This document shows positions 1-64,000 of a stretch of 64,000 nt of DNA, piece after piece. The stretch lies in the NCBI RefSeq assembly GCF_003319125.1, contig NZ_QOHG01000018.1, forward strand, positions 24,506-88,505, in the 5' to 3' direction. Below the pieces are notes generated by a model that saw only the letters and a program-made list of their open reading frames with translations, did not search any database and was not told where the DNA came from. Both the position numbers and the translations under genes were made by a program. Numbering within the stretch: the stretch's first letter is position 1; each line of letters opens with the position of its first letter. This DNA is from Blastococcus sp. TF02A-26. Lineage in GTDB: Bacteria; Actinomycetota; Actinomycetes; Mycobacteriales; Geodermatophilaceae.

Positions 1-108
1 CGCGCCTTCGCCTGACGCGGGGCGGGCGCCCCACCCCCGCCCACGCGCCCCCGCGATGGCTGTGGACGGCGCAAGCGGGAGCCGGGGCACCTGCTCCCGC
101 CTCTCCCG

Positions 109-473
109 GTGCCCACCCCGCCCGTCCCCTCCCGGAGGCTGCCCCTGGCCGACCGGCGGGCCGGCTCGCCCATGGAGTCGGTGCTGCGCTGGCTGCTGCA
201 CGAGGCGGGAGTACCCGACCCGGACCTCCAGCACGTGGTGCGAGGGCGTCCGGGGAGTGGCTCGGCGAGGTCGATCTCGCCTGGCCCGATCAGCGGGTGC
301 TGGTGGAGTTCGACGGGGAGGTCCATCGCGACCGGCGGGTCTTCGTGCGCGACCTCCGCAGGCAGAACCGGCTCGTCCTGGCGGGCTGGACGACCCTCCG
401 GTTCAGCTCGGCCGACGTCCTCGGCCGGCCCCGGGAGGTCGTGGCGGCGATCCGCGCGGCGCTCGGGCGGTGA
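109..473 (+). pseudogene. DUF559-type endonuclease-like gene, frameshifted
   Basis: The N-terminal part is readable in one frame (LADRRAGSPMESVLRWLLHEAG, first 20 residues typical of DUF559 proteins) up to about 243. The C-terminal part (GEVDLAWPDQRVLVEFDGE, then a WTTLRFS stretch) is readable in another frame to a TGA at 471-473. Restoring one G in the GGG at 244-246 would join them. DUF559 proteins carry a very-short-patch-repair/restriction-endonuclease-like fold; the host role is unknown. The upstream part of the gene is degraded or lies outside the window. It may be a true pseudogene or a homopolymer base-call error. Confidence 0.6.
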
Positions 474-618
474 GCCCCCACGACTCCTACGGTCTCGTGG
501 CGATCGACCGCGGATGGCCACGAGTTCGCAGGACTCGCGCGCGCGGCGGTCGGCGCCGGAGACGAGGGTCACCCGGAGGGCGGCGGGGCCCCGGGAGCGG
601 CCCGGTACCCTCGTCGGC

Positions 619-858
619 GTGTCCCGGGTGGTCGTCGACGTCGTGCTCAAGCCGGAGATCTCCGACCCCCAGGGGCAGGCGGTGCTCGGCGCGCTCGGCC
701 GCCTGGGCCACGGCGGGGTGACCAGCGTCCGCCAGGGCAAGCACTTCGTCCTCGAGGTGGAGGGCACCCCCGACCGGGCGGAGCTCGAGCAGATCGCCCA
801 GACACTGCTCGCCAACCCGGTCATCGAGGACGTCGAGCTGCACCTCCCGACCGACTGA
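619..858 (+). CDS. purS: Phosphoribosylformylglycinamidine synthase subunit PurS
   Basis: 79 residues starting [20 protein letters not shown]. PurS bridges PurQ and PurL in the three-part FGAM synthase, step four of de novo purine synthesis in the cytoplasm. The GTG at 619 gives the family's usual length of about 80 and begins right at the conserved first strand; the longer upstream frame belongs to the decayed neighbour. It lies 10 bases before purQ and in the same direction as purQ and purL, so it is surely cotranscribed. Confidence 0.95.
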
Positions 859-868
859 GAGAAGCACA

Positions 869-1540
869 GTGCGCATCGGTGTCATCACCTTCCCGGGCTC
901 CCTGGACGACGTCGACGCCGCTCGCGCGGTGCGCCTGGCCGGCGGGGAGTCCGTCGCGCTGTGGCACGGCGACCACGACCTGAAGGACGTCGACGCCGTC
1001 GTCCTCCCCGGCGGGTTCTCCTACGGCGACTACCTCCGCGCCGGCGCCATCGCCGCCCGCTCGCCGCTGATGCAGGACGTCGTCGCGGCCGCGAAGGGCG
1101 GTCTGCCGGTGCTCGGCATCTGCAACGGGTTCCAGGTGCTGTGCGAGTCGGGGCTGCTGCCCGGCGCCCTGCACCGCAACGCCCACCTGCACTTCCGCAA
1201 CCGCGACCAGCAGCTGCGGATCGAGCGTGCCGACACCGCCTGGACCGAGTCCTACGAGCAGGGCCAGACGATCGTCGTCCCGGTCAAGAACGGCGAGGGT
1301 CGCTACGTCGCCGCGCCCGCCGACCTCGAGCGGCTGGAGGGCGAGGGCCGGGTCGCCGTCCGCTACGTCGGTCGCAACCCCAACGGCAGCCTCAACGACA
1401 TCGCCGGGGTGACCAGCGAGAACGGCCGTGTCGTCGGGCTCATGCCGCACCCCGAGCACGCCGTCGAGGACCTCACCGGCCCGAGCACCGACGGCCTCGG
1501 CTTCTTCACCAGCGTCCTGAAGGCGGTCGTCGCAGCGTGA
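869..1540 (+). CDS. purQ: Phosphoribosylformylglycinamidine synthase glutaminase subunit PurQ
   Basis: 223 residues, class I glutamine amidotransferase. It frees ammonia from glutamine and passes it to PurL. The nucleophile elbow LGICNGFQ places the catalytic cysteine at about residue 85, and the His-Glu pair is in LMPHPEH near residues 194-196. GTG start at 869, directly after purS. The stop overlaps the purL start by four bases (GTGA), which implies translational coupling. Confidence 0.97.
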
Positions 1541-3837
1541 GCTCCCTGGACACCGTCGAGCGGGCGACCCAGTCCCCCGACGACGAGCAGCCGTACGCCG
1601 AGCTGGGACTCAAGGCCGACGAGTACGCCCGCATCAAGGGCATCCTCGGGCGCCGCCCCACCACCGCCGAGCTGGCCATGTACTCGGTCATGTGGAGCGA
1701 GCACTGCTCCTACAAGAGCTCCAAGGTGCACCTGCGCCGCTTCGGCGACCTGCCCCGCAGCGAGGCGCTGCTGGTCGGTATCGGCGAGAACGCCGGCGTG
1801 GTCGACGTCGGCGACGGCTACGCGGTGACCTTCAAGGTCGAGTCGCACAACCACCCCAGCTACGTGGAGCCCTACCAGGGCGCGGCCACCGGCGTCGGCG
1901 GCATCGTCCGCGACATCCTCACGATGGGCGCCCGCCCGGTCGCCGTCATGGACTCGCTGCGCTTCGGGCGCGCCGACGCCCCCGACACCGCCCGGGTCCT
2001 GCCCGGTGTCGTCGCCGGCGTCGGGGGCTACGGCAACTGCCTCGGGCTGCCCAACATCGGCGGCGAGCTGCTGTTCGACGACTGCTACGCGGGCAACCCG
2101 CTGGTCAACGCGCTGTGCGTCGGCGTCATGCGGCACGAGGACGTGCACCTGGCCAAGGCCGAGGGCGTCGGCAACAAGGTGATCCTGTTCGGCGCCCGCA
2201 CCGGCGGCGACGGCATCGGCGGGGTCAGCGTCCTGGCCAGCGAGACCTTCGACGAGACCGGCCCGGCCAAGCGCCCGAGCGTCCAGGTCGGCGACCCCTT
2301 CACGGAGAAGCTGCTCATCGAGGCGTGCCTCGAGCTCTTCGCCGCCGACCTCGTCACCGGCATCCAGGACCTCGGCGGCGCCGGCCTCTCCTGCGCGACG
2401 AGCGAGCTGGCCAGCGCCGGCACCGGCGGCATGCACGTCGACCTCGAGCGGGTGCCGCTGCGCGACAGCACCCTCACCCCGGCCGAGATCCTGATGAGCG
2501 AGTCGCAGGAGCGCATGTGCGCGATCGTCGAGCCGGACAAGGTCGACGCCTTCCTCGCCGTCTGCCGCAAGTGGGACGTGCTGGCCGCCGTCATCGGTGA
2601 GGTCACCGACGGCGACCGGCTGACCGTCGACTGGCACGGCGAGCGCATCGTCGACGTCCCGCCGCGCACGGTCGCGCACGAGGGCCCGGTCTACGAGCGG
2701 CCGATGGCCCGCCCCGCCGACCTCGACGCGCTGCAGGCCGACGACCCGGCCCGGCTGCCCCGCCCGGCCACGCCGGAGGAGCTCCAGGCCCACTGGCTCG
2801 CCGTCGTCGCCAGCCCCGACGGCGCCGACAAGACCTGGGTCACCGAGCAGTACGACCGCTACGTGCGCGGCAACACCGTGCTGGCCCAGCCCGAGGACGC
2901 CGGCGTCGTCCGCATCGACGAGGAGAGCTCCCGCGGGATCGCGCTCTCGCTCGACGGCAACGCCCGGTTCGCCCGGCTGGACCCCTACACCGGCGCGCAG
3001 CTCAACCTCGCCGAGGCCTACCGCAACGTCGCCGTCTCCGGCGCGACCCCGCTGGCGGTCACGAACTGCCTGAACTTCGGCTCGCCGGAGAACCCCGAGG
3101 TCATGTGGCAGTTCGCCGAGGCCGTGCGCGGCCTCGCCGACGGCTGCCGCGAGCTCGGCCTGCCGGTGACCGGTGGCAACGTCAGCCTCTACAACCAGAC
3201 CGGCGACGTGGCGATCAACCCGACGCCGGTGATCGGCGTGCTGGGCGTGCACCAGGACGTCCGCCGCCGGGTGCCCAGCGGCTGGCGGACCGCGGGGGAG
3301 ACGGTGCTGCTGCTCGGCACCACCCGCGAGGAACTCGGCGGCTCCGCCTGGGCCAGCGTCGTCCACGGCCACCTCGGCGGCCGCCCGCCGGCGCTGGACC
3401 TGGCCGCCGAGAAGGCCCTCGGCGAGCTGCTGGCCGCGCTCGCCCGCGAGGGCCAGGTCACCTCCGCGCACGACCTCGCCGACGGCGGGCTCGCCCAGGC
3501 ACTCGCCGAGTCGGCGCTGCGCCACGGCCTCGGCGCCCGGCTGACCCTGGACGGCGACCCCTTCGTGGCGCTGTTCAGCGAGTCCGTGGCCCGCGCCGTC
3601 GTCACCACCACCGACCCCGAGGCCGTGCGCGCCAGCGCCGAGTGGGCCGGCGTGCAGGTGACCGAGCTCGGCACGACGGGCGGCGACGCGCTCGTCGTCG
3701 AGAGCCTGCCCGAGCTGCCGCTCGCCGAGCTCCGCGCCGCCTGGACGGCGACCCTGCCGGCGCTGTTCGGCTCCCCCGAGGCCGCGACCGGGCAGGCCGC
3801 CGGCGCCGTTCCCGCGGGGACGGTGCCCACCAGCTGA
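1537..3837 (+). CDS. purL: Phosphoribosylformylglycinamidine synthase subunit PurL (small type)
   Basis: 766 residues, the short PurL that works with separate PurS and PurQ, unlike the single-chain E. coli enzyme. It makes FGAM from FGAR, ATP and ammonia. The [12 protein letters not shown] motif (catalytic His about residue 56) and the VESHNHPS and [10 protein letters not shown] motifs are visible. The GTG at 1537 overlaps the purQ stop and is the only start that removes a long non-homologous N-terminal extension. The frame is intact throughout. Confidence 0.97.
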
Positions 3838-4223
3838 TGGCCGGCACGGCCCCCATCCCCGCCGAGGAGCTGCGCGCCGCCGTCGACGCCGTCCGCCCCT
3901 GGCTGGCCGGCGACGCGGAGCAGCCGCCGCGGTCGGTGCTGGGCGCGGCGGTGAAGACCAGCACGCGCTGGCTGGCCCAGCAGGTGCCGGGCCGGTCGGT
4001 GGAGCTCCGGGTGCCCCCGCACGTCGCCGTCCAGCTGGTGCCCGGACCGCGGCACACGCGGGGCACCCCGCCCAACGTCGTGGAGACCGACGCGGCCACC
4101 TGGCTGCGGCTGGCCACCGGCGCCATGACGTGGGGCGCGGCGCTCGCCGAGGGTCGGGTCAGCGCCAGCGGCAACCGCGCCGACCTGTCCGAGCACCTGC
4201 CCCTGCGCCCCCTGCGGCCCTGA
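3837..4223 (+). CDS. Sterol-carrier-family small protein linked to purL
   Basis: 128 residues. The ATG at 3837 overlaps the purL TGA by one base, so it belongs to the pur transcript. The part [16 protein letters not shown] followed by a [11 protein letters not shown] segment resembles the bacterial sterol-carrier (SCP2-like) domain often found next to purL in actinobacteria. SCP2 folds bind hydrophobic ligands; no ligand or purine role can be read from the sequence. The family assignment rests on pattern memory. Confidence 0.8.
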
Positions 4224-4268
4224 CGCCCGGGGTGGCCGGCCGTCGTGACCGGCGCCCCCGGGGACAGG

Positions 4269-4737
4269 TCAGCCGGCGTACGGCGCGGCGACGTCCAGGA
4301 CCCAGGTCACGCCGAACCGGTCGGTCAGCATGCCCGAGGCCGGGGCCCACTGCGACGGGCCGTAGGTGTCGAGGACGTCGGCGCCGACCACCAGCCGGTC
4401 CCACAGCCCGCCGACCTCCTCGACGCTCGTCCCCCGGACGGAGACGAAGAACGGCTGTTCGGTCAGGGTCGTGAACTGCTCCCGACGCGTGGACCCGGCG
4501 GCTCCGGCCAGTCCGCCGTCCGTCGTCCCCGGGACGTCGTAGGCCATGACGCTGAACCCCGTTCGGCGCCACGACCTGGCCGAACACCACCTTGCCGGCG
4601 TCGGGCAGGTCCGCCGGCATCCCGGCGTCCCCGTACGTGACGACGACGACCTGCCCGCCGAAGACCGAGCCGTAGAACTCGAGCGCCTCGCGGGCCTGCC
4701 CGGTGAAGTTCAGGTGGGTGGTGGTCTGGACCGTCAT
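4269..4737 (-). pseudogene. VOC/PhnB-like glyoxalase-fold protein, frameshifted
   Basis: Starts MTVQTTTHLNFTGQAREALE at 4737, with AGGAG nine bases upstream, and reads through FGQVVAPNG. The frame then breaks at a run of four C (4557-4560, GGGG on the coding strand) and resumes as FSVMAYDVPG down to a stop at 4269. Removing one G restores a protein of about 155 residues of the PhnB/VOC type. These are metal-binding or dioxygenase-fold proteins of varied function. It is divergent from the WYL regulator at 4844, which may control it. It could be a pseudogene or a sequence error. Confidence 0.7.
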
Positions 4738-4843
4738 GGCGTGCACTCCTCGTTCGCGCGACCGGAACGTCCCGGCCGTCGAGGAGGAGACTCGCAGCGG
4801 TACAGGACAGGGACGGTCCGCTTCTCGCGGCAGACTCAGGGGC

Positions 4844-5830
4844 GTGCCGACGACCTCAGCGCCGACCACCTCCAGCCGCCTGCTGCGCCTGCTGTCGCTG
4901 CTGCAGGCCCGACGCGACTGGCCCGGCTCGCTGCTGGCCGACCGCCTGGAGGTGAGCGACCGCACCGTGCGCCGTGACGTCGACCGGCTCCGCGAGCTCG
5001 GCTATCCGATCCGCGCGATCAAGGGACCCGACGGCGGCTACCGCCTCGAGGCCGGCAGCCAACTGCCGCCACTGCTCTTCGACGACGAGCAGGCGGTGGC
5101 GATCGCCGTGGCGCTCGCGGCCGTCGCCACGACCGGTGCGGGCGTCGACGAGGCGGCCGACCGGGCCCTCACCACGCTGCGGCAGGTGATGCCCGCGCGG
5201 CTGCGGCACCGCGTCGACGGCATCGAGATGACGGCGGTTCCCCGTGATTCCGCCGAGGCGCGGGTGGACCCCACGGTCCTGCTGCACATCGGGTCCGCGG
5301 TCCGCGCCCGCGAGGAGCTGCGCTTCGACCATGGGGCGCCCGGGGACGACGCCCGTCCGCCACGGCAGGTGCAGCCGCACCACCTCGTGGCGCGGGGCGG
5401 TCGCTGGTACGTGGTGGCGTGGGAGCCCGGTCGGGAGGACTGGCGCGTGTTCCGGGCCGACCGGATGGTGCTGCGCACCCCGAACGGCCCGCGGTTCGCC
5501 CCGCGCGAGGTCCCCGGAGGCGACGTCGGTCGCTTCGTGGAAGGCCGGTTCCGCGGAGCCGTGCAGGCGGACCGGTGGCCGTGCGAGGGGGAGGTGGTGC
5601 TCTCCAGGCCTGCCGCGGACGTCGTCCCCTTCGCCGGCGACGCCACGGTCGAGCCGCTGGGTCCGGGACGTTGCCGGGTGCGGATGGGCTCGTGGTCCTG
5701 GGCCGGACTGGCCGCGGCGCTGGCTCGCTTCGACGCCGACGTGGAGGTGCTCGGGCCCCCCGCGCTCCGGGAGGCGTTCGGGGATCTCGCCGTCCGTGCC
5801 GCTCGAGCCGCGGGGACCTCAGGTGGATGA
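4844..5830 (+). CDS. HTH-WYL transcriptional regulator (YafY type)
   Basis: 328 residues. An N-terminal winged HTH (about residues 8-65: LLADRLEVSDRTVRRDVDRL) is followed by a WYL domain (HHLVARGGRWYVVAWEPG, near residues 185-205) and a C-terminal WCX-like part. WYL proteins bind DNA and sense ligands or nucleic acids. GTG start at 4844. The 106-base gap to the divergent VOC gene likely holds both promoters. The target and ligand are unknown. Confidence 0.88.
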   Translation: MPTTSAPTTSSRLLRLLSLLQARRDWPGSLLADRLEVSDRTVRRDVDRLRELGYPIRAIKGPDGGYRLEAGSQLPPLLFDDEQAVAIAVALAAVATTGAGVDEAADRALTTLRQVMPARLRHRVDGIEMTAVPRDSAEARVDPTVLLHIGSAVRAREELRFDHGAPGDDARPPRQVQPHHLVARGGRWYVVAWEPGREDWRVFRADRMVLRTPNGPRFAPREVPGGDVGRFVEGRFRGAVQADRWPCEGEVVLSRPAADVVPFAGDATVEPLGPGRCRVRMGSWSWAGLAAALARFDADVEVLGPPALREAFGDLAVRAARAAGTSGG

Positions 5831-5896
5831 CCCCGGCCGAGCGCCCGGTCGCCGCGTGCGAGAGTGCGACATCGCCCGCTGCCCCACGGAGGTGTC

Positions 5897-6676
5897 ATGG
5901 AGGCGTCGTTCACGCCGGACGGCGACCGGCTGGTGCCGGCGCCCCCGGCTCGCAGCCCCTGGTCGGACGAGATGGTCAACGGCCACCACGTCGGCGGGCT
6001 GGTCGCCTGGGCCGTGCAGCGGGACTCGCCCGACCCCGACCTGCAACTCGCCCGGCTGACGGTCGACATGGTGCGACCGGTGCCGATGCGTCCGCTGCGG
6101 GTGCTCACCCGCCGGGTCCGCGACGGCCGGCGGCTGACCGCGTTCGACGTGAGCGTCGTCGACGGCGACGTCGAGGTGGCCCGGGGCTCGGCGCTGCTGC
6201 TGCGCCGCTCGGAGCACCCGGGTGGCGAGCCGTGGGCCCCGGAGGCGTGGGACGTCCCGCCGCCCGAGGCGTTCGAGGGAGCCACCGGCGGCGCGATGTC
6301 GTTCGAGATCCGGCGGATCGACGACTGGAACGGCCGCCGGGGCCGGGTGTGGCTGCGGGAGCGGACCGAGTTCGTCGCGGGGGAGCCCCTGACGCCGATG
6401 CTGCGGGCCGCGCTCATGGCCGACTTCGCCAACCCGCTGGGCAACTCCGGCGGATCGGGCCTGGAGTTCATCAACGCCGACCTGACGCTGTACCTGGCGC
6501 GGGACCCGCGCGGCGAGTGGATCGGCATGGAGTCCGCCGGCCACGTGGGCGCCGACGGTATCGGGGCCGGGACGGCGTGGATGTACGACCGCGACGGCCG
6601 GATCGGGCACTGCGTCGCCGCCGCGCTGGCCGATCCCCGGATCCTGAGCCGCTACGAGGCGCCCGCGCAGCGCTGA
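5897..6676 (+). CDS. TesB-like acyl-CoA thioesterase family protein
   Basis: 259 residues with the double hot-dog layout of TesB-like thioesterases: an N-terminal half with NGHHVGGLVAWAV and LTVDMVRPVPM, and a C-terminal half with ADFANPLGN and EWIGMES. Such enzymes cleave acyl-CoA to free acid and CoA. The ATG at 5897 is preceded by GGAGGTG at 5887-5894, which is why it is preferred over the GTG 33 bases upstream. The physiological substrate is unknown. Confidence 0.75.
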   Translation: MEASFTPDGDRLVPAPPARSPWSDEMVNGHHVGGLVAWAVQRDSPDPDLQLARLTVDMVRPVPMRPLRVLTRRVRDGRRLTAFDVSVVDGDVEVARGSALLLRRSEHPGGEPWAPEAWDVPPPEAFEGATGGAMSFEIRRIDDWNGRRGRVWLRERTEFVAGEPLTPMLRAALMADFANPLGNSGGSGLEFINADLTLYLARDPRGEWIGMESAGHVGADGIGAGTAWMYDRDGRIGHCVAAALADPRILSRYEAPAQR

Positions 6677-6677
6677 G

Positions 6678-6827
6678 TCACCCGCCGAAGAGGTCCAGCG
6701 CCGTCCTGACCGTCTGGTAGAGCCCGTACGCCAGCGGCACCCCGACCAGCGTCCAGGCGAACGCGATCAGGCCGGTCGGTGTGTGGACGGGCCGCTGGCC
6801 GTTCTGGGAGGGAGCCGGGGTGCTCAT
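6678..6827 (-). CDS. Small membrane partner of the MFS transporter
   Basis: 49 residues, one predicted membrane helix (TGLIAFAWTLVGVPLAYGLY) and a short C-tail. Its ATG (6827) overlaps the TGA of the upstream MFS gene in an ATGA, so the two are translationally coupled. Small one-helix proteins after OFA-type MFS genes are known in actinobacteria as MFS small subunits. Here the identification rests on size, topology and position. Confidence 0.75.
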   Translation of the reverse strand: MSTPAPSQNGQRPVHTPTGLIAFAWTLVGVPLAYGLYQTVRTALDLFGG

Positions 6828-8240
6828 CGGGCGGCGCTCCGTTCGGGGGTCGGGGCGCCCTCGGCGCCGGGGGCCTTCGGCTCGTGCCACTTCGCGGCGA
6901 CCGGCTTCACCAGGAGGTTGGCGACGAACCCGACCGCCAGCAGGCCGACCATGATGAACAGCGCCGGCCGGTAGTCGCCGGCCTGCAGGGTGCCGGGCTC
7001 GCCCTGGGTGTCCAGGACGCCGTTGACGATGAGCGGTCCGGCGACGCCCGCCGCCGCCCACGCGGTCAGCAGCCGGCCGTGGATGGCGCCCACCTGGTAG
7101 GTGCCGAACAGGTCGCGCAGGTACGCCGGGACGGTGGCGAACCCGCCGCCGTAGAACGAGATGATCACCGCGGCCAGGATCACGAACAGCCACGTGGCGC
7201 TGCTGCCGACGGTGGCCAGGCCGATGTAGAGGAGCAGCCCCACGCCGAGGTAGATCATGTAGTTGGGCTTGCGGCCGAGGAAGTCCGACGTCGAGGACCA
7301 GACGAACCGGCCGGCCATGTTGAACAGCGACAGGACGCCGACGAACCCGGTGGCCGCGGTCAGGGCGACGCTGGAGTCGCCGGCGTCGTCGCGGAAGAAG
7401 TCCTGGATCATCGGGCTGGCCTGCTCGAGGATGCCGATCCCGGCCGTGACGTTGCAGAACAGCACGATCCACAGCAGCCAGAACTGCGGGGTCTTGATCG
7501 CGTTGGCCGCCGAGACGCTCTCGGTGGTCACGAGCGCCTTCTGCTTCACCGAGGAGGGGTCCCAGCCGTCGGGCTTCCAGCCCTCCGCGGGCACCCGGAT
7601 GATCGTCGCCCCGAAGAGCATGAAGAACAGGTAGACGACGCCGAGGGTGAGGAAGAGCAGCGCCACGGCGTTGCCGCCGGGGACCGTGCCCGCCGTCCCG
7701 TCGTAGTCGGGGTCGTAGAGGTCCATCAGCTGCCGTGACAGCGGCGAGGCGATGAGGGCGCCGCCCCCGAAGCCCATGATCGCCATGCCGGTGGCCAGGC
7801 CCGGCCGGTCCGGGAACCACTTGATCAGCGTCGACACCGGCGAGATGTAGCCGATGCCCAGACCGATGCCGCCGATGACGCCGTAGCCCAGATACAGCAG
7901 CCACAGCTGGTCGGTGGCGATGCCCAGCGCTCCGACGAGGAACCCGGTGGACCAGCAGATCGCCGAGACGAACATCGCCGCGCGGGGGCCGTTGCGGTCG
8001 ACCCAGGTGCCGAACACCGCGGCGGACAGCCCGAGCATGACGATCGCGATGGAGAAGACGATGCCGATCGCCGTCTGGCTGACCTGGAAGTCCTCGACCA
8101 GCGCGGTCTTGTAGACGCTCGTGGCGTACGCCTGGCCGATGCACAGGTGGACGGCCAGCGCGGCCGGCGGGATGAGCCAGCGGTTGAACCCCGGGGCGGG
8201 CGACGATGCGCTCGCGCGCCAGGAAGCTCGGCACTGCCAC
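6824..8240 (-). pseudogene. OFA-family MFS transporter (oxalate/formate-antiporter type), frameshifted near the N-terminus
   Basis: About 470 residues with 12 hydrophobic segments and OFA hallmarks ([37 protein letters not shown]). The GTG at 8240 with GGAGGT upstream starts [17 protein letters not shown], which lies in a different frame from the rest ([11 protein letters not shown] onward). The break is in the CCCCGGGG at 8189-8196; removing one base restores the frame. The rest is intact, so a base-call error is likely. The OFA family moves carboxylates such as oxalate, formate or lactate; the substrate here is unknown. Confidence 0.75.
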
Positions 8241-8434
8241 GGGCTGACCTCCGCCGGTCGGACTCCCGGGAGCCCCGGGCGGCGGCCCGTGACGCCGGTC
8301 ACGGACCGCCAGGGACGCTACGGCCGCTTCCGTTCCGCCGCCTGTCGAAGGCGGTGCACCACCCGGTCGTGGGCCAGCGTCCGTCCGCCGCCCGCGAGGG
8401 GTGGCCGGAGCCGGGTGCTCCTAGGCTCGGGGGC

Positions 8435-9520
8435 ATGGCCTACGAGGTGAAGGGCGTCGTCGCCCGTGGCAAGGGTGCCCCCGTCAGCATCGAGACGATC
8501 GTCGTGCCGGACCCCGGGCCGGGGGAGGCCGTCGTCGACGTCCAGGCCTGCGGGGTGTGCCACACCGACCTGCACTACCGCGACGGCGGCATCAACGACG
8601 ACTTCCCGTTCCTGCTGGGCCACGAGGCCGCCGGCACGGTCGCGGCGGTGGGGGAGGGCGTCACCAACGTCGCGGTCGGCGACTTCGTCGTCCTGAACTG
8701 GCGGGCGGTCTGCGGTCAGTGCCGGGCCTGTCTCAAGGGCGAGCCGCAGTACTGCTTCGACACCCACAACGCCGCGCAGAAGATGACGCTGACCGACGGC
8801 ACCGAGCTGTCGCCGGCGCTGGGCATCGGCGCCTTCGTCGAGAAGACGCTGGTCCACTCCGGCCAGTGCACCAAGGTGGACCCGCAGGCCCCGGCCACGG
8901 CGGCCGGCCTGCTCGGCTGCGGCGTCATGGCCGGCGTCGGCGCGGCGATCAACACCGGCGGGGTCCGCCGCGGTGAGTCGGTCGCGGTCTTCGGCTGCGG
9001 TGGCGTCGGTGACGCGGCGATCGCCGGCGCGAAGCTGGCCGGGGCGACGACGATCGTGGCCGTCGACATCGACGACCGGAAACTGGAGTGGGCGCGGCAG
9101 TTCGGCGCCACCCACACCGTCAACTCCCGGGAGACCGACGCCGTCGAGGCGATCAAGGCCGCCACCGGCGGCTTCGGGGTCGACGTCGCCATCGACGCCG
9201 TCGGCCACCCGGCGGTGTTCGAGCAGGCCTTCTACGCCCGCGACCTCGCCGGCCGGGTCGTGCTGGTCGGCGTCCCCACGCCCGACATGAAGATCGGACT
9301 CCCGCTCATCGAGGTGTTCGGCCGCGGTGGGGCGCTGAAGTCCTCCTGGTACGGCGACTGCCTGCCGTCGCGCGACTTCCCGATGCTGGTCGACCTCTAC
9401 CTGCAGGGCCGGTTCCCGCTCGACGACTTCGTCAGCGAGACGATCGGGCTGGACTCCGTGGAGTCGGCGTTCGAGAAGATGCACAAGGGCGAGGTCCTGC
9501 GCTCGGTCGTGGTGTTCTGA
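8435..9520 (+). CDS. mscR: S-(hydroxymethyl)mycothiol dehydrogenase
   Basis: 361 residues, zinc-dependent class III-like alcohol dehydrogenase. Visible are the catalytic zinc cysteine in ACGVCHTD (about residue 39), GHEAAG, the structural zinc cluster [15 protein letters not shown] and the NAD loop [13 protein letters not shown]. It oxidises the formaldehyde-mycothiol adduct to S-formylmycothiol. Mycothiol is the actinobacterial thiol, consistent with the host. The MBL gene three bases downstream is its usual partner. Confidence 0.9.
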
Positions 9521-9522
9521 CC

Positions 9523-10143
9523 ATGGGCGCACGCATCGACAAGACCGTGATCAGCGGCGTCTTCAGCCTCGACGGGCAGGACTTCGACGTCGACAACAAC
9601 GTCTGGCTGGTGGGCGACGACACCCACGTGCTCGTCATCGACGCCCCGCACCGGCCGGAGCCGATCATCGAGGCGGTCGGCGGCCGGACGGTGGCCGGCA
9701 TCGTGCTCACCCACGGGCACAACGACCACATCACCGCCGCCGTGGCCCTGCGCGAGGCCGTCGACGCCCCGATCTGGTTCCCCGCCGCCGACCGGATGCT
9801 GTGGGACATGGTCTACGGCCAGAGCCAGCCGGCCGCCGACCCCGACCGCGACCTCCCCGAGGGGACGACGTTCCGGATCGCCGGCTCGACGCTGGTCGCG
9901 CTGCACACCCCCGGCCACTCACCGGGCAGCACCTGCCTGCACTCCGCCGACCTGAACACCGTCTTCACCGGCGACACGCTGTTCTGCGGCGGGCCCGGGG
10001 CCACCGGCCGGTCGTTCAGCGACCACCCGACGATCGTCGCCTCGATCCGGTCGAAGCTGCTCACGCTGCACGGCGACACCGTCGTCCGGACCGGGCACGG
10101 GGACGACACGACCATCGCTGCGGAGCTGCGCACGGTCCACTGA
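9523..10143 (+). CDS. MBL-fold hydrolase paired with mycothiol dehydrogenase
   Basis: 206 residues, with the metallo-beta-lactamase signature THGHNDH, then HTPGHSPGS and TGDTLF. It starts three bases after the mscR stop, so it is in the same operon. Proteins in this position are thought to hydrolyse S-formylmycothiol to formate and mycothiol. The fold is certain; the substrate is inferred from context. Confidence 0.85.
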   Translation: MGARIDKTVISGVFSLDGQDFDVDNNVWLVGDDTHVLVIDAPHRPEPIIEAVGGRTVAGIVLTHGHNDHITAAVALREAVDAPIWFPAADRMLWDMVYGQSQPAADPDRDLPEGTTFRIAGSTLVALHTPGHSPGSTCLHSADLNTVFTGDTLFCGGPGATGRSFSDHPTIVASIRSKLLTLHGDTVVRTGHGDDTTIAAELRTVH

Positions 10144-10191
10144 GCGGTCGAGCAGGGCGGGCAGCCGGTACGGGGGACGAGTGGAGCGACG

Positions 10192-10914
10192 GTGGACGGC
10201 GGGACCGGAGTAGGAACCGGGATGGGTGACGGCGGCGACCGGCCGGCCGGTGGGCGGCACCGGGCACCGGAGCCGATGCAGTCCGCGCCTCCGGTGCCGC
10301 CGCCCGCACCGGTGCCGGCCCCGGCGCCGGTGGAGTCGCCCGCCCCCGTCCCGCCAGCGGCTCCGGCTCCCCGGCGGGAGTCCCGGGAGCACTCCGGGTC
10401 GTTCCCGGGGCGCTGGCTGGCCTGGATGCTGGCCGGCTTCCTCGTCGTCGGCGGTGGGCTGGTCGCCGGTTACGCCGCGATCGGCGATCCCGGGGCGCCC
10501 GCCGCGGACACCGGCTCGGCCGGCCCGTCGCCGTCGTCGTCCTCCCGGACCACGGGCAGCGGCGAGGCAGGCACGACGGCCGCGTCGGAGCTGCCGGCGC
10601 CCGTCGTCCCGCCGTGCGACGGCTCCTACGTGCTCATCGTGGGCAGCGTGACCACGCCGATCGGCTACCAGGACGCCGTGGTGCGGCTGCTCGACGCCAC
10701 CCCCGGCGCGCAGTGGTTCACCACGGAGGGCACCTGCGGTTCGCTGCGGGACCGGTCGGACGGCGGCACGTTGATCCACACCGTCTACCTCGGGCCGTTC
10801 CCGACCGCGGAGGCCGCGCTGGCCTCCTGCGCGGCGGGCCCGGCCGACGCGTACGCCAAACGCCTCGACGACGGCACCGGAGGAGCGGACGACGGCGTGG
10901 TGACCTGCGGCTGA
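10192..10914 (+). CDS. Membrane-anchored protein with extracytoplasmic SPOR-like domain
   Basis: 240 residues. A Pro/Ala-rich cytoplasmic N-terminus of about 70 residues, one membrane helix (WLAWMLAGFLVVGGGLVAGY), a Ser/Gly/Thr-rich linker, then about 90 residues with YVLIVGSVTTP and HTVYLGPFPTAEAAL. The repeated pattern resembles a SPOR-type peptidoglycan-binding fold. GTG start at 10192. Four extracytoplasmic cysteines may form disulfides. The function is not known. Confidence 0.65.
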   Translation: MDGGTGVGTGMGDGGDRPAGGRHRAPEPMQSAPPVPPPAPVPAPAPVESPAPVPPAAPAPRRESREHSGSFPGRWLAWMLAGFLVVGGGLVAGYAAIGDPGAPAADTGSAGPSPSSSSRTTGSGEAGTTAASELPAPVVPPCDGSYVLIVGSVTTPIGYQDAVVRLLDATPGAQWFTTEGTCGSLRDRSDGGTLIHTVYLGPFPTAEAALASCAAGPADAYAKRLDDGTGGADDGVVTCG

Positions 10915-11008
10915 ACCGGTCGCGCGGCGGGTCCGACGCGCCGCGGGTGTGGCGTGGATCCCTCGGTCGGGCACCCGTACCGGACGGCGCACCGGTACTC
11001 TCGCACGA

Positions 11009-12586
11009 GTGCCTCGCGGAGACGGACGGCTGACGCACGACCTCGACCCCCACTCACCCGGACCCCAGGACGCCTGTGGCGTCTTCGGCGTCTGGGCGCC
11101 GGGGGAGGAGGTCGCCAAGCTCACCTACTTCGGCCTGTACGCCCTCCAGCACCGCGGTCAGGAGGCGGCGGGGATCGCGGTCTCCGACGGCGCCTCGGTC
11201 GTGGTCTACAAGGACCTGGGCCTGGTCAGCCAGGTGTTCGACGAGGCGACCCTCGGCAGCCTGCGCGGCCACATCGCCGTCGGCCACACCCGGTACTCGA
11301 CCACCGGCTCCTCCACCTGGGAGAACGCGCAGCCGACCTTCCGCACCACCGACGCGGGCACCGGCCTGGCGCTCTGCCACAACGGCAACCTCGTGAACAC
11401 CGCGGAGCTGGCCAGCAAGGCCGCCGACGCCGGGGTCCGGGGCGCGTTCACCGCCAGCACCGACTCCGACCTGGTCACCTCGCTGATCGCCGCGCGGCCG
11501 GATCTGTCGGTGGAGGCGGCCGCGATGGAGGTCCTCCCGCAGCTGCGCGGCGCCTTCAGCCTGACGTTCATGGACGAGGACACCCTCTACGCCGCCCGTG
11601 ACCCGCAGGGTGTGCGGCCGCTGGTCCTCGGCCGGCTGGAGCGCGGCTGGGTCGTGGCCAGCGAGACGGCCGCGCTCGACATCGTCGGCGCATCCGTGGT
11701 GCGCGAGGTCGAGCCCGGCGAGCTCATCGCCATCGACGCCGACGGCCTGCGCAGCCAGCACTTCGCCGCGGCCGAGCCCAAGGGCTGCGTCTTCGAGTAC
11801 GTCTACCTGGCCCGCCCCGACACGACGATCTCCGGTCGCGGCGTGCACGCCGCCCGCGTCGAGATCGGGCGCCGGCTGGCCAAGGAGCACCCGGTCGAGG
11901 CCGACCTCGTCATCCCGGTGCCGGAGTCCGGCACGCCGGCCGCGGTCGGGTACGCCGAGGCCAGCGGCATCCCCTACGGGCTGGGCCTGGTCAAGAACTC
12001 CTACGTGGGCCGGACCTTCATCCAGCCCAGCCAGACGATCCGCCAGCTGGGCATCCGGCTGAAGCTCAACCCGCTGCGCGACGTCATCCGCGGCAAGCGA
12101 CTGGTCGTCGTCGACGACTCGATCGTCCGCGGCAACACCCAGCGCGCCCTCATCCGCATGCTCCGCGAGGCCGGCGCGGTCGAGGTGCACGTGCGGATCG
12201 CGTCCCCGCCGGTGAAGTGGCCGTGCTTCTACGGCATCGACTTCGCCAGCCGCGCCGAGCTGATCGCCAACGGGCTGGAGCTGGACGGCGTGCGGGCGTC
12301 GATCAACGCCGACTCCCTGGGCTACGTCTCCGAGCAGGGGCTGATCGCGGCCACCGAGCAGCCGGCCAACCGGCTGTGCACCGCCTGCTTCACCGGTGAG
12401 TACCCGATCGACCTCGGCGAGACCGACGTGCTGGGCAAGCACGTGCTCGAGTCTCTCCCGGCCCACCCCGGCCGCACGCCGATGCCGCGGCCCGACGCCT
12501 CGCGCGCCGTGACCGGCTGGACCGGTCAGCAGGCCGGCAGCGCCACCGTGCCCGGCGGTGCGGACGACGCCCTCAGCCGCCCGTGA
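11009..12586 (+). CDS. purF: Amidophosphoribosyltransferase PurF
   Basis: 525 residues, committed step of purine synthesis (PRPP plus glutamine to phosphoribosylamine). The Ntn nucleophile is Cys23 in DACGVFGVWAP, after a short propeptide that must be removed. The PRPP loop is LVVVDDSIVRGNTQ. C-terminal cysteines (NRLCTACFTGEYP) fit the iron-sulfur form of the enzyme. GTG at 11009 was chosen to give a short propeptide. The stop overlaps the purM start. Confidence 0.95.
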   Translation: MPRGDGRLTHDLDPHSPGPQDACGVFGVWAPGEEVAKLTYFGLYALQHRGQEAAGIAVSDGASVVVYKDLGLVSQVFDEATLGSLRGHIAVGHTRYSTTGSSTWENAQPTFRTTDAGTGLALCHNGNLVNTAELASKAADAGVRGAFTASTDSDLVTSLIAARPDLSVEAAAMEVLPQLRGAFSLTFMDEDTLYAARDPQGVRPLVLGRLERGWVVASETAALDIVGASVVREVEPGELIAIDADGLRSQHFAAAEPKGCVFEYVYLARPDTTISGRGVHAARVEIGRRLAKEHPVEADLVIPVPESGTPAAVGYAEASGIPYGLGLVKNSYVGRTFIQPSQTIRQLGIRLKLNPLRDVIRGKRLVVVDDSIVRGNTQRALIRMLREAGAVEVHVRIASPPVKWPCFYGIDFASRAELIANGLELDGVRASINADSLGYVSEQGLIAATEQPANRLCTACFTGEYPIDLGETDVLGKHVLESLPAHPGRTPMPRPDASRAVTGWTGQQAGSATVPGGADDALSRP

Positions 12587-13644
12587 GCGACCCGCAGTTC
12601 ACCTACGCCGCCAGCGGCGTCGACATCGACGCCGGTGAGCGCGCCGTCACGCTGATGCGCAGCGCCGTCGAGCGCACCAACCGGCCCGAGGTCGTCGGCG
12701 GGCTCGGGGGCTTCGCCGGGCTCTTCGCACTCGACGTGGCGAAGTACCGGCGGCCGCTGCTCGCGTCGTCGACCGATGGCGTCGGCACGAAGATCGCGCT
12801 GGCCCGCCAGCTGGACCGGCACGACACCGTCGGCATCGACCTGGTCGCCATGGTCGTCGACGACCTGGTCGCCTGCGGCGCCGAGCCGCTGTTCCTGCAG
12901 GACTACGTCGCCTGCGGGCGCGTGGTGCCCGAGCGGATCGCCGCGATCGTCACCGGCATCGCCGAGGGCTGCACCCGGTCCGGCGCGGCGCTGGTCGGCG
13001 GGGAGACCGCCGAGCACGGCGACCTCATGGCGCCCGACGACTACGACCTCGCGGCCACCGCGGTCGGGGTCGTGGAGGCCGACGCGGTGCTGGGCCCGGA
13101 GCGGGTGCGCGCCGGTGACGTCGTCGTGGCGATGGGGTCGTCGGGCTTCCACTCCAACGGCTACTCGCTGGTGCGGAAGGTCGTCGCGAGCGCCGGCCTG
13201 GACCTCACCGGCACCCCGGCCGGGCTCGACCGCCCGCTGGGCGACGTGCTGCTGGAGCCGACGCGCATCTACGCCCTGGACTGCCTCGCGCTGGTCGAGG
13301 AGCTCGGTGTCGACGGCGTGCACGCGTTCGCCCACATCACCGGCGGCGGGCTGGCCGGCAACACCGTCCGGGTCGTGCCCGACGGCGCCGAGGCCGTGCT
13401 CGACCGCGCCACCTGGGAGCTGCCTGCGGTGGTGCACCTGCTCGAGGAGCACGGCGTGCCGCGCGCGGAGTCCGAGCGGGCGTTCAACTGCGGCGTCGGC
13501 ATGGTCGCCGTCGTCGCCGCCGAGGCCGCCGACCGGGTCGTCGCCCAGCTCACCGGGCGCGGGGTGCCCGCCTGGGTCGCCGGCACCGTGCAGGACGCCG
13601 CGGGAGCGCCCGCGAGCGCCCGCCTGGTGGGCGGCTACCGCTAG
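12583..13644 (+). CDS. purM: Phosphoribosylformylglycinamidine cyclo-ligase (AIR synthetase) PurM
   Basis: 353 residues. It closes FGAM to AIR with ATP, directly downstream of the PurSQL step. Typical motifs are STDGVGTK, GIDLVAMVVDDL, GGETAEHGDLM and GSSGFHSNGYSLVRK. The GTG at 12583 overlaps the purF TGA by four bases. The frame is intact and of normal length. Confidence 0.97.
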   Translation: MSDPQFTYAASGVDIDAGERAVTLMRSAVERTNRPEVVGGLGGFAGLFALDVAKYRRPLLASSTDGVGTKIALARQLDRHDTVGIDLVAMVVDDLVACGAEPLFLQDYVACGRVVPERIAAIVTGIAEGCTRSGAALVGGETAEHGDLMAPDDYDLAATAVGVVEADAVLGPERVRAGDVVVAMGSSGFHSNGYSLVRKVVASAGLDLTGTPAGLDRPLGDVLLEPTRIYALDCLALVEELGVDGVHAFAHITGGGLAGNTVRVVPDGAEAVLDRATWELPAVVHLLEEHGVPRAESERAFNCGVGMVAVVAAEAADRVVAQLTGRGVPAWVAGTVQDAAGAPASARLVGGYR

Positions 13645-13690
13645 CGGGTCGCCGGCCCCCGCCCGGGGCCGGTCTCGCGGACAGGACGAC

Positions 13691-13724
13691 GCCACCGCCG
13701 TCCCCGGTCGGGGACAGCGGTGGC
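13691..13724. terminator. Bidirectional terminator between purM and the DUF3073 gene
   Basis: Inverted repeat with 15-base arms (GCCACCGCCGTCCCC and GGGGACAGCGGTGGC), one mismatch and a four-base loop, between two converging genes. It has no T-run, as is common in GC-rich actinobacteria. Confidence 0.75.
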
Positions 13725-13743
13725 AGTCAGGCTCGGCCGCTGG

Positions 13744-13968
13744 TCAGCGGCTGGTGGCCCAGTCGTCGTCCGAGTCGTCGTCCGCCCAGCGGTCGGCGTA
13801 CTCGTCGTCGTCCTCGTCGTCGTCGTCCTTCGCCGCGTGCGACGGCGTGTAGGTCGACGGAGATCCGGCCAGTTCGCGCTGGAGCGCGGAGAGGTCGGTG
13901 TTGGGTGAGCTGTACTTGAGCTCACGGGCCACGCGTGTCTGCTTGGCCTTCGCTCGGCCGCGCCCCAT
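13744..13968 (-). CDS. DUF3073 family protein
   Basis: 74 residues. Basic N-terminus MGRGRAKAKQTRVARELKYS followed by an acidic Asp-rich tail; this is the DUF3073 pattern conserved next to purM in actinobacteria. The ATG at 13968 has AGGGGG upstream. The function is unknown; the charge split suggests a nucleic-acid or protein adaptor, which is speculation. Confidence 0.85.
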   Translation of the reverse strand: MGRGRAKAKQTRVARELKYSSPNTDLSALQRELAGSPSTYTPSHAAKDDDDEDDDEYADRWADDDSDDDWATSR

Positions 13969-14172
13969 CGGCTCGACCCCCTCGTTACGGAGTACGGGAG
14001 CCCAGCTCCGGGCTGAGCGGCCCGCCTGGCGACCCCGACTGAGTGACTGTGTCTCGATCGAGCTTACGACACGCGTCGGCGGCGGGCACACGTCCTCCCC
14101 CCGGGGTCGCCCGTCCGGGCGCAGGAGGCGGGCCGTTCCGCGGTGGAGCCGGCTCCGGGTGTGACCAGCGCC

Positions 14173-15237
14173 TCAGCGCGGCAGCCGGATGGTGGCCAGC
14201 CGGCCGACCGAGCGGATGCGCTCCTCGGCCAGCCGGTCGGCGGCCACGGCGGGGGAGACGCCGGCGTCCTCGGCCGCCCGCAGGACCCGCAGCGTGACGT
14301 CGAAGATGCCCGCCGCCCGCGCCTCGGCCCGCGCGAAGGAGAAGCCGTGCCGCTCGTCCTCGACCTGGATGACGCCGCCGGCGTTCACCAGGTAGTCCGG
14401 GGCGTAGAGGACGCCGCGCTCCTGCAGCGCCGCGGCGGTCCCCGGACCGGCCAGCTGGTTGTTCGCACCGCCGCAGACGATCTCGGCCTGCAGGGCGGCG
14501 ACCGTGTCGTCGTCGAGCGCCCCGCCGAGGGCGCACGGCGCGTAGACGTCGGCGGGGGTGCGCACCAGGGTCCGCGTGTCGGCCACGGCCTCGACCTGCG
14601 GGTGCCGGGCGCGGACCCGCTCCACGGCGTCGGTGTCGACGTCGGTGACGACGACGGAGGCGCCGTCCTCGACGAGCCGGTCGACCAGCCAGCTGCCGAC
14701 CTTGCCGACGCCGGCGACCGCGACCCGGCGGCCGGACAGGGTCGGTGCACCCCAGCGGTGCTCGGCGGCGGCGCGCATCCCCTGGAAGACGCCGTAGGCG
14801 GTGAGCACGGAGGAGTCCCCGCACCCGCCCATGGCCAGCGACCGCCCGTGGGCGAACCGGGTCTCCCGGGCGACGACGTCGAGGTCGGCGTTGTTCGTCC
14901 CCACGTCGCAGGCGGTGAGGTACCGGCCGCCCAGTGCCTCGACGAAGCGGCCGTAGGCGCGCAGCAGGGCCTCGGTCTTGTGGGTGCGCGGATCGCCGAT
15001 GATCACGCCCTTGCCGCCCCCGAGGTCGAGGCCGGCCAGGCTGTTCTTGTAGGCCATCGCCGTCGACAGGGCCAGGGCGTCGGCGACCGCCTCGGCCTCG
15101 CTCGCGTAGGGGTGGAAGCGGGTGCCGCCGAGGGCCGGCCCCAGTGCCGTCGAGTAGACGGCGATCACCGCCCGCAGCCCCGACTCCGGATCGGAGCAGA
15201 AGACGACCTGTTCGTGACCGGAGCCGAAGACGTCCAC
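14173..15237 (-). CDS. Leu/Val/Phe dehydrogenase family amino acid dehydrogenase
   Basis: 354 residues. It deaminates a branched-chain or aromatic amino acid to the 2-oxo acid with NAD+. Visible are [15 protein letters not shown], the catalytic lysine segments [18 protein letters not shown], and the Rossmann motif [15 protein letters not shown]. Valine dehydrogenase (vdh-like) is the likely specific name in this position, but the substrate cannot be fixed from sequence. Monocistronic, transcribed toward the DUF3073 gene. Confidence 0.88.
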
Positions 15238-15459
15238 GGCCCGAGCCTATTTCGGCGCGGTGTACCGCGGATCACCCGGGAGAAATCTGCGGCACGGGCT
15301 CAAGGTCACCCGGATTGGTGACGACAACGAGTGGGACAGAAGTGAACCGGGTGCTCGATGAGCACGGTGTGGTCACGGTGCCGCGTGTTGCGCCGGTGAC
15401 GGACAGTCACGGCGCCACGCTGCTCCGGCTCACCCCCCTCTTCCCCAGGGAGCGAACGC

Positions 15460-16827
15460 ATGTCGCAGGCCACCGCCTCCGGGCGCGAGACGACCGAGGT
15501 CCGGGCCCGTTCCGGGCTCCGCCGTCGCCGCGGCCTGCGCATGGCCGTGGCCGGGGTGCTCGCCGGGGCGGTGCTCCTCGGCTCCGCGGCCCCCGCGCTG
15601 GCGGTCCCGGCCCCGCCGTCGAACCCCACCGACGACCAGATCGCCAGCGCCCGCGCCCAGCAGGACGCCGCCGCTGCCGAGGTCGGCCGGATCGCCGCCC
15701 TCGTGGCCGGTGCGGAGGCCGAGCTCGAGCGGCTCAACGTGCTCGCCGAGGCCGCCGGCACGGCCTTCCTCGCCGCCGAGGAGGCACGCGTGGTCGCCCA
15801 GGCCGCCGCCGACGAGGCCGCCGCCCAGCTGCAGGCCGCGGCCGACGCCGTCGCCGCCGCGCAGAGCCGGATCGGCGAGTTCGCCCGCACCAGCTACATG
15901 AACGGCAGCCGGCTCACCACCACGCAGGCGCTCCTCGACGCCGAGGGCCCGGCCGAGCTGATCCAGCGCGCGGCGCTGCTGGAGTACGTGGGCGACACCC
16001 AGGTCGACGTCCTCGACTCCCTGGAGCTGGCCCGCGTGCAGCAGGCCAACGCCGAGTCCCAGGCCCGTGCCACCCGTGACGCCGCGGCCGCCGCTGAGGC
16101 GCAGGCCGCGGAGGCCAAGCAGGCCGCCGACGACCAGGCGGCCACCCAGGCGGCCGCCTACAGCGAGGTCGCCGCCCAGAAGGCCCAGTACGACCAGCAG
16201 CTCGAGGCCGCGAACATCCTGCTGCTCCAGCTGCAGGGGGCGCGTGACGCCTACCAGCAGTGGCAGCAGCAGAAGGCCGCGGAAGAGGCCGCGGCCCGTG
16301 CCGCGGCCGAGCAGGCGGCGCGCGAGGCGGCTGCTGCCGCTGCCGCTGCCCGGGCGCAGGCCCAGAGCGGCGGGAGCGGGAGCGGCGGGGGCGGGGGCGG
16401 CAGCGCCGCGTCCGGCGGCAGCGGTCCCTACGTCAAGCCGACCTCCGGCCGGACCTCCAGCTGCTTCGGCTCGCGCTGGGGCTCGCTGCACGGCGGCGTC
16501 GACATCGCCGCGCCGATCGGTACGCCGATCTACGCCGCGCACAGCGGCGTGGTGGTGCGGGCCGGCGCGGCCACCGGGTTCGGCCTCGCGGTCTACATCA
16601 AGGGCGACGACGGCGCGGTCACCGTCTACGGCCACGTCAACGACTACTTCGTCCGCGCCGGCGAGCGGGTGTCGGCCGGCGAGCAGATCGCCGAGGTCGG
16701 CAACCGCGGTCAGTCGACCGGCCCGCACCTGCACTTCGAGGTGCACCCCGGCGGCGCCACCCACGGCGGCCAGGTCGACCCCGTCCCGTGGCTGCGCGCC
16801 CGCGGGGTCAGCATCAGCGGCTGCTGA
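15460..16827 (+). CDS. Secreted M23-family peptidase with coiled-coil domain
   Basis: 455 residues. A twin-basic N-terminus and a signal segment (RMAVAGVLAGAVLLGSAAPA) precede a long Ala/Gln-rich coiled coil (about residues 55-290), a Gly/Ser linker and a C-terminal LytM/M23 domain with HGGVDIAAP, VYGHVN and GPHLHFEVHP zinc/active-site motifs. The domain order matches RipA/EnvC-like cell-wall hydrolases or their regulators. The 220 bases upstream show no riboswitch I can support. Confidence 0.9.
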   Translation: MSQATASGRETTEVRARSGLRRRRGLRMAVAGVLAGAVLLGSAAPALAVPAPPSNPTDDQIASARAQQDAAAAEVGRIAALVAGAEAELERLNVLAEAAGTAFLAAEEARVVAQAAADEAAAQLQAAADAVAAAQSRIGEFARTSYMNGSRLTTTQALLDAEGPAELIQRAALLEYVGDTQVDVLDSLELARVQQANAESQARATRDAAAAAEAQAAEAKQAADDQAATQAAAYSEVAAQKAQYDQQLEAANILLLQLQGARDAYQQWQQQKAAEEAAARAAAEQAAREAAAAAAAARAQAQSGGSGSGGGGGGSAASGGSGPYVKPTSGRTSSCFGSRWGSLHGGVDIAAPIGTPIYAAHSGVVVRAGAATGFGLAVYIKGDDGAVTVYGHVNDYFVRAGERVSAGEQIAEVGNRGQSTGPHLHFEVHPGGATHGGQVDPVPWLRARGVSISGC

Positions 16828-16848
16828 CCACCCCCCTCCCGACACGAG

Positions 16849-16883
16849 AGCGGCCCGCCACCCCGACGGGGTGGCGGGCCGCT
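16849..16883. terminator. Bidirectional terminator
   Basis: Perfect 16-base stem (AGCGGCCCGCCACCCC and its complement) with a three-base GAC loop, between the converging M23 and lipoprotein genes. Confidence 0.88.
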
Positions 16884-16904
16884 CCGCTCAGTGAGGGCGG
16901 TCGA

Positions 16905-17408
16905 TCAGGAGCAGTTGGCGCTGCCGAACTCGTCGACGGCCTGCCCGGACGGACCGGTGAAGGCGGCCTGGAACTCCTCGTTGGCCGCCTGGAACTGCTG
17001 CAGGCCCTCCGGCGTGGCCAGGTCCACGGAGCTGCCGACCTCGACCCAGTTGCGGAGCGCGTCGCCCAGCAGGGCCCAGTCGTCGGCGATCTCCGCCGGG
17101 GGCTCGGCGGCGTCGAAGGTCTGCGACGCCACGCCCAGCTGCTGGATGATCTGCGCCGGGTCGCTGGCCGACTGCACCGCCGTCAGGTCGCTGACGAACG
17201 CCTCGGCGTCGGCGCAGAACGCCGCCAGCTCCTCGTCGCCGCCGGAGCTCTCGCTCGTCTCGGACGAGGAGGAGCTGCTGGAGCTGGAGCTCGAGGAGGA
17301 GGACGAGGACGAGCTGTCGTTGTCGTCGTCACCACCGCAGCCGGCCAGGAAGAGGACGGCGGCGGCCGTGGCGACCATGGGAGGGGCCAGGCGTCGGAGA
17401 GCGCGCAT
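16905..17408 (-). CDS. Lipoprotein with long serine linker
   Basis: 167 residues. Signal peptide with lipobox LFLAGC, a short acid patch, then an uninterrupted run of about 18 serines, then a helical C-terminal domain with two cysteines (FCADAEAF and SANCS). The serine run spaces the domain from the membrane anchor. No family recognised beyond small actinobacterial lipoproteins. Confidence 0.8.
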   Translation of the reverse strand: MRALRRLAPPMVATAAAVLFLAGCGGDDDNDSSSSSSSSSSSSSSSSSSETSESSGGDEELAAFCADAEAFVSDLTAVQSASDPAQIIQQLGVASQTFDAAEPPAEIADDWALLGDALRNWVEVGSSVDLATPEGLQQFQAANEEFQAAFTGPSGQAVDEFGSANCS

Positions 17409-17466
17409 GGGTCAGGACCGTAGTGGTCCGGCGCGCTGCCTGCTGTCACCCGCTAGCGTGCGGCGC

Positions 17467-18333
17467 GTGGACGCACCTCTGGACCCACGGCTCACCTGGG
17501 CCCTGCCCGACCCGGGTTCCATGGCGCGCACGGCTGAGCTGGAGCCGCTGGTCACCCGCGTGCTGGCACCCAACCCGTCGGGCATGACCCTCGACGGCAC
17601 CAACACCTACGTGGTCGGCGCGCCGGGCAGCGGGCAGGCGGTCCTGGTCGACCCCGGCCCCGACGACGCGGCCCACCTGGCCGCCGTCGAGGAGGCGCTG
17701 GCCGCGCGGGACGCCCGCTGCGTCGCCGTCCTGGTGACCCACCACCACGGGGACCACGCCGAGGCGGCTCTGCCGTGGGGCGAGCGGTTCGGCGCGCAGG
17801 TGGCCGCCGCCGACCCCGCCGTGGCCGGCCCGGGTGGGCGGGTCCTGGGGCAGGGCGAGCGGCTGCGGCTGGCCGGGACGGCGCTGGACGTCGTCGCCAC
17901 CCCCGGCCACTGCGCCGACCACCTCGCCTTCCGCGTCGAGTCCGGCGCGGTGCTGGTCGGCGACCACGTGCTAGGCCGTGGCACCTCGGTGATCTCCCAC
18001 CCCGAGGGCGACGTCATCGCGTACCTGGAGTCGCTGCGGCGGGTGTACGACCTCGGGCCGAGCGCCCTGTACTGCGGGCACGGGCCGGAGCTGACCGAGG
18101 ACCCGCTCGCCGTCCTCGACTACTACCTGGCCCACCGCGGCTTCCGGGAGCAGCAGGTGCTGGCGGCGGTCGCCGACGGAGCCCGCAGCGTCGACGACCT
18201 GGTGGCCACCATCTACGCCGCCGTGCCGCGGGAGGTGTGGCCCGCCGCGGCCGCCTCGACCCGCTCCATGCTCGACAAGCTGGCGCTCGAGGGCAGGCTG
18301 ACCGTGTCCGGGGACGAGGTCCGCCCCGCATGA
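17467..18333 (+). CDS. MBL-fold metallo-hydrolase (LACTB2/RNase-like subgroup)
   Basis: 288 residues with VTHHHGDHAEAALP, ATPGHCADH, GDHVLG and a C-terminal winged-helix-like region. The NPSGMTLDGTNTYVVG start is typical of the LACTB2-like group, some of which are nucleases. GTG at 17467 is used; a GTG nine bases upstream is equally possible. The stop overlaps the next ATG (ATGA), so the three genes from here to 21172 are one operon. Confidence 0.85.
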   Translation: MDAPLDPRLTWALPDPGSMARTAELEPLVTRVLAPNPSGMTLDGTNTYVVGAPGSGQAVLVDPGPDDAAHLAAVEEALAARDARCVAVLVTHHHGDHAEAALPWGERFGAQVAAADPAVAGPGGRVLGQGERLRLAGTALDVVATPGHCADHLAFRVESGAVLVGDHVLGRGTSVISHPEGDVIAYLESLRRVYDLGPSALYCGHGPELTEDPLAVLDYYLAHRGFREQQVLAAVADGARSVDDLVATIYAAVPREVWPAAAASTRSMLDKLALEGRLTVSGDEVRPA

Positions 18334-19655
18334 CGGCGGTGCCGGTCGTCCGCGCCGCCGACAGCGAGCGGGACCAGCGGCGGGCCGCGGCCGCGCTGCA
18401 CGCGGCGGGCGTGCGCCCCGGCGACCGGTTGCTGGTCTCCGCCGGCGCGTCCCCGGCGCTGCTGGCCGTCGTCCTCGGCGCGCTGCGCACCGGCATCGTC
18501 CCGGTGGTCCTGGACCCGGCACTGCCGGCAGCCGAACGGGCGGAGCTCGCCGCCGACGCCGACCCGGCGCTCGACGTCGGCGACGACCCGGCGCGGCTGC
18601 TGACCGGCACGGGGGAGGCGGACCTGGTCGACGTGCCGCTGGCCCGGCCGATGCACTACACGTCCGGTACCACGGGCCGCCGGAAGGGCGTCTGGTCCGG
18701 GGTGCTCGACGAGGACGACGCCCGCGCGCTCGCCGCCGAGGAGATCGACCTGTGGGGGTTCGTCCCCGGCGACCGCCACCTCGTGCTCTCCCCGCTGCAC
18801 CACTCCGCGCCGCTGCGCTTCTCCATCCACACGCTGCTGGCCGGGGGCGAGGTGCTGCTGCCCGGGCCGTTCGACGTGATCCGGGCGGCCGAGGCGATCT
18901 CCACGCTGCGGCCGACCACCGCGTTCTGCGTGCCCACCCACCTCCAGCGGCTGATCGCGCACGGACGGGTCGACTGGTCCTCCTTCCGCCGGCTGGTGCA
19001 TGCCGGCGCGCCGTGTCCGGAGCCGCTGAAGCGGGCCGTGCTCGACGCGGCGCCCGAGGGCAGCGTCTGGGAGTTCTACGGCTCGACCGAGGCGCAGTTC
19101 ACCGTGTGCTCGCCGGAGGACTGGCTGGCGCATCCGGGCAGCGTGGGCCGGGCCCGTCCCGGCCGGGCGCTGGAGACCGACGAGCGCGGTCAGCTGTGGT
19201 GCACCGTGCCGCGCTGGGCCCGCTTCGAGTACTGGCGCGCGCCGGAGAAGACCGCGGCGGCCTGGCGCGGGGACCGGGTCACCGTCGGTGACCTCGGCCG
19301 CGTCGACGACGACGGCCGCGGTGGTCGCATCGTGTGGCTCGACGGTCGCCGCGAGGACCTGGTCATCTCCGGCGGGGTGAACGTCTACCCCGCCGAGGTC
19401 GAGGCGGTCCTCGACACCCACCCGGGGGTCGTGGAGAGCGCCGTCGTGGGCGTTCCCGACGCGGACTGGGGGCAGCGCGTGGTCGCCGCCTACGTGGGCG
19501 ACGCCGATCCGGGGGCGCTCGCGGCCTGGGCGCGGGAACGGCTGGCGCCGGCAAAGCGGCCCAAGAGTCTGCACCCGGTCGGCGAGCTGCCACGGACCTC
19601 GACCGGCAAGGTGCGCCGGCTGGACCTGCCCGGCCTGCTCGGACTGGGGACGTGA
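18330..19655 (+). CDS. AMP-binding (acyl-CoA synthetase-like) ligase
   Basis: 441 residues, adenylate-forming enzyme. The P-loop-like YTSGTTGRRKG, the A5-type EFYGSTEAQ, the DGRREDLVISGGVNVYPAEV hinge region and a terminal TGKVRR lysine motif are all present. It is shorter than most acyl-CoA synthetases (500 or more), mostly in the N-terminal part. The substrate is unknown. Overlapping stop and start codons join it to the MBL and GMC genes. Confidence 0.85.
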   Translation: MTAVPVVRAADSERDQRRAAAALHAAGVRPGDRLLVSAGASPALLAVVLGALRTGIVPVVLDPALPAAERAELAADADPALDVGDDPARLLTGTGEADLVDVPLARPMHYTSGTTGRRKGVWSGVLDEDDARALAAEEIDLWGFVPGDRHLVLSPLHHSAPLRFSIHTLLAGGEVLLPGPFDVIRAAEAISTLRPTTAFCVPTHLQRLIAHGRVDWSSFRRLVHAGAPCPEPLKRAVLDAAPEGSVWEFYGSTEAQFTVCSPEDWLAHPGSVGRARPGRALETDERGQLWCTVPRWARFEYWRAPEKTAAAWRGDRVTVGDLGRVDDDGRGGRIVWLDGRREDLVISGGVNVYPAEVEAVLDTHPGVVESAVVGVPDADWGQRVVAAYVGDADPGALAAWARERLAPAKRPKSLHPVGELPRTSTGKVRRLDLPGLLGLGT

Positions 19656-21172
19656 GCCTCCCTCGCGAGACCGACGTCGTGGTGGTCGGGGCGGGCACCT
19701 CGGGCTGCGCGCTGGCGGCCCGGCTGGCCGAGGCCGGGCGCACGGTGCTGCTCCTGGAGGCCGGCCCCGGCGAGCTCCTGCCCGAGTCCGCCGACGCCAC
19801 GACCATGCGAGCCGCCGTCCCGGGCTCGCCGGCCGCCGTGGAGGTGCCCGTCGAGCTCGCGGCCGGGGTGGGCCGGTCGGTGGTGCGCGGCCGCGGCGTG
19901 GGCGGCTCCAGCGCGGTCAACGGCTGCTACTTCATCCGCGCCACGCCGGCCGACTGCGACGGCTGGGCGATGCCCGAGTGGTCGTGGGAGGCGGTGCTGC
20001 CGTCCTTCCGCCGGCTGGAGTCCGACCGCGACCTGGGCGACTCACCGCTGCACGGCGGCGACGGTCCGGTCCCGGTCGTCCGCCCCCGGCTCGGCTACGA
20101 ACCGGCGGAGGCGTTCGCCGCCGCCGCGGCGGCCCTGGGCGTGCCCGCCGAGCCGGACAAGAACGGCGGCGGGCCGGCCGGCTGCGGTCCGATGCCGGCG
20201 AACGCGGTGGACGGCCGACGGATCAGCGCGGCGACGGCGTACCTGCGCGGTCAGCCGCGGCTGACCGTGCGCGGAGGCGTCGTGGTCCGGCAGGTGCTCG
20301 TCGAGAAGGGCCGGGCGGTCGGCGTCCGCACCGACGACGGGGACGTGCGCGCCGCCGAGGTGGTCCTCTCGGCCGGGGCGGTCGGGTCGCCGGAGTTGCT
20401 GCTGCGGTCGGGCATCGGCCCCGCGGACGCGCTGCGGGCCCTCGGTCTCGCCGTCGTGGCCGACGTCCCCGGGGTGGGCGAGGGGCTGAGCGACCACCCG
20501 ATGGTGACCGTGCCGTGGCGTCCGCTCCCGGGCTTCCCGGCCCCGCCGGGGCCGGCGCTGGAGCAGGTCCTGCACGCGGCTCCGGACGGCGCGCCGGGCG
20601 GCGTCGAGGTGCTGCCGTGGTTCCGGTCCTTCGGCGTCCTGCTCCCGCCGTGGGGCGCCGCCCCGGTGGACGACGGGGTGCTCGACCTCGGGGTCTCGCT
20701 CCTGCGGCCCGACAGCCGGGGGCGGCTGTGGCTGCGGTCGGCCGATCCGGCGGATGCCCCGCGGATCGCCTACGGCTACCTCGGGTCGGCGGCGGACCGT
20801 GCGGGGATGCGGGCGGGCGTCCGGCTGGCCACGGAGCTGCTCCGCACCGCACCGCTGGCCGGGCTGGGCGGTCCGGCGGCCGACCTGCCCGCCGGGGACG
20901 GACTGTCGTCCGCGGTCCTCGCCGACGACGCCGCGCTGGACGCCTGGATCGGCCGGCACCTCGGCACGGCGGTGCACCTGTCCGGTAGCGCGCGGATGGG
21001 GCCCGACACGGATCCCGGCGCGGTGGTCGACGGGCGGCTGCGGGTGCGCGGCGTGGACGGCCTGCGCGTGGCCGACACCTCGGTGCTGCCGCGGGTTCCG
21101 TCGAGGGGTACCGCGGCGACCGCGGTCATGGTCGGCGAGCGGGCTGCCGAGCTGTGCGGAGGAGGCGGCTGA
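19652..21172 (+). CDS. GMC-family FAD oxidoreductase, possibly mycofactocin-linked MftG type
   Basis: 506 residues. The FAD fold begins VVVVGAGTSGCALAARLAE; GRGVGGSSAVNGCYFIR and the C-terminal HLSGSARMGPDTDPGAVVD (catalytic His region) follow the GMC pattern. The short N-terminal half and the GCYFIRATPADCDGW motif resemble the mycofactocin-associated GMC oxidoreductase MftG, but no other mycofactocin genes are in the window, so the subfamily is a guess. The GTG overlaps the ligase stop. Confidence 0.8.
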   Translation: MSLPRETDVVVVGAGTSGCALAARLAEAGRTVLLLEAGPGELLPESADATTMRAAVPGSPAAVEVPVELAAGVGRSVVRGRGVGGSSAVNGCYFIRATPADCDGWAMPEWSWEAVLPSFRRLESDRDLGDSPLHGGDGPVPVVRPRLGYEPAEAFAAAAAALGVPAEPDKNGGGPAGCGPMPANAVDGRRISAATAYLRGQPRLTVRGGVVVRQVLVEKGRAVGVRTDDGDVRAAEVVLSAGAVGSPELLLRSGIGPADALRALGLAVVADVPGVGEGLSDHPMVTVPWRPLPGFPAPPGPALEQVLHAAPDGAPGGVEVLPWFRSFGVLLPPWGAAPVDDGVLDLGVSLLRPDSRGRLWLRSADPADAPRIAYGYLGSAADRAGMRAGVRLATELLRTAPLAGLGGPAADLPAGDGLSSAVLADDAALDAWIGRHLGTAVHLSGSARMGPDTDPGAVVDGRLRVRGVDGLRVADTSVLPRVPSRGTAATAVMVGERAAELCGGGG

Positions 21173-21185
21173 GCCGCCTTCCGGA

Positions 21186-21222
21186 GCGTCCCGGCGGCGC
21201 GTCGTCGCAGCCGCCGGGACGC
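21186..21222. terminator. Terminator after the GMC operon
   Basis: Perfect 13-base arms (GCGTCCCGGCGGC and complement) around an 11-base loop, between converging genes. Confidence 0.8.
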
Positions 21223-21238
21223 CGGGTCTGGGGACGCG

Positions 21239-21445
21239 TCAGCGGACGGCGGTGATCTCGTTGGTGCTGGTCTCGGTGAGCGGGGACCAGGCGTCGGGAT
21301 GGCGGCGCCCGGTCTGGGCCACCCACTGCGGCGCGGGCGAGGCGCCGGTGCGGGTCGCCGGACGGGCGCTCAGGGCGACGATCAGCGTGAGGAGCACGAA
21401 CAGCCCCACCAGGACCCCGCCGATGACCAAGAGCGTCGTGAACAT
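21239..21445 (-). CDS. Small membrane protein
   Basis: 68 residues. One N-terminal helix (LLVIGGVLVGLFVLLTLIVAL) followed by a polar tail. ATG start at 21445, convergent with the GMC gene. No family recognised. Confidence 0.6.
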   Translation of the reverse strand: MFTTLLVIGGVLVGLFVLLTLIVALSARPATRTGASPAPQWVAQTGRRHPDAWSPLTETSTNEITAVR

Positions 21446-21640
21446 GTACTGAACGTAAGCGCCGGACCGGTTCGTGTCACCGGATCACCGGTGGCAGATC
21501 CGTACGGACCTCCCCCGTGGATTGTGCAGGTCCTGCCAGTCCGTCCGGCGCCGACGGCAGGGGGCCCTGGCGAACGTGCCAGCGAGGCTGTCCGGCCGCC
21601 GGACGGGGTAGGAGCACGGTCCCGACGACAGGAGACCTCC

Positions 21641-22354
21641 GTGACCTCCGTGCCCCGACTGGCCGGCCAGGCCGTCGCCGTGCCGCTGGGCGCGCTCGCG
21701 CGGTGGCGCCGTGGCAAGCCGATGCACCCCCGTGGTGTCGTCGCGCGGGGCGTGCTCGAGCGCACCGGCGGAGCCGGCACCGGGGTGCCCTGGCTCGACC
21801 GGCCGGCCCGGGACGACGTGGCGGTGCGGCTCAGCCGCGGCGCGGGGCTCCCCGCCCCGTGGCCGGACCTCCTCGGGTTCGCCGTCCGCGTGCCCGAGGA
21901 CGGCCGGCCGGTGGACCTGCTGCTGTCGAGCACCGGCCGCGGCGCGCTGACCCGTCAGGTCCCGGTCCTGCGGCGGGATGCCGCCGGCCCCTACTCCTCG
22001 ATCATGGGGTACCGCTCGCCGGCCGGGACGCTGCGGCTGGCGGCCTGGGCGGACCGTCCGGTCCCGTCGGACCCCGAGCCGCTCGTCGCGCACCTGGGGG
22101 AGGCCCGGACGGCGTACACCCTCGCGGTCGCAACGGGTGCCGGCCCGTGGCGGCCGTTCGCCGTCCTCACGCTCGGCGAGCCGGAGGCCGGCCCGGATCC
22201 GGACGTCCGCTTCGACGCCGTCCGGTACCCGCCGCCGGGCCTGGTGGCCGACGGGCCGATGGCCCGGTTCCGCGCGCCGGCCTACGCGCGGGCGCAGCGG
22301 GAGCGCGTCCTCGCGCGGACCGGGGATACGGACCGGGGCGACTCGGAAGAGTGA
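21641..22354 (+). CDS. Conserved protein, catalase-fold-like
   Basis: 237 residues. ALARWRRGKPMHPRGVVARG near the N-terminus is a motif of a conserved actinobacterial family with catalase-related resemblance and no confirmed activity. I see no catalase heme-tyrosine motif, so true catalase activity is unlikely. GTG at 21641 with AGGAG six bases upstream. Confidence 0.65.
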   Translation: MTSVPRLAGQAVAVPLGALARWRRGKPMHPRGVVARGVLERTGGAGTGVPWLDRPARDDVAVRLSRGAGLPAPWPDLLGFAVRVPEDGRPVDLLLSSTGRGALTRQVPVLRRDAAGPYSSIMGYRSPAGTLRLAAWADRPVPSDPEPLVAHLGEARTAYTLAVATGAGPWRPFAVLTLGEPEAGPDPDVRFDAVRYPPPGLVADGPMARFRAPAYARAQRERVLARTGDTDRGDSEE

Positions 22355-22481
22355 CGCCGGCGGCCCCGGGTGACCACACGGGGTTGCCACGGGGGATGCT
22401 GGGTAGCCGGAGAACGACCGGAATCCCTTCGAGAGCACCGCCCTGCCGTCGCGTGCTCGGCGTCAGGAGCGTGCCGTCCGC

Positions 22482-23504
22482 GTGGACCCCGTAGACGACC
22501 CGCGGGCAGCCGACACCGTCGGGCTGCCCGCGATCCGGGTGGCCTCCATCCCGCACCGCGACCCCTACGTGGACGCCGTCCTGCCCGCCGGTGTGGTGCG
22601 GGTCGGCCGCGAGCAGGGGCCGAGCCCGTGGCTGGACCCGGCGTACCTCACCGCGCACGCCGACGAGGTGGACGTCGTCCACGTGCACTCCGGCTACGGG
22701 CACCTGCCCGAGGACGAGATCGTCTGCTTCACCGAGGCGATCCGCCGCACCGGCGTCCCGCTGGTGACCACCGTCCACCAGCTCCGCGACCCCGCGCAGG
22801 CCCTGCCCACCCGGCACGACGCGCACCTGCGGGCACTGCTGGCGACCGCCGAGGTCGTCTTCACGCTGACGCCCGGCGCCGCCGACGAGATCGCCGACCG
22901 GTACGGGCGGACGCCGATCGTCGTCGCGCACCCGTCGGTCGCGGTCCCCGACCCGGAGGGTGGCGGCGAGCGGGGCGTGGTCGGGCTGCCGCTGCGCTCG
23001 GGCACCTGCATGCCCGAGCCGGCCGCCCTCGTCCGGGCGGCGCTCAACGGAGCGGTCAACGGCGGTGGGCGGCTGCGGCTGTTCGTGGAGCCCGGCTTCG
23101 TGCTGCCGCCGCTCGGCGAGATGGCGGAGAGTGCGTCGCTCGAGCTCGAGCCGCTGGACGAGGAGCGGTGGGCCGCCCAGCTGCAGGAGCTGCACGTGGC
23201 GGTGCTGCCGCAGTCCCGCGGCACGCACTCGACCGAGCTGGAAGTGTGCCGCGACGTCGGCACCCGTGTCGTGGCGCCCAGCTGCGGCTGGTTCGCCGAC
23301 CAGTGGTCGGACGTGGTGACGTACGGCAACGACGAGGAGCACGGGTTCGACCCGGTGTCGCTCAACGGCGCCGTCGCGGCCGCGCTGACCCGTCCGGCCC
23401 CGCGCCCGGCCGACCGCACGTGGCGGGAGCAGCAGCGGGCGGCGGTGCAGGACGTGCACGCACAGGTGTACGCGCAGGTCGTGGGGGATCGCGTCGCGTC
23501 CTGA
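22482..23504 (+). CDS. Glycosyltransferase-like protein (GT-B fold)
   Basis: 340 residues. It looks like a GT4-type sugar transferase: DVVHVHSGYGH, TVHQLRDP, then a C-terminal half with VAVLPQSRGTHSTELEVCRDVG in place of the usual EGFG motif and SCGWFADQW. Donor and acceptor are unknown. GTG start at 22482. The tRNA cluster follows on the other strand. Confidence 0.65.
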   Translation: MDPVDDPRAADTVGLPAIRVASIPHRDPYVDAVLPAGVVRVGREQGPSPWLDPAYLTAHADEVDVVHVHSGYGHLPEDEIVCFTEAIRRTGVPLVTTVHQLRDPAQALPTRHDAHLRALLATAEVVFTLTPGAADEIADRYGRTPIVVAHPSVAVPDPEGGGERGVVGLPLRSGTCMPEPAALVRAALNGAVNGGGRLRLFVEPGFVLPPLGEMAESASLELEPLDEERWAAQLQELHVAVLPQSRGTHSTELEVCRDVGTRVVAPSCGWFADQWSDVVTYGNDEEHGFDPVSLNGAVAAALTRPAPRPADRTWREQQRAAVQDVHAQVYAQVVGDRVAS

Positions 23505-23577
23505 CGCCGGGATCGCCGCGCCGGGTACCGGCGCCGTTCGCGGGTGGGCCGCTCGGGCCGGCCGCGCGGAAGAGGTG

Positions 23578-23651
23578 TGGGCAGGGGCGGGGTCGAACCG
23601 CCGACCTCTCGCTTTTCAGGCGAGCGCTCGTACCGACTGAGCTACCTGCCC
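23578..23651 (-). tRNA. tRNA-Phe (GAA)
   Basis: Minus strand. Acceptor arms GGGCAGG and CCTGCCC pair, D-arm GCTC present, anticodon loop CTGAAAA with GAA, T-loop GTTCGAC. CCA is not encoded. Last of three tRNAs in transcription order. Confidence 0.95.
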
Positions 23652-23675
23652 CAGTCCGGTGCTTCCACCGGAGAG

Positions 23676-23749
23676 CGACCCTGACGGGACTCGAACCCGC
23701 GACCTCCGCCGTGACAGGGCGGCGCGCTAACCAACTGCGCTACAGGGCC
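23676..23749 (-). tRNA. tRNA-Asp (GTC)
   Basis: Minus strand. Acceptor GGCCCTG pairs with CAGGGTC (one G-U), anticodon loop CTGTCAC with GTC, T-loop GTTCGAG. CCA not encoded. Middle gene of the Glu-Asp-Phe cluster. Confidence 0.95.
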
Positions 23750-23773
23750 TTGCTGTGTCCTTCTGGTGCTGCG

Positions 23774-23846
23774 TGCCCCCAACGGGGTTCGAACCCGTGC
23801 TACCGCCTTGAAAGGGCGGCGTCCTGGACCACTAGACGATGAGGGC
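23774..23846 (-). tRNA. tRNA-Glu (TTC)
   Basis: Minus strand. Acceptor GCCCTCA pairs with TGGGGGC, anticodon loop CTTTCAA with TTC, T-loop GTTCGAA. First gene of the cluster; its promoter should lie in 23847-23984. Confidence 0.95.
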
Positions 23847-23984
23847 TCGGTGTTCGCCGGGGGCGCTGAGAACTGTACATGGCCCTCCGACGCGCTCCGA
23901 CAGGGGGCGTCCCGGGGGCGTCCGGCCGGCGACACGGCTGCCGCGGTGCCCTCCGTCGGCGGCGGTTGCTGGGAGGCTCGCGCG

Positions 23985-24632
23985 GTGAGTACCCGCCGCC
24001 GTGCCACCCCCGTCCCGGTCCTCGTGGCCGCCGCACTGCTGCTGGTGGGGTGCGCGACCGAGGAGGACCCCGAGCCGACGGGGGCGACGGGGTCGGCCGG
24101 CAGCGGGACGTCGTCGTCCGCCGCCTCGAGCACGACCCCCGGGTCCGAGGCGTCCGGGAGCGACGCGGGGGAGGACCCGAACGTGCCGACGTTCCCGTCC
24201 GGCGTCGGCAGCGCCGAGCAGGCGGCGTCGGCCGACGCCCTGGTGACGGTCACCGACGTCCGGACCGGGGAGCACGACGGGTTCGACCGCGTCGTCTTCG
24301 AGGTCGACGGCGAAGGGGTCCCGGGCTGGGACGTCCGCTACGTCGACGACCCGACCCAGGAGGGCAGCGGCGACCCGGTGGACGTGGCCGGGGCCGCCGT
24401 CCTGCAGGTGCTCGTGAGCGGTGTGGGGTATCCGTTCGACACCGGCGTCGACCCCTTCGTCCCGGACGGACCGGTCCCCGGACCGGGGGCGGCGGTCACC
24501 GAGGTGGTCGTGGGGCCGACGTTCGAGGGCGTCACGCAGGCCTTCGTCGGGACGGCGGGGGAGTCGCCGTTCCGTGTGTACCTGCTCGAGGGGCCGACGA
24601 GGATCGTGGTCGAGGTCGCGCACCCGGGCTGA
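23985..24632 (+). CDS. Lipoprotein with AMIN-like domain
   Basis: 215 residues. Signal peptide ending in lipobox LLLVGC, a Ser/Gly/Thr linker, then a beta-rich domain with TGEHDGFDRVVFEVDG, VGYPFDTG and SPFRVYLLEGPTRIVVEV, the pattern of the actinobacterial AMIN-like domain, thought to bind the cell envelope. GTG at 23985 with GGGAGG upstream. Confidence 0.8.
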   Translation: MSTRRRATPVPVLVAAALLLVGCATEEDPEPTGATGSAGSGTSSSAASSTTPGSEASGSDAGEDPNVPTFPSGVGSAEQAASADALVTVTDVRTGEHDGFDRVVFEVDGEGVPGWDVRYVDDPTQEGSGDPVDVAGAAVLQVLVSGVGYPFDTGVDPFVPDGPVPGPGAAVTEVVVGPTFEGVTQAFVGTAGESPFRVYLLEGPTRIVVEVAHPG

Positions 24633-24638
24633 GACGGC

Positions 24639-24968
24639 TCAGTTGAGGCTGGCGCTCAGCTTCACCTCGTCGTCGGACACGGAGGTGCACTCCAGCGCCA
24701 GGCCACCGACCGAGAGGCTCTCGCCCTCGGCGCAGGAGGCGCTGGCGCCGCCGACGCTGATCGAGGCGCGGCCGTTCTCCACGTTGCCGAGGCTGATCGT
24801 CGGCCCGATCGGCAGGTCGACCTCGGCGCCGTCCCCGCTGAGGGTCACCGTGCAGGAGTTGCTGTCGCAGGAGAAGTTCTCGCTGGTGAACGAGCAGCCG
24901 GCCAGGGACAGCAGGCCGAGGCCGCCGGCGAGCACGGTGCCGGCGAGGGCGTTCCGGGACGTCGTCAT
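24639..24968 (-). CDS. Small lipoprotein
   Basis: 109 residues. Signal peptide with lipobox LSLAGC after GGLGLL, then a beta-rich domain with paired cysteines (FSCDSNSCTV and ASCAEGES...LECTS). Converges with the AMIN-like gene, leaving six bases between stops. Family not recognised. Confidence 0.75.
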   Translation of the reverse strand: MTTSRNALAGTVLAGGLGLLSLAGCSFTSENFSCDSNSCTVTLSGDGAEVDLPIGPTISLGNVENGRASISVGGASASCAEGESLSVGGLALECTSVSDDEVKLSASLN

Positions 24969-24991
24969 GTCCCGAGCGTAGGGCGGCCGGG

Positions 24992-26572
24992 TCACCCGCC
25001 CGGGGACGTCGGCGCGGTCGAGGTGCCCCCGTCGGTGCCCCCGTCGACGTCGTCCCCGTCGCCGCCCTCGCCGGTCTCCTCCGCGCCGACCAGGGTGCGC
25101 ACGATGGTCACCTCGGTCTCGCCCAGCCCGCCGAGGGTGATGTCGTCGTAGCCGGTCAGCCGGCCGGTGGCGCGGTCGAAGTAGAGGACCGTGCAGGTCA
25201 GCGGCTCGGGGTACTCGCCCTGCAGGCCGCGCAGGCCCGCGCCGCCGGTCGAGCCCTGCACCATGAGCAGGGTGCCCTCGTCGAGGGTGGAGACGTCGCG
25301 GTCGTGGGTGTGCCCGGCGAGGACCAGCGGGACGACCCCGTCGAGCGGCGGCGCCTGCTTCGGGTCGTGCACCATCGCGATGGCCGGGGGCTCCGGCTGC
25401 TGCTCGGCCACCTCGGCGAGCTCCTCCCCGGTCTCCTCCAGCGACTGCGTGTCGCCGGTGGCGTCCTGGTCGGGGGTGAACCGGGGGTCGGGGGCGCCGA
25501 CCACGGTGATGCCGGCGACGGTGACCGCGGTGTCGTCGAGCACGGTCGCGTTCGGCTGCGAGGCCACCAGCCCGGCCGTGGTGGCCGAGTCGTGGTTGCC
25601 GCGGATGTACACGTAGGGGACGCCCAGCCCGCCGATCGAGGAGATCGCCTGGTTCTCCGGCTGGCTGCCCCAGTCGGTGATGTCCCCGGTGTCCAGGACG
25701 CCGTCCACCCCGAACTGGTCGACGACCTGGCCCATCAGGTCGAAGCCGGCCGGGTTGAGGTGGATGTCGGACACGTGCAGCAGCGCGACGGTGTCGCCGT
25801 CCCCGCCCGGCGCGGGCAGCGCGGACAGTGCGCCGTAGAGGGTGCTCACGTTGCCGACCAGGTCCTCCAGCGAGGCCCGGTAGGCGTCGAAGCGGGCGAC
25901 GATGTCCTGCGCGTCGCCGATCAGGCTGGGCGCGTTCACCAGCAGTCCGGTGTAGGTCGGCTGCGCCAGCGCCTCGGGCCGCCAGGTGGCGGCGCCCAGC
26001 CCGGCCGCGCCGCCCAGGACGGCGACGACGGTCCCGGCCGCGACGAGGGGCTCGCGCCACCGCAGCCGGTAGACCGCCAGCGTGAGGAGGACGGCGCCGC
26101 CGACCGCGCCGAGCGAGGAGCGCACGGCCAGTTCGGTGACGGCGTCCCCGATGTCGTCGGTGATCCGGTCGACCAGGCTGTCGAACCGGCGCGGGTCGTC
26201 CACGAGCGCCTGGATCCGGCGCTCGTCGGCCCGCTGCAGTTGCACCTGGAGTCCGAGCGGCCCGTCGTAGGCGTCGACGTCGAGCGCACCCAGCGGCGGG
26301 ATGTCCAGTGCGACCCCGCCCCCGGTGGTGCCCACCGTGAAGCGCGCGTCGAAGGGTCCCAGCGGGGCGTCCAGCCGGCCGAACAGGAGGACGCCGACGA
26401 TGGCGCCGGTGAGCGCCACCAGGACGCACACGCCCCAGCGCCCGGCCCGCCGTGCCGCGCGGCGCAGGCGGGCCCGCCGGTCGGGGGTCCCCCCGGGGAT
26501 CTCTGCCGGATCGTCGGCGTCCGGAGGGCCGGCCGGGCCGGCCGGGTCGGGCCGGTCGGCCGGAGTGCTCAT
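24992..26572 (-). CDS. Membrane-anchored metallophosphoesterase
   Basis: 526 residues. N-terminal Pro/Asp-rich tail, membrane helices near residues 46-64 and 150-200, then a calcineurin-type phosphoesterase with LLHVSDIHLNP, LDTGDITDWG, IRGNHDS and LAGHTHDR metal ligands. An acidic insert and a Gly/Asp-rich C-tail follow. It probably acts at the outer face of the membrane; the substrate is unknown. Confidence 0.85.
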   Translation of the reverse strand: MSTPADRPDPAGPAGPPDADDPAEIPGGTPDRRARLRRAARRAGRWGVCVLVALTGAIVGVLLFGRLDAPLGPFDARFTVGTTGGGVALDIPPLGALDVDAYDGPLGLQVQLQRADERRIQALVDDPRRFDSLVDRITDDIGDAVTELAVRSSLGAVGGAVLLTLAVYRLRWREPLVAAGTVVAVLGGAAGLGAATWRPEALAQPTYTGLLVNAPSLIGDAQDIVARFDAYRASLEDLVGNVSTLYGALSALPAPGGDGDTVALLHVSDIHLNPAGFDLMGQVVDQFGVDGVLDTGDITDWGSQPENQAISSIGGLGVPYVYIRGNHDSATTAGLVASQPNATVLDDTAVTVAGITVVGAPDPRFTPDQDATGDTQSLEETGEELAEVAEQQPEPPAIAMVHDPKQAPPLDGVVPLVLAGHTHDRDVSTLDEGTLLMVQGSTGGAGLRGLQGEYPEPLTCTVLYFDRATGRLTGYDDITLGGLGETEVTIVRTLVGAEETGEGGDGDDVDGGTDGGTSTAPTSPGG

Positions 26573-26627
26573 GTCTCCAGGCTAGGGAGCCCGGACCGCT
26601 TCCGCGTCCGCCGACGTGGAGCGCGGC

Positions 26628-27101
26628 TCAGCTGACCTGGTCGGCGGGGCGGCCGCGGAAGAGCCAGCGCAGGGCGATGAAGCGCAGGGTGCCGATCGTG
26701 GCGGTGACGAGCGCGACCAGACCGAACTGCACGTAGGGGTCGTCGGTGTCGCTGACCGCGGTGAGCCAGGCCAGGGCGACGCTGGTCGAGACCAGGCCGG
26801 CGATCGACAGGGCTCCGCCCTCGACCTGGGCGGTCAGGAAGCTGACCCGCTGGCCGGCCCGGAAGGTGAGCCGCCGGTGCATCTCGTTGGCCATGACCGA
26901 GGTGATGACCGAGCCGATCCAGTTCGCCGGCTGCTCGCCGACGTCGTGCAACAGCACGAAGATGAGCGCGTAGAGGGCGCTCGTCGAGCCGCCGACCAGC
27001 ACGAACCGGCTGAACTGCCCGAGCGTGTCGTCGCCCCTGACCCGGGTGAGGGCGGCCTCGACCCACTCGCCCCGCGGGCGGCAGAGGGTCGGGTGGCTCA
27101 C
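26628..27101 (-). CDS. GtrA-family membrane protein
   Basis: 157 residues, four hydrophobic segments starting at FSRFVLVGGSTSALYALIF, with NWIGSVITSVMANEMHRRLTF, the GtrA signature. GtrA proteins are proposed to flip or transport lipid-linked sugars for surface glycans. GTG at 27101 with AGGAG six bases upstream decides the start. Confidence 0.85.
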   Translation of the reverse strand: MSHPTLCRPRGEWVEAALTRVRGDDTLGQFSRFVLVGGSTSALYALIFVLLHDVGEQPANWIGSVITSVMANEMHRRLTFRAGQRVSFLTAQVEGGALSIAGLVSTSVALAWLTAVSDTDDPYVQFGLVALVTATIGTLRFIALRWLFRGRPADQVS

Positions 27102-27332
27102 GGTCAGCTCCTGGGTGTGCACACGGACAGTTGTCCAGCTTCCTCCTGGGAGCTCCCTGGACGCCAGCGGTATTCCGGCTGCGAACAGCGCCGTCACCCG
27201 GACGGGGCCCGGGCCGCTGCTCGCTCGTCCTGCATGACACCACGGGGCACTGACGGGAAGCGGTCCCGCCGGCCTGCCGGGCGCGGCGGGACGGGCGGCT
27301 TGCCCCGCGGCCGACGGGGGTAGGGGGCGGCC

Positions 27333-28208
27333 ATGGGTCTGATGGGTTTCCTCGATCGCTGGGCCGACGTCGACACCTTCGACGGGGCGATGGAACCGGC
27401 GCGCAAGGCCGTCCAGTCGGTGCCGAGTGCGGTCAAGGACGTCCTGCACGGCACGTGGCTGGGCCACTCCCTGCACCCGGTCCTGGTGCAGGTGCCCGTG
27501 GGCAGCTGGGTGTCGGCCGGCATCCTCGACGCCATCCCGGCGATGCGGCCGGCGGCGACGCTGCTCATCGGCACGGGGGTGGCGGCCGCGCTGCCGGCCG
27601 CGGCGACCGGGGCGGCGGACTGGTCGGAACAGGGCACGGGCGTCCGGCGGCTCGGTGCCGTGCACGCCGTGCTGAACACCGCCGCGCTGGGGCTGTACGT
27701 CGGCTCGCTCGCCGCGCGCGCGAAGGGCCGCGGCACGCTCGGCCGGGTGCTGTCCTACGCCGGGCTGGGCCTCGCGGGCGGATCGGCGGCCATCGGTGGC
27801 CACATGTCCTACGCCCAGTCGTCGGGACCGTCGCACGCGGCGACCGCGGCGCGCGCGCTCACCACGGACTGGATCGACCTCGGCCCCCTGGACGACTTCC
27901 CGGAGGGCCGGCCGGCGCTGCGCACCGGGAAGGGCCACGGCGCGGACGTGCCGCTGGCCGCCGTCCGCCGGGGAGCGCGGGTCGACGTCTTCATCGGCGC
28001 GTGCTCGCACCTCTCCGGGCCGCTGCACGAGGGCACCGTGGAGGAGGTCCGTGGGCACGCCTGCCTGGTCTGCCCCTGGCACGACTCGGCGTTCGACCTG
28101 GAGAACGGCCAGCCCCGGCGGGGCCCGGCGGCCAACCCGCAGGAGAAGCTCGAGGTGCGGATGGAGGCCGGCCGGGTCATGGCCCGGCTGCCCAGCCACC
28201 AGCGCTGA
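27333..28208 (+). CDS. DUF2231 membrane protein fused to a Rieske iron-sulfur domain
   Basis: 291 residues. N-terminal DUF2231 region (LGHSLHPVLVQVPVGSW, four helices to about residue 165) then a Rieske domain with the 2Fe-2S ligands in ACSHLSGPL and CLVCPWHDSAFD. The fusion suggests an electron-transfer role at the membrane. ATG at 27333. It is a known actinobacterial architecture without a defined substrate. Confidence 0.88.
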   Translation: MGLMGFLDRWADVDTFDGAMEPARKAVQSVPSAVKDVLHGTWLGHSLHPVLVQVPVGSWVSAGILDAIPAMRPAATLLIGTGVAAALPAAATGAADWSEQGTGVRRLGAVHAVLNTAALGLYVGSLAARAKGRGTLGRVLSYAGLGLAGGSAAIGGHMSYAQSSGPSHAATAARALTTDWIDLGPLDDFPEGRPALRTGKGHGADVPLAAVRRGARVDVFIGACSHLSGPLHEGTVEEVRGHACLVCPWHDSAFDLENGQPRRGPAANPQEKLEVRMEAGRVMARLPSHQR

Positions 28209-28237
28209 GGCCGCTGGGGCTCCTAGGCTGCCGCGGT

Positions 28238-29110
28238 GTGAGGCGGACGGCGGCGGCCCTGGCGGTCCTGCTCGCCTGCGCCGGGTGCGGGAGCGACGCC
28301 TCGCCGTCGTCGTCGGGGACGTCGTCCTCGCCGGGTCCGTCGTCGGCGGCGCTGCGGACCGGAGCGCCGGTGCCGCCGGTCGAGGGGATCGCCGCGGAGG
28401 CGGTGGAGAACCGGACCGACCGAGCCGCCGGCGGACAGGTGCAGGTCAAGGTCAGCGACACCGGCGCGGAGCCGTTCTCGGTCACCTCGGTGGCGATCGA
28501 CTCGCCGGGGTTCGAGCCGCTGCCCGCCGTCCCGGTGACCGCGTCGTTCGTGCCGGGCCGGCGGATCGACCTCCCCACGCCCTACGGCGCACCGGTGTGC
28601 GACACCGCGGCCGAACCGGCCGCGGCCCGGCTGACCGTCGTCCGCCCGTCGGGCGCGGTGGAGGAGCTCCGGGTGCCGATGGCGGCCGAGGTGCTGACCG
28701 TCGTCCACGGCCGGCTGTGCGCCTCGCTCGCGGTCGGCGATCTCGTCACGGTCGAGGTGGTCGACCTCGTCGAGCGGCCGGAGTCCCTCGTCGGCCGCCT
28801 CGTGCTGACCCGCGCCGGGGACGACGAGCGTCCGGTTGTCGCGACCCGGGTGGAGGGGAACGTCCTCTACTCCGCCGACGCGCCGCTGCCGCTCGAGCTG
28901 ACCGCTGGGCAGCGCGAGGCCTCGGTGGAGCTCACCCTCACGACCGCCCGGTGCGATCCGCACGCGCTGGCCGACGTCAAGCAGCCCTACCTGATGCCGC
29001 TGTCGGTCTCGGTGGACGGCGGCGAGGAGATCCCGGTCGACCTGCCGCTGGACGAGTCGCAGCGGGAACTGCTCCGTCTGCTGACCGTGCGCGTCTGCAC
29101 GCCGTCCTGA
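28238..29110 (+). CDS. Secreted lipoprotein of unknown function
   Basis: 290 residues. Signal peptide with lipobox LLACAGCGS, Ser/Pro linker, then beta-rich repeats with three cysteines (PVCDTAAE, GRLCASL, TARCDPH). It may be cotranscribed with the Rieske gene 29 bases upstream. No named family recognised. Confidence 0.7.
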   Translation: MRRTAAALAVLLACAGCGSDASPSSSGTSSSPGPSSAALRTGAPVPPVEGIAAEAVENRTDRAAGGQVQVKVSDTGAEPFSVTSVAIDSPGFEPLPAVPVTASFVPGRRIDLPTPYGAPVCDTAAEPAAARLTVVRPSGAVEELRVPMAAEVLTVVHGRLCASLAVGDLVTVEVVDLVERPESLVGRLVLTRAGDDERPVVATRVEGNVLYSADAPLPLELTAGQREASVELTLTTARCDPHALADVKQPYLMPLSVSVDGGEEIPVDLPLDESQRELLRLLTVRVCTPS

Positions 29111-29138
29111 GTCGTGGCGGCCGCGCCCCGAATGGAGA

Positions 29139-29179
29139 CCGGCCCGGCCGCCCCGGGGGGAACGGGGCGGCCGGGCCGG
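29139..29179 (+). terminator. Strong terminator
   Basis: Perfect 16-base stem (CCGGCCCGGCCGCCCC and complement) with a nine-base G-rich loop, 28 bases after the lipoprotein stop. Confidence 0.85.
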
Positions 29180-29348
29180 GGCTCGGTGTCCTGCCGGGCC
29201 GGCGCATGCGCGGCTTCTCGGCGGAACGGACATGACGCTATGTAACGGCCGCGGGAACAGCGATCCCCTGACCGGGTGACGGAATCCGTTCGGGTGCGCT
29301 CTGCGTCACCCTCGGTTCGGCTCTCCGGCTCGTGGGCACCGCCGTGGG

Positions 29349-29447
29349 GTGTTCTTCCTCTTCTCGTCCCGACTGGGCTGCCTGGGCTCGCTGCTCGTCT
29401 CCGCGCTGATCACGCTTGTCCTGCTGGTCGCGTTCGACGTCCTCTGA
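29349..29447 (+). CDS. Very small hydrophobic membrane protein
   Basis: 32 residues starting VFFLFSSRLGCLGSLLVSAL and nearly all hydrophobic. Similar tiny proteins are common in actinobacteria. It sits alone in the 470-base gap between the lipoprotein and tRNA-Lys. GTG start; no strong ribosome site. Apart from this gene and the terminator at 29139, I see nothing else in 29111-29579. Confidence 0.5.
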   Translation: MFFLFSSRLGCLGSLLVSALITLVLLVAFDVL

Positions 29448-29579
29448 CGGTCTCGGCAGGGGCCACCTCCCCGGCGTCCTCCGGACGTTGCCGGCGCGAT
29501 CCGACCGGCAACGTCGTGGATCCGCCCGCAGAGTGGAGCGGCGGTAGCCTCGGCGCGGGCCGCGTCCACCGCACCCACC

Positions 29580-29652
29580 GGGCCTCTAGCTCAACTGGCA
29601 GAGCAGCGGACTTTTAATCCGCGGGTTGTCGGTTCAAATCCGACGGGGCCCA
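29580..29652 (+). tRNA. tRNA-Lys (TTT), prophage integration site
   Basis: Acceptor GGGCCTC pairs with GGGGCCC, anticodon loop CTTTTAA with TTT at 29613-29615, T-arm GTCGG-TTCAAAT-CCGAC. The prophage is joined within the anticodon arm, so the 3' half from about 29616 is phage-supplied. CCA is not encoded. The antisense strand of the 3' half codes for the end of the phage repressor. Confidence 0.95.
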
Positions 29653-29943
29653 CCCAGCGTCACCATCCGGCTCGGGCACCACCCATTCGGTGGGCAGGAG
29701 CTCGGCCGGCGCGATCCCGAGCGCGCGGGCGATCAGCTCCAGGTCGTCGAGGTCGATCGGCACCTGGCCGTTGAGGCGCTTGCCGACCCAGAAGTCGTTG
29801 CGACCGACAGCACGACCGAGCTCGCGGTTCGTGATGCCGTGCCGGCGAAGCAGGACCCGCAGGTCCTCAGCCACCTGTCCGGCGTAGGTCCGAGTCGGTC
29901 GGCCCGGCACTTCCCGAAGTCGATCACCTTGCAGCAGTCCCAT
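29614..29943 (-). CDS. Phage immunity repressor (HTH), truncated by integration
   Basis: 109 residues in the integrated state. An XRE-type HTH spans about residues 22-83 (LRVLLRRHGITNRELGRAVG, then a recognition helix with DFWVGKRLNG). The last residues, SDLNRQPAD, are read antisense through the tRNA-Lys 3' half, and the TAA stop (29614-29616) depends on the host base at 29614. In the circular phage the base there would be G on the plus strand and the frame continues 40 codons (see 63705-63827). ATG at 29943, divergent from the Cro-like gene. Role as repressor is inferred from position and fold. Confidence 0.8.
   Translation of the reverse strand: MGLLQGDRLREVPGRPTRTYAGQVAEDLRVLLRRHGITNRELGRAVGRNDFWVGKRLNGQVPIDLDDLELIARALGIAPAELLPTEWVVPEPDGDAGWAPSDLNRQPAD
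29615..29629. other. attL core
   Basis: TAATCCGCGGGTTGT in the tRNA-Lys anticodon arm, identical to 63826-63840. A further 11-base identity (ACGGGGCCCAC) follows at 29643-29653 and 63854-63864. The 24 positions from core to end include five mismatches, all in the T-arm. Confidence 0.9.
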
Positions 29944-30057
29944 GGGTGCAAGTTAGCCCATAGAGCGCGGGCGCGCCTACCTCCTTGGCTACGCAGACAC
30001 GCCGAAGCGGCCACTTTCGGTGGACGCCCGTCAGCCGATAGAGCTAACTTGAGCGGC
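29944..30057. promoter_or_regulatory. Repressor/Cro divergent control region
   Basis: 114 bases between divergent HTH genes. A perfect 9-base inverted pair, CAAGTTAGC (29949-29957) and GCTAACTTG (30043-30051), lies at each edge. On each gene's own strand this reads GCTAACTTG, placing a TAACTT -10-like hexamer 6-7 bases before the start codon, which implies leaderless mRNAs. TGGACG at 30021-30026 is a fair -35 for the Cro side at 18-base spacing. The GCTAACTTG sites may also be operators. Confidence 0.6.
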
Positions 30058-30060
30058 GTG

Positions 30061-30315
30061 ATGAGCAGGTCCACAGACCCGGTCGAGCGAGTCGCGGCCA
30101 ACGTGCGAGCCGAGCTGGGGCGACAGCGGCGCACTCGCCGGCAGCTCGCAGCGGCGATGAAGTCCGACGAGCACCGCGTCAGCAAGCGGGTCCGCGGGCT
30201 GGTGCCGTTCTCCGCGGACGAGATCGTGCAGGTCGCCCGTTTCCTCGACGTCACCGTCGAGGAGCTCGTCGACCTGCCGCGGACGCCGGTCGGCAGCACG
30301 GCCGGTGCGGCGTGA
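30061..30315 (+). CDS. Cro-like HTH regulator
   Basis: 84 residues, small HTH protein (RVAANVRAELGRQRRTRRQL, then HRVSKRVRGLVPFSADEIVQ). A GTG at 30058 directly before the ATG could be the leaderless start. Divergent from the repressor, as cro genes are; first gene of the rightward early transcript. The stop overlaps the next GTG. Confidence 0.75.
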   Translation: MSRSTDPVERVAANVRAELGRQRRTRRQLAAAMKSDEHRVSKRVRGLVPFSADEIVQVARFLDVTVEELVDLPRTPVGSTAGAA

Positions 30316-30782
30316 ACTCCTCAGCCCTGCCGTCGCGGTTCTGGGCGAAGGTCGACCGGTCGGGCGAATGCTGGCTCTGGACGGGAGCGGTCACGTCGGC
30401 CGGCTACGGGTCCTGGTCCAGCGACGGTCACCGCCTCAGCCCGCACCGGGTGACCTACGAGGCCGTCCACGGTCCGATCCCGGACGGCCTGCAGATCGAC
30501 CACCTGTGCCGCGTCCGTCTCTGCGTGAACCCCCAGCACCTCGAGGCGGTGACCCCGCAGGTCAACGTGCTCCGCAGCGAGGCCCCGACCGCCTACCTGG
30601 CCCGGCAGACGCACTGCCTCCGCGACCACGAGCTCGCCGGGGACAACCTGCTGATCCAGACCCGGCACGGTCGCCCGGTCGGCCGGGAGTGCCGGAGGTG
30701 CCGGGACGACGCCCGAGCTCGGCGGCGGACCGGTCGCCCGGTCGGCCGGCCGTCCCGCCTCCCCACGGTCGGTGTCGCGTGA
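30312..30782 (+). CDS. HNH homing-type endonuclease
   Basis: 156 residues. GECWLWTGAVTSAGYGSW, HRVTYEAVHGPIPDGLQIDH, LCRVRLCVNPQHLEAVT match the zinc HNH nucleases of actinophages (NUMOD-like to HNH_3). A second cysteine pair (CLRDHELAGDN and CRRCRDD) follows. GTG overlaps the Cro stop and its stop overlaps the next GTG. Confidence 0.85.
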   Translation: MNSSALPSRFWAKVDRSGECWLWTGAVTSAGYGSWSSDGHRLSPHRVTYEAVHGPIPDGLQIDHLCRVRLCVNPQHLEAVTPQVNVLRSEAPTAYLARQTHCLRDHELAGDNLLIQTRHGRPVGRECRRCRDDARARRRTGRPVGRPSRLPTVGVA

Positions 30783-31525
30783 CCGCGGACGCGACCTTCG
30801 GTGACGGGGACTATTTGTCCGAGGCAGGTAGGCGCGAGGTCCTCCGGGCCTCGAGCGCGGCTCGCAGTGAGGTGATCGCGCGACTCAACCGGGTCGCCTC
30901 CGTCTCCGAGACGGTCAGGGACGTAGTCGAGTACTGCCGCCTCGCCGCGCGCGGCCGACCGGAGGTCCGCCTTCTTGAGCGGGCCGCGCTGGCCGCAGCC
31001 GCTCACGAGATCGAGCAGCTGGACCAGGCGGTCGCTCAGTACGAGCGGCTGGACCCGTCCAGCGGCTCGCCGAGCCCAGTCGCCGCCTCTGAGTTCTGGG
31101 CGTGGCTCGACGAGCCGTGGACGCCCGGGTCAGGTCCCCGACGAGAAGTCGGGGATGTGGATGTCCGGCTCGTCGTTGGTGATCGCGACGGGGATGCCGC
31201 CGCCCATCAGGAAGGCGCTCTCGATGCCGTCGGCGAGTCGGATGTTCCGCCACGCCTGGGTCGCGCTGCCGGCGGCGTTGGTCAGCGCCACGAGGTCGGT
31301 GTGGTTGTGCAGCCGGAAGGAGTCCCCGGCGTAGTGCAACAGGAGCGGCATGAGTCGTCCTCTTCGGTCGAGAGCCCCGGCGCTGGCACGCCGGATCGCT
31401 CGCGGTCGACCGTAGGGGCGCCCACCGACAGGGCCGGGGTCCCTCTTCGGGCCGGTTCCTCGGTGGGTCGGCGGTCCCGGAGGTTGCTTGCGCGCCTCCG
31501 GGGCCGCTCCACCCGGGCGCGCTGA
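30779..31525 (+). CDS. Unknown early protein; only the N-terminal part looks genuine
   Basis: GTG start overlapping the HNH stop. About the first 118 residues (to FWAWLDEPWTPGSG) look like a normal alpha-helical protein (SETVRDVVEYCRLAARGRPE). The remaining 130 residues are the antisense reading of the minus-strand gene 31130-31351 and of the following non-coding DNA, so the original stop may be lost. Function unknown. Confidence 0.45.
   Translation: MTADATFGDGDYLSEAGRREVLRASSAARSEVIARLNRVASVSETVRDVVEYCRLAARGRPEVRLLERAALAAAAHEIEQLDQAVAQYERLDPSSGSPSPVAASEFWAWLDEPWTPGSGPRREVGDVDVRLVVGDRDGDAAAHQEGALDAVGESDVPPRLGRAAGGVGQRHEVGVVVQPEGVPGVVQQERHESSSSVESPGAGTPDRSRSTVGAPTDRAGVPLRAGSSVGRRSRRLLARLRGRSTRAR
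31130..31351 (-). CDS. Small phage protein of unknown function
   Basis: 73 residues, MPLLLHYAGDSFRLHNHTDL start, beta-rich, with no membrane helix. AGAGGA lies seven bases before the ATG. It is the only minus-strand gene in the early region. The 269 bases upstream (31352-31620) hold nested GC-rich inverted repeats (CCCACCGA near 31411 and TCGGTGGG near 31462) and should contain promoters for both directions. Confidence 0.6.
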   Translation of the reverse strand: MPLLLHYAGDSFRLHNHTDLVALTNAAGSATQAWRNIRLADGIESAFLMGGGIPVAITNDEPDIHIPDFSSGT

Positions 31526-31620
31526 CGCCGGCGCCTTGAAGACCAGCGCCGCCCGTTCCCCGGGATCCGACTCCTGGGCGTGCTGAGCGGGCGGCGCCGA
31601 CCCCCACCAGGAAGGTTCCC

Positions 31621-31758
31621 ATGTCACACCCGCCCAGCCAGCCCGCGACGCAGGGCCGACACCGTCCCCGCCCCGACGGCCTGTCCCCCGAGGCGCTGGT
31701 CGCCGAGATCGCCCGTCGCGACGCCGCGGCCCGCGCGACCCGGATCGCAGCCCGATGA
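31621..31758 (+). CDS. Small phage protein
   Basis: 45 residues. ATG at 31621 preceded by AGGAAGG, and its TGA overlaps the next ATG. Basic, with a helical C-terminus (LSPEALVAEIARRDAAARAT). Supported mainly by ribosome site and coupling. Confidence 0.5.
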   Translation: MSHPPSQPATQGRHRPRPDGLSPEALVAEIARRDAAARATRIAAR

Positions 31759-32018
31759 CCGCCACCGCCACGGTGCGCGGCCGTCCCCCGATCCCGGCGA
31801 CCGGCGCGGGGGGACTCGACGACGCGCCGGTCGCCGGCACCACCCCGCCGGCCGCGCGGCACGCCGCTGGGTCGACGTCCCGCGCGTCGTCCTGGCCGCG
31901 CCGGGCGACGTGTGGGCAGGGGATCTCGACCACCGGCCCTGGGCTCGCGTTCTCGACGTGCGTCCTGTCCCCCGGCCACCTCGGCACCTGCCTGCCGGCG
32001 CCGGGGGTGCCGGCATGA
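31755..32018 (+). CDS. Small phage protein with three cysteines
   Basis: 87 residues, ATGA overlaps on both sides. The C-terminal part, CGQGISTTGPGLAFSTCVLS then PGHLGTCLPAP, has spaced Cys/His that could bind zinc. Composition of the first half is weakly protein-like, so confidence rests on the overlaps. Confidence 0.4.
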   Translation: MTATATVRGRPPIPATGAGGLDDAPVAGTTPPAARHAAGSTSRASSWPRRATCGQGISTTGPGLAFSTCVLSPGHLGTCLPAPGVPA

Positions 32019-32326
32019 CCGCGACCATCGGCGCCGACGGTCGCCCGGCTGCAGCGCCCGACCCGAAGCTGACGCCGGCCCGCCTGGCCCGGGCCAGCGA
32101 GCAGTTCGCCTCCGACGTCGCCTACGCCACGAAGGCGGAGGAGCACGTCTGGGTCGTCGCCGTCACCCACACCATCACCGTCGACGACGCCCGCTCCTGG
32201 ACCGAAGGCGGCCAGGTCGTCCTCGGACCGGACTCGATCGTGCTCACGCACGTCCGGTGCTTCCGGTGCTTCACGTCGTTCGAGCCGCGGCTGGTGGGCA
32301 AGCGGTGCCGGGGGGCCCGGCAGTGA
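32015..32326 (+). CDS. Small phage protein with CxxC
   Basis: 103 residues. A helical N-terminus (LTPARLARASEQFASDVAYA) and a C-terminal VRCFRCFTSFEPRLVGKRC segment that may bind zinc. ATG overlaps the upstream TGA; its TGA overlaps the ParB-like GTG. Function unknown. Confidence 0.6.
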   Translation: MTATIGADGRPAAAPDPKLTPARLARASEQFASDVAYATKAEEHVWVVAVTHTITVDDARSWTEGGQVVLGPDSIVLTHVRCFRCFTSFEPRLVGKRCRGARQ

Positions 32327-33783
32327 CCGCCGTCCCCGCGATCGGTCAGGACGTCGTCGACGTCGACGTCGAGCTGCTCGACCCCTGGGAGCTGACCGCG
32401 CACCCGCGCAACGTCCGCGTCGACCTGGGCGACCTCACCGGCCTCACCGCCTCGATCGCCGCGCAGGGAGTACTCGAGCCGCTCATCGTCGTGCCGCTGC
32501 CCGACGGCGGGCACCTGCTCATCGCCGGCCACCGCCGTGCCGCGGCTGCCCTCGCCGCCGAGCTCAAGCGGGTGCCGTGCATCGTCCGCCGCGACCTGGC
32601 CGCCGACGTCGACGACGACCGGGTCCAAGCCGAGCACGTCGGCGCGATGCTCGCCGAGAACCTGCACCGCCAGAACCTCACCGCGGTGGAGGAGGCCCGC
32701 GGCGTCCAGACGATGCTCGACCTCGGCTTCGACGTCGCCGACGTCACCGCCCGCACCGGCCTCGACCGGTCCCGGGTCCTCAAGGCCTCCGGCGTCGCCC
32801 GCCTCGCCCCGGCCGCGGCCGCCGCAGTGGCCGACGCTGGACTGACCCTGGACCAGGCCGCCGTCGTCGTCCGCTACGAGGACAGCCCGGACGTGGTCGA
32901 CCAGCTCGTCACCGCGGCGGGGGAGGGACCCGGCCGCTTCGCGCACGCCGTCACCCGCGCCGAGCAGGACCGCCAGCTCGCCGAGGCCGTCGCGACCAAG
33001 CGCGCCGAGCTCGAGGCAGCCGGCCGACGAGTCCTCCAGGAGGAAGGCCCGGGCCAGCAGCAGGCTGAGCGCCTCTTCAACCTGCTGCAGGACGGCAACA
33101 CCGTCGACGCCGAGCAGCACGCCAGCTGTCCCGGGTCGGCCGTCGCGATCAGCGGCCGGCACTGGGGCGGCGAGATCGAGATCCGCGAGGACGAGGTCTG
33201 CACCGACCCGGCCGGCAACGGGCACAGCCAGCGGTGGGGGAGAGACCCGCGCGGCACTCCGGGGTCGTCGATGTCGGACGAGGAGCTCGAGCGGCAGCGC
33301 GCCGAGCGACGCGAGGTCATCGCGAACAACAAGGCGATGGCCGCGGCGAACACCACCCGGCGGGCGTGGCTCCGGGAGTACTTCTGCCGGACCAAGGCGC
33401 CCAAGGAGGTCCTGCGCTTCGCCGTCGAGGCGATCGCCGCGCACCCCGACGCCCTCTACGAGTGGACGTCCGGGATGGCCTCGCAGGAGGCCGAGCACGC
33501 CTGGACCGAGCTGGGCCTGGAGAAGCCACGCCGCTACGGGCCGGCGTCGACCAGCCCCTCGCTGACCAACGGCGAGCACGTCACCGACGCCCGGCTGCCG
33601 CTGCAGCTGTTCGCCCACGTCGCCGCCGGCATCGAAGGCGGGATGACGAAGGAGGCGTGGCGCAAGGGCGACCACCGCCGCGACCGCTTCGTCAGCTGGC
33701 TGAGCTTCCTGGTCGACCAGGGCTACGAGCTTTCCGACATCGAGCAGCAGATCGTCGGTCGACCGAAGCGGAAGGCGCGATGA
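32323..33783 (+). CDS. ParB/Srx-fold DNA-binding protein
   Basis: 486 residues. A ParB N-terminal domain (about 10-120: NVRVDLGDLTGLTASIAAQG, LLIAGHRRAAAA, AENLHRQNLTAVEEARGVQ) with an HTH (about 125-200), followed by a long extension with a Cys/His patch (ASCPGSAV and ISGRHW) and a helical C-domain (RAWLREYFCRTKAPKEVLRF). It could act in plasmid-like segregation, transcription or replication. Phage ParB-like proteins of this size are not well characterised. GTG start, overlapped on both ends. Confidence 0.8.
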   Translation: MTAVPAIGQDVVDVDVELLDPWELTAHPRNVRVDLGDLTGLTASIAAQGVLEPLIVVPLPDGGHLLIAGHRRAAAALAAELKRVPCIVRRDLAADVDDDRVQAEHVGAMLAENLHRQNLTAVEEARGVQTMLDLGFDVADVTARTGLDRSRVLKASGVARLAPAAAAAVADAGLTLDQAAVVVRYEDSPDVVDQLVTAAGEGPGRFAHAVTRAEQDRQLAEAVATKRAELEAAGRRVLQEEGPGQQQAERLFNLLQDGNTVDAEQHASCPGSAVAISGRHWGGEIEIREDEVCTDPAGNGHSQRWGRDPRGTPGSSMSDEELERQRAERREVIANNKAMAAANTTRRAWLREYFCRTKAPKEVLRFAVEAIAAHPDALYEWTSGMASQEAEHAWTELGLEKPRRYGPASTSPSLTNGEHVTDARLPLQLFAHVAAGIEGGMTKEAWRKGDHRRDRFVSWLSFLVDQGYELSDIEQQIVGRPKRKAR

Positions 33784-34340
33784 CCGCGCCGCAGTACCTC
33801 GACGTCCCGCGGTTCAGCGCGCCGGCACTGTGCGCCGAGACCGATCCCGACCAGTTCATCCCCGAGAAGGGCGGCTCCGTCCGGGACGCGAAGCGGCTGT
33901 GTGGGGGCTGCGAGGCTCGCGACGAGTGCCTGGACTACGCGCTCGATCACCGCCTCGTGCAGACCTGGGACGGCGTCTGGGGCGGCACCACCCCGCGACA
34001 GCGGAAGCAGCTGCTCCGCGAGCGGCCGGCCCTGCAGCCGGCAACGTCGGCTCCCCAGCCCGTCGAGCGCGTCGTCGCGCCACCGGCGGCCGCGCCCGCG
34101 CTGCCCGTGCCAGCTCCGGTCGACCCGGCACCTGTCGCCCTGCCGACCCGCATCGCGCCGGCCGCGCACGCCGCGACGACGTCTGGGCGGAGGCGCTGGA
34201 CCGACGAGGAGCTCGCCGCCGCCGTCGACGCCTGCAGCCGGGCAGGCCTGACTCGTCGGGTCGAGATCGCGGCCGCGCTCGGCGTCAGCGTCACCGCGGT
34301 GCGCAGGGTCGCCGCCCACGTCCCGGACGTGGCCGCGTGA
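33780..34340 (+). CDS. WhiB-family iron-sulfur regulator with C-terminal HTH extension
   Basis: 186 residues. WhiB cysteines at about 18, 41, 44 and 50 (ALCAETDPDQF, LCGGCEARDEC) and the turn motif DGVWGGTTPRQR. WhiB proteins bind 4Fe-4S and partner with sigma factors; phage copies can reset host transcription. Unusually, a Pro/Ala linker leads to a second region (RRWTDEELAAAVDACSRAGL, then VEIAAALGVSVTAVRRVA) that looks like an HTH. Confidence 0.9.
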   Translation: MTAPQYLDVPRFSAPALCAETDPDQFIPEKGGSVRDAKRLCGGCEARDECLDYALDHRLVQTWDGVWGGTTPRQRKQLLRERPALQPATSAPQPVERVVAPPAAAPALPVPAPVDPAPVALPTRIAPAAHAATTSGRRRWTDEELAAAVDACSRAGLTRRVEIAAALGVSVTAVRRVAAHVPDVAA

Positions 34341-34468
34341 GCGTGCCCGCGGCCGAGCTCGAGCCGGTCGACCACGTCGAGGGGCAGCTGCAGCTGCCCC
34401 TGCGAGCCGACGTCGTCCCGGACGCCGAGCTCCGGGACGGCGACCAGGACGACGCGAGGTGGTCGTGA
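34337..34468 (+). CDS. Short acidic phage protein
   Basis: 43 residues (VSVPAAELEPVDHVEGQLQL start), acidic. GTG overlaps the whiB stop; its TGA overlaps the next ATG (TGATG). No function visible. Confidence 0.45.
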   Translation: MSVPAAELEPVDHVEGQLQLPLRADVVPDAELRDGDQDDARWS

Positions 34469-34851
34469 TGTGGACACCGCCGAACGAGTGCCCCCGCTGC
34501 GGTGGGGAGGTGCTCTGGGGCTACACCGAGAACGGGAAGCGCATGGCGATCGACCCGGCCCGCTACCCCGACGACGACACCCAGGCGAACCAGGCTGTCT
34601 ACGTCGACCACCTGCGCCGGCTCCGGATCCGGCAGCTGTCCAAGGCGCGGCCGCTGGCGTCGTTCGAGCACCGCGCCATGCCGCACGTCGCGACCTGTCC
34701 GGCCGAGATCCGCGACCGGCAGGCCCGCGCCGCGGCGGCGTCCCGGCCGGCCCGACGCGGGACCCGCGGTCGAGGTCGCGGTGGCGGCCACCAAACGCGC
34801 GGGGCGGCGTCGCTCGTCATCGACCTGAGCAGCCGGCGGATCCTGCGGTGA
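34468..34851 (+). CDS. Phage zinc-ribbon-like protein
   Basis: 127 residues. N-terminal PPNECPRCGGEVLWGYTENG zinc motif, later HVATCPAEIRD, then a basic Arg/Gly tail. The ATG at 34468 has GAGGTGG upstream, preferred to a GTG nine bases earlier. It probably binds nucleic acid. Confidence 0.6.
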   Translation: MWTPPNECPRCGGEVLWGYTENGKRMAIDPARYPDDDTQANQAVYVDHLRRLRIRQLSKARPLASFEHRAMPHVATCPAEIRDRQARAAAASRPARRGTRGRGRGGGHQTRGAASLVIDLSSRRILR

Positions 34852-35102
34852 ACTTCGAGCTGATCTTCGGCCTGGGAGCGCCTCTCGCCACCGTGCTGCT
34901 GATCGCCAGGTGGCTGATCAACCACACAGGGCCTGTCCGACCGAAAGCGGCCAGTGCCTGCGGATGTGGACACGACTTCGCCTTCCACGACCTGGCCAAC
35001 GGCACCTGCGGCGGTCTCGACGTACGGACCCGGCCCGGGTACTACTCCCTCACAGAGTCCGTCGGATGCGGCTGCAAGCAGTTCACCGGGACCGTCCGAT
35101 GA
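34848..35102 (+). CDS. Small membrane protein with cysteine motifs
   Basis: 84 residues. One helix (LIFGLGAPLATVLLIARWLI), then CGCGHDFAFHDLANGTCGG and VGCGCKQF, likely metal-binding. GTG start overlapping the previous TGA. Function unknown. Confidence 0.55.
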   Translation: MNFELIFGLGAPLATVLLIARWLINHTGPVRPKAASACGCGHDFAFHDLANGTCGGLDVRTRPGYYSLTESVGCGCKQFTGTVR

Positions 35103-35401
35103 GCGCAGCCACCGGCGACGCCCGGAACGACACGGTCGCCGAGGTGCGCGCCGTCGTCGACGAGATGCGGGCCGAGATGGCGGACTGGGACCCGGCGAAC
35201 CCGCAGACCCGCGTGCTGGCCGGCTTCATCCGGCTGCTCGAGCTGGCCGTCCACGATGCCGCCGGTGTCGAGGCGCAGAACGAGCGCACCCGTCGGCGAG
35301 CGGAGGTGGTCGGCGGCGATGGCCACACCTGGGTGATGCACCACCAGGAGTGGTCGGTGGCGATCGGCATCGCCGATGCCTGGCGGGACGGGCACCAGTG
35401 A
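35099..35401 (+). CDS. Small phage protein
   Basis: 100 residues, helical (VAEVRAVVDEMRAEMADWDP, RVLAGFIRLLELAVHDAAGV). ATG overlaps the upstream stop and the stop overlaps the next GTG. No family recognised. Confidence 0.55.
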   Translation: MSAATGDARNDTVAEVRAVVDEMRAEMADWDPANPQTRVLAGFIRLLELAVHDAAGVEAQNERTRRRAEVVGGDGHTWVMHHQEWSVAIGIADAWRDGHQ

Positions 35402-35682
35402 CGTCACCGTCGCCGTCGGCGCCCGAGCCGTCCGAAGCCGACTGGGAGACCGCCCAGGCGGTCGCCGGCGGGTGGTTCTACGGCCCCGACGGTCAGACGC
35501 TCAGCGTCAACGAACTGATCAAGGCGATCGCCCTGGTCGTCGCCGCGGCGCGCACCGCGGGCCTGCACGACGGCCGCCTGCAGCAGCTCACCGCCGACGA
35601 CCGCCGGAACCTCGCCGCGGTCTACGGCTACGAGGCCGGCCTCGCCGACGGCCCTGGCCAACCGGGGCCGGCCGTGACCTGA
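35398..35682 (+). CDS. Small phage protein
   Basis: 94 residues. Helical core with LSVNELIKAIALVVAAARTA. Ends an unbroken chain of overlapping genes from 31621. The 100 bases after it carry only the next ribosome site. Function unknown. Confidence 0.5.
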   Translation: MTSPSPSAPEPSEADWETAQAVAGGWFYGPDGQTLSVNELIKAIALVVAAARTAGLHDGRLQQLTADDRRNLAAVYGYEAGLADGPGQPGPAVT

Positions 35683-35782
35683 CACGGACCCGCCCCGATC
35701 CCCCTGATCCGACCTGGGCGGGCCCGCCTGACCACGTGCCCGCCGCTCTTCCCGCCTCCGCGCAGCGAAGGAGTCCCCCGCC

Positions 35783-36055
35783 ATGCCCACCCCTGAACGG
35801 GCCGAGTTCGAACGGCTGGTCCGCGCTGGCGTCACCCCTCGGGTGGCCGCCACCATCGCGCTCGAGCAACGTGACCGCCGCCGGGGCCCCGGCCGTCCCG
35901 CCCTCGCGCGAGAGCACGGCACCAACCGGGGCTACCACCAGCACAGGAGCCGCGGCGAGGACGCCTGTGCGCCGTGCTTGGACGCCCACGCCGCCTGCTT
36001 CAACCTCAGCGACCGCCGCCTCCGGCAGGTCCACGCGACACGGGTCGCAGCATGA
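35783..36055 (+). CDS. Small phage zinc-finger-like protein
   Basis: 90 residues. AGGAG before ATG 35783. RGYHQHRSRGEDACAPCLDA matches a motif found in many actinophage small proteins (His plus CxxC). Its basic character suggests nucleic-acid binding. TGA overlaps the ATG of the replication gene. Confidence 0.65.
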   Translation: MPTPERAEFERLVRAGVTPRVAATIALEQRDRRRGPGRPALAREHGTNRGYHQHRSRGEDACAPCLDAHAACFNLSDRRLRQVHATRVAA

Positions 36056-37077
36056 CCGCCGCGAAGCGCCTGAAGTGGGTCGCGTTCCCCCTGAACATCA
36101 GCGACGACCCGCGGATGCTCGCCGCCGGCGAACCCGCGGAGGTCCTCTGGACCCGGGCCTGGACCTGGTGCGGCAAGTACGCCCTCGACGGCCGCATCCC
36201 GAAGGGCATCGTCGCCCGGCTGGCCCCCGACGACACGGCTGCCCGCGTCGAGGCGCTCCTGGAGGAGGAGCTCTGGGTCGACGAGGGCGACTGCTACCTG
36301 GTGGCCGACTGGGAGGAGGTCATCGGCTCGGTCAAGGGGCTCAACGCCCAGCAGAAGGCCGCCGCGGACCGCTCCAAGAAGTACCGCCAGAACGTGAAGG
36401 CCAAGGCCGAACGCCTCGCGGTCGAGGCCGGCCAGACCTCCCTGCTGGTCCCCGCGTCACGTGACGCGTCACGTGACGCCGCCGCGACGGCAGCGCCCTC
36501 CCTCACCGTCGTGCCCGATCCCGCCGACACGAACGACGGCGACGCCGAACCGGGCGAGGCACTGACCTGCACGGACCCCGCGTCACGTGACGCGTCACGT
36601 CACGCGTCACGTGACGCGTCACGCCCCGAATCACGCCCTAGAAGGAGAAGAAGAACTACTACCCCCCTACCCCCCCTCGCGAGCGAGGGGGGAACCGATC
36701 CCGCTCCCTCGTCGACCAGCCCGCCGGCCGCTGCGCGACCGAGCGCCGGCTGCGACCCCGTCGCGCAGCCGCACGCCGGCTGCCGCGGCTGCGGCACTAA
36801 CACCCGGGCCGGCCGACGAGCCGCCGCCGCGGCGGCCGCGGTGACCGCTGAGCAGGAGCGGATCCGCGCCGAGCGCGAGCGGGCCGCCGCCGCCCAGGCC
36901 GAGCGTCAGCGCGCCGTCGACGCCTGCGAGGCCTGCGACACCGCCGGCTACCTGTCGACCGGCCAGCCCTGCGACCACGTGCGCACCCCAGGCGCAGCCG
37001 AGCGAGGCGCCCGCGGCGTCGCAAAGTGCCGAGCCGAGCTCGCCGCACGGACCCGACCGCCGGCGGTGAGCGCGTGA
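36052..37077 (+). CDS. Putative replication initiation protein (replisome-organiser-like)
   Basis: 341 residues. The N-terminal domain (about 1-110: LKWVAFPLNISDDPRMLAAG, LWTRAWTWCGKYALDGRIPK) looks like the winged N-domain of phage replisome organisers. A low-complexity middle carries repeated ASRDASRDA, encoded by the iteron-like repeats. The C-terminus is a charged helix (ERIRAERERAAAAQAERQRA) plus Cys motifs (ACEACDTAG). By analogy with lambda O, a protein with its origin inside its own gene. Confidence 0.65.
   Translation: MTAAKRLKWVAFPLNISDDPRMLAAGEPAEVLWTRAWTWCGKYALDGRIPKGIVARLAPDDTAARVEALLEEELWVDEGDCYLVADWEEVIGSVKGLNAQQKAAADRSKKYRQNVKAKAERLAVEAGQTSLLVPASRDASRDAAATAAPSLTVVPDPADTNDGDAEPGEALTCTDPASRDASRHASRDASRPESRPRRRRRTTTPLPPLASEGGTDPAPSSTSPPAAARPSAGCDPVAQPHAGCRGCGTNTRAGRRAAAAAAAVTAEQERIRAERERAAAAQAERQRAVDACEACDTAGYLSTGQPCDHVRTPGAAERGARGVAKCRAELAARTRPPAVSA
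36454..36622 (+). repeat. Iteron-like 12-base repeats inside the replication gene
   Basis: Unit GCGTCACGTGAC. Two tandem copies at 36454-36477; then four adjoining units at 36580-36615, one of them variant (GCGTCACGTCAC at 36592), plus a partial unit to 36622. A purine-rich, lower-GC stretch (36640-36660) and a perfect 10-base-stem hairpin (CCCCCCTCGC, loop GA, 36671-36692) follow. Candidate replication origin. Confidence 0.7.
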
Positions 37078-37376
37078 TCCTGTCCCGCCGCGACGGCCAG
37101 ACCCCGCCGCCCGACCCGGACCCGTGGCTCACCGCCGGCGAGGTCGCCGAACTGCTCCGGGTCTCGCCCGCGACCGTCTACCGCCTCGTCGACGCCCGCG
37201 AGCTGCAGTCGAAGCGGATCCGCCGGTCCGTCCGGATCCGCCGGTCCTGGGTCACCGCGTACCTGCGCGCCAACCAGGTGACCGAGCTGCCCGTCACGCC
37301 ACCGGACGGGCAGCCGCGGCCGCCGCCCGGCGCGCGCGACCACCGACATGTAGGGCAAGGCCCTGGCCTTGCGTAA
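37074..37376 (+). CDS. Excisionase-like HTH protein
   Basis: 100 residues. DNA-binding domain WLTAGEVAELLRVSPATVYR, VDARELQSKRIRRSVRIRRS, matching the HTH_17/excisionase fold. GTG overlaps the replication gene stop. It may be the excisionase or a regulator; it lies far from attL and attR in the prophage map. Confidence 0.75.
   Translation: MILSRRDGQTPPPDPDPWLTAGEVAELLRVSPATVYRLVDARELQSKRIRRSVRIRRSWVTAYLRANQVTELPVTPPDGQPRPPPGARDHRHVGQGPGLA
37355..37372 (+). terminator. Small hairpin at the end of the HTH gene
   Basis: GCAAGGCC and GGCCTTGC, 8-base arms, two-base loop, overlapping the HTH stop and 43 bases before the capsid ATG. Weak terminator or processing site. Confidence 0.4.
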
Positions 37377-37415
37377 CGATCTGGTCACCCCCACCCGAGA
37401 GGACCTTCCCCAGCC

Positions 37416-38891
37416 ATGACTCCCGACCAGTACCGCGAGCGCATCCGCGAGGCCCTCGCGCAGCGGACCATCCACGAGAACACCGTCAGCACCGTCCGGG
37501 CCGCCATCGGCACCGGCGAGCCCACCGAGGCCCAGGCCACCCAGCTGCGGGAGGCCCGCGCCGCCGTCGCCGCCGTCGACGCCCAGATCGACCAGCTGTC
37601 GGCCGGCCTGAACGACGCCCTGGAGGAGGAGCGCCGCGAGGCCCGCGCCGCCGAGCTGCGCCGCGAGCTCGTCCCCGCCGGCGAGACCCGCACCGAGCGC
37701 CCCGCCGGCGGCGCCCGCGTCACCAGCGAGGAGCGCACCTACACCGCGCACAAGTCCTCCCGCGGCGAGGTGAGCTTCTTCGTCGACCTCTACCGCATGA
37801 GCCACAACGGCGACCTGTCCGCCCGCGCCCGCCTCGAGCGGCACGGGCAGGAGGTCGTCGTCGAGGGGGAGGGGATGAGCGAGCGCGCCGCGTCGACCGG
37901 CTCGTTCGCCGGCCTCGTCGCCCCGCAGTACCTGGTCGACCTCGCCGCCCCGGTCCTGCGCAGCGGCCGGCCCGTCGCCAACGCCGTCCAGGGCCTGCCG
38001 CTGCCCGAGCAGGGCATGGTCCTGACCATCCCCCGCGGCACCACCGGCGCCAGCGCGGCGTCACAGACGGCGGAGAACGCCGCGGTGTCCAACACCGACC
38101 AGGTCTACACCGACCTGCAGGTGCCGGTGCGGACCATCGCCGGCCAGCAGGACATCTCCCGCCAGTCCCTCGAGCGCGGCTCCCCCGGCCTCGACGAGCT
38201 CACCTACCTCGACCTGGCGGCGGCCTACCACGCCGAGCTCGACCGGCAGGTCGTCAACGGGTCGGGCACGGGCAACCAGATGCTGGGGATGCTGCAGACC
38301 ACCGGCCGGCTCATCGCGGCGGCCTACGGCGCCGCCATCACGCCGGGCCTGTTCAACCTCAAGGTCGCCGGGGCGATCGCCAACATGGCCGGCGCCGGCA
38401 CCCGCATCAACCCGAACCTGATCATCGCCGCCGCCCGGCGCTGGGGCTGGCTCACCGGGCAGATGGACTCCGCCGGCCGGCCCCTGGTCGTCCCCGGCGT
38501 CGGCGGCCCGATGAACGTGCTCGCGCTCAACACCAACCCCGGCGCCTACGGCGGGGGGAGCGGCGACGGCACGGACACCGAGAGCTTCGTGACGCCCGGC
38601 TCCCTCCAGGGCCTGCCCCTGGTCACCGACGGGAACGTCCCGACCAACATCGGGACCAACGTCGAGGACGTCGCGTTCGTCGTCGACCGCAGCCAGTGCC
38701 TGCTGTGGGAGGAGGGAGACCGCCAGCCCAGGCAGCTGCGGTTCGACCAGACCGGCGGCGGCTCGCTCACGGTGAAGCTCGTCGTCTACGGCTACGCGGC
38801 CTTCACCTCCGGCCGCTACCCCGGCGCCGTCGCGCAGATCGGCGGCGTCGACGCCACCGCCGGCCAGGGCCAGGTCGCCCCGACCTTCTGA
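37416..38891 (+). CDS. HK97-fold major capsid protein
   Basis: 491 residues. An N-terminal coiled-coil delta/scaffold region (about 1-105: TGEPTEAQATQLREARAAVA) precedes the HK97 fold with SFAGLVAPQYLVDLAAPVLR, AYHAELDRQVVNGSGTGNQM and INPNLIIAAARRWGW. The N-part is presumably cut off by the protease at 46884. Its ribosome site lies before ATG 37416. It is unusually far from portal and protease. Confidence 0.93.
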   Translation: MTPDQYRERIREALAQRTIHENTVSTVRAAIGTGEPTEAQATQLREARAAVAAVDAQIDQLSAGLNDALEEERREARAAELRRELVPAGETRTERPAGGARVTSEERTYTAHKSSRGEVSFFVDLYRMSHNGDLSARARLERHGQEVVVEGEGMSERAASTGSFAGLVAPQYLVDLAAPVLRSGRPVANAVQGLPLPEQGMVLTIPRGTTGASAASQTAENAAVSNTDQVYTDLQVPVRTIAGQQDISRQSLERGSPGLDELTYLDLAAAYHAELDRQVVNGSGTGNQMLGMLQTTGRLIAAAYGAAITPGLFNLKVAGAIANMAGAGTRINPNLIIAAARRWGWLTGQMDSAGRPLVVPGVGGPMNVLALNTNPGAYGGGSGDGTDTESFVTPGSLQGLPLVTDGNVPTNIGTNVEDVAFVVDRSQCLLWEEGDRQPRQLRFDQTGGGSLTVKLVVYGYAAFTSGRYPGAVAQIGGVDATAGQGQVAPTF

Positions 38892-38901
38892 CCCGACCAG
38901 C

Positions 38902-38942
38902 CCCGGCGGGCCGCGGCGCTTCCCCGGCCGCGGCCCGCCGGG
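38902..38942 (+). terminator. Terminator after the major capsid gene
   Basis: Perfect 16-base stem (CCCGGCGGGCCGCGGC and complement) with a nine-base loop, 10 bases after the capsid stop. It should limit transcription beyond this abundant-protein gene. Confidence 0.8.
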
Positions 38943-38951
38943 CCCCACCCC

Positions 38952-38975
38952 CGACCGTTCAGGACTGAACGGTCG
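38952..38975. repeat. Recurrent phage palindrome, copy 1
   Basis: CGACCGTTCAG-GA-CTGAACGGTCG, perfect 11-base arms, two-base loop. Nearly identical to 48160-48183 and related to 50104-50127. Intergenic. Confidence 0.8.
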
Positions 38976-39000
38976 ACCCCGACCAGGAGACGAGGTCCCC

Positions 39001-39429
39001 GTGACCAGCTTCGAGATGACCATCCCGGACCACGTCCGGGAGAACTACACCGACGCACGCATCGCCCAGGGCCTCACCTGGGAGCAGATGGCCGAGCAGT
39101 TCGACCGCGACGCCGAGCCGCTCCCGGCCGAGCACGCCGCCCCCTACCTCGAGCTCGCCGCCTGGGCCCGAGCCCAGGGCATCGCCGAGGCCACGGAGGA
39201 CCTCGACGACGACCCGGACGACCACGACCCGGACGACGGCGACCCGGACGACGAGCCCGCCGACGTCGACGCCGCGGCCGCGGACGGCGACGGCGCGGAC
39301 GTCGCCGCGGCCGCCGAAGCTGCCGAGGCCGAGCGGGGCGGGGAGACGCCGGCGCCCGAGGAGCCGGCCGCGCCGACCAAGCCGCGGAAGCGCGCCGCCA
39401 CCCCGACCACCCCGACCCGCTCCGCCTGA
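39001..39429 (+). CDS. Acidic phage structural-region protein
   Basis: 142 residues. Helical N-terminus (NYTDARIAQGLTWEQMAEQF), then a very Asp/Glu/Ala-rich middle and a basic C-tail (KPRKRAATP). GTG start with AGGAG 14 bases upstream region. Proteins like this often follow capsid genes; function unknown. Confidence 0.65.
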   Translation: MTSFEMTIPDHVRENYTDARIAQGLTWEQMAEQFDRDAEPLPAEHAAPYLELAAWARAQGIAEATEDLDDDPDDHDPDDGDPDDEPADVDAAAADGDGADVAAAAEAAEAERGGETPAPEEPAAPTKPRKRAATPTTPTRSA

Positions 39430-39460
39430 GCCGGCCCGACCTAGGAGGAGGAGCGCGGCG

Positions 39461-39994
39461 GTGGCCCTGACGCTCGACAACCTCGCCACGTTCCTCAACC
39501 TGCCGGGGAACGTCGCCCCGACCGACCCGGCCGAGCGCGCCGAGCTGCAGCGGCACTTCGACGCGGCGCTCAAGCACGTCCGCTCGCGGTGCGGCCAGGC
39601 GATCGAGGGGACCAGCACGCTGCGGGTCACCTCGGCGTCCGGCAGCACCGCGCTGCTCCTGCCGGCCATCAACTTCGACAGCGTCACCGCCGTCGTCGCA
39701 CCAGACGGCGTCACCGTCACGCCCACCGAGGTCGACGAGCTCGCCGGCATCGTCCGCGTCCCCGTCGGCCAGCGCGGCACCTGGCGGGTCACCATCACCT
39801 CGACGCAGGCGCAGGTCGACCTCGAGGAAGCGACGCTCATCATCGCCGGGCACCTGAACGAGACCCAGCGCCGCAGCCGCCCCCAAGGTGGACGACCCGG
39901 CGCCCCGGCGCAGCCGGCCGGCGGCAGCGGCTTCGCCATCCCGCACCGCGCCGCCGACCTGATGGCTCCCTACGCACTGGCGGCGCTGGCGTGA
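39461..39994 (+). CDS. Head-tail connector protein (gp6-like)
   Basis: 177 residues. VALTLDNLATFLNLPGNVAP, helical, with LKHVRSRCGQAIEG and a C-terminal APYALAALA, the pattern of HK97 gp6-type adaptors that extend the portal. GTG after AGGAGGAG. Confidence 0.8.
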   Translation: MALTLDNLATFLNLPGNVAPTDPAERAELQRHFDAALKHVRSRCGQAIEGTSTLRVTSASGSTALLLPAINFDSVTAVVAPDGVTVTPTEVDELAGIVRVPVGQRGTWRVTITSTQAQVDLEEATLIIAGHLNETQRRSRPQGGRPGAPAQPAGGSGFAIPHRAADLMAPYALAALA

Positions 39995-40464
39995 TCACCG
40001 ACGGCCAGGCCGTCGACGTCGTCGCCGACCTGCTCAACACCGTGGCCGCCACCGCGCAGATCATCGACCCCGACGGCCAGGCCCTCGACGTCGTCGTCTT
40101 CGACGGCCCCGACGGCCGGGCCGAGTACGCGCCCATCTGGCTCGCCGTCGGCACCCCCTGGCAGGACGACCAGCAGGCCGTCACCACCGTCGAGGAGACC
40201 CTCGGCGCCGGCCGGCGCGCACGCGTCACCCACTCGGTCGCCTGCACCGGCTACGTCGCCTCCGGCGCCCTCGACTTCACCGAGTGGCGCCGCCAGGCCG
40301 GCCAGCTCCTCGCCGCCGTCCGCGCCCACCTCGACGGCGACCCGACGCTCAGCGACCAGGTCGCCCGGGCCCGGCTCGGTGCCGACCGCCAGCTCGCCGA
40401 GGTCGCCGACCAGCAGGGCGCCGCGGTGATGATCGGCTTCACCGTCGAGCTGGTCCTGCTGTGA
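39991..40464 (+). CDS. Phage neck/tail-terminator-like protein
   Basis: 157 residues. Alpha-beta protein with EYAPIWLAVGTPWQ, ARVTHSVACTGYVASG and a C-terminal strand VMIGFTVELVLL. Size, order and fold pattern fit a tail terminator or neck protein. GTG overlaps the connector stop. Confidence 0.55.
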   Translation: MITDGQAVDVVADLLNTVAATAQIIDPDGQALDVVVFDGPDGRAEYAPIWLAVGTPWQDDQQAVTTVEETLGAGRRARVTHSVACTGYVASGALDFTEWRRQAGQLLAAVRAHLDGDPTLSDQVARARLGADRQLAEVADQQGAAVMIGFTVELVLL

Positions 40465-40619
40465 TCCAGGTCGACGTGCGCGGCTCGCGCTTCACGGCGG
40501 ACTGGCGCTCACTCGGACGGGCGCAGCCGCTGGCCATCGGGCTCTGGATCGACCGTCGCGGCACGGTGCAGCTGACCCTCGGCCGACTGTACCTCGGCCA
40601 CTACCGGCGGCCCTGGTGA
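40461..40619 (+). CDS. Short phage protein
   Basis: 52 residues, beta-rich (VIQVDVRGSRFTADWRSLGR), GTG overlapping the previous stop. Unknown. The 145 bases after it contain no gene I can support. Confidence 0.5.
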   Translation: MIQVDVRGSRFTADWRSLGRAQPLAIGLWIDRRGTVQLTLGRLYLGHYRRPW

Positions 40620-40764
40620 CCTGCTCGGCCGCGGAGAGCAGGGGCGCCGGGGACGCCTGCAGCGGCGGGGGCAGCGCGCTGTAGGGACCTGCCAGGCGGC
40701 GGGGGAGACGTAGGGACGCCTGGTCCTGGCGTGACCACCCGCAGCGCGGGGAACCTCACTAACT

Positions 40765-41103
40765 GTGACCACGTCGAAGAGCTCGCCTGCACCGGCCGCG
40801 ACCGTCCCGGTGGCGGTCGAGCTGCCGCGGGCCGACGTCGGCCCGCTGGTGCGGGCCTACAAGCGCGCGGAGAAGCGCGTCGCCGCGGCGAAGGAGGCCC
40901 AGGAGGCCGCCAAGGCCGCGCTGCTCGACGTGATGGGCGGCGCCGAGGTCCTCGCGATCGCCGAGACGCACCAGGCCGTCGCCGAGCACCGCGAGGTGCG
41001 GTCCATGGTCCTGGACCCGACCCGGCTCAAGGCCGAGCGGCCTCGCATCGCCGCCGCCTACCAGAAGCTGCGGATCCAGCGCCCCTTCAAGGTCCTGGTG
41101 TGA
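40765..41103 (+). CDS. Small phage protein resembling a recombinase-associated C-terminal segment
   Basis: 112 residues. A coiled coil (YKRAEKRVAAAKEAQEAAKA) and a tail EVRSMVLDPTRLKAERPRIA, pattern recalling the C-terminus of YqaJ-type viral exonucleases, without the nuclease domain. GTG start without a clear ribosome site. Resemblance is from memory only. Confidence 0.55.
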   Translation: MTTSKSSPAPAATVPVAVELPRADVGPLVRAYKRAEKRVAAAKEAQEAAKAALLDVMGGAEVLAIAETHQAVAEHREVRSMVLDPTRLKAERPRIAAAYQKLRIQRPFKVLV

Positions 41104-41864
41104 GCGACCAGCCGGTCGACACCGGCGACACCTGGCGCTGGGTCGACCGGCTCACCGAGTCCCGCCGGCGTCGTCTCGTCCGCCGTCCCGACGGCGGCCA
41201 GTCCACCGTCGAGCACGTCGACCTGCCCTCGCTGCTCGAGCAGCTCGCCGAGGCGCAGGCCTCAACCAACAGCGGCGGCGGCCGCGGCAAGTCCTCCGGC
41301 GGCTCCCGAGCCCCGCTCGACCTGACCATCACCTCGCTGCTGGCCGAGATCGAGACGCTGACCGTCGAGGCGCTCATCGCCTACGGCGACCGGCCCCGCT
41401 ACCGCGAGCGCGCCCGCTACCGGCAGGGCCGCGCCCGCGTCCTCGGCGTCCGCCAGCTCGACCTCGCGGCCAGCGTCCGCGCGCTGGCCGTCACCGTGGT
41501 GGACACCGAGGACGCCGACCTCATCGACTGGTGGGCCAGCCGCTTCTGCGCCTGGGTCCTGCGAGCTGAGGAGGCGCTCGACCTCGACGAGGACGGCAGC
41601 GTCGACGTCGTGCCCGTCCGCGGCGTCCCCTGCCCCGAGCCCGAGTGCGGCCGCGAGCACGTCCTCGAGGACCGCGACGGCGAGACCGTCCGCACCCCCG
41701 CCCTGGCCATCAGCTTCCGCGACGGCCAGGTCCTCCACGTCACCTGCAGGCACTGCGGCACCGGCTGGTGGCGAGGCGAGGGCCTCAACGCGCTCGCCGA
41801 CGCGATGGCCGCCACCGCCGCGCTCCCCTCCCCCGCAGTCGCCGACGAGGTCCCGTCCCCGTGA
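41100..41864 (+). CDS. Conserved actinophage zinc-ribbon protein (DUF7341-like)
   Basis: 254 residues. A helical part (SLLAEIETLTVEALIAYGDR, LDLAASVRALAVTVVDTEDA) and a zinc ribbon (CPEPECGREH, then CRHCGTGWW). Similar proteins occur in many mycobacteriophages near early genes; function unknown. Confidence 0.65.
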   Translation: MSDQPVDTGDTWRWVDRLTESRRRRLVRRPDGGQSTVEHVDLPSLLEQLAEAQASTNSGGGRGKSSGGSRAPLDLTITSLLAEIETLTVEALIAYGDRPRYRERARYRQGRARVLGVRQLDLAASVRALAVTVVDTEDADLIDWWASRFCAWVLRAEEALDLDEDGSVDVVPVRGVPCPEPECGREHVLEDRDGETVRTPALAISFRDGQVLHVTCRHCGTGWWRGEGLNALADAMAATAALPSPAVADEVPSP

Positions 41865-41935
41865 CGCCTGCGGTCGCCATGCTGCTCGTCGTGCTGCTCG
41901 TCCTGGCCCTGCTGGACGACCACCGACCGGCTTGA
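41861..41935 (+). CDS. Tiny membrane peptide
   Basis: 24 residues, VTPAVAMLLVVLLVLALLDD then HRPA: one helix. GTG overlaps the preceding stop. Could be real by coupling, but the length makes it uncertain. Confidence 0.35.
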   Translation: MTPAVAMLLVVLLVLALLDDHRPA

Positions 41936-41968
41936 CGTCGCGACACGTCGTAGATCGGCGGGCCCTGC

Positions 41969-42715
41969 TCAGCTGGCGATGGCGGATCCGTCGTGTTCGA
42001 CCGCGGTGGCAGGCGACGCGTCGTGCGCGGCCGCGCGGTACAGCTCCCAGGTCTTCCCGACGATGCCGGAGCCGGGGAACAGGTCGTCGAAGCTGTCCTC
42101 AGCCGTCGCGCCCACCAGGTCGAGCATCCAACGACAGAACGCCGGCGGCTTGGCTCCGATCACCCGAGACGGCAGCGTCGTCAGCGGGGTGACCCCGTGC
42201 GCGAGGACATCGACCCGTCGCTCTCCTTGAGCGCGCGACGGGACGGGCACGTAGACGACGGGCTCCCATCCGTTCACCGGGTAGCGAGCCGTCGCGTTCG
42301 GCCGAGCGCCACGCATCCAGGCCGCGACGCGTACCGGGAGGTCCTGCGCGACGGCTAGCGCGAGGACCTGAGGCAGCGCGGCGGCCGACGTAGACAGTGC
42401 CCAACCGTCGTATCTGGACAGGAGCGAGAGCAGCTGGGCGTGGTCGACCTCGCCGGCGTAGTCCGGGTGGCCGACGTACAGCCCGGCGTTCCCGGGGTAG
42501 GGCGGGTCCGCGTAGGCGAGCCGTCGCGGGAGGCCCTGCACGACGGATCCCGAGCTGCCCGACGCGGCAGATCCGTCGCGGGTGGCCACGGGCGACGCGT
42601 AGCGAGCCACTCGGTGTCGGGCCTGGCGGCACCGCTGGGAGCAGGTCACCGCGTCACGGCGTACGCCGGTCGGGATCTCACCGTCGCACCAGGCGCACGC
42701 TCGCACCCGTCGCAC
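41969..42715 (-). CDS. Phage DNA methyltransferase with N-terminal zinc finger
   Basis: 248 residues. N-terminal CAWCDGEIPTGVRRDAVTCS-QRC finger followed by a methylase domain with LAYADPPYPG (DPPY motif) and ATAEDSFDDLFPGSGIVGKT (SAM-binding FxGSG-like). Motif order DPPY before the SAM loop suggests a beta-class-like or permuted amino-methylase. GTG at 42715 chosen so the protein starts just before the finger. Opposite to flanking genes, so a separate transcription unit. Confidence 0.75.
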   Translation of the reverse strand: MRRVRACAWCDGEIPTGVRRDAVTCSQRCRQARHRVARYASPVATRDGSAASGSSGSVVQGLPRRLAYADPPYPGNAGLYVGHPDYAGEVDHAQLLSLLSRYDGWALSTSAAALPQVLALAVAQDLPVRVAAWMRGARPNATARYPVNGWEPVVYVPVPSRAQGERRVDVLAHGVTPLTTLPSRVIGAKPPAFCRWMLDLVGATAEDSFDDLFPGSGIVGKTWELYRAAAHDASPATAVEHDGSAIAS

Positions 42716-42852
42716 GCTACCGGCGGCGGGCGACGGATCGCGGCGGCGTGTCCCGACACACCGACACGGCCGCTCGTCCCCCACCTTCCGGCCGTCAGCT
42801 CGTACCTTCCTCCCGCGGCGGTGAGCCATGCCCGGAGGCAGGTGAGCTCCCG

Positions 42853-43155
42853 TTGCCTGCACCTCCCCGATCCCCTGGCCGGTCCGGCCACGCCTGGCGC
42901 CAGCTCGTCGCCCACGTCCGCCGGCTGGTCGCCCGCGGCGCCGGGTGCGCCTGGTGCTTCGAGCCCATCGACCTGGACCTCGCCTGGCCGGATCCGCGCA
43001 GCTTCAGCGTCGACCACGTCGTCGCGCTCGACGAGGGCGGTGCCCCGCTCGACCCGGCCAACGCGGTGCCGATGCACCTGGGCTGCAACAGCTCGAAGGG
43101 CACGCGGCCGCTGGCCGACCGTCCCGTCCCCCTGAACACCGACCGCGCCTGGTGA
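42853..43155 (+). CDS. HNH endonuclease next to terminase
   Basis: 100 residues. CAWCFEPIDLDLAWPDPRSF, SVDHVVALDEGG, HLGCNSSKG: zinc HNH fold as in HK97 gp74, which aids terminase cutting at cos. TTG start at 42853 with AGGTGAG seven bases upstream; no ATG or GTG fits. Its position just before terS fits packaging. Confidence 0.75.
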   Translation: MPAPPRSPGRSGHAWRQLVAHVRRLVARGAGCAWCFEPIDLDLAWPDPRSFSVDHVVALDEGGAPLDPANAVPMHLGCNSSKGTRPLADRPVPLNTDRAW

Positions 43156-43183
43156 CCTGACCCGGGCGCGGCCGGCCTCGACC

Positions 43184-43291
43184 CGTGCCACCCAGCCCGC
43201 CCCAGGCGGACGCCGGCCCACCCGAGACACCGCGAACCGAAGCTCGGTGGATGGGTCCCGCGCCCGGAAGGCGCGCGGGCTGGGTGGCACG
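43184..43291. repeat. Structured element between HNH and terminase small subunit
   Basis: Perfect 17-base inverted arms CGTGCCACCCAGCCCGC (43184-43200) and its complement (43275-43291), enclosing 74 bases with a 5-base hairpin (GCGCC/GGCGC, 43260-43274) and partial pairing GGCCCA/TGGGTC and CCGAG/CTCGG. ACC flanks both sides. May be the packaging (cos) region, a structured RNA or a MITE-like insertion. The remaining bases of 43156-43481 hold only the terS ribosome site. Confidence 0.7.
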
Positions 43292-43481
43292 ACCCTCTGA
43301 CCTCGGCGGGAGGACCTCGCCGCCGGACCGGCGCGAACATGCAGGTCAGCGGCCCGCCGGTTCTTAGAGCCCCGTGCGGGCGGTGACCCGTCCGCGTCGC
43401 CATTTCTCCCCCCGGCCCGCACGAGCTGTACGGCGGTACGGCGGCCTGCCGCCGGACGCCCCGCCGGGAGGTGTCCAGCCG

Positions 43482-43979
43482 ATGGCGCGAGCCTGTGACC
43501 AGCCCCGATGCCCCGCCCGGGCCGACGTCGACGACTGGACGACGACCGAGTACCGCAAGGGCTGCCGGCTCACCGCCTGTACGGCGGCCAACCGGCTGGC
43601 CACCCAGCGTCGGCGCGACAAGAAGCGCAACGAGGGCGTCGACCCGGAGGCCACCGCAGTGGTGCGCGACGTCGACGAGCCGGCCGCCAGCAGTGGGGGA
43701 GAGGCCTGGGCCTTCGACGTCGTCGGCGCCGTCCGGGCCGAGCTCGCCGAGGCCGACCTGACCCACCCGTTCCGGCGGTCGCTGACCTCGATCGCGCTGG
43801 CGCTGGCCAACCAGCTGCAGCTCTCGCTCGGTCAGGTCACCCCGTCAGCCACCGGCGCCGCCCGGCAGCTCGCCGTGACGCTGCAGCAGCTGCTCCCGCA
43901 GAAGGCCGACAAGAGCGAGCTCGACGAGCTGCTCGCCGACCTGGCGTCCGACGACGATGACGACGACGGCGCCGCGTAG
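43482..43979 (+). CDS. Terminase small subunit-like protein
   Basis: 165 residues. N-terminal CDQPRCPARADVDDW and helical C-part (FRRSLTSIALALANQLQLSL), ending in an Asp-rich tail. Size and place before terL fit TerS. ATG 43482 with GGGAGG nine bases upstream. Its 3' end overlaps terL by 23 bases. Confidence 0.7.
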   Translation: MARACDQPRCPARADVDDWTTTEYRKGCRLTACTAANRLATQRRRDKKRNEGVDPEATAVVRDVDEPAASSGGEAWAFDVVGAVRAELAEADLTHPFRRSLTSIALALANQLQLSLGQVTPSATGAARQLAVTLQQLLPQKADKSELDELLADLASDDDDDDGAA

Positions 43980-45456
43980 CTGCGCGCCGCGGTTCGGCAC
44001 CCCCCGCGACCCATCGCGGAAGACGATCGGCGGCCGCCAGGCCAAGGTCGCCCGGGCGCTGGGCATGCCGATGATGCCGTGGCAGCGGCACGTGGCCGAC
44101 GTCGCCGGCGAGATCGACCCGGCCACCGGCGACCTCTACTACCGCGAGGTCGTCGTCACCGTCCCCCGCCAGTCGGGGAAGACGACCGAGATCCTGTCCG
44201 TCGCGGTCGACCGCGGCGTCGTCCCCTGGCCGAAGGGCCGGCAGACGATCGTCTACGCCGCCCAGACCCGCAACGACTCGCGGCAGAAGCTCGTCGACGA
44301 GCAGTACGAGATCCTCAAGGCGTCCCCGTTCGCCGGCCTCTTCCGCGGCGAGCCGCGCACCGCGGCCGGGTCGGAGGGGATCACCTGGCGCAACGGCTCT
44401 CGGCACAAGCTGATGGCCACCAAGAAGACGTCGGGCCACGGCCGCACCATCGACCTGGCGATCCTCGACGAGTTCTTCGCCCAGGTCGACGACCGCCTCG
44501 AGGGCGCCGTCCGCCCGGCCATGATCACCCGCGACGGCGCGCAGCTGTGGGTCATCTCCACCGCCGGCGACGCGGGCAGCATCCCGTTCCGGAAGAAGAT
44601 CGACGCCGGCCGCGAGCGGTCCCTCGAGGGCCAGCACGGCCGGGTCGCCTACTTCGAGTACTCCGCGCCCGACGATGCGGATCCGGCCGACCCGGCGACC
44701 TGGTGGTCGTGCATGCCGGCGCTAGGCCACACCGTCACCGAGGCCGCGATCGAGACCGAGTACGCCACGTTCGCGCGCGAGGGGAAGCTCGACGAGTTCT
44801 GCCGCGCCTACCTCAACCAGTGGCGCGACGGACAGGTCGGCGTGCAGGCCATCCCCGCCGAGGACTGGAAGGCGTGCGCGCCCGAGGACGAGGAGGCGCC
44901 CGCGCCGGCCGGCCGGGTCGCCTTCGCCGTCGACGTCGCCCCGGACAGCTCGTGGGCCGCGGTCGCCGTCGCCGGGCGCACCGCCGGCGGCAATCCGACC
45001 GGCCAGGTCATCGACCACCGGCCCGGCACCAGCTGGGTCGTGCCGCGACTGGTCGAGCTGCAGGAGCGCTGGGATCCGCTGGCCTTCGCCCTGGACCCCG
45101 CCAGTCAGGCCGCGGCCCTGCTCAACGAGGCCATCGCGGCCGAGCTGAAGCCGCTGCTGGCCGTCACGACCCGGGAGTACGCCGCCGCCTGCGGCGCCCT
45201 CTACAACGCCGCCACGTCCCAGCCCACCGACGGCGGCCTGCTGCTGCCCCCGGTGTTCCGGCACCGCAACCAGGCGCAGCTCAACGCCGCGCTGGCCGGC
45301 GCCGCCAAGCGCCGCCTGCAGAGCGGCGACGGCTGGACCTGGGACCGGCGCGCATCCACGACCGACATCAGCCCCCTGGTCGCGGTGACGCTGGCCAGCT
45401 GGGCCTACGAGCGCATGGCCGTCAACGACGTCGACGTGCTGCAGACCATCTGGTGA
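43957..45456 (+). CDS. Terminase large subunit
   Basis: 499 residues. ATPase with Walker A VPRQSGKT (about residues 69-76) and Walker B TIDLAILDEFF (about 165), then an RNase H-type nuclease domain (VAFAVDVAPDSSWAAVAVAG). It packages DNA into the prohead with the portal. The frame is intact. Confidence 0.93.
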   Translation: MTTTAPRSCAPRFGTPRDPSRKTIGGRQAKVARALGMPMMPWQRHVADVAGEIDPATGDLYYREVVVTVPRQSGKTTEILSVAVDRGVVPWPKGRQTIVYAAQTRNDSRQKLVDEQYEILKASPFAGLFRGEPRTAAGSEGITWRNGSRHKLMATKKTSGHGRTIDLAILDEFFAQVDDRLEGAVRPAMITRDGAQLWVISTAGDAGSIPFRKKIDAGRERSLEGQHGRVAYFEYSAPDDADPADPATWWSCMPALGHTVTEAAIETEYATFAREGKLDEFCRAYLNQWRDGQVGVQAIPAEDWKACAPEDEEAPAPAGRVAFAVDVAPDSSWAAVAVAGRTAGGNPTGQVIDHRPGTSWVVPRLVELQERWDPLAFALDPASQAAALLNEAIAAELKPLLAVTTREYAAACGALYNAATSQPTDGGLLLPPVFRHRNQAQLNAALAGAAKRRLQSGDGWTWDRRASTTDISPLVAVTLASWAYERMAVNDVDVLQTIW

Positions 45457-45469
45457 GGAGACCCCCCGC

Positions 45470-45676
45470 ATGACCCGAGCTCGAGCAGGCCTGCGCGCCG
45501 CGGCGATCGCCGCCGCCGGCACCGCGGCCGCGCTGGCCGGCCGCCTCGTCCGGCGCTGGCCCGGCCTGGCCGCGCTGGTGTGTGCCGTCGCCGGGGTCTG
45601 GACCCTGGCCGGCTACAGCTGGGCCCTGGTGACCGCCAGCGCGTTCGCGCTGCTCGCCGACTACCGGGCGGCCTGA
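45470..45676 (+). CDS. Small membrane protein between terminase and portal
   Basis: 68 residues, two hydrophobic segments (LRAAAIAAAGTAAALAGRLV and LAALVCAVAGVWTLAGYSWA). ATG at 45470 with GGAG upstream. Unknown. Confidence 0.6.
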   Translation: MTRARAGLRAAAIAAAGTAAALAGRLVRRWPGLAALVCAVAGVWTLAGYSWALVTASAFALLADYRAA

Positions 45677-45678
45677 CC

Positions 45679-46884
45679 ATGGGCCTGTTCTCCGGCGCCC
45701 GCGCGCAGCAGCGGTCGGCTGACGTCCCCGCGTCCATGCTCGAGGCGCTCGCAGCCGGCCGCGGCCGCGGCGCCGGCGGCTCCCCCGTCCCGGTCGGCTG
45801 GTCCGGCTCGCAGGCCATCCCGGCCGCCCTCGACGCCGTCCGGCTGCGCCACGACCTGCTGGCCACCCTGCCGGTCCAGGTCTTCCGCCGGGGCAAGAAC
45901 GGCCACCCCGAGCAGATCGAGCCGCCCGCGGTGCTGCAGAAGCCGGCCGCACGCTGGGAGCTGATCCCGTGGCTGGCGGCCACCCAGAAGAGCCTGGACC
46001 TGCGGGGCAACGGCTACGGGATCGTGGTCGACCGGGACGCCCGCGGCCGCGCGACGCAGATCGAGCTGCAGCACCCCGACACCGTCCGCCCGGTCATCAC
46101 CAAGGCCGGCGAGCTGATGTACCGGGTGGCCGGCCACGGCAAGCTCTTCGAGCCGCGCGAGATCTGGCACGAGACCTGCAACGAGGAGCCCGGCGAGGTC
46201 CCGATCGGCCTGTCGCCGATCGCCGCGTGCGCCCGGTCGCTGGGCATCAACATCGCTGCTGAGCAGTTCGGCGCCGACTTCTTCCGCGACGGCGCCCACC
46301 CCACCGCGCTGATCAGCAACACCAAGGCTTCGACGATCGACCAGACCACCGCGGCGGTCGTGAAGGCGCGGTTCATGGCCGCGGTCAACGGCAGCCGCGA
46401 GCCCGTCGTCCTCGGCGGCGACTGGAAGTTCGACCAGTTGTCCGTCGCGCCCAACGAGTCCCAGTTCCTCGAGACGATGCGATTCGGGGTCAACCAGACC
46501 GCCCGCATCTTCAACGTCCCCGCGGAGCTGATCGGGGGCGGTGCCGACGGGTCCTCGCTGACCTACGCCAACCGCGTCGACCGCGCCCTGGACTTCCTGA
46601 CGTACCGCTTCGGCCCGACCATCGTGCGCCGCGAGAACGCCCTCAACCGCCTGGTCGGCCCGGGGGAGTGGGTCAAGTTCAACCGCGGCGCCCTGCTGGC
46701 CACCGACATGCTCACCCGCCTCAAGGCCTACGAGATCGGGCTCCGCAACGGCGTCTACGCCTTCGACGAGCCGCGCGAGCTCGAGGAGAAGCCGCCGCTC
46801 ACGCCGGCCGAGATCACCGCGCTCAAGGACGCCGGCCTGCTCGGCAAGTCCTCCCCCGCCCCGACCCCCTCGACGGAGAACTGA
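45679..46884 (+). CDS. HK97-family portal protein
   Basis: 401 residues. DAVRLRHDLLATLPVQVFRR, LDLRGNGYGIVVDRDARG, FNVPAELIGGGADGSSLTYA are classic HK97-type portal motifs. It forms the ring for DNA entry. Its stop overlaps the protease ATG (TGATG). Confidence 0.93.
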   Translation: MGLFSGARAQQRSADVPASMLEALAAGRGRGAGGSPVPVGWSGSQAIPAALDAVRLRHDLLATLPVQVFRRGKNGHPEQIEPPAVLQKPAARWELIPWLAATQKSLDLRGNGYGIVVDRDARGRATQIELQHPDTVRPVITKAGELMYRVAGHGKLFEPREIWHETCNEEPGEVPIGLSPIAACARSLGINIAAEQFGADFFRDGAHPTALISNTKASTIDQTTAAVVKARFMAAVNGSREPVVLGGDWKFDQLSVAPNESQFLETMRFGVNQTARIFNVPAELIGGGADGSSLTYANRVDRALDFLTYRFGPTIVRRENALNRLVGPGEWVKFNRGALLATDMLTRLKAYEIGLRNGVYAFDEPRELEEKPPLTPAEITALKDAGLLGKSSPAPTPSTEN

Positions 46885-47696
46885 TGTCCACCGCCACCCT
46901 GCCCAGCGCCGCCAAGGCCGCCGAGCTCCGCGCCGCCGGCGCGGCCGCCCTCGCCGACAGCCCCTCCGCCCGCCGCGGCGCCCCCGCCGCCGACGCGCCC
47001 GCCGTCGTCCGCATGCCGATCAGCTCCGTCCAGTTCCGCGCCTCCGGCGACGGCGACGGCGAGATCGTCTTCGACGGCATCGCCTCGACCTACGAGCGCG
47101 GCTACGAGATGTGGGACTGGTACGGCCCCTACACCGAGGTCGTCTCCGCCGGCGCCGGCGCGCTCAGCCTGTCCCGCAACCCCGACGTCGCCTTCCTGCT
47201 CAACCACCGCGGCATGACCCTGGCCCGCACGAAGAGCGGGACGCTCGAGCTGTCCGAGGTCGACGAGGGCCTGCGCGCCGTCGCCCGCCTCGACACCCGC
47301 GTCACCGCCGTCCGCGACATCCAGGTCGCCGTCGAGCGCGGCGACCTCGACGAGATGTCCTTCGCCTTCCGCATCACCAAGGGCAAGTGGTCCCCGAACT
47401 ACGACGAGTACCGGATCGAGGAGTACGACATCGACCGCGGCGACGTGTCGATCGTCAACTTCGGCGCCAACCCGCACACCGCGGACGGCTTCACCGGCTT
47501 CCGCTCGGCCGAGATCCTCGCCGGCCTCGCCCACCTCGACGGCGCCGAGCTCGAGCGGGCCGCCGCGGCGATCGAGGCCCGCCGCGGCCAGCTGCTCGCC
47601 GCCGGCCCGGTCGGCACGATGGGCGCGGCCGAGCTCGACGCCATCGTCCGCGAGCTCGCCCCGCACCCGCTCGCCGCCCGCTACGCCACCGCCTGA
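46884..47696 (+). CDS. HK97-type prohead protease
   Basis: 270 residues. FDGIASTYERGYEMWDWYGP, FLLNHRGMTLARTKSGTLEL (catalytic His), DEMSFAFRITKGKW (catalytic Ser), typical of the herpes-like phage protease. It should cut the delta domain of the capsid protein at 37416, which lies 9 kb upstream rather than next to it. Confidence 0.9.
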   Translation: MSTATLPSAAKAAELRAAGAAALADSPSARRGAPAADAPAVVRMPISSVQFRASGDGDGEIVFDGIASTYERGYEMWDWYGPYTEVVSAGAGALSLSRNPDVAFLLNHRGMTLARTKSGTLELSEVDEGLRAVARLDTRVTAVRDIQVAVERGDLDEMSFAFRITKGKWSPNYDEYRIEEYDIDRGDVSIVNFGANPHTADGFTGFRSAEILAGLAHLDGAELERAAAAIEARRGQLLAAGPVGTMGAAELDAIVRELAPHPLAARYATA

Positions 47697-47700
47697 CGTC

Positions 47701-48153
47701 GTGGCCACCGACCGCCTCGGATCGGTCACGGTTGACCAGCTGGCCAAGGACCTGTTGCGGATGAGCGCGGCCACCCGCGGCGCGCTGCGCAGGCGCATCG
47801 AGGCGCTGGGCCAGCCGCTGCTGGCCGACGCCAAGAGCAGGGCCAGCTGGTCGACCCGCATCCCGGCCGCGATGTCCGTGCGGCCGATCGCCAGCGTGGC
47901 AGCCGGCCGGGTCGGGCTGCAGCTGCGCGTCAGTTCCGCGGACGCACCGCACGCCCGCGCCTACGAGGGCATCTCCGACGCGGGCAGCCGCGGCGGCTCC
48001 TTCCGGCACCCCGTCTACGGCAACCGCGACGTCTGGGTGTCTCAGGCCGAGCGGCCCTACGCCTGGCCGGCCGTCGTCGCGATGGGTGACAAGGCCCGTC
48101 AGCAGATCGCGGAGGCCGCCGAGGACGCCGCCCGCGAGGCCGGCTTCCGCTGA
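47701..48153 (+). CDS. Neck/tail completion protein (gp10-like)
   Basis: 150 residues. HK97 gp10-type pattern with LADAKSRASWSTRIPAAMSV, RVSSADAPHARAYEG and HPVYGNRDVWVSQ. GTG start four bases after the protease stop. Confidence 0.75.
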   Translation: MATDRLGSVTVDQLAKDLLRMSAATRGALRRRIEALGQPLLADAKSRASWSTRIPAAMSVRPIASVAAGRVGLQLRVSSADAPHARAYEGISDAGSRGGSFRHPVYGNRDVWVSQAERPYAWPAVVAMGDKARQQIAEAAEDAAREAGFR

Positions 48154-48159
48154 TCCCCT

Positions 48160-48183
48160 CGACCGTTCAGAACTGAACGGTCG
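48160..48183. repeat. Recurrent phage palindrome, copy 2
   Basis: CGACCGTTCAG-AA-CTGAACGGTCG, perfect 11-base arms, same as copy 1 except the loop. Lies between the neck gene and the major tail gene. Confidence 0.8.
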
Positions 48184-48251
48184 GCCCCTCGCCCCAGCCC
48201 CCGGACGCCGCCGGCGCCCGGGTCTTCCCCATGCCCGAGAGGACCGCACCC

Positions 48252-48737
48252 ATGCCCGAGATCGCCAACGCCCAGGCCTTCTACCAGCCCGGCGTCGCCG
48301 AGATCGTCCGGATCAACACGATCACCGACAGCACCGGCCTGCAGCCGACCGCGGCCGAGATCAACGGCGGCCTGAAGCTGCTGAACGAGGTCTTCGACCT
48401 CGCCGGCTGGTCGTCGAACACCAACTTCATCGAGCGCCGGCGCGCGAAGTCCCGCACCCGCACCCAGGTCGCCGGCGCGATCACGCTCGAGGGCTCCTCG
48501 ATCACCTTCACGGCGGACAAGCTCGGCAACGACGCCGCCGCGGAGTTCGCCGTCGGCCAGACCTTCTACCTGGCCTTCGCCGACCGCGGGCTCGTCTCCG
48601 GCCGCCCGGGCGAGGTCTTCCAGGTCGAGGTCGGCGCCGTGGTGAACCTGCGCAACTTCGACAACGACTACTTCAAGATCCGCGTCGACTTCGGCATCCA
48701 GCGCGTCGAGAAGATCACGCTCCCCGCCGGCCTCTGA
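48252..48737 (+). CDS. Major tail protein-like
   Basis: 161 residues, MPEIANAQAFYQPGVAEIVR start and beta-rich C-part (EVGAVVNLRNFDNDYFKIRV). Position before tail chaperones fits the tail tube protein. ATG 48252 preferred over an ATG 21 bases earlier because of AGAGGA at 8-base spacing. Confidence 0.8.
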   Translation: MPEIANAQAFYQPGVAEIVRINTITDSTGLQPTAAEINGGLKLLNEVFDLAGWSSNTNFIERRRAKSRTRTQVAGAITLEGSSITFTADKLGNDAAAEFAVGQTFYLAFADRGLVSGRPGEVFQVEVGAVVNLRNFDNDYFKIRVDFGIQRVEKITLPAGL

Positions 48738-48778
48738 GCCTCGCCCCCCACCCGCTGAGCGAGCTCCAGGAGGACCTC

Positions 48779-48931
48779 GTGGACGACACCACCCCCACCA
48801 CCGCTCCCCGGACGAGCACCGCCCGGGCCGACAAGTCCGAGCTGGTCGACCAGGCAATGAGCCTGGGCGTCCCCTCGTACGAGGCCTGGGCCATGACCGT
48901 CCCCGCGCTGACCAAGATGCTGGAGGCCTGA
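48779..48931 (+). CDS. Small phage protein
   Basis: 50 residues, Thr-rich N-terminus then a helical motif (KSELVDQAMSLGVPSYEAWA). GTG with AGGAGG upstream. Similar motif proteins occur near tail genes; function unknown. Confidence 0.6.
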   Translation: MDDTTPTTAPRTSTARADKSELVDQAMSLGVPSYEAWAMTVPALTKMLEA

Positions 48932-48934
48932 CCG

Positions 48935-49270
48935 ATGGCGCGCACCGCGATCACCCCGCAGGTGGCCACCCCGGCCGGCCTGACGCCGGCCTTCGAGCCG
49001 GCCAACGTCGACGGCAACTCGTTCGTGCTCCGCCAGGCGCGCGCCCTGCGGATCAAGAACGGGTCCGGCGTCTCGATCAACGTCACCCTGCCCACCCCGG
49101 GCACGGTCGACGGGCTCGCGATCGCCGACAGGGTCGTCGCCGTCCCGGCCGGCGCCGACATGCTCATCGGCCTGAGCCGCGGCGACGCCTACCGGCAGAC
49201 CGACGGCTCGGTGTACGTCGACTACTCCGCGGTCGCCTCGGTGACCGTCGCGGTCCTCGACATCCCGTGA
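48935..49270 (+). CDS. Small beta-rich phage structural protein
   Basis: 111 residues. ALRIKNGSGVSINVTLPTPG, SVYVDYSAVASVTVAVLD; likely decoration or tail-associated protein. ATG three bases after the previous stop; its stop overlaps the chaperone GTG. Confidence 0.65.
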   Translation: MARTAITPQVATPAGLTPAFEPANVDGNSFVLRQARALRIKNGSGVSINVTLPTPGTVDGLAIADRVVAVPAGADMLIGLSRGDAYRQTDGSVYVDYSAVASVTVAVLDIP

Positions 49271-49776
49271 GCCTCCGCGCCCGCATCGAGGGCAAGGCCC
49301 GGCGGACGGCGACGTTCCCCCTGCAGGTCGGGAACGTCGCCGCCGCCGCGGCCGCCGTCGCCGTCTGCCAGGCCGCCCTCGACCGGCACCTGAACACGGC
49401 GACCGACCCGGCCGAGAGCACCGAGGAGACGCTGCGCTTCGAGGAGCGCAGCGCGGAGCTCCGCCGCGAGCTCGCCCAGGCGCAGCAGGCCGAGGCCGAC
49501 ACCGTCGTGCTCATCGAGCTGCAGTCCCTCGATGACGACGTCTTCGACGCCGTCCTGGGCGACGCCCCCCGGGACGACGACGGCGACGTCGACCTCACCG
49601 GCGTCCGCGCAGCGCTGCTCGCCGCGTCCTGCATCGACGAGGAGCTGCAGGCCGAGTCCTGGTGGGCCGAGCAGCTCGCCCGCCCGGAGTACTCCAAGGG
49701 CGACCTGCTCGCGCTGAACAACGCGCTGCTGGCGCTCAACCTGAACACCCCGGACGGGCGCCAGGGAAAAGGCTGA
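49267..49776 (+). CDS. Tail assembly chaperone (gpG-like)
   Basis: 169 residues, helical, encoded just before the tape measure. Ends NTPDGRQGKG. A G_GGA_AAA slippery heptamer (49764-49770) lies two codons before the TGA, so a share of ribosomes should shift -1 and make a 284-residue fusion with the next frame. Confidence 0.85.
   Translation: MSLRARIEGKARRTATFPLQVGNVAAAAAAVAVCQAALDRHLNTATDPAESTEETLRFEERSAELRRELAQAQQAEADTVVLIELQSLDDDVFDAVLGDAPRDDDGDVDLTGVRAALLAASCIDEELQAESWWAEQLARPEYSKGDLLALNNALLALNLNTPDGRQGKG
49764..49770 (+). other. Programmed -1 frameshift heptamer
   Basis: GGGAAAA in the right register (G_GGA_AAA). After slipping, reading continues AGG CTG AGG into the frame of 49770-50120, as in lambda G/GT. 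Confidence 0.85.
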
Positions 49777-50120
49777 GGCGCGACCGCCTGCACGCTGCCC
49801 GGATGGCCTACTGCGGGCCCCGCGGCATCGAGCTCGACGCCTTCTTGCGCTGGTCGCGCCGCTCCCAGAACGCTGCCCTCGAGTGGGCCGCTCACGAGGC
49901 TCTCCGCTGCCGCGGCTGCGGCACCCACCCCGAGGACTGGGCCGAGAACCCGCACGCCCACCACGCGCACCTGTCCGACGAGTGCCCCGGCTGCGTGAAG
50001 ACCCACAGCGCGCAGCAGCACTTCAAGGAGCTCCCGCCGGGCCAGCACGTCGTGCTGGCGCCCATGCCGGCCAGGGACTGCCCGTCCTGCGGGCCCTCCC
50101 GCCCGACCGTCCAGAACTGA
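49770..50120 (+). CDS. Tail assembly chaperone extension (gpGT-like), read by -1 frameshift
   Basis: 116 residues in the -1 frame with LRWSRRSQNAALEWAAHEAL, RCRGCGTHPEDWAENP, ECPGCVKTH. Two CxxC pairs suggest zinc. It contains an internal ATG at 49803, but fusion by frameshift is the usual arrangement. It would bind both the tube protein and the tape measure. Confidence 0.8.
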   Translation, partial: RLRRDRLHAARMAYCGPRGIELDAFLRWSRRSQNAALEWAAHEALRCRGCGTHPEDWAENPHAHHAHLSDECPGCVKTHSAQQHFKELPPGQHVVLAPMPARDCPSCGPSRPTVQN

Positions 50121-50127
50121 ACAGACG
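50104..50127. repeat. Recurrent phage palindrome, degenerate copy 3
   Basis: CGACCGTCCAG-AA-CTGAACAGACG, related to copies at 38952 and 48160 but with three mismatched pairs, overlapping the end of the chaperone extension and 35 bases before the tape measure. Confidence 0.55.
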
Positions 50128-50161
50128 CCCGGTCCGGCCCGGGGGAGGGGAGGGCCGACAC

Positions 50162-52693
50162 GTGAACGGTCTGACCAAGGACGTCGTGATCAAGCTGCTC
50201 GGCGACTCGTCCGACGCGCAGCGCGCCATCCGCGCCGCGGCCGCGGAGGCCGAGGTGTCGGTGTCGGCCTACAAGAAGGCGCAGCGGGAGTACGACAAGC
50301 AGCAGAAGGCGATGGCCGACGCCGCCGCCAAGCACCGCCTGGCGGTCGAGGTCGCCGCCGCCAAGAGCCGCGACGAGGTCGCCTCGATCGCCCGCGGCCT
50401 GGCGCTCGTGGTGGGGGCGGCCACCGCGGCCGGCGTGGCGCTGCCGGTCGCGCTGGCCGGCGTGGCCATGGGCTTCGGGGTCATCGGCATCGCCGCCGCC
50501 TCCCAGAACGACGAGGTCAAGGCCGCGTTCGCCGGGCTGGTCGACACCGTCAAGGACGGCGTCGACGAGATCGGGCAGCCGATGGCCGACGTCCTGCCCG
50601 GGATCGCCGACCGCATGGGCGCGAGCTTCCAGCGGATGAAGCCGCAGATCATCGACGCGGTCGAGGCCGCGGCTCCGCAGATGGAGCGGCTGACCGACTC
50701 CACCCTCGACATGGCCGAGAACGCCCTCCCCGGCCTGGTCGCGGCGGTGGAGAACGCCGGCCCCGCCGTCGACGGGCTGGGGTCGTTCATGGAGCGCACC
50801 GGCACCGCCGTCGGCGACTTCTTCGCCGACCTCTCCGAGAAGTCCCCCGCCGCGCAGCAGGCCTTCGACGGGCTCGGCGACGTCGTCGTCGAGCTGCTGC
50901 CGGTCCTGGCCACGCTGATCGGCGAGGGCGCCGAGCTCGCCGGCGACGTCCTCCCGGCCGTCGCGGCCACGCTGCCCGCGGTCAACTCCGGGCTCAGCCT
51001 GGTGCTCAACACCGCCCAGGCGCTCGGCCCCGCGTTGCCCGCGATCATCGCCGGGTTCGTGGGCATGAAGGCCGCCGGCTTCGCGGGGTCGCTGATCGGT
51101 GGCCTCGGCAACAACATGCAGGCCCTCGAGGGACGCCTCGGGACGTCCAACACCGCGCTCGGCCGGACAGGCGGTGCGCTCACCAACGTCGGCAAGGCGC
51201 TCCCGATCATCGGCATCGGCGTCGCGGCGGTGAGCGCCGGGATGGCGTCTGCTGAGCAGAACGTGCGCGAGTTCGGCGAGTCGGCCGCCCTGCTGTTCGC
51301 GAAGGTGCGGGCCGGCGGTCCCGACGCCGAGGCCGCGCAGCAGTCCCTCGAGCGGCTGCGCCAGGCCGCCGCGGACATCGGTGGCGACTTCCAGAAGGCC
51401 TACGAGGAGGCCAAGGAGTTCAACGACTCCCTGACCCCGCTGCAGGTCGCCCAGCAGAACGTGACCGTCGCCGAGACCGAGCTCGCGAACGCCATCCGCG
51501 ACCACGGCCGGGAAAGCGCCGAGGCAACCGGCGCTCAGGAGCGGTACGAGCAGGCGCAGCGCGACGTCGCTGACGCCGCCGGCGAGACCGAGCTCGCGCT
51601 CTACGGCGTGACGCAGGCGATGATCGACCAGGCCAACCAGGCGCTGGCCGCGATCGACTCGCAGTTCGGCTACCAGAACAGCCTGAACCAGCTCGAGGAC
51701 GCCCAGGCCGCCGTCGCCGAGGCGCAGGCGCACCTCAACGACGCCAACGAGGACATCCGCACCAGCACCGAGGACGTCGAGCGCGCCCAGCTGGCGGCCG
51801 CCGAGGCGGCGAAGAACACCGCTGTCGCGTTCGGTCAGCAGCAGGCCGACATGTCCGGTGCCGCCCAGGGCTCGGAGGAGTACGCGCGGATCCTGCAGAC
51901 GAGCGCGCTGCAGGAGCTGTACCGGCTCCGCGACGCGGCGGGCCCGGAGCTCGCCGGCGCGATCGACCAGCAGATCGCGATGCTCGAGGCCTCCGGCGTC
52001 TCGTTGCAGGAGACCGGGGTGCACGCGGCCGCGGCGAAGGACCGCATGGAGGAGCTCGGCGCCAAGGTCACCGAGATCCCCGGCTACAAGGGCGTCGTCA
52101 TCGACGCGCCGACCGACCAGCAGCGGCAGCAGATCGAAGCTCTCGGCTACAAGATCGTCACCCTGCCGAACGGGCAGGTCTACGTCACCGCCGACACCCG
52201 CGACGCCGAGACCGCGCTCGCCAACCTCTCCCGGATCCGCTACGCGACGATCGTCGCCACCACGGCCGGCGGCAGCTCGACTCGAGGCGCCGACGTCAAC
52301 GCGCTCCGGCAGAACGCCGAGCGCGCCGTCGGCGGGCCCGTGTGGCCCAACCAGACCTTCCTCGTGGGGGAGAAGGGTCCCGAGCTCGTCCGCTTCGGCG
52401 CGCAGGGCTACGTCACCCCCGCCGACCTGACCGCGCAGGCCCTCCGTCAGCCGGCCGCCGCCGCGGCGGCGGCCGCGGCACCTGTGCTCACCCCTGCGCC
52501 CGCCGCGGCGCCCGCCGCCATGGGAGGGGTGGTCCGCCTGGACATCGACTACAACCGGCTCGGCGCCGTCGTCGCCGCGATCGCCGACCGCCGGCCGACC
52601 GTCGGGCAGGTCGTCACCCAGCGGGACGAGACCGGCTTCGAGATGGCCGACAAGCTGACCTGGACCGCGGCCACCAGGGGTCTCGATGGCTGA
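50162..52693 (+). CDS. Tail tape measure protein
   Basis: 843 residues, mostly helical with coiled coils, hydrophobic segments near 80-125 (LALVVGAATAAGVALPVALA) and Ala/Gln-rich repeats. VWPNQTFLVGEKGPELVRFG near the C-terminus is a common tape-measure end motif. The length should set a tail of roughly 125 nm if 1.5 angstroms per residue holds. GTG start after GGGAGGG. Confidence 0.92.
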   Translation: MNGLTKDVVIKLLGDSSDAQRAIRAAAAEAEVSVSAYKKAQREYDKQQKAMADAAAKHRLAVEVAAAKSRDEVASIARGLALVVGAATAAGVALPVALAGVAMGFGVIGIAAASQNDEVKAAFAGLVDTVKDGVDEIGQPMADVLPGIADRMGASFQRMKPQIIDAVEAAAPQMERLTDSTLDMAENALPGLVAAVENAGPAVDGLGSFMERTGTAVGDFFADLSEKSPAAQQAFDGLGDVVVELLPVLATLIGEGAELAGDVLPAVAATLPAVNSGLSLVLNTAQALGPALPAIIAGFVGMKAAGFAGSLIGGLGNNMQALEGRLGTSNTALGRTGGALTNVGKALPIIGIGVAAVSAGMASAEQNVREFGESAALLFAKVRAGGPDAEAAQQSLERLRQAAADIGGDFQKAYEEAKEFNDSLTPLQVAQQNVTVAETELANAIRDHGRESAEATGAQERYEQAQRDVADAAGETELALYGVTQAMIDQANQALAAIDSQFGYQNSLNQLEDAQAAVAEAQAHLNDANEDIRTSTEDVERAQLAAAEAAKNTAVAFGQQQADMSGAAQGSEEYARILQTSALQELYRLRDAAGPELAGAIDQQIAMLEASGVSLQETGVHAAAAKDRMEELGAKVTEIPGYKGVVIDAPTDQQRQQIEALGYKIVTLPNGQVYVTADTRDAETALANLSRIRYATIVATTAGGSSTRGADVNALRQNAERAVGGPVWPNQTFLVGEKGPELVRFGAQGYVTPADLTAQALRQPAAAAAAAAAPVLTPAPAAAPAAMGGVVRLDIDYNRLGAVVAAIADRRPTVGQVVTQRDETGFEMADKLTWTAATRGLDG

Positions 52694-53561
52694 CACCGAG
52701 ATCCTCTGGCGCGGGCTGACCATCGGCGGGGACACCGACATCGACGTCCACGAGATCTCCGGCTGGGACGACCTCGACGACCTCGACACCTCGCTGGATC
52801 AGCCCCGGGTCCGGGCGCACGGCGACCACCCCGGCCCGATCTACTCCCGCGCGCGGACCGTCACGGTGCGCGGGGCGATCGCCAACCGCCAGGCGCGCGA
52901 CCAGCTGGTGCAGGCCGTCCTCGGAGCGACCCCGGTGTCCTCCGAGGAGGAGCCGCTGACGATCGAGACGTTCGGCCGCCGGCTCACCGCCGGCGCGCGC
53001 CTGGTCCGGCGCTCGCTGCCGGTGGGGGAGGACTACGCCTCCGGACACGTCCCGTTCGCGCTCGCCTGGCGCTGCACGGACCCGCTCCGCTACGGGCCCG
53101 AGAAGAGCCTTTCCACCGCGCTCCCCGCCTCCGGCGGCGGCCTGGCCTGGCCGCTGTTCGCCAACGGGGTCCTGGACTGGGGCACGGCGGGGACCAGCGG
53201 CCAGCTGGTGCTGGTCAACGAGGGGACGGCCGACGCCGGCATCGTCCTGGAGGTCGCCGCCGGGACGACTCACGGGCTGCCGTCCGGCTTCGAGATCTCC
53301 GCCGCTGGCCGGCGCATCACCTACGGCACCGCCGTGCCGCCCGGCCAGCACATCGAGATCGACACCGAGACCGGCGCCGTGCTCGCCGAGGGCACCGCGG
53401 ACCGCCGCCTCGAGCTGCTCAACAGCGACTGGCTGCTCGTGCCCGGCCGCGACCAGCAGACCGGAGCGCCGGGCTCGCTGACCGTCCAGTTCACCTCCCT
53501 CGGCGGTACCCGCGACCCCGCGGCCCTGCTGACCGCCCGATGGGAGGACACGTACTGGTGA
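52686..53561 (+). CDS. Distal tail protein (Dit-like)
   Basis: 291 residues. DIDVHEISGWDDLDDLDTSL, YSRARTVTVRGAI, FALAWRCTDPLRYG: the phage Dit/minor tail pattern. Overlaps the tape measure by eight bases. Confidence 0.8.
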   Translation: MADTEILWRGLTIGGDTDIDVHEISGWDDLDDLDTSLDQPRVRAHGDHPGPIYSRARTVTVRGAIANRQARDQLVQAVLGATPVSSEEEPLTIETFGRRLTAGARLVRRSLPVGEDYASGHVPFALAWRCTDPLRYGPEKSLSTALPASGGGLAWPLFANGVLDWGTAGTSGQLVLVNEGTADAGIVLEVAAGTTHGLPSGFEISAAGRRITYGTAVPPGQHIEIDTETGAVLAEGTADRRLELLNSDWLLVPGRDQQTGAPGSLTVQFTSLGGTRDPAALLTARWEDTYW

Positions 53562-54676
53562 CCACGCGAGTCCTCTACGGCCACCTGCGCACCGGCCGGA
53601 TCCTCGGCGAGCTCTCCCCAACCGGCTGCTCCTGGGCGCAGACGCTCAACGGCGCCGGCTCGATCGACCAGGTGACGGTCCCCAACGACGTCATCGAGCG
53701 GCTGCAGCTGCGCCAGACCGTCATGGGCCCGCGGGCGTTCCTCGCCGTCGAGCAGGACGACCGCATCCAGGAGGCCGGGCCCATCTGGACGTTCCCCTAC
53801 GACTGGGTGCGCGGTCAGCTCACCCTCGGCGCCGCAGGCCTGTGGTCCCTGTTCGACTACCGCAAGGTGATCCCCGTGCTGGCCGCCGGCCAGCGCGTAC
53901 AGGACCCGTCCGCGGACACCACCATCGCCGGCACCGACCTCGGCGGCATCGCCCGCGCGCTGGTCGCCCAGGCGATGACCCACGTCGGCGGCGACCTGCC
54001 CCTGGTCCTACCGGAGGCCGCGGCGGGGACGCGGACAGAGACGTTCCCGGGCTACAAGCTGCTCAACGTCGGGCAGCAGCTGCGCGAGCTCACCCAGCGC
54101 GAGACGGCGGCCCCGGACATCCGCTTCCCCGCCCGACGCAACCCCGACGACCGCCGCTTCCTGCAGTGGCTCATGGAGACCGGCACCGAGCAGACCCCGC
54201 AGCTGGCCCAGATCGGCCGCGACTGGGTCTTCGACACCACCACCCGGCGCTCCCCCGTGCTCGGCATCGGCACCGAGGGGGACGCCACGGTCATGGGCTC
54301 CCGTGCCTGGGTGACCGGCAACGGCAGCGAGCGGGACATGCTCATCGCGACCGCCTCCAACACCACGCTGCTCGACGCCGGCTACCCGCCGCTCGAGCAG
54401 GAGGAGAGCCGGTCCAGCGTCGAGCAGCAGGACACCCTCGACGGCCACGCCGCCAACCTCCGCGACCGCTCAGCCCGCCCGGTCGAGGTCTGGAAGGTCA
54501 CCGTCCACGCCTCGGCCGCCACCGAGGTCCGCGCCGGCGACTACGCCCGCGTGAAGACCGCCGGCCACCCCTGGCTGGGCACCGGCGAGCACCGCCTCCG
54601 CATCCGGAAGAAGACCGGCAACCTCACCGACAGGGTGGTCCTCGACATGTACCCGCTGCAGGCGGCCCTCGGATGA
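53558..54676 (+). CDS. Minor tail protein (baseplate hub-like)
   Basis: 372 residues. HLRTGRILGELSPTGCSWAQ, GQLTLGAAGLWSLFDYRKVI, matching siphovirus tail hub proteins (ReqiPepy6-type). GTG overlaps the Dit stop. Confidence 0.75.
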   Translation: MTTRVLYGHLRTGRILGELSPTGCSWAQTLNGAGSIDQVTVPNDVIERLQLRQTVMGPRAFLAVEQDDRIQEAGPIWTFPYDWVRGQLTLGAAGLWSLFDYRKVIPVLAAGQRVQDPSADTTIAGTDLGGIARALVAQAMTHVGGDLPLVLPEAAAGTRTETFPGYKLLNVGQQLRELTQRETAAPDIRFPARRNPDDRRFLQWLMETGTEQTPQLAQIGRDWVFDTTTRRSPVLGIGTEGDATVMGSRAWVTGNGSERDMLIATASNTTLLDAGYPPLEQEESRSSVEQQDTLDGHAANLRDRSARPVEVWKVTVHASAATEVRAGDYARVKTAGHPWLGTGEHRLRIRKKTGNLTDRVVLDMYPLQAALG

Positions 54677-55425
54677 CCCAGGAAGCCGCCGTCCCCCCGG
54701 GCTTCTGGGGCCGAGTCCAGAAGATGATCGACGACGCCATCGCCGGGTTCGCCCGCTCCGGGTTCCTCCGCAACGCCTCGATCACCGGCGGCGCCGGCCT
54801 GACCATCAAGGACGGCGGCCGCCTGGCGCTGGAGACCGCGTCGGGCGTCGTCCTCTTCGAGATCGGACCGGTCGGCCCCGCCATGCCCGACGGCACCATC
54901 CAGCAGGGCCTGGTCATCCGGCGCGCGGACGGCACCCCCGCGCTGGCGATGTTCGACGCCAACACCAGCGACGGCGTCCTCCGACAGGCGGCCAACTGGT
55001 ACGACCGCGGCGGCAACGTCGTCCTGGCCGACGACACCGACTCAGGCCAGGGCATCGCCCGGCCGTGGCTGTCCGGCGCCTTCTCCCGTACCCGGTTCGC
55101 CGACATGTCCGTGACCACGACGTCGTCGACCTTCGAGACCCTCTGGGACACCACCATCACCAAGCAGCAGCCGCGGCTGCAGGTGGGCTACCGGGCGACG
55201 ATGGACACGTCCGGGACGACCGGTGAAACCCGGGTCCTCGTCAACGACGTGCAAATCGGACCCGTGGCCACGGAGGGCTTCGTCGTGGCCAGTAGGTACG
55301 TCGGTCCGGCGGCCGTCGCCGGCGCGCACATGAGCGACCTGACGATCAAGATCCAGGGCCGGCGGACCAGCGGCTCGGGAGCCCTGCGCGTCGAGCCCCT
55401 CGGCTGGCGGACGCAGCAGGCCTAG
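54673..55425 (+). CDS. Minor tail protein
   Basis: 250 residues. GFLRNASITGGAGLTIKDGG, LALETASGVVLFEIGPVGPA, beta-rich C-terminus; similar to upper baseplate proteins after the hub. Its TAG shares CTAG with the stop of the minus-strand gene. Confidence 0.7.
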   Translation: MTQEAAVPPGFWGRVQKMIDDAIAGFARSGFLRNASITGGAGLTIKDGGRLALETASGVVLFEIGPVGPAMPDGTIQQGLVIRRADGTPALAMFDANTSDGVLRQAANWYDRGGNVVLADDTDSGQGIARPWLSGAFSRTRFADMSVTTTSSTFETLWDTTITKQQPRLQVGYRATMDTSGTTGETRVLVNDVQIGPVATEGFVVASRYVGPAAVAGAHMSDLTIKIQGRRTSGSGALRVEPLGWRTQQA

Positions 55426-55877
55426 CCAGCCGGCGGCACGTATCCCGGCTCGCCAGGAAGCGGCTCGGCCGGAGTCCAACCCGGGTCGGGCGCGACCGGC
55501 GGCTCGCCAGGGTTCTGCGGCGGGGTCCAGCCCTCCGGCAGCGAGCCGTCGGGGTTCACCTGCGGGGCCGGGATTGTCTCCGGCGCGGGCGCGGGCGCGG
55601 GCACCGGAGCGGGGGCCTGGGGCTCGGTCACGTCCTCGACCGTAGCGACCGGCTGCTCCGCGAAGGGCGGCGCGACCGGAGCCGGCTCGGCCGACGGAGC
55701 CGCCGGCGTCGACGACGTCGTCACCGCACCGGTATCGGCCACCTCGCGGGTGCCCGTCTCGTCGTCGCCGGCCGCCGCGGCCGCACCGACGCCGACACCT
55801 GCGGCGACCAGCGCCGCGCCCACGACAGCCAGCCCGGCCTTCGTCCGTACCGCGGACAGCACCTCACCCATGCGCAT
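55422..55877 (-). CDS. Membrane-anchored Pro-rich protein, candidate moron
   Basis: 151 residues. A helix (GLAVVGAALVAAGVGVGAAA) followed by a Pro/Ala/Thr/Glu-rich extracytoplasmic region (PAPVPAPAPAPETIPAPQ). Transcribed against the surrounding tail genes, so it may be expressed from the prophage. A surface role, such as superinfection exclusion, is only a guess. Confidence 0.6.
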   Translation of the reverse strand: MRMGEVLSAVRTKAGLAVVGAALVAAGVGVGAAAAAGDDETGTREVADTGAVTTSSTPAAPSAEPAPVAPPFAEQPVATVEDVTEPQAPAPVPAPAPAPETIPAPQVNPDGSLPEGWTPPQNPGEPPVAPDPGWTPAEPLPGEPGYVPPAG

Positions 55878-55951
55878 GCCTCAGGTATCGGCCCTCGCCG
55901 GTCCCGACTCAAGCCGACCCGCCCCGGGTCACCCGATTGTGAAGGAGTCCC

Positions 55952-57115
55952 ATGCCCGGCCTCGATGCCCTCACCGCCGGCGCCGGTCAGACCGACCAGC
56001 GCGACGCCCGGCACGCCGTGGGCGGCCTGCTCGCCGTCCAGGGCCCCACCGCGCTCGACGTACGCACCGGCGTCCTGCACGGCCCCGGCTCGACCGCCCT
56101 CATCACGGGCACGGCGAAGACCGGCCCCAAGATGAGCGTGCTGATCGGCGTGCACCACTCCGTCGGCTCCCGCGGAGTGGCCAACGGCCCCTACCTCGGG
56201 CCGACGCTGGACGCCGCGCTCGAGGTCGACGTCGACCTGGCGCCGGCCACCGGCTCGCGCATCGACGTCGTCTACGAGCGCCAGCGCGACACCACCTCCG
56301 GCGTACCGACCCCGGACGCCGCCACCGGCCCCGAGTACGGCGTCCTCAAGGGCTCCTCGAGCACCGGCACGCCGACCAAGCCGGACCTGTCGACGATCGT
56401 CGGCGCCACCGAGCTCGGCACCGTCACCGTCGCTGCCGGCGCGACGTCGACCAACGGCTCCAACGTCACCATCGCCAACACCGCCCGGCAGACCGTCGCT
56501 CGCGGTGCGCGCGTGCCCGTGCGCAACCAGGCGGAGCGGGACGCCCTGACCGCCTTCCCCGGGCTCGAGGTGTACCGGCTCGACAACGGCCAGGTGCAGC
56601 TGTGCACCGCGGCCGGCCCGCCGGCGGTCTGGAAGACCACCTACGACCCCGCCGCGCCCTTCGGGCAGCTGCCCTCGATCCGCGTCTTCCGAGCCAACTC
56701 GGCCGGCTACAACTCCCCCTCGATCTGGTACCCGGTGCCGTGGGACGGCTACGACACCTTCACGTCCTACGACCCCGGCTACGCGGGCACCCCGCAGATC
56801 GGCGGCGGCGAGTACTTCGGCCACGACTTCAGCGCCACCGACGACCGCCGGATCCTGATCAAGAAGTCCGGCCTCTACTTCGTAGAGCACGAGTCCGCCG
56901 GCAACACGGCGCCCGCGGGCGTGCGCGTCAACTACATGACCGACGTCCGCACGATCGGCACGACGATCACCGGTTCGAGCACCCAGACCTCCACGGTCGC
57001 CCGGATCTCGGCCGGCAGCTACATCGGCGGCAGCATCGTCCAGCCCAGCTCTGACGTGGCCGACGGCACCAACGGCTTCCGCAACCACCTCGTCATCACC
57101 CGCCTGGGCGACTGA
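55952..57115 (+). CDS. Tail fibre/receptor-binding protein
   Basis: 387 residues. Collagen-free beta-rich protein; N-terminal GQTDQRDARHAVGGLLAVQG is like baseplate-attached fibre heads, and the C-terminal half (ISAGSYIGGSIVQPSS) is a candidate receptor domain. AGGAG before the ATG. Confidence 0.7.
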   Translation: MPGLDALTAGAGQTDQRDARHAVGGLLAVQGPTALDVRTGVLHGPGSTALITGTAKTGPKMSVLIGVHHSVGSRGVANGPYLGPTLDAALEVDVDLAPATGSRIDVVYERQRDTTSGVPTPDAATGPEYGVLKGSSSTGTPTKPDLSTIVGATELGTVTVAAGATSTNGSNVTIANTARQTVARGARVPVRNQAERDALTAFPGLEVYRLDNGQVQLCTAAGPPAVWKTTYDPAAPFGQLPSIRVFRANSAGYNSPSIWYPVPWDGYDTFTSYDPGYAGTPQIGGGEYFGHDFSATDDRRILIKKSGLYFVEHESAGNTAPAGVRVNYMTDVRTIGTTITGSSTQTSTVARISAGSYIGGSIVQPSSDVADGTNGFRNHLVITRLGD

Positions 57116-57197
57116 CCCTCCCGCGCTGCCGCGTTCCTGCACGTTCCCCGCCGGACCTCCCGAGGTCGGGCCCTTCGCCATGCCCTCAGGAGGCCTG

Positions 57198-57923
57198 ATG
57201 TCCACCGCCGTCGCTGTCCTCGACGTCGCCCGCGCCGAGCTCGGCACCGCCGAGTCCCCGATCGGCTCCAACCGCGTGAAGTACAACGCCTGGTTCTACG
57301 GCCGCGAGGTGTCGGGCGACGCCTACCCGTGGTGCGCCGTCTTCGTCTCCTGGGTGGCTATCACGGCCGGCGCCAGCGCGCTGATCCCCCGCCACGCGTA
57401 CACCCCGGCCGGCGCCGACTGGTTCCGCCAGCGCGGCGCCTGGGGGAGCACGCCGCGGGTCGGCGCGATCGTCTTCTACGAGTGGCCCGGCATGGGCCGG
57501 ATCAGCCACGTCGGGATCGTCGAGACCGTCCACCCCGACGGGTCCTGGACGGCCATCGAGGGCAACACCGACGCGGCCGGGTCCCGCACCGGCGGCCAGG
57601 TGATGCGGCAGCGCCGGCGCTCGGTCGGCGCTCGCGGCGGCTTCGGCTACCCCGCCTACGCCGCGGCCGCCGCGGCCACCCCCGTCCCCGCGCCGGCGGC
57701 GGGCCGGCCGACGCTGCGCCGCGGCGACACCGGCGGCCACGTGCAGGCCCTGCAGCAGCGGCTGCGCACCGCCTACCCCGCCTACGCCGGCCACCTGGTC
57801 GTCGACGGCGACTTCGGTCCGGCCACCGAGGCGGCCGTCCGGGAGTTCCAGCGTCGCAGCCGGCTCGACGTCGACGGCGTCGTCGGCCGCAACACCTGGC
57901 GCGCCCTGGGGCTGGCGACGTGA
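57198..57923 (+). CDS. Endolysin: CHAP amidase/peptidase plus peptidoglycan-binding domain
   Basis: 241 residues. CHAP-type catalytic Cys46 (DAYPWCAVFVSW) and His104 (RISHVGIVE), then a Pro/Ala linker and a PG_binding_1 domain (about 170-240: LRRGDTGGHVQALQQRLRTA). ATG 57198 with AGGAGG four bases upstream. Digests host peptidoglycan at the end of infection. Confidence 0.88.
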   Translation: MSTAVAVLDVARAELGTAESPIGSNRVKYNAWFYGREVSGDAYPWCAVFVSWVAITAGASALIPRHAYTPAGADWFRQRGAWGSTPRVGAIVFYEWPGMGRISHVGIVETVHPDGSWTAIEGNTDAAGSRTGGQVMRQRRRSVGARGGFGYPAYAAAAAATPVPAPAAGRPTLRRGDTGGHVQALQQRLRTAYPAYAGHLVVDGDFGPATEAAVREFQRRSRLDVDGVVGRNTWRALGLAT

Positions 57924-58090
57924 CCGCCCGGCCCGACGGCGCGCAGGACACCTACGCCGGCGTCGACGGCGCTCGCATGGGCTGCGTCGACGACCTGCAG
58001 CAGCCGTTCCAGACGCCGCGCTGGTTCGTCATCACCATCGCCGCGGCGACCGTCCTGAGCTTCGTCCTGGCGGGGGTGGTGCTGCGGTGA
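57920..58090 (+). CDS. Small membrane protein, holin-like
   Basis: 56 residues, one C-terminal helix (WFVITIAAATVLSFVLAGVV). GTG overlaps the endolysin stop. Could be holin or antiholin. Confidence 0.6.
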   Translation: MTARPDGAQDTYAGVDGARMGCVDDLQQPFQTPRWFVITIAAATVLSFVLAGVVLR

Positions 58091-58455
58091 CCATCCCCGT
58101 GCAGCGCGGCCCGGAGTCCGACGGCACCGGACGGGTCCTCAGCCTGGTCGTCGAGAGCCTGCGCCGCGTCGAGGACTCGGTCGGCCGCCTGTCGGCCGAC
58201 ATGCGCGTCGAGCTCGCCAAGCTCCCCGAGCAGTACATCCACCGCCGCGAGGCCGACCGGCGCTTCGACGAGCTGAGCCTGGCCGTCCGCGAAGAGGAAG
58301 CCGAGCGGCAGCGCGACGTCGCCTCCGCCCGCGAACAGGTCACCGGCCTCGAGCGGCGCCTGGTCGAGGGGCGGCGCTGGGTCGTCGGACTCGCCTGCGG
58401 CAGCGGCCTGGCCGGCATCGGGCTGATCGTGAACATCATGGACAAGTTCCAGTGA
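58087..58455 (+). CDS. Coiled-coil membrane protein of the lysis cassette
   Basis: 122 residues. Coiled coil (about 20-90: FDELSLAVREEEAERQRDVA) and one C-terminal helix (WVVGLACGSGLAGIGLIVNI). Between endolysin and the two-helix protein, so lysis or spanin-like roles are possible. Confidence 0.6.
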   Translation: MTIPVQRGPESDGTGRVLSLVVESLRRVEDSVGRLSADMRVELAKLPEQYIHRREADRRFDELSLAVREEEAERQRDVASAREQVTGLERRLVEGRRWVVGLACGSGLAGIGLIVNIMDKFQ

Positions 58456-58469
58456 CGGAGGTCCTGCCC

Positions 58470-58895
58470 GTGACCCGCCCCTCTCCCGGCCGCCCGCAGC
58501 CGGTCCTCAGCGCCGCCCAAACCGCGGCGATCGCCACCTGGGCTACCGCCCTGCTCGTCGGCTGGCTCGCCCGCCGCGGCGTGTTGCTGCCCGCCGAGAT
58601 CAGCGAGCTCGCCGCGCACCTGATCGGGCTCGGCATCGTCGCCGTCGTCGGCGCCGGCTCCAGCCTGCTCGGCGCCCTGCGGGCCCGGCGGCACGTCACG
58701 CCGCTCGCCGACCCCCGCGACGACGACGGCGTCCGCCTGGTCCCCGCCCGGCAGCTGCCGCCGGTGCCCCCGGCGCGCTGGTTCAGCCGGCCGGAGCCGC
58801 CGTCGGCGCCGGACACCGCGCTGATCGAGCGCACCCAGGTCGCCGGCCCGTTCGTCGACGTCAGGAAGCTGCGCGCCGAGTACGGCCTGGACTGA
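58470..58895 (+). CDS. Two-helix holin-like protein
   Basis: 141 residues. Helices AIATWATALLVGWLARRGVL and HLIGLGIVAVVGAGSSLLGA, then a charged tail. GTG 58470 chosen for GGAGGT at 7-base spacing; a GTG at 58452 overlaps the previous stop. Probable holin. Confidence 0.65.
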   Translation: MTRPSPGRPQPVLSAAQTAAIATWATALLVGWLARRGVLLPAEISELAAHLIGLGIVAVVGAGSSLLGALRARRHVTPLADPRDDDGVRLVPARQLPPVPPARWFSRPEPPSAPDTALIERTQVAGPFVDVRKLRAEYGLD

Positions 58896-58969
58896 CCGAC
58901 TTCTGTCACACCCCCATGAGAGGCTGATCTCCTACCGCGCCGGCGCGCTGGGAGATCGGCGCCCAGCAC

Positions 58970-59005
58970 CGAGGCCCCTCCCGCCACCCGGCGGGAGGGG
59001 CCTCG
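58970..59005 (+). terminator. Late operon terminator
   Basis: Perfect 16-base stem CGAGGCCCCTCCCGCC with loop ACCC. A second inverted pair, GATCTCC (58926) and GGAGATC (58951), precedes it. Confidence 0.88.
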
Positions 59006-59078
59006 TCGTCGTTGCTGGGGGAGGGGAGCGGTTCGGCTCCAGGATCAGTCCCCAGACGCCGAACTAGGGTGCGTGGTC

Positions 59079-59321
59079 ATGTCCGAGCAGCTGTCCCGCG
59101 CGATCGCGATGCAGGTGCGGCGGCTCATGGACGAGCGTCAGGTAAGCGCCTATGCGCTGTCGAAGCAGACTGGGATCCCGCAGTCGAGCCTGAGCCGCAA
59201 GCTCAACGGGCCCGCCGCGTTCGACTTCGACGACGTCCAGGTCATCGCGGCCGCGCTCGGCATGGACGTCACCAGCCTGGTCGCGGCCGCCGAGCACGGA
59301 ACCCCTCCCCCGACCGGGTGA
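59079..59321 (+). CDS. XRE-type HTH regulator
   Basis: 80 residues. QVRRLMDERQVSAYALSKQT, GIPQSSLSRKLNGPAAFDFD, ALGMDVTSL: complete HTH_XRE. Isolated after the late terminator; may bind the inverted repeat just downstream. Confidence 0.85.
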   Translation: MSEQLSRAIAMQVRRLMDERQVSAYALSKQTGIPQSSLSRKLNGPAAFDFDDVQVIAAALGMDVTSLVAAAEHGTPPPTG

Positions 59322-59326
59322 CACTA

Positions 59327-59374
59327 CTTCCATTTTCGGGTACAGCTCCCAGGGGGTAGTGCCGAAAATGGAAG
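59327..59374. promoter_or_regulatory. Perfect 13-base inverted repeat, candidate operator
   Basis: CTTCCATTTTCGG (59327-59339) and CCGAAAATGGAAG (59362-59374), 22 bases apart, one base before the next ATG. CACTAC and GTAGTG are associated with each arm. Notably AT-rich for this genome. Confidence 0.6.
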
Positions 59375-59375
59375 C

Positions 59376-59627
59376 ATGACCGCTCCGCGCATCACCGCCG
59401 CGATGGTCTCGACCGTCGCCGAGGCCCGCTCCGCCGTCGTCGTCCTCGACGAGACCGCCGGCGCCCTCCGCCTCCAGCCCTCGCTCACCCCGCAGCAGGC
59501 CGACGACCCCGCCGTCGTCGTGCTGCTCGACCACTTCGGTGCCCGCTACTGGCTCCGCGCCCGCGGCACCGCCGGCGCCGCGGCCGCGGCCGCCACCGCT
59601 GAGGCCCGTCTGGCGGTCGCAGCGTGA
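59376..59627 (+). CDS. Small phage protein
   Basis: 83 residues. MVSTVAEARSAVVVLDETAG, DHFGARYWLRARG, Ala-rich end. The ATG lies one base after the inverted repeat, so the mRNA may be leaderless and operator-controlled. Unknown. Confidence 0.55.
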   Translation: MTAPRITAAMVSTVAEARSAVVVLDETAGALRLQPSLTPQQADDPAVVVLLDHFGARYWLRARGTAGAAAAAATAEARLAVAA

Positions 59628-60256
59628 CCGCCGCCCTGCAGGCGCCGGCTGCCCCGATGCTCGACGAGCTTGCCGCCCGCCGGATCACCAACCGGATCCG
59701 CGAGACGCTGCAGGTCGCCGTCGACCTGCTCATCGAGGCGTGGTCCGGCCGGGTCTGGGAGCCCCTGGGGCACGGCAGCTGGGAGGACTACCTGGCCGCC
59801 GAGTTCGGCGACCTGAACTTCCGGCTGCCCGCCGAGCCGCGGCAGGAGCGGCTGCTCACCATGCGCCAGGCCGGGATGAGCGTCCGCGCGATCAAGGCGA
59901 CCCCGGGCGCCGGCTCCGCGGGCACCGTTGCCGGCGACCTCAAGGTCCTGCGCGCGGCCGGCCGGCTCGACGACTCCGGCGGCGTCACGTCCCTCGACGG
60001 CCGCCGCCGTCCCGGCCGCGCCACCAGCCGGCCGACGAGCGCGCCGGAGATCTCCCCGGCCGACACGGTCGCCGACCAGGCGGTCGCCTGGGTGGCCGCC
60101 GCCGGCGCCCGCGGCCTGACCGTGCACGAGCTCTGCGACCGCGCCGGCTGGCGCCAGGGCAAGGCCTCGGCCGCGCTGTCCCGGGTCCACCGCCAGCGCC
60201 GGGTCGGCGTCGAGGGTCGCTTCCGCGGCGGCTGCACCGTGTACGTACAGCGGTGA
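59624..60256 (+). CDS. ParB-like HTH phage protein
   Basis: 210 residues. EAWSGRVWEPLGHGSWEDYL, RLLTMRQAGMSVRAIKATPG and a second winged HTH (LTVHELCDRAGWRQGKASAA). Known type in actinobacterial prophages and plasmids, function unclear. GTG overlaps the upstream stop. Confidence 0.7.
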   Translation: MTAALQAPAAPMLDELAARRITNRIRETLQVAVDLLIEAWSGRVWEPLGHGSWEDYLAAEFGDLNFRLPAEPRQERLLTMRQAGMSVRAIKATPGAGSAGTVAGDLKVLRAAGRLDDSGGVTSLDGRRRPGRATSRPTSAPEISPADTVADQAVAWVAAAGARGLTVHELCDRAGWRQGKASAALSRVHRQRRVGVEGRFRGGCTVYVQR

Positions 60257-60337
60257 GCCCCGGAACTGTCACCGGTCGCCCCTACCGTTGACGACGCCGC
60301 CTGGAGGCGTCACGTGGAGAGCAACACCCGGGCCTGG

Positions 60338-61339
60338 TCAGCCCACCCCCGAGCGCCCCTCCCACCGCCAGCCCGTGGCGGGGGAGGGGCGCTTGTCGTC
60401 TGCCGGGGACACGACGCGCAGCCGCCGGCCGGCCACCGCGGCGGCCCCGACCACGGGCAGACCGAGCACCGCGGCCCGGCACTCGTCGTCGTCGACGAAG
60501 GTGTAGATCTGCGTGCTGGTCAGCGACTCGTGCCGCAGCAGCTCCTGCGCGATCCGGGTGTTCCCGCCCGACGCCCGCAGCACCTCGGTGCCATACCAGT
60601 GGCGCAGCTGGTGGGCGGTCGCGTTCACCTCCGCCCGCCGCATCAGCTTGCTGATCGTGTTCGAGACCGAGTTGCCGCTGACCGGGCCCGGCCCGCGGTG
60701 CGCGGGGAACCACCAGCCGTAGCGGGGGAAGTCGTGCGCGATCGCCGCGACCGCCGGATGCAGAGGCAGCCTCGCCGGCTTCGAGCCCTTCCCCACCACG
60801 GACAACCACGGGCCGTCGATGTCCTCGCCCCGGAACTTCGCGATCTCGTGCGCGCGCAGCCCTTGATAGGCGCCCAGCAGCACCATCGCCCGGGTCCGCC
60901 GACGGTTCACCGTCGCGAGTACTCGCTCGAGCTGGGCGGTGGTGATCGGCCTGGCGGTGCGCTTCACGCCGCGCGGCTTGTGCAGCCGGTCGACCGGGTT
61001 GTCGCTGCGGTAGCCCATGGCCACCAGCCAGGAGAACCAGGAGTGCAGGTCGGCGTAGTTCACCGCCCGGGTGCCCGGCGAGATCCGCCCCCGCGACGCC
61101 GGCGACGTCGTCCCGCCGGCGGCCCTGGTCGACGGCGAGATCAGCGGGGTCGCGTCCCGGCCCAGGAACTCCGCGAGGTGCTGCCACTCGGCCAGCGCCG
61201 CCTCGACGCCGGCATACCGGCCGAGGTGGTCGACCAGGCCCAGCCGGTTACTGACCGTGCGCTCGCTCATGCCGGCGCCGCGCATCCACACGGCCCACTG
61301 TTCGAGCAGCTCAGCGGTCAGGTCCCCCGAGTCGTTCAT
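60338..61339 (-). CDS. int: Tyrosine site-specific integrase
   Basis: 333 residues. SAM-like N-domain (LEQWAVWMRGAGMSERTVSN) and catalytic domain with Arg162 (YQGLRAHE), Lys184, HQLRHWYGTEVLR (His243, Arg246), His270 and Tyr279 (STQIYTFV). Catalyses integration at tRNA-Lys. ATG 61339 gives the usual length; a GTG at 61405 is possible. Last gene of the leftward operon that begins at the repressor in the circular phage. Confidence 0.93.
   Translation of the reverse strand: MNDSGDLTAELLEQWAVWMRGAGMSERTVSNRLGLVDHLGRYAGVEAALAEWQHLAEFLGRDATPLISPSTRAAGGTTSPASRGRISPGTRAVNYADLHSWFSWLVAMGYRSDNPVDRLHKPRGVKRTARPITTAQLERVLATVNRRRTRAMVLLGAYQGLRAHEIAKFRGEDIDGPWLSVVGKGSKPARLPLHPAVAAIAHDFPRYGWWFPAHRGPGPVSGNSVSNTISKLMRRAEVNATAHQLRHWYGTEVLRASGGNTRIAQELLRHESLTSTQIYTFVDDDECRAAVLGLPVVGAAAVAGRRLRVVSPADDKRPSPATGWRWEGRSGVG
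60353..60392. terminator. Bidirectional terminator at the integrase end
   Basis: 18-base arms (GCGCCCCTCCCACCGCCA and partner) with one mismatch, loop GCCCG. It lies inside the 3' end of the integrase gene, after the converging HTH gene. Confidence 0.7.
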
Positions 61340-61445
61340 GCGGCAGGCGTACGGGACTGGCTGGTCCGCAGCATCCGGGACGCCTCGGTCGGGTGGTGCG
61401 CTCACCTTCGGACGGGTGACGCCGCGCCGGCCCGGTCACAGGCGG

Positions 61446-62126
61446 TCACGCGGTCGCCCGGTACTCGTCGAGCAGCCGGCGAGCGTCCTGCAGCCGCTGA
61501 AACGCGACGACGTCGCCGCCGTTGTCCGGGTGCAGCCGACGGGCGGCGACTCGGTAGGCGCTGCTCCGCCCGGTCAGCCACTCGCCGAGGACGTCGTCCG
61601 CGGTGACACCGTCGGCGTGCTCGGCGACGAAGCGGGCGGCCGCGTCGACCGTCATCGCGGCGGCCGGCATCGGGATCGCGTCCCCGCCGCCGGAGGGGAG
61701 CGCCTTCCACCCGGCGTACTGCTCGCCGCGGCGGGTGATGCCGTAGCGGTCGACCTTGCGCAGCGCCTCGAGGCCGAGCGCGATCGCGCGCAGGTTGTGT
61801 TGCCAGTCCGACTGCATGCCGTCGCGGCGCCAGGACGGGCGGACGAAGCGGTCGGTCGCGTACTGCAGCGGCCCGTGCACCGAGTCGAAGGCCAGGCGGA
61901 CCGCCGGCGACGCCGCCCGGGCGTCGGCCCGGAGCATGCCGTCCGCGCGGATCCCCCGCTCAGCGACGTCGACCTCGATGACGATGTGCTCCGCGTCCAG
62001 GGCGTAGAGCTCGCGGTCGAGGACATCGAGCGTGTCCGACCAGGTCGCGGTGAACTGGCTGTTCTCGTGCGCGCCGGCGAACGGTGTCCGGTCGCTGATC
62101 GGCCGCACGGTGTACGTGAAGGTCAT
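61446..62126 (-). CDS. Phage J-domain-like protein
   Basis: 226 residues. C-terminal J-like motif (AYRVAARRLHPDNGGDVVAF with HPDNGG in place of HPD) and an N-domain with DRELYALDAEHIVIEVD. May recruit DnaK or be a decoy. ATGA overlap with the upstream gene. Confidence 0.6.
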   Translation of the reverse strand: MTFTYTVRPISDRTPFAGAHENSQFTATWSDTLDVLDRELYALDAEHIVIEVDVAERGIRADGMLRADARAASPAVRLAFDSVHGPLQYATDRFVRPSWRRDGMQSDWQHNLRAIALGLEALRKVDRYGITRRGEQYAGWKALPSGGGDAIPMPAAAMTVDAAARFVAEHADGVTADDVLGEWLTGRSSAYRVAARRLHPDNGGDVVAFQRLQDARRLLDEYRATA

Positions 62127-62590
62127 TGGGCACCGCTCTTCTCGGCGGCCAGCTTGGCGATCGCCGCGGCGTAGTTGGGCGGGGGCGCAGGCGCCCACCA
62201 TGGGCAGGAGCCGCACCAGCAGACCGCCGGTGGGCAGTACCGGCCGGAGCCCGCCGGGTCGCACGCGCTGGGCTGGCCGGGCCGGCCACCGTCGGTGCAC
62301 GCGCACGTCGACGGCCGCGGCGCCGTCCGCTCGGCGGCCTGGCGGCGCTCGTCCGCCGTCCGGATCAGATCGGGGAGGACGCCGTCCTCCCCGCGGTGGC
62401 GCCGCAGGTAGCGGCGGAGCTCCCGGGCCTCATCCGGGGCGAGCTCGCTCGTCGACGCGAGCGGGCGGCCGACGTACAGGGCGGCGTAGGCAAGGCGGCT
62501 CGGTCGGTCCCGGACGCCGACCTCGTCGAAGGCGATCGCCAGCGCGGCGAGTAGTCCCCGGTCGGCGCGCTCGAGCACGGCGCCGGTCAT
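62123..62590 (-). CDS. Phage protein with Cys-rich C-terminus
   Basis: 155 residues. Helical N-part (LLAALAIAFDEVGVRDRPSR), ending in a Cys/Pro/Trp-rich tail (SGRYCPPAVCWCGSCPWWAP). Overlapping starts and stops on both sides. Unknown. Confidence 0.55.
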   Translation of the reverse strand: MTGAVLERADRGLLAALAIAFDEVGVRDRPSRLAYAALYVGRPLASTSELAPDEARELRRYLRRHRGEDGVLPDLIRTADERRQAAERTAPRPSTCACTDGGRPGQPSACDPAGSGRYCPPAVCWCGSCPWWAPAPPPNYAAAIAKLAAEKSGAQ

Positions 62591-62865
62591 GCCGGCGTCT
62601 CCGCGGCGACCAGTACTGGCAGGTCCGGCAGTCCGAGGCGGATGGCGGCGACCACCCGATGATGACCGTCCCAGACACGCCCGTCGGGCCCGAGCAGCAC
62701 GGGCTCGCGGACGCCCTGCGCGAGCAGCTCGGCTTCGAGCTCCCGCTGGTAGCTCGGGTCCTGGTCGACCAGGTCGCGCACCTCGTCGTCCCAGGACCAC
62801 GGCGGGCCGTAGCTGCCGGGGCCGTACTGGGCCAGCAGCTGAGCCAGCGGCATCCGCTCAGCCAC
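62587..62865 (-). CDS. ParB/Srx-like small protein
   Basis: 92 residues. VLLGPDGRVWDGHHRVVAAI is the ParB-N nucleotide-binding motif; the HTH is missing. GTG at 62865, or ATG at 62853. Phage ParB-like nucleases of this size exist; function unknown. Confidence 0.65.
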   Translation of the reverse strand: MAERMPLAQLLAQYGPGSYGPPWSWDDEVRDLVDQDPSYQRELEAELLAQGVREPVLLGPDGRVWDGHHRVVAAIRLGLPDLPVLVAAETPA

Positions 62866-63370
62866 CCGCCGTCACCGCCTCGGCCGGCCACGGGTACAGC
62901 GGGGGCAGCGGCTCATCGGCGGCGGGGTCCCACGCGAGGGTGGTAGCTCCGTCCCGCTGCGCCTCGGCCAGCGCCTGGTGCAGGGCGGTCATGTCGCGGT
63001 GCTCGTGCGCGCCGTTCGCGTGGCTGAGCGCCGCGAGCACCAGCGCCATGTTGTCGCGGTCGAGGCCGGCGACGGCGTCGGAGAGGTCGACGGCGTAGCC
63101 CTCGACGCCGAGCAGGCTGCCGATGATGGCCACGATGCGCCGCTGCGACCCGGACAGCCCGGGGCCGGAGTCGACGAAGCCGGCGACGTCGGGCCAGACC
63201 AGGCCCCGGGGTACCTCGGGGTCCTCGGCGTTGCTCAGCAGGAAGCCCCCGGCGGCCATCCGGTCAGCCAGGCTGCGGTGGCGTATGAGTAGCTCGACGC
63301 CGGCCTCGTACGGGTAGAGGCCGCGGGCCCAGAGGCGCAGTCCGGCCTGCTGCTCGGCCGTCGCGGTCAC
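62858..63370 (-). CDS. Phage protein of unknown function
   Basis: 170 residues, LRLWARGLYPYEAGVELLIR, GFLLSNAEDPEVPRGLVWPD and DRDNMALVLAALSHANGAHE. GTG overlapping the upstream stop. Similar proteins are found in actinophage clusters; no role known. Confidence 0.6.
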   Translation of the reverse strand: MTATAEQQAGLRLWARGLYPYEAGVELLIRHRSLADRMAAGGFLLSNAEDPEVPRGLVWPDVAGFVDSGPGLSGSQRRIVAIIGSLLGVEGYAVDLSDAVAGLDRDNMALVLAALSHANGAHEHRDMTALHQALAEAQRDGATTLAWDPAADEPLPPLYPWPAEAVTAGG

Positions 63371-63708
63371 GACGTCGCCCCGCACTGGCTGCAGAGCTCA
63401 CCGAGCTGCTCGGGGTCGGGGACCCACCAGCAGCCGCCCGGGCATGCGGCGTCCTCGGTGCAGCCGCAGACCCGGCAGGCCGCGACGTCGACGTCGAGCT
63501 CGGCGGGCCGCAGCCGCTCGAGCTTCGGCTGACCGCCCGCGAGGACGTCCTCGAGTCGACCGAAGGCGCTGCCGCGCAGCCGGTCGACCACGCCTTGGCC
63601 GACGTCGCTCAGGGCCGTCACCGCGACCCCATCCACGACGACCGTCGAGTCGGGCCGCTGACCGACCAGCGCCTGGACGACGACGTCGTGGCTGTCGAGC
63701 TCGCTCAC
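63367..63708 (-). CDS. Phage zinc-finger-like protein
   Basis: 113 residues. C-terminal CRVCGCTEDAACPGGCWWVP and LCSQCG zinc motif, common in actinophages. Its GTG overlaps the TGA of the repressor 3' segment (GTGA), coupling it to the viral form of the repressor. Confidence 0.7.
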   Translation of the reverse strand: MSELDSHDVVVQALVGQRPDSTVVVDGVAVTALSDVGQGVVDRLRGSAFGRLEDVLAGGQPKLERLRPAELDVDVAACRVCGCTEDAACPGGCWWVPDPEQLGELCSQCGATS

Positions 63709-63827
63709 GACGCGGCCGCCATCCGGGACGGCTCGAGCAGCTGCGGGTCGATGCTGCGCGGCGGGAAGGCGATGATGAGGGCGTCGTCACGTCGGGTGAC
63801 ATCCCGGGCGGAACGCACAACCTTGTA
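63705..63827 (-). CDS. Repressor 3' segment present only in the circular phage form
   Basis: 40 codons plus stop (YKVVRSARDVTRRDDALIIA, then FPPRSIDPQLLEPSRMAAAS). In the prophage it has no start of its own except a GTG at 63818. Joined at the core it extends the repressor in frame (GAT TAC AAG) to 149 residues. The Ala-rich end MAAAS may act as a degradation signal, unproven. Confidence 0.65.
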   Translation of the reverse strand, partial: YKVVRSARDVTRRDDALIIAFPPRSIDPQLLEPSRMAAAS

Positions 63828-63840
63828 ATCCGCGGGTTGT
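63826..63840. other. attR core
   Basis: TAATCCGCGGGTTGT. Followed by GTGGG-TTCGATC-CCCAC (63837-63853 region), the T-arm of the original host tRNA-Lys, then ACGGGGCCCAC. Only the 3' half of a tRNA is here. Confidence 0.85.
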
Positions 63841-63874
63841 GGGTTCGATCCCCACGGGGCCCACTCGCGATGAT

Positions 63875-64000
63875 GTGTTGTCTCGCCTGATGCTTGACCA
63901 CGGGGCTTCGGGTGAGGCGCGACAGTGTTGCGGTTGATGGTTGACAGCTGTTTCGGCTGATCCTTGACGCTCCCTCGATGAGGGAGTTGAGCGTGGCGGA
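63875..64000 (+). mobile_element. Left end of an IS481-like insertion sequence (partial)
   Basis: Begins near TGTTGTCTCGCCTGATGC. Three TGATNNTTGAC repeats at 63888, 63935 and 63958 precede the transposase start. The boundary is estimated; only the left end is in the window. Confidence 0.45.
63978..64000 (+). CDS. IS481-family transposase, first codons only
   Basis: ATG at 63978 encodes MRELSVA and runs off the window. This opening is common in actinobacterial IS481 transposases (MRELSVAEQRY type). Partial gene; identity is by memory of the family. Confidence 0.45.

What the first reader, a model, noticed from the sequence alone, without database searches (positions are those of the whole stretch)
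29614..29943. Repressor gene is cut by its own attachment site: integration-dependent immunity architecture
Seen directly: the minus-strand HTH gene ends at TAA (29614-29616), where one base, 29614, differs from the matching position 63825 at the right end. Joining the two cores as in the excised circle replaces TAA with TAC and the same frame runs 40 more codons to 63705. So the protein would be 149 residues in the phage and 109 in the prophage. Established: in mycobacteriophages such as BPs and Brujita the attP lies inside the repressor gene and only the integrated, shorter form is stable and active, because a degradation tag is lost. Inference: the same switch works here; the extension ends in SRMAAAS, not a canonical LAA tag.
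Basis: partly seen in the sequence, partly recalled or inferred. Interest (0 to 1): 0.93.

Follow-up and report, generated by a model that had tools for sequence, protein, structure and literature searches.

The report
Repressor gene cut by viral integration
In this bacterium's chromosome sits a bacterial virus whose insertion site lies inside its own predicted repressor gene, so that joining the chromosome shortens the gene from a predicted 149 to 109 codons, which would likely switch immunity on only after insertion; the layout is known from other phages, but here the usual end tags that mark such proteins for destruction look blocked.

Summary
Observation confirmed. A 34-kb prophage sits in tRNA-Lys(TTT). 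The minus-strand HTH gene has 109 codons at attL; joining the cores gives 149, because the host anticodon loop supplies the TAA stop (T29614) where the phage end has G63825.

The layout is a family trait: three of three prophages show it (window, G037, G096), and two metagenome phage contigs carry the uncut gene. In G037 the contig breaks imply that attP existed in the sequenced culture.

This is the known integration-dependent immunity architecture (BPs, Brujita), here in Geodermatophilaceae. attP position, host-made stop and tRNA site all fit.

In relatives the long repressor ends in [A/V]A (16 of 17 tails read) and the integrase in LRxxA (14 of 16). The window's phage is the lone exception for the repressor (AAAS, ancestral stop lost) and one of two for the integrase, which runs 22 residues further. 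Whether integration still controls repressor stability here is open. Tagless systems are in print for M. abscessus prophages (PMC8092301, passages).

The parts
29615..63840 (.). Prophage between the two attachment cores (about 34.2 kb), with terminase, portal, protease, capsid, tail, tape measure and endolysin genes
   Evidence: exact 15-bp core at both ends; PHROG hits for ten proteins scanned
29580..29654 (+). tRNA-Lys(TTT) rebuilt at attL: 5' part from the host, T-arm and 3' end supplied by the phage
   Evidence: ARAGORN; comparison with tRNA-Lys loci of relatives
29615..29629 (+). attL core TAATCCGCGGGTTGT; T29614 just before it gives the antisense TAA stop
63826..63840 (+). attR core TAATCCGCGGGTTGT; G63825 just before it gives TAC in the phage form
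63841..63864 (+). Host 3' end of tRNA-Lys left at attR
   Evidence: T-arm identical to 22 of 30 tRNA-Lys loci read in relatives
29614..29943 (-). Predicted immunity repressor, prophage form, 109 codons, HTH (PF13560/PF13443; PHROG transcriptional repressor), ending ..NRQPAD at the tRNA anticodon
   Evidence: MGLLQ start shared with homologues
63705..63827 (-). [quoted passage not shown] GC by codon position 0.70/0.53/0.88
29949..29957 (+). Operator-like CAAGTTAGC upstream of the repressor start
   Evidence: only two copies in the window, 0.00 expected
30043..30051 (-). Second, inverted operator-like CAAGTTAGC before the divergent gene
30061..30315 (+). Divergent HTH gene, Cro-like by position (84 aa)
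63367..63708 (-). First gene after the repressor tail in the excised form (113 aa); GTG start overlaps the tail's TGA by 4 bases
62858..63385 (-). Gene between repressor and integrase, unknown (175 aa)
62587..62853 (-). Gene between repressor and integrase, phrog_7527 with weak ParB-like similarity (88 aa)
62123..62590 (-). Gene between repressor and integrase, unknown (155 aa)
61446..62126 (-). Gene between repressor and integrase, phrog_9210 (226 aa)
60338..61339 (-). Tyrosine integrase (PF00589), starts at the core-binding region, no other N-terminal domain hit; C-terminus runs 22 residues past the position where relatives end in LRxxA
60353..60392 (-). Strong hairpin (terminator-like) now inside the integrase reading frame; in L010 a comparable hairpin lies just after the integrase stop

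Best explanation
The attachment site of this prophage lies inside its predicted repressor gene, so integration into the host tRNA-Lys gene replaces the 40-codon 3' end by a host-supplied stop codon and would likely turn an unstable 149-residue protein into a stable 109-residue immunity repressor. Shown: the truncation, the base that makes the stop (antisense of the last two anticodon bases and their 3' neighbour), the same layout in relatives, and the integrase downstream on the same strand. Inferred from BPs-type phages: in the free phage the long protein is removed by host proteolysis through its C-terminus, lytic genes run, and only recombination at attP makes the tail-less protein, which would bind the inverted CAAGTTAGC sites between it and the divergent Cro-like gene. 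In the relatives read the tail ends in [A/V]A, and in most the integrase ends in LRxxA, like the host tmRNA tag (ADSNQRDFALAA). In the window's phage both ends are capped, so here proteolysis would be weaker or use another signal.
For: The joined frame is 149 codons against 109 in the prophage; attB is an intact tRNA and attP is not. Three of three prophages carry the same switch of frame. Two phage contigs carry the uncut gene naturally, L010 and L095. Database homologues fall into two sets: five end exactly at QPAD (the window's own, and P0009, which matches G037's protein, included) and eleven run on through YK... 16 of 17 extended tails end in [A/V]A, the window being the exception; in the first 14 counted, 12 end AA against 6 of 50 other gene calls of this prophage. 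The tail motif RPLLPRR is kept with synonymous codon changes between G037 and L010. 14 of 16 close integrases end in LRxxA; 13 of the 15 aligned end at one column. Host tmRNA tag ends ALAA in G000, G037 and G096. In G037 contigs C8, C20 and C17 overlap by exactly 127 bases and break at the base where attL and attP differ. Inverted CAAGTTAGC pair only in the repressor/Cro-like gap. AlphaFold model of P0008: confident HTH region (to about residue 70), low-confidence tail. The published rule is that the short form is stable and active (PMC4557955 introduction; PMC9262239 section 9).
Against: The window's long form ends AAAS and its integrase ends GVG, so neither has the tag that relatives carry. 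A-ending C-termini are common anyway: 16 of 50 other gene calls of the prophage and 62 of the 120 listed integrase homologues. No stability, binding or immunity measurement exists. Five genes lie between repressor and integrase. An excisionase-like gene (37074-37376) is present, which the classic systems are said to lack (PMC9262239). Window contig C13 spans both att sites without a break, so there is no sign of excision in that culture. The stop/start overlap also occurs in 3 of 8 control frames, and codon-position GC is not coding-like in G037's tail.
Confidence: 0.6

Rival explanations
1. Capped switch: the phage inherited the architecture, but a lost stop codon in each gene capped both tags, so the 149-residue repressor and the integrase would be stable and immunity would no longer depend on integration (a natural high-lysogeny variant).
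For: Six of six relatives with DNA have GC(G/C)-TGATG at the repressor end, while the window reads GCG-TCG-TGA, adding one Ser. The window integrase and metagenome homologue P0026 (88% identical) share the same read-through extension. A stabilised BPs repressor lysogenises more often (PMC4557955 introduction).
Against: Tagless repressors and integrases are reported in M. abscessus systems presumed to use other signals (PMC8092301, passages). Whether -AAAS blocks the host protease is unknown. The frame, attP position and stop are still intact.
Confidence: 0.25
2. The overlap is incidental: attP happens to lie at the 3' end of an HTH gene and both forms work alike.
For: GC-rich DNA leaves long open frames by chance; 3 of 8 control frames also show stop/start overlaps.
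Against: Shared frame, Tyr codon and [A/V]A ends in 16 of 17 tails, on two unrelated kinds of repressor head; synonymous changes in the tail motif.
Confidence: 0.07
3. Immunity is set by another HTH gene, such as 59073-59321 near the integrase or the divergent gene at 30061-30315, and the cut gene has another role.
For: 59073-59321 has the strongest hit to a PHROG repressor family (2.6e-18), and small HTH genes similar by eye sit near the integrase in G037 and L010. The divergent gene also hits that family.
Against: Position, divergence, operator-like sites and homologues annotated as immunity repressors in Gordonia phages TillyBobJoe and Meyran favour the cut gene.
Confidence: 0.08

Closest known systems
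Mycobacteriophage BPs/Brujita integration-dependent immunity (clusters G, I, N, P)
   Same: attP inside the repressor gene, shorter prophage form, tyrosine integrase downstream, divergent Cro-like gene; in BPs too the host base next to the core makes the stop (PMC9262239 section 9, PMC4557955 introduction)
   Different: Different tRNA site (tRNA-Lys; BPs tRNA-Arg); five genes between rep and int; no terminal AA on rep or int in this copy. Repressor sequences were not compared directly; mycobacteriophages did not appear in the organism tally
Gordonia phage Meyran gp34 (ON724009) and TillyBobJoe gp49
   Same: Named repressor relatives (34-36% identity over 68-70%); Meyran's repressor has ..GSNLGPADYK.. 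as here, which I read as antisense tRNA-Lys by analogy, and ends GLAAA, its integrase RDAA; TillyBobJoe ends GIAA and VAAA
   Different: Low identity; tags intact; one gene (TillyBobJoe) or none (Meyran) between rep and int
Gordonia cluster CW phages (GMA5, GRU3, Jeanie, McGonagall)
   Same: Published as integration-dependent with attB in tRNA-Lys; GMA5 has a gene between rep and int (PMC5559632 passages)
   Different: Not compared by sequence here
M. abscessus prophage systems MabC, MabH, MabN, MabO
   Same: Reported without AA tags on rep and int; in that set of systems int lies next to rep or 3-5 genes away; for MabC, MabN and MabO the stop is made by the first host base (PMC8092301 passages)
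   Different: Different host; not compared by sequence here

Membership tests
Integration-dependent immunity system | attP core lies within the repressor reading frame | tested here: met
   natural uncut genes in L010 and L095
Integration-dependent immunity system | Prophage form shorter because host sequence brings a stop at attL | tested here: met
   T29614 gives TAA; same in G037 and G096
Integration-dependent immunity system | Tyrosine integrase, tRNA attB, tRNA kept intact | tested here: met
   PF00589; intact tRNA at attL and attB
Integration-dependent immunity system | Repressor and integrase in one operon | tested here: inconclusive
   same strand, five overlapping or closely spaced genes between them; no transcript data
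Integration-dependent immunity system | Usual, not universal (PMC8092301 files members without it): ssrA-like C-terminal tag on the viral repressor | tested here: not met
   window AAAS; 16 of 17 tails of the family end [A/V]A. Member only in the wider sense of PMC8092301, not as a tagged BPs-type system
Integration-dependent immunity system | Usual, not universal: ssrA-like C-terminal tag on the integrase | tested here: not met
   window ends GVG; 14 of 16 close integrases end LRxxA
Integration-dependent immunity system | Integrase without arm-binding domain | tested here: inconclusive
   protein starts at the core-binding region and no extra N-terminal Pfam domain was hit
Integration-dependent immunity system | No recombination directionality factor | tested here: inconclusive
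   excisionase-like gene 37074-37376, phrog_66 E 1.4e-11
Integration-dependent immunity system | Short form stable and active, long form not | not testable with these tools
   needs expression and immunity assays

The most novel reading that the evidence does not exclude
A natural escape from the switch: in one lineage of a Geodermatophilaceae phage family the destruction tags of both the repressor and the integrase have been capped by lost stop codons, while attP still cuts the repressor gene. The phage would lysogenise without waiting for integration, which makes the family a ready-made comparison of tagged and capped versions of one switch. The same kind of integrase, att stretch and tail also carries two unrelated kinds of repressor head (L095 type and window type), so the attachment core may act as a joint at which immunity types are swapped.
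Probability: 0.3. Interest if true: 0.62.

Novelty: new member of a known kind. Interest (0 to 1): 0.45.

Why it matters
It carries integration-dependent immunity into Geodermatophilaceae, where the literature searches made here listed no report (listings only). It gives comparative support for the tail as protein: recurring ends, synonymous changes, two unrelated kinds of head. Assembly breaks in one relative imply that attP existed in the culture. The family holds tagged and capped versions of both proteins, so the question of how far proteolysis sets lysogeny becomes testable with natural variants.

Tried and rejected
Stop/start overlap as proof of the extended gene: rejected as proof, since 3 of 8 control frames show a similar overlap.

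Codon-position GC as proof: only a hint; clear in the window (0.70/0.53/0.88), absent in G037 (0.74/0.68/0.72).

Named phages with the same attP: a peptide search gave six chance-level Vibrio hits. A 71-base search matched 402 records, of which I saw 30: tRNA genes, and three unannotated faecal phage records (H47-H49, 79-92% identity) that were not followed.

More prophages: at E 1e-70, 3 of 112 family genomes and 3 of 397 sampled order genomes hold a close integrase, the same three each time.

Promoter and terminator consensus scan of the gap: nothing found. The repeat finder gave no inverted repeat there; the CAAGTTAGC pair was seen by eye and then counted, so its choice was after the fact.

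Structure: one model of P0008, mean pLDDT 65.9, used only for order against disorder; no fold search was run.

Broussard 2013 (Mol Cell) and Broussard and Hatfull 2013 are not held; what is said of them comes from PMC4557955, PMC9262239 and PMC8092301. PMC8092301 says the tagless repressors are 'similar to phage BPs', while PMC4557955 gives BPs an ssrA-like tag; I did not resolve this.

Rows dropped before counts: P0013 (the window's own attR frame), the five homologues ending at QPAD (not extended forms), L010 where it equals P0008, and repeat fetches of the same contigs (L092, L093, L151, L152). Of the 17 tails, five (window, G037, G096, L096, L097) are read at attR. The integrase count (16) is P0018-P0032 plus the window; the search had 449 hits and listed 120, of which 62 end in A. 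The 15 rows of A4 leave out P0030. The binomial (12 of 14, 6e-10) treats related sequences as independent, was made before L095-L097 were added, and is not a probability. The 30 tRNA-Lys loci were a capped return of 42 matched genomes of 59 searched; they include tRNA-Lys(CTT) genes, and I did not check each for a prophage.

Full report
What is there. The window holds a prophage of about 34.2 kb between two copies of TAATCCGCGGGTTGT (29615-29629 and 63826-63840). The left copy is inside a complete tRNA-Lys(TTT), 29580-29654. Terminase, portal, head protease, capsid, tail, tape measure and endolysin genes were recognised among ten proteins scanned, so the phage looks complete. The host is in the same family as the genome G037, which I infer to be Blastococcus sp. 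CT_GayMR16, that is Geodermatophilaceae; the host itself is not named.

The cut gene. The minus-strand gene 29943-29614 encodes 109 residues with an HTH domain (PF13560, PF13443; PHROG repressor families). Its last codons are read from the antisense of the tRNA..NRQPAD, then TAA, where TAA is the antisense of the last two anticodon bases and their 3' neighbour. At the right end the base before the core is G, not T, so the joined frame reads TAC and continues 40 codons to TGA at 63707-63705. Joining the host flanks gives an intact tRNA-Lys; joining the phage flanks gives none. The right-hand T-arm equals that of 22 of 30 tRNA-Lys loci read from relatives. TAA stands at the anticodon in 30 of 30, but the search pattern contained those bases, so this is partly built in. 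The phage therefore brings its own T-arm, and the host brings the stop.

Relatives. Two further prophages in the same tRNA gene (G037, and G096, inferred to be Blastococcus sp. CCUG 61487 from a protein record) show T at attL and G at attR, a prophage form ending at QPAD, and a joined frame continuing 47 and 53 codons. With the window they are the only close integrase carriers among 112 family genomes at E 1e-70. Two metagenome phage contigs, L010 (40.6 kb) and L095 (36.1 kb), contain the gene uncut. Protein searches gave eleven homologues that run on through YK.. and five, the window's included, that stop exactly at QPAD.

attP in a culture. In G037 the contigs C8, C20 and C17 overlap by exactly 127 bases. 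C20 (40,378 bp; L009 title NODE_28, coverage 211) starts at the first base after the attL/attP difference and ends with the core. A graph assembler would break there if a second sequence enters the same node. The left node contains phage DNA beyond the core, so that sequence would be attP, from an excised circle or a tandem copy. This is inference from contig ends, not reads. The window's own contig runs through both sites unbroken.

The tail. Seventeen extended tails can be read: P0002, 3, 4, 5, 7, 8, 12, 14, 15, 16, 17, G037, G096, L095, L096, L097 and the window. Thirteen end in AA, three in VA (G096, L095, L096), and the window in AAAS. In an earlier set of 14, 12 ended AA, against 6 of 50 other gene calls in this prophage; 16 of those 50 end in A. 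The motif RPLLPRR recurs with synonymous codon differences (G037 against L010), which points to selection on protein; the window has only a faint trace of it. The host tmRNA tag is ADSNQRDFALAA in G000, G037 and G096. The AlphaFold model of P0008 has a confident HTH region up to about residue 70 and a low-confidence tail.

The integrase. It lies downstream on the same strand, with five gene calls between; G037 and G096 have one gene call in that interval. Of 16 close integrases (P0018-P0032 and the window), 14 end LRxxA; 13 of the 15 aligned end at one column. The window and P0026 instead continue LRVVSPADDKRPSPA.GWRWEGRS.VG. Because these proteins are related, a shared end may be descent rather than selection; in the wider list of 120, 62 end in A. 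The added stretch contains a hairpin (60353-60392); in L010 a comparable hairpin lies after the stop.

Capping of the repressor. In G037, G096, L010, L095, L096 and L097 (6 of 6 with DNA) the repressor ends in TGATG; in the first three the ATG opens a frame of 99 to 218 codons. In the window the same place reads TCGTGA. The simplest history is loss of the old stop, one added Ser, and a GTG start in place of ATG. So both proteins that relatives tag are capped here.

How it most likely works. By analogy with BPs (PMC4557955, abstract and introduction read; PMC9262239, section 9 read), the long form is made in the free phage and removed; integration makes the short, stable form, which represses the early promoter. 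Candidate operators are the only two CAAGTTAGC copies in the window, inverted, between the two divergent HTH genes. Shown: the anatomy. Inferred: repression, proteolysis, operators. Doubtful in this copy: the tag. M. abscessus systems without AA tags on either protein are in print and presumed to use other signals (PMC8092301, passages read), so absence of AA does not exclude the switch.

Swappable heads. [quoted passage not shown] Both kinds carry the same antisense-tRNA stretch and similar tails, and L095 has the same kind of integrase, ending LRVVA.

Membership. [quoted passage not shown] It is not filed as a tagged BPs-type system, because the tags on repressor and integrase were tested and not met. 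It still works like one in layout.

Comparison with print. Integration-dependent immunity is described or predicted for mycobacteriophages (PMC4557955, PMC9262239), Gordonia phages (PMC4929511, PMC5559632; passages), Bifidobacterium prophages (PMC6109161; passages) and M. abscessus prophages (PMC8092301, PMC9934374; passages). A stop made by the first host base, genes between rep and int, tRNA-Lys sites and tagless members are all known there. Not met in what I read: the host family, the capping of both tags within one phage family, and assembly evidence for attP. Searches for Geodermatophilaceae or Blastococcus with prophage terms listed no paper on this; only listings were seen.

Noticed in passing
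37416-38891 and 43957-47696: The major capsid gene lies about 5 kb upstream of terminase, portal and head protease, an unusual order for a tailed phage ('unusual' is recalled).
   Followed up: no
37074-37376: Excisionase-like HTH gene (phrog_66) placed just before the capsid gene, far from the integrase.
   Followed up: no
59073-59321: A third small HTH gene near the integrase, the strongest hit to a PHROG repressor family; genes similar by eye sit near the integrase in G037 and L010.
   Followed up: partly
60353-60392: Strong hairpin inside the integrase frame; the peptide over it is shared with metagenome homologue P0026.
   Followed up: partly
63865-64000: The contig ends 160 bases past the core; a 15-base stretch there, seen by eye, also follows tRNA-Lys in G012 (L053), possibly a repeat. 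A 20-base check of held loci printed no match.
   Followed up: partly
L095 1-6822: Phage contig with the same kind of integrase, att stretch and tail but an unrelated repressor head.
   Followed up: partly
41969-42541: Minus-strand gene resembling a DNA adenine methylase (by eye, DPPYPG motif) among plus-strand late genes.
   Followed up: no
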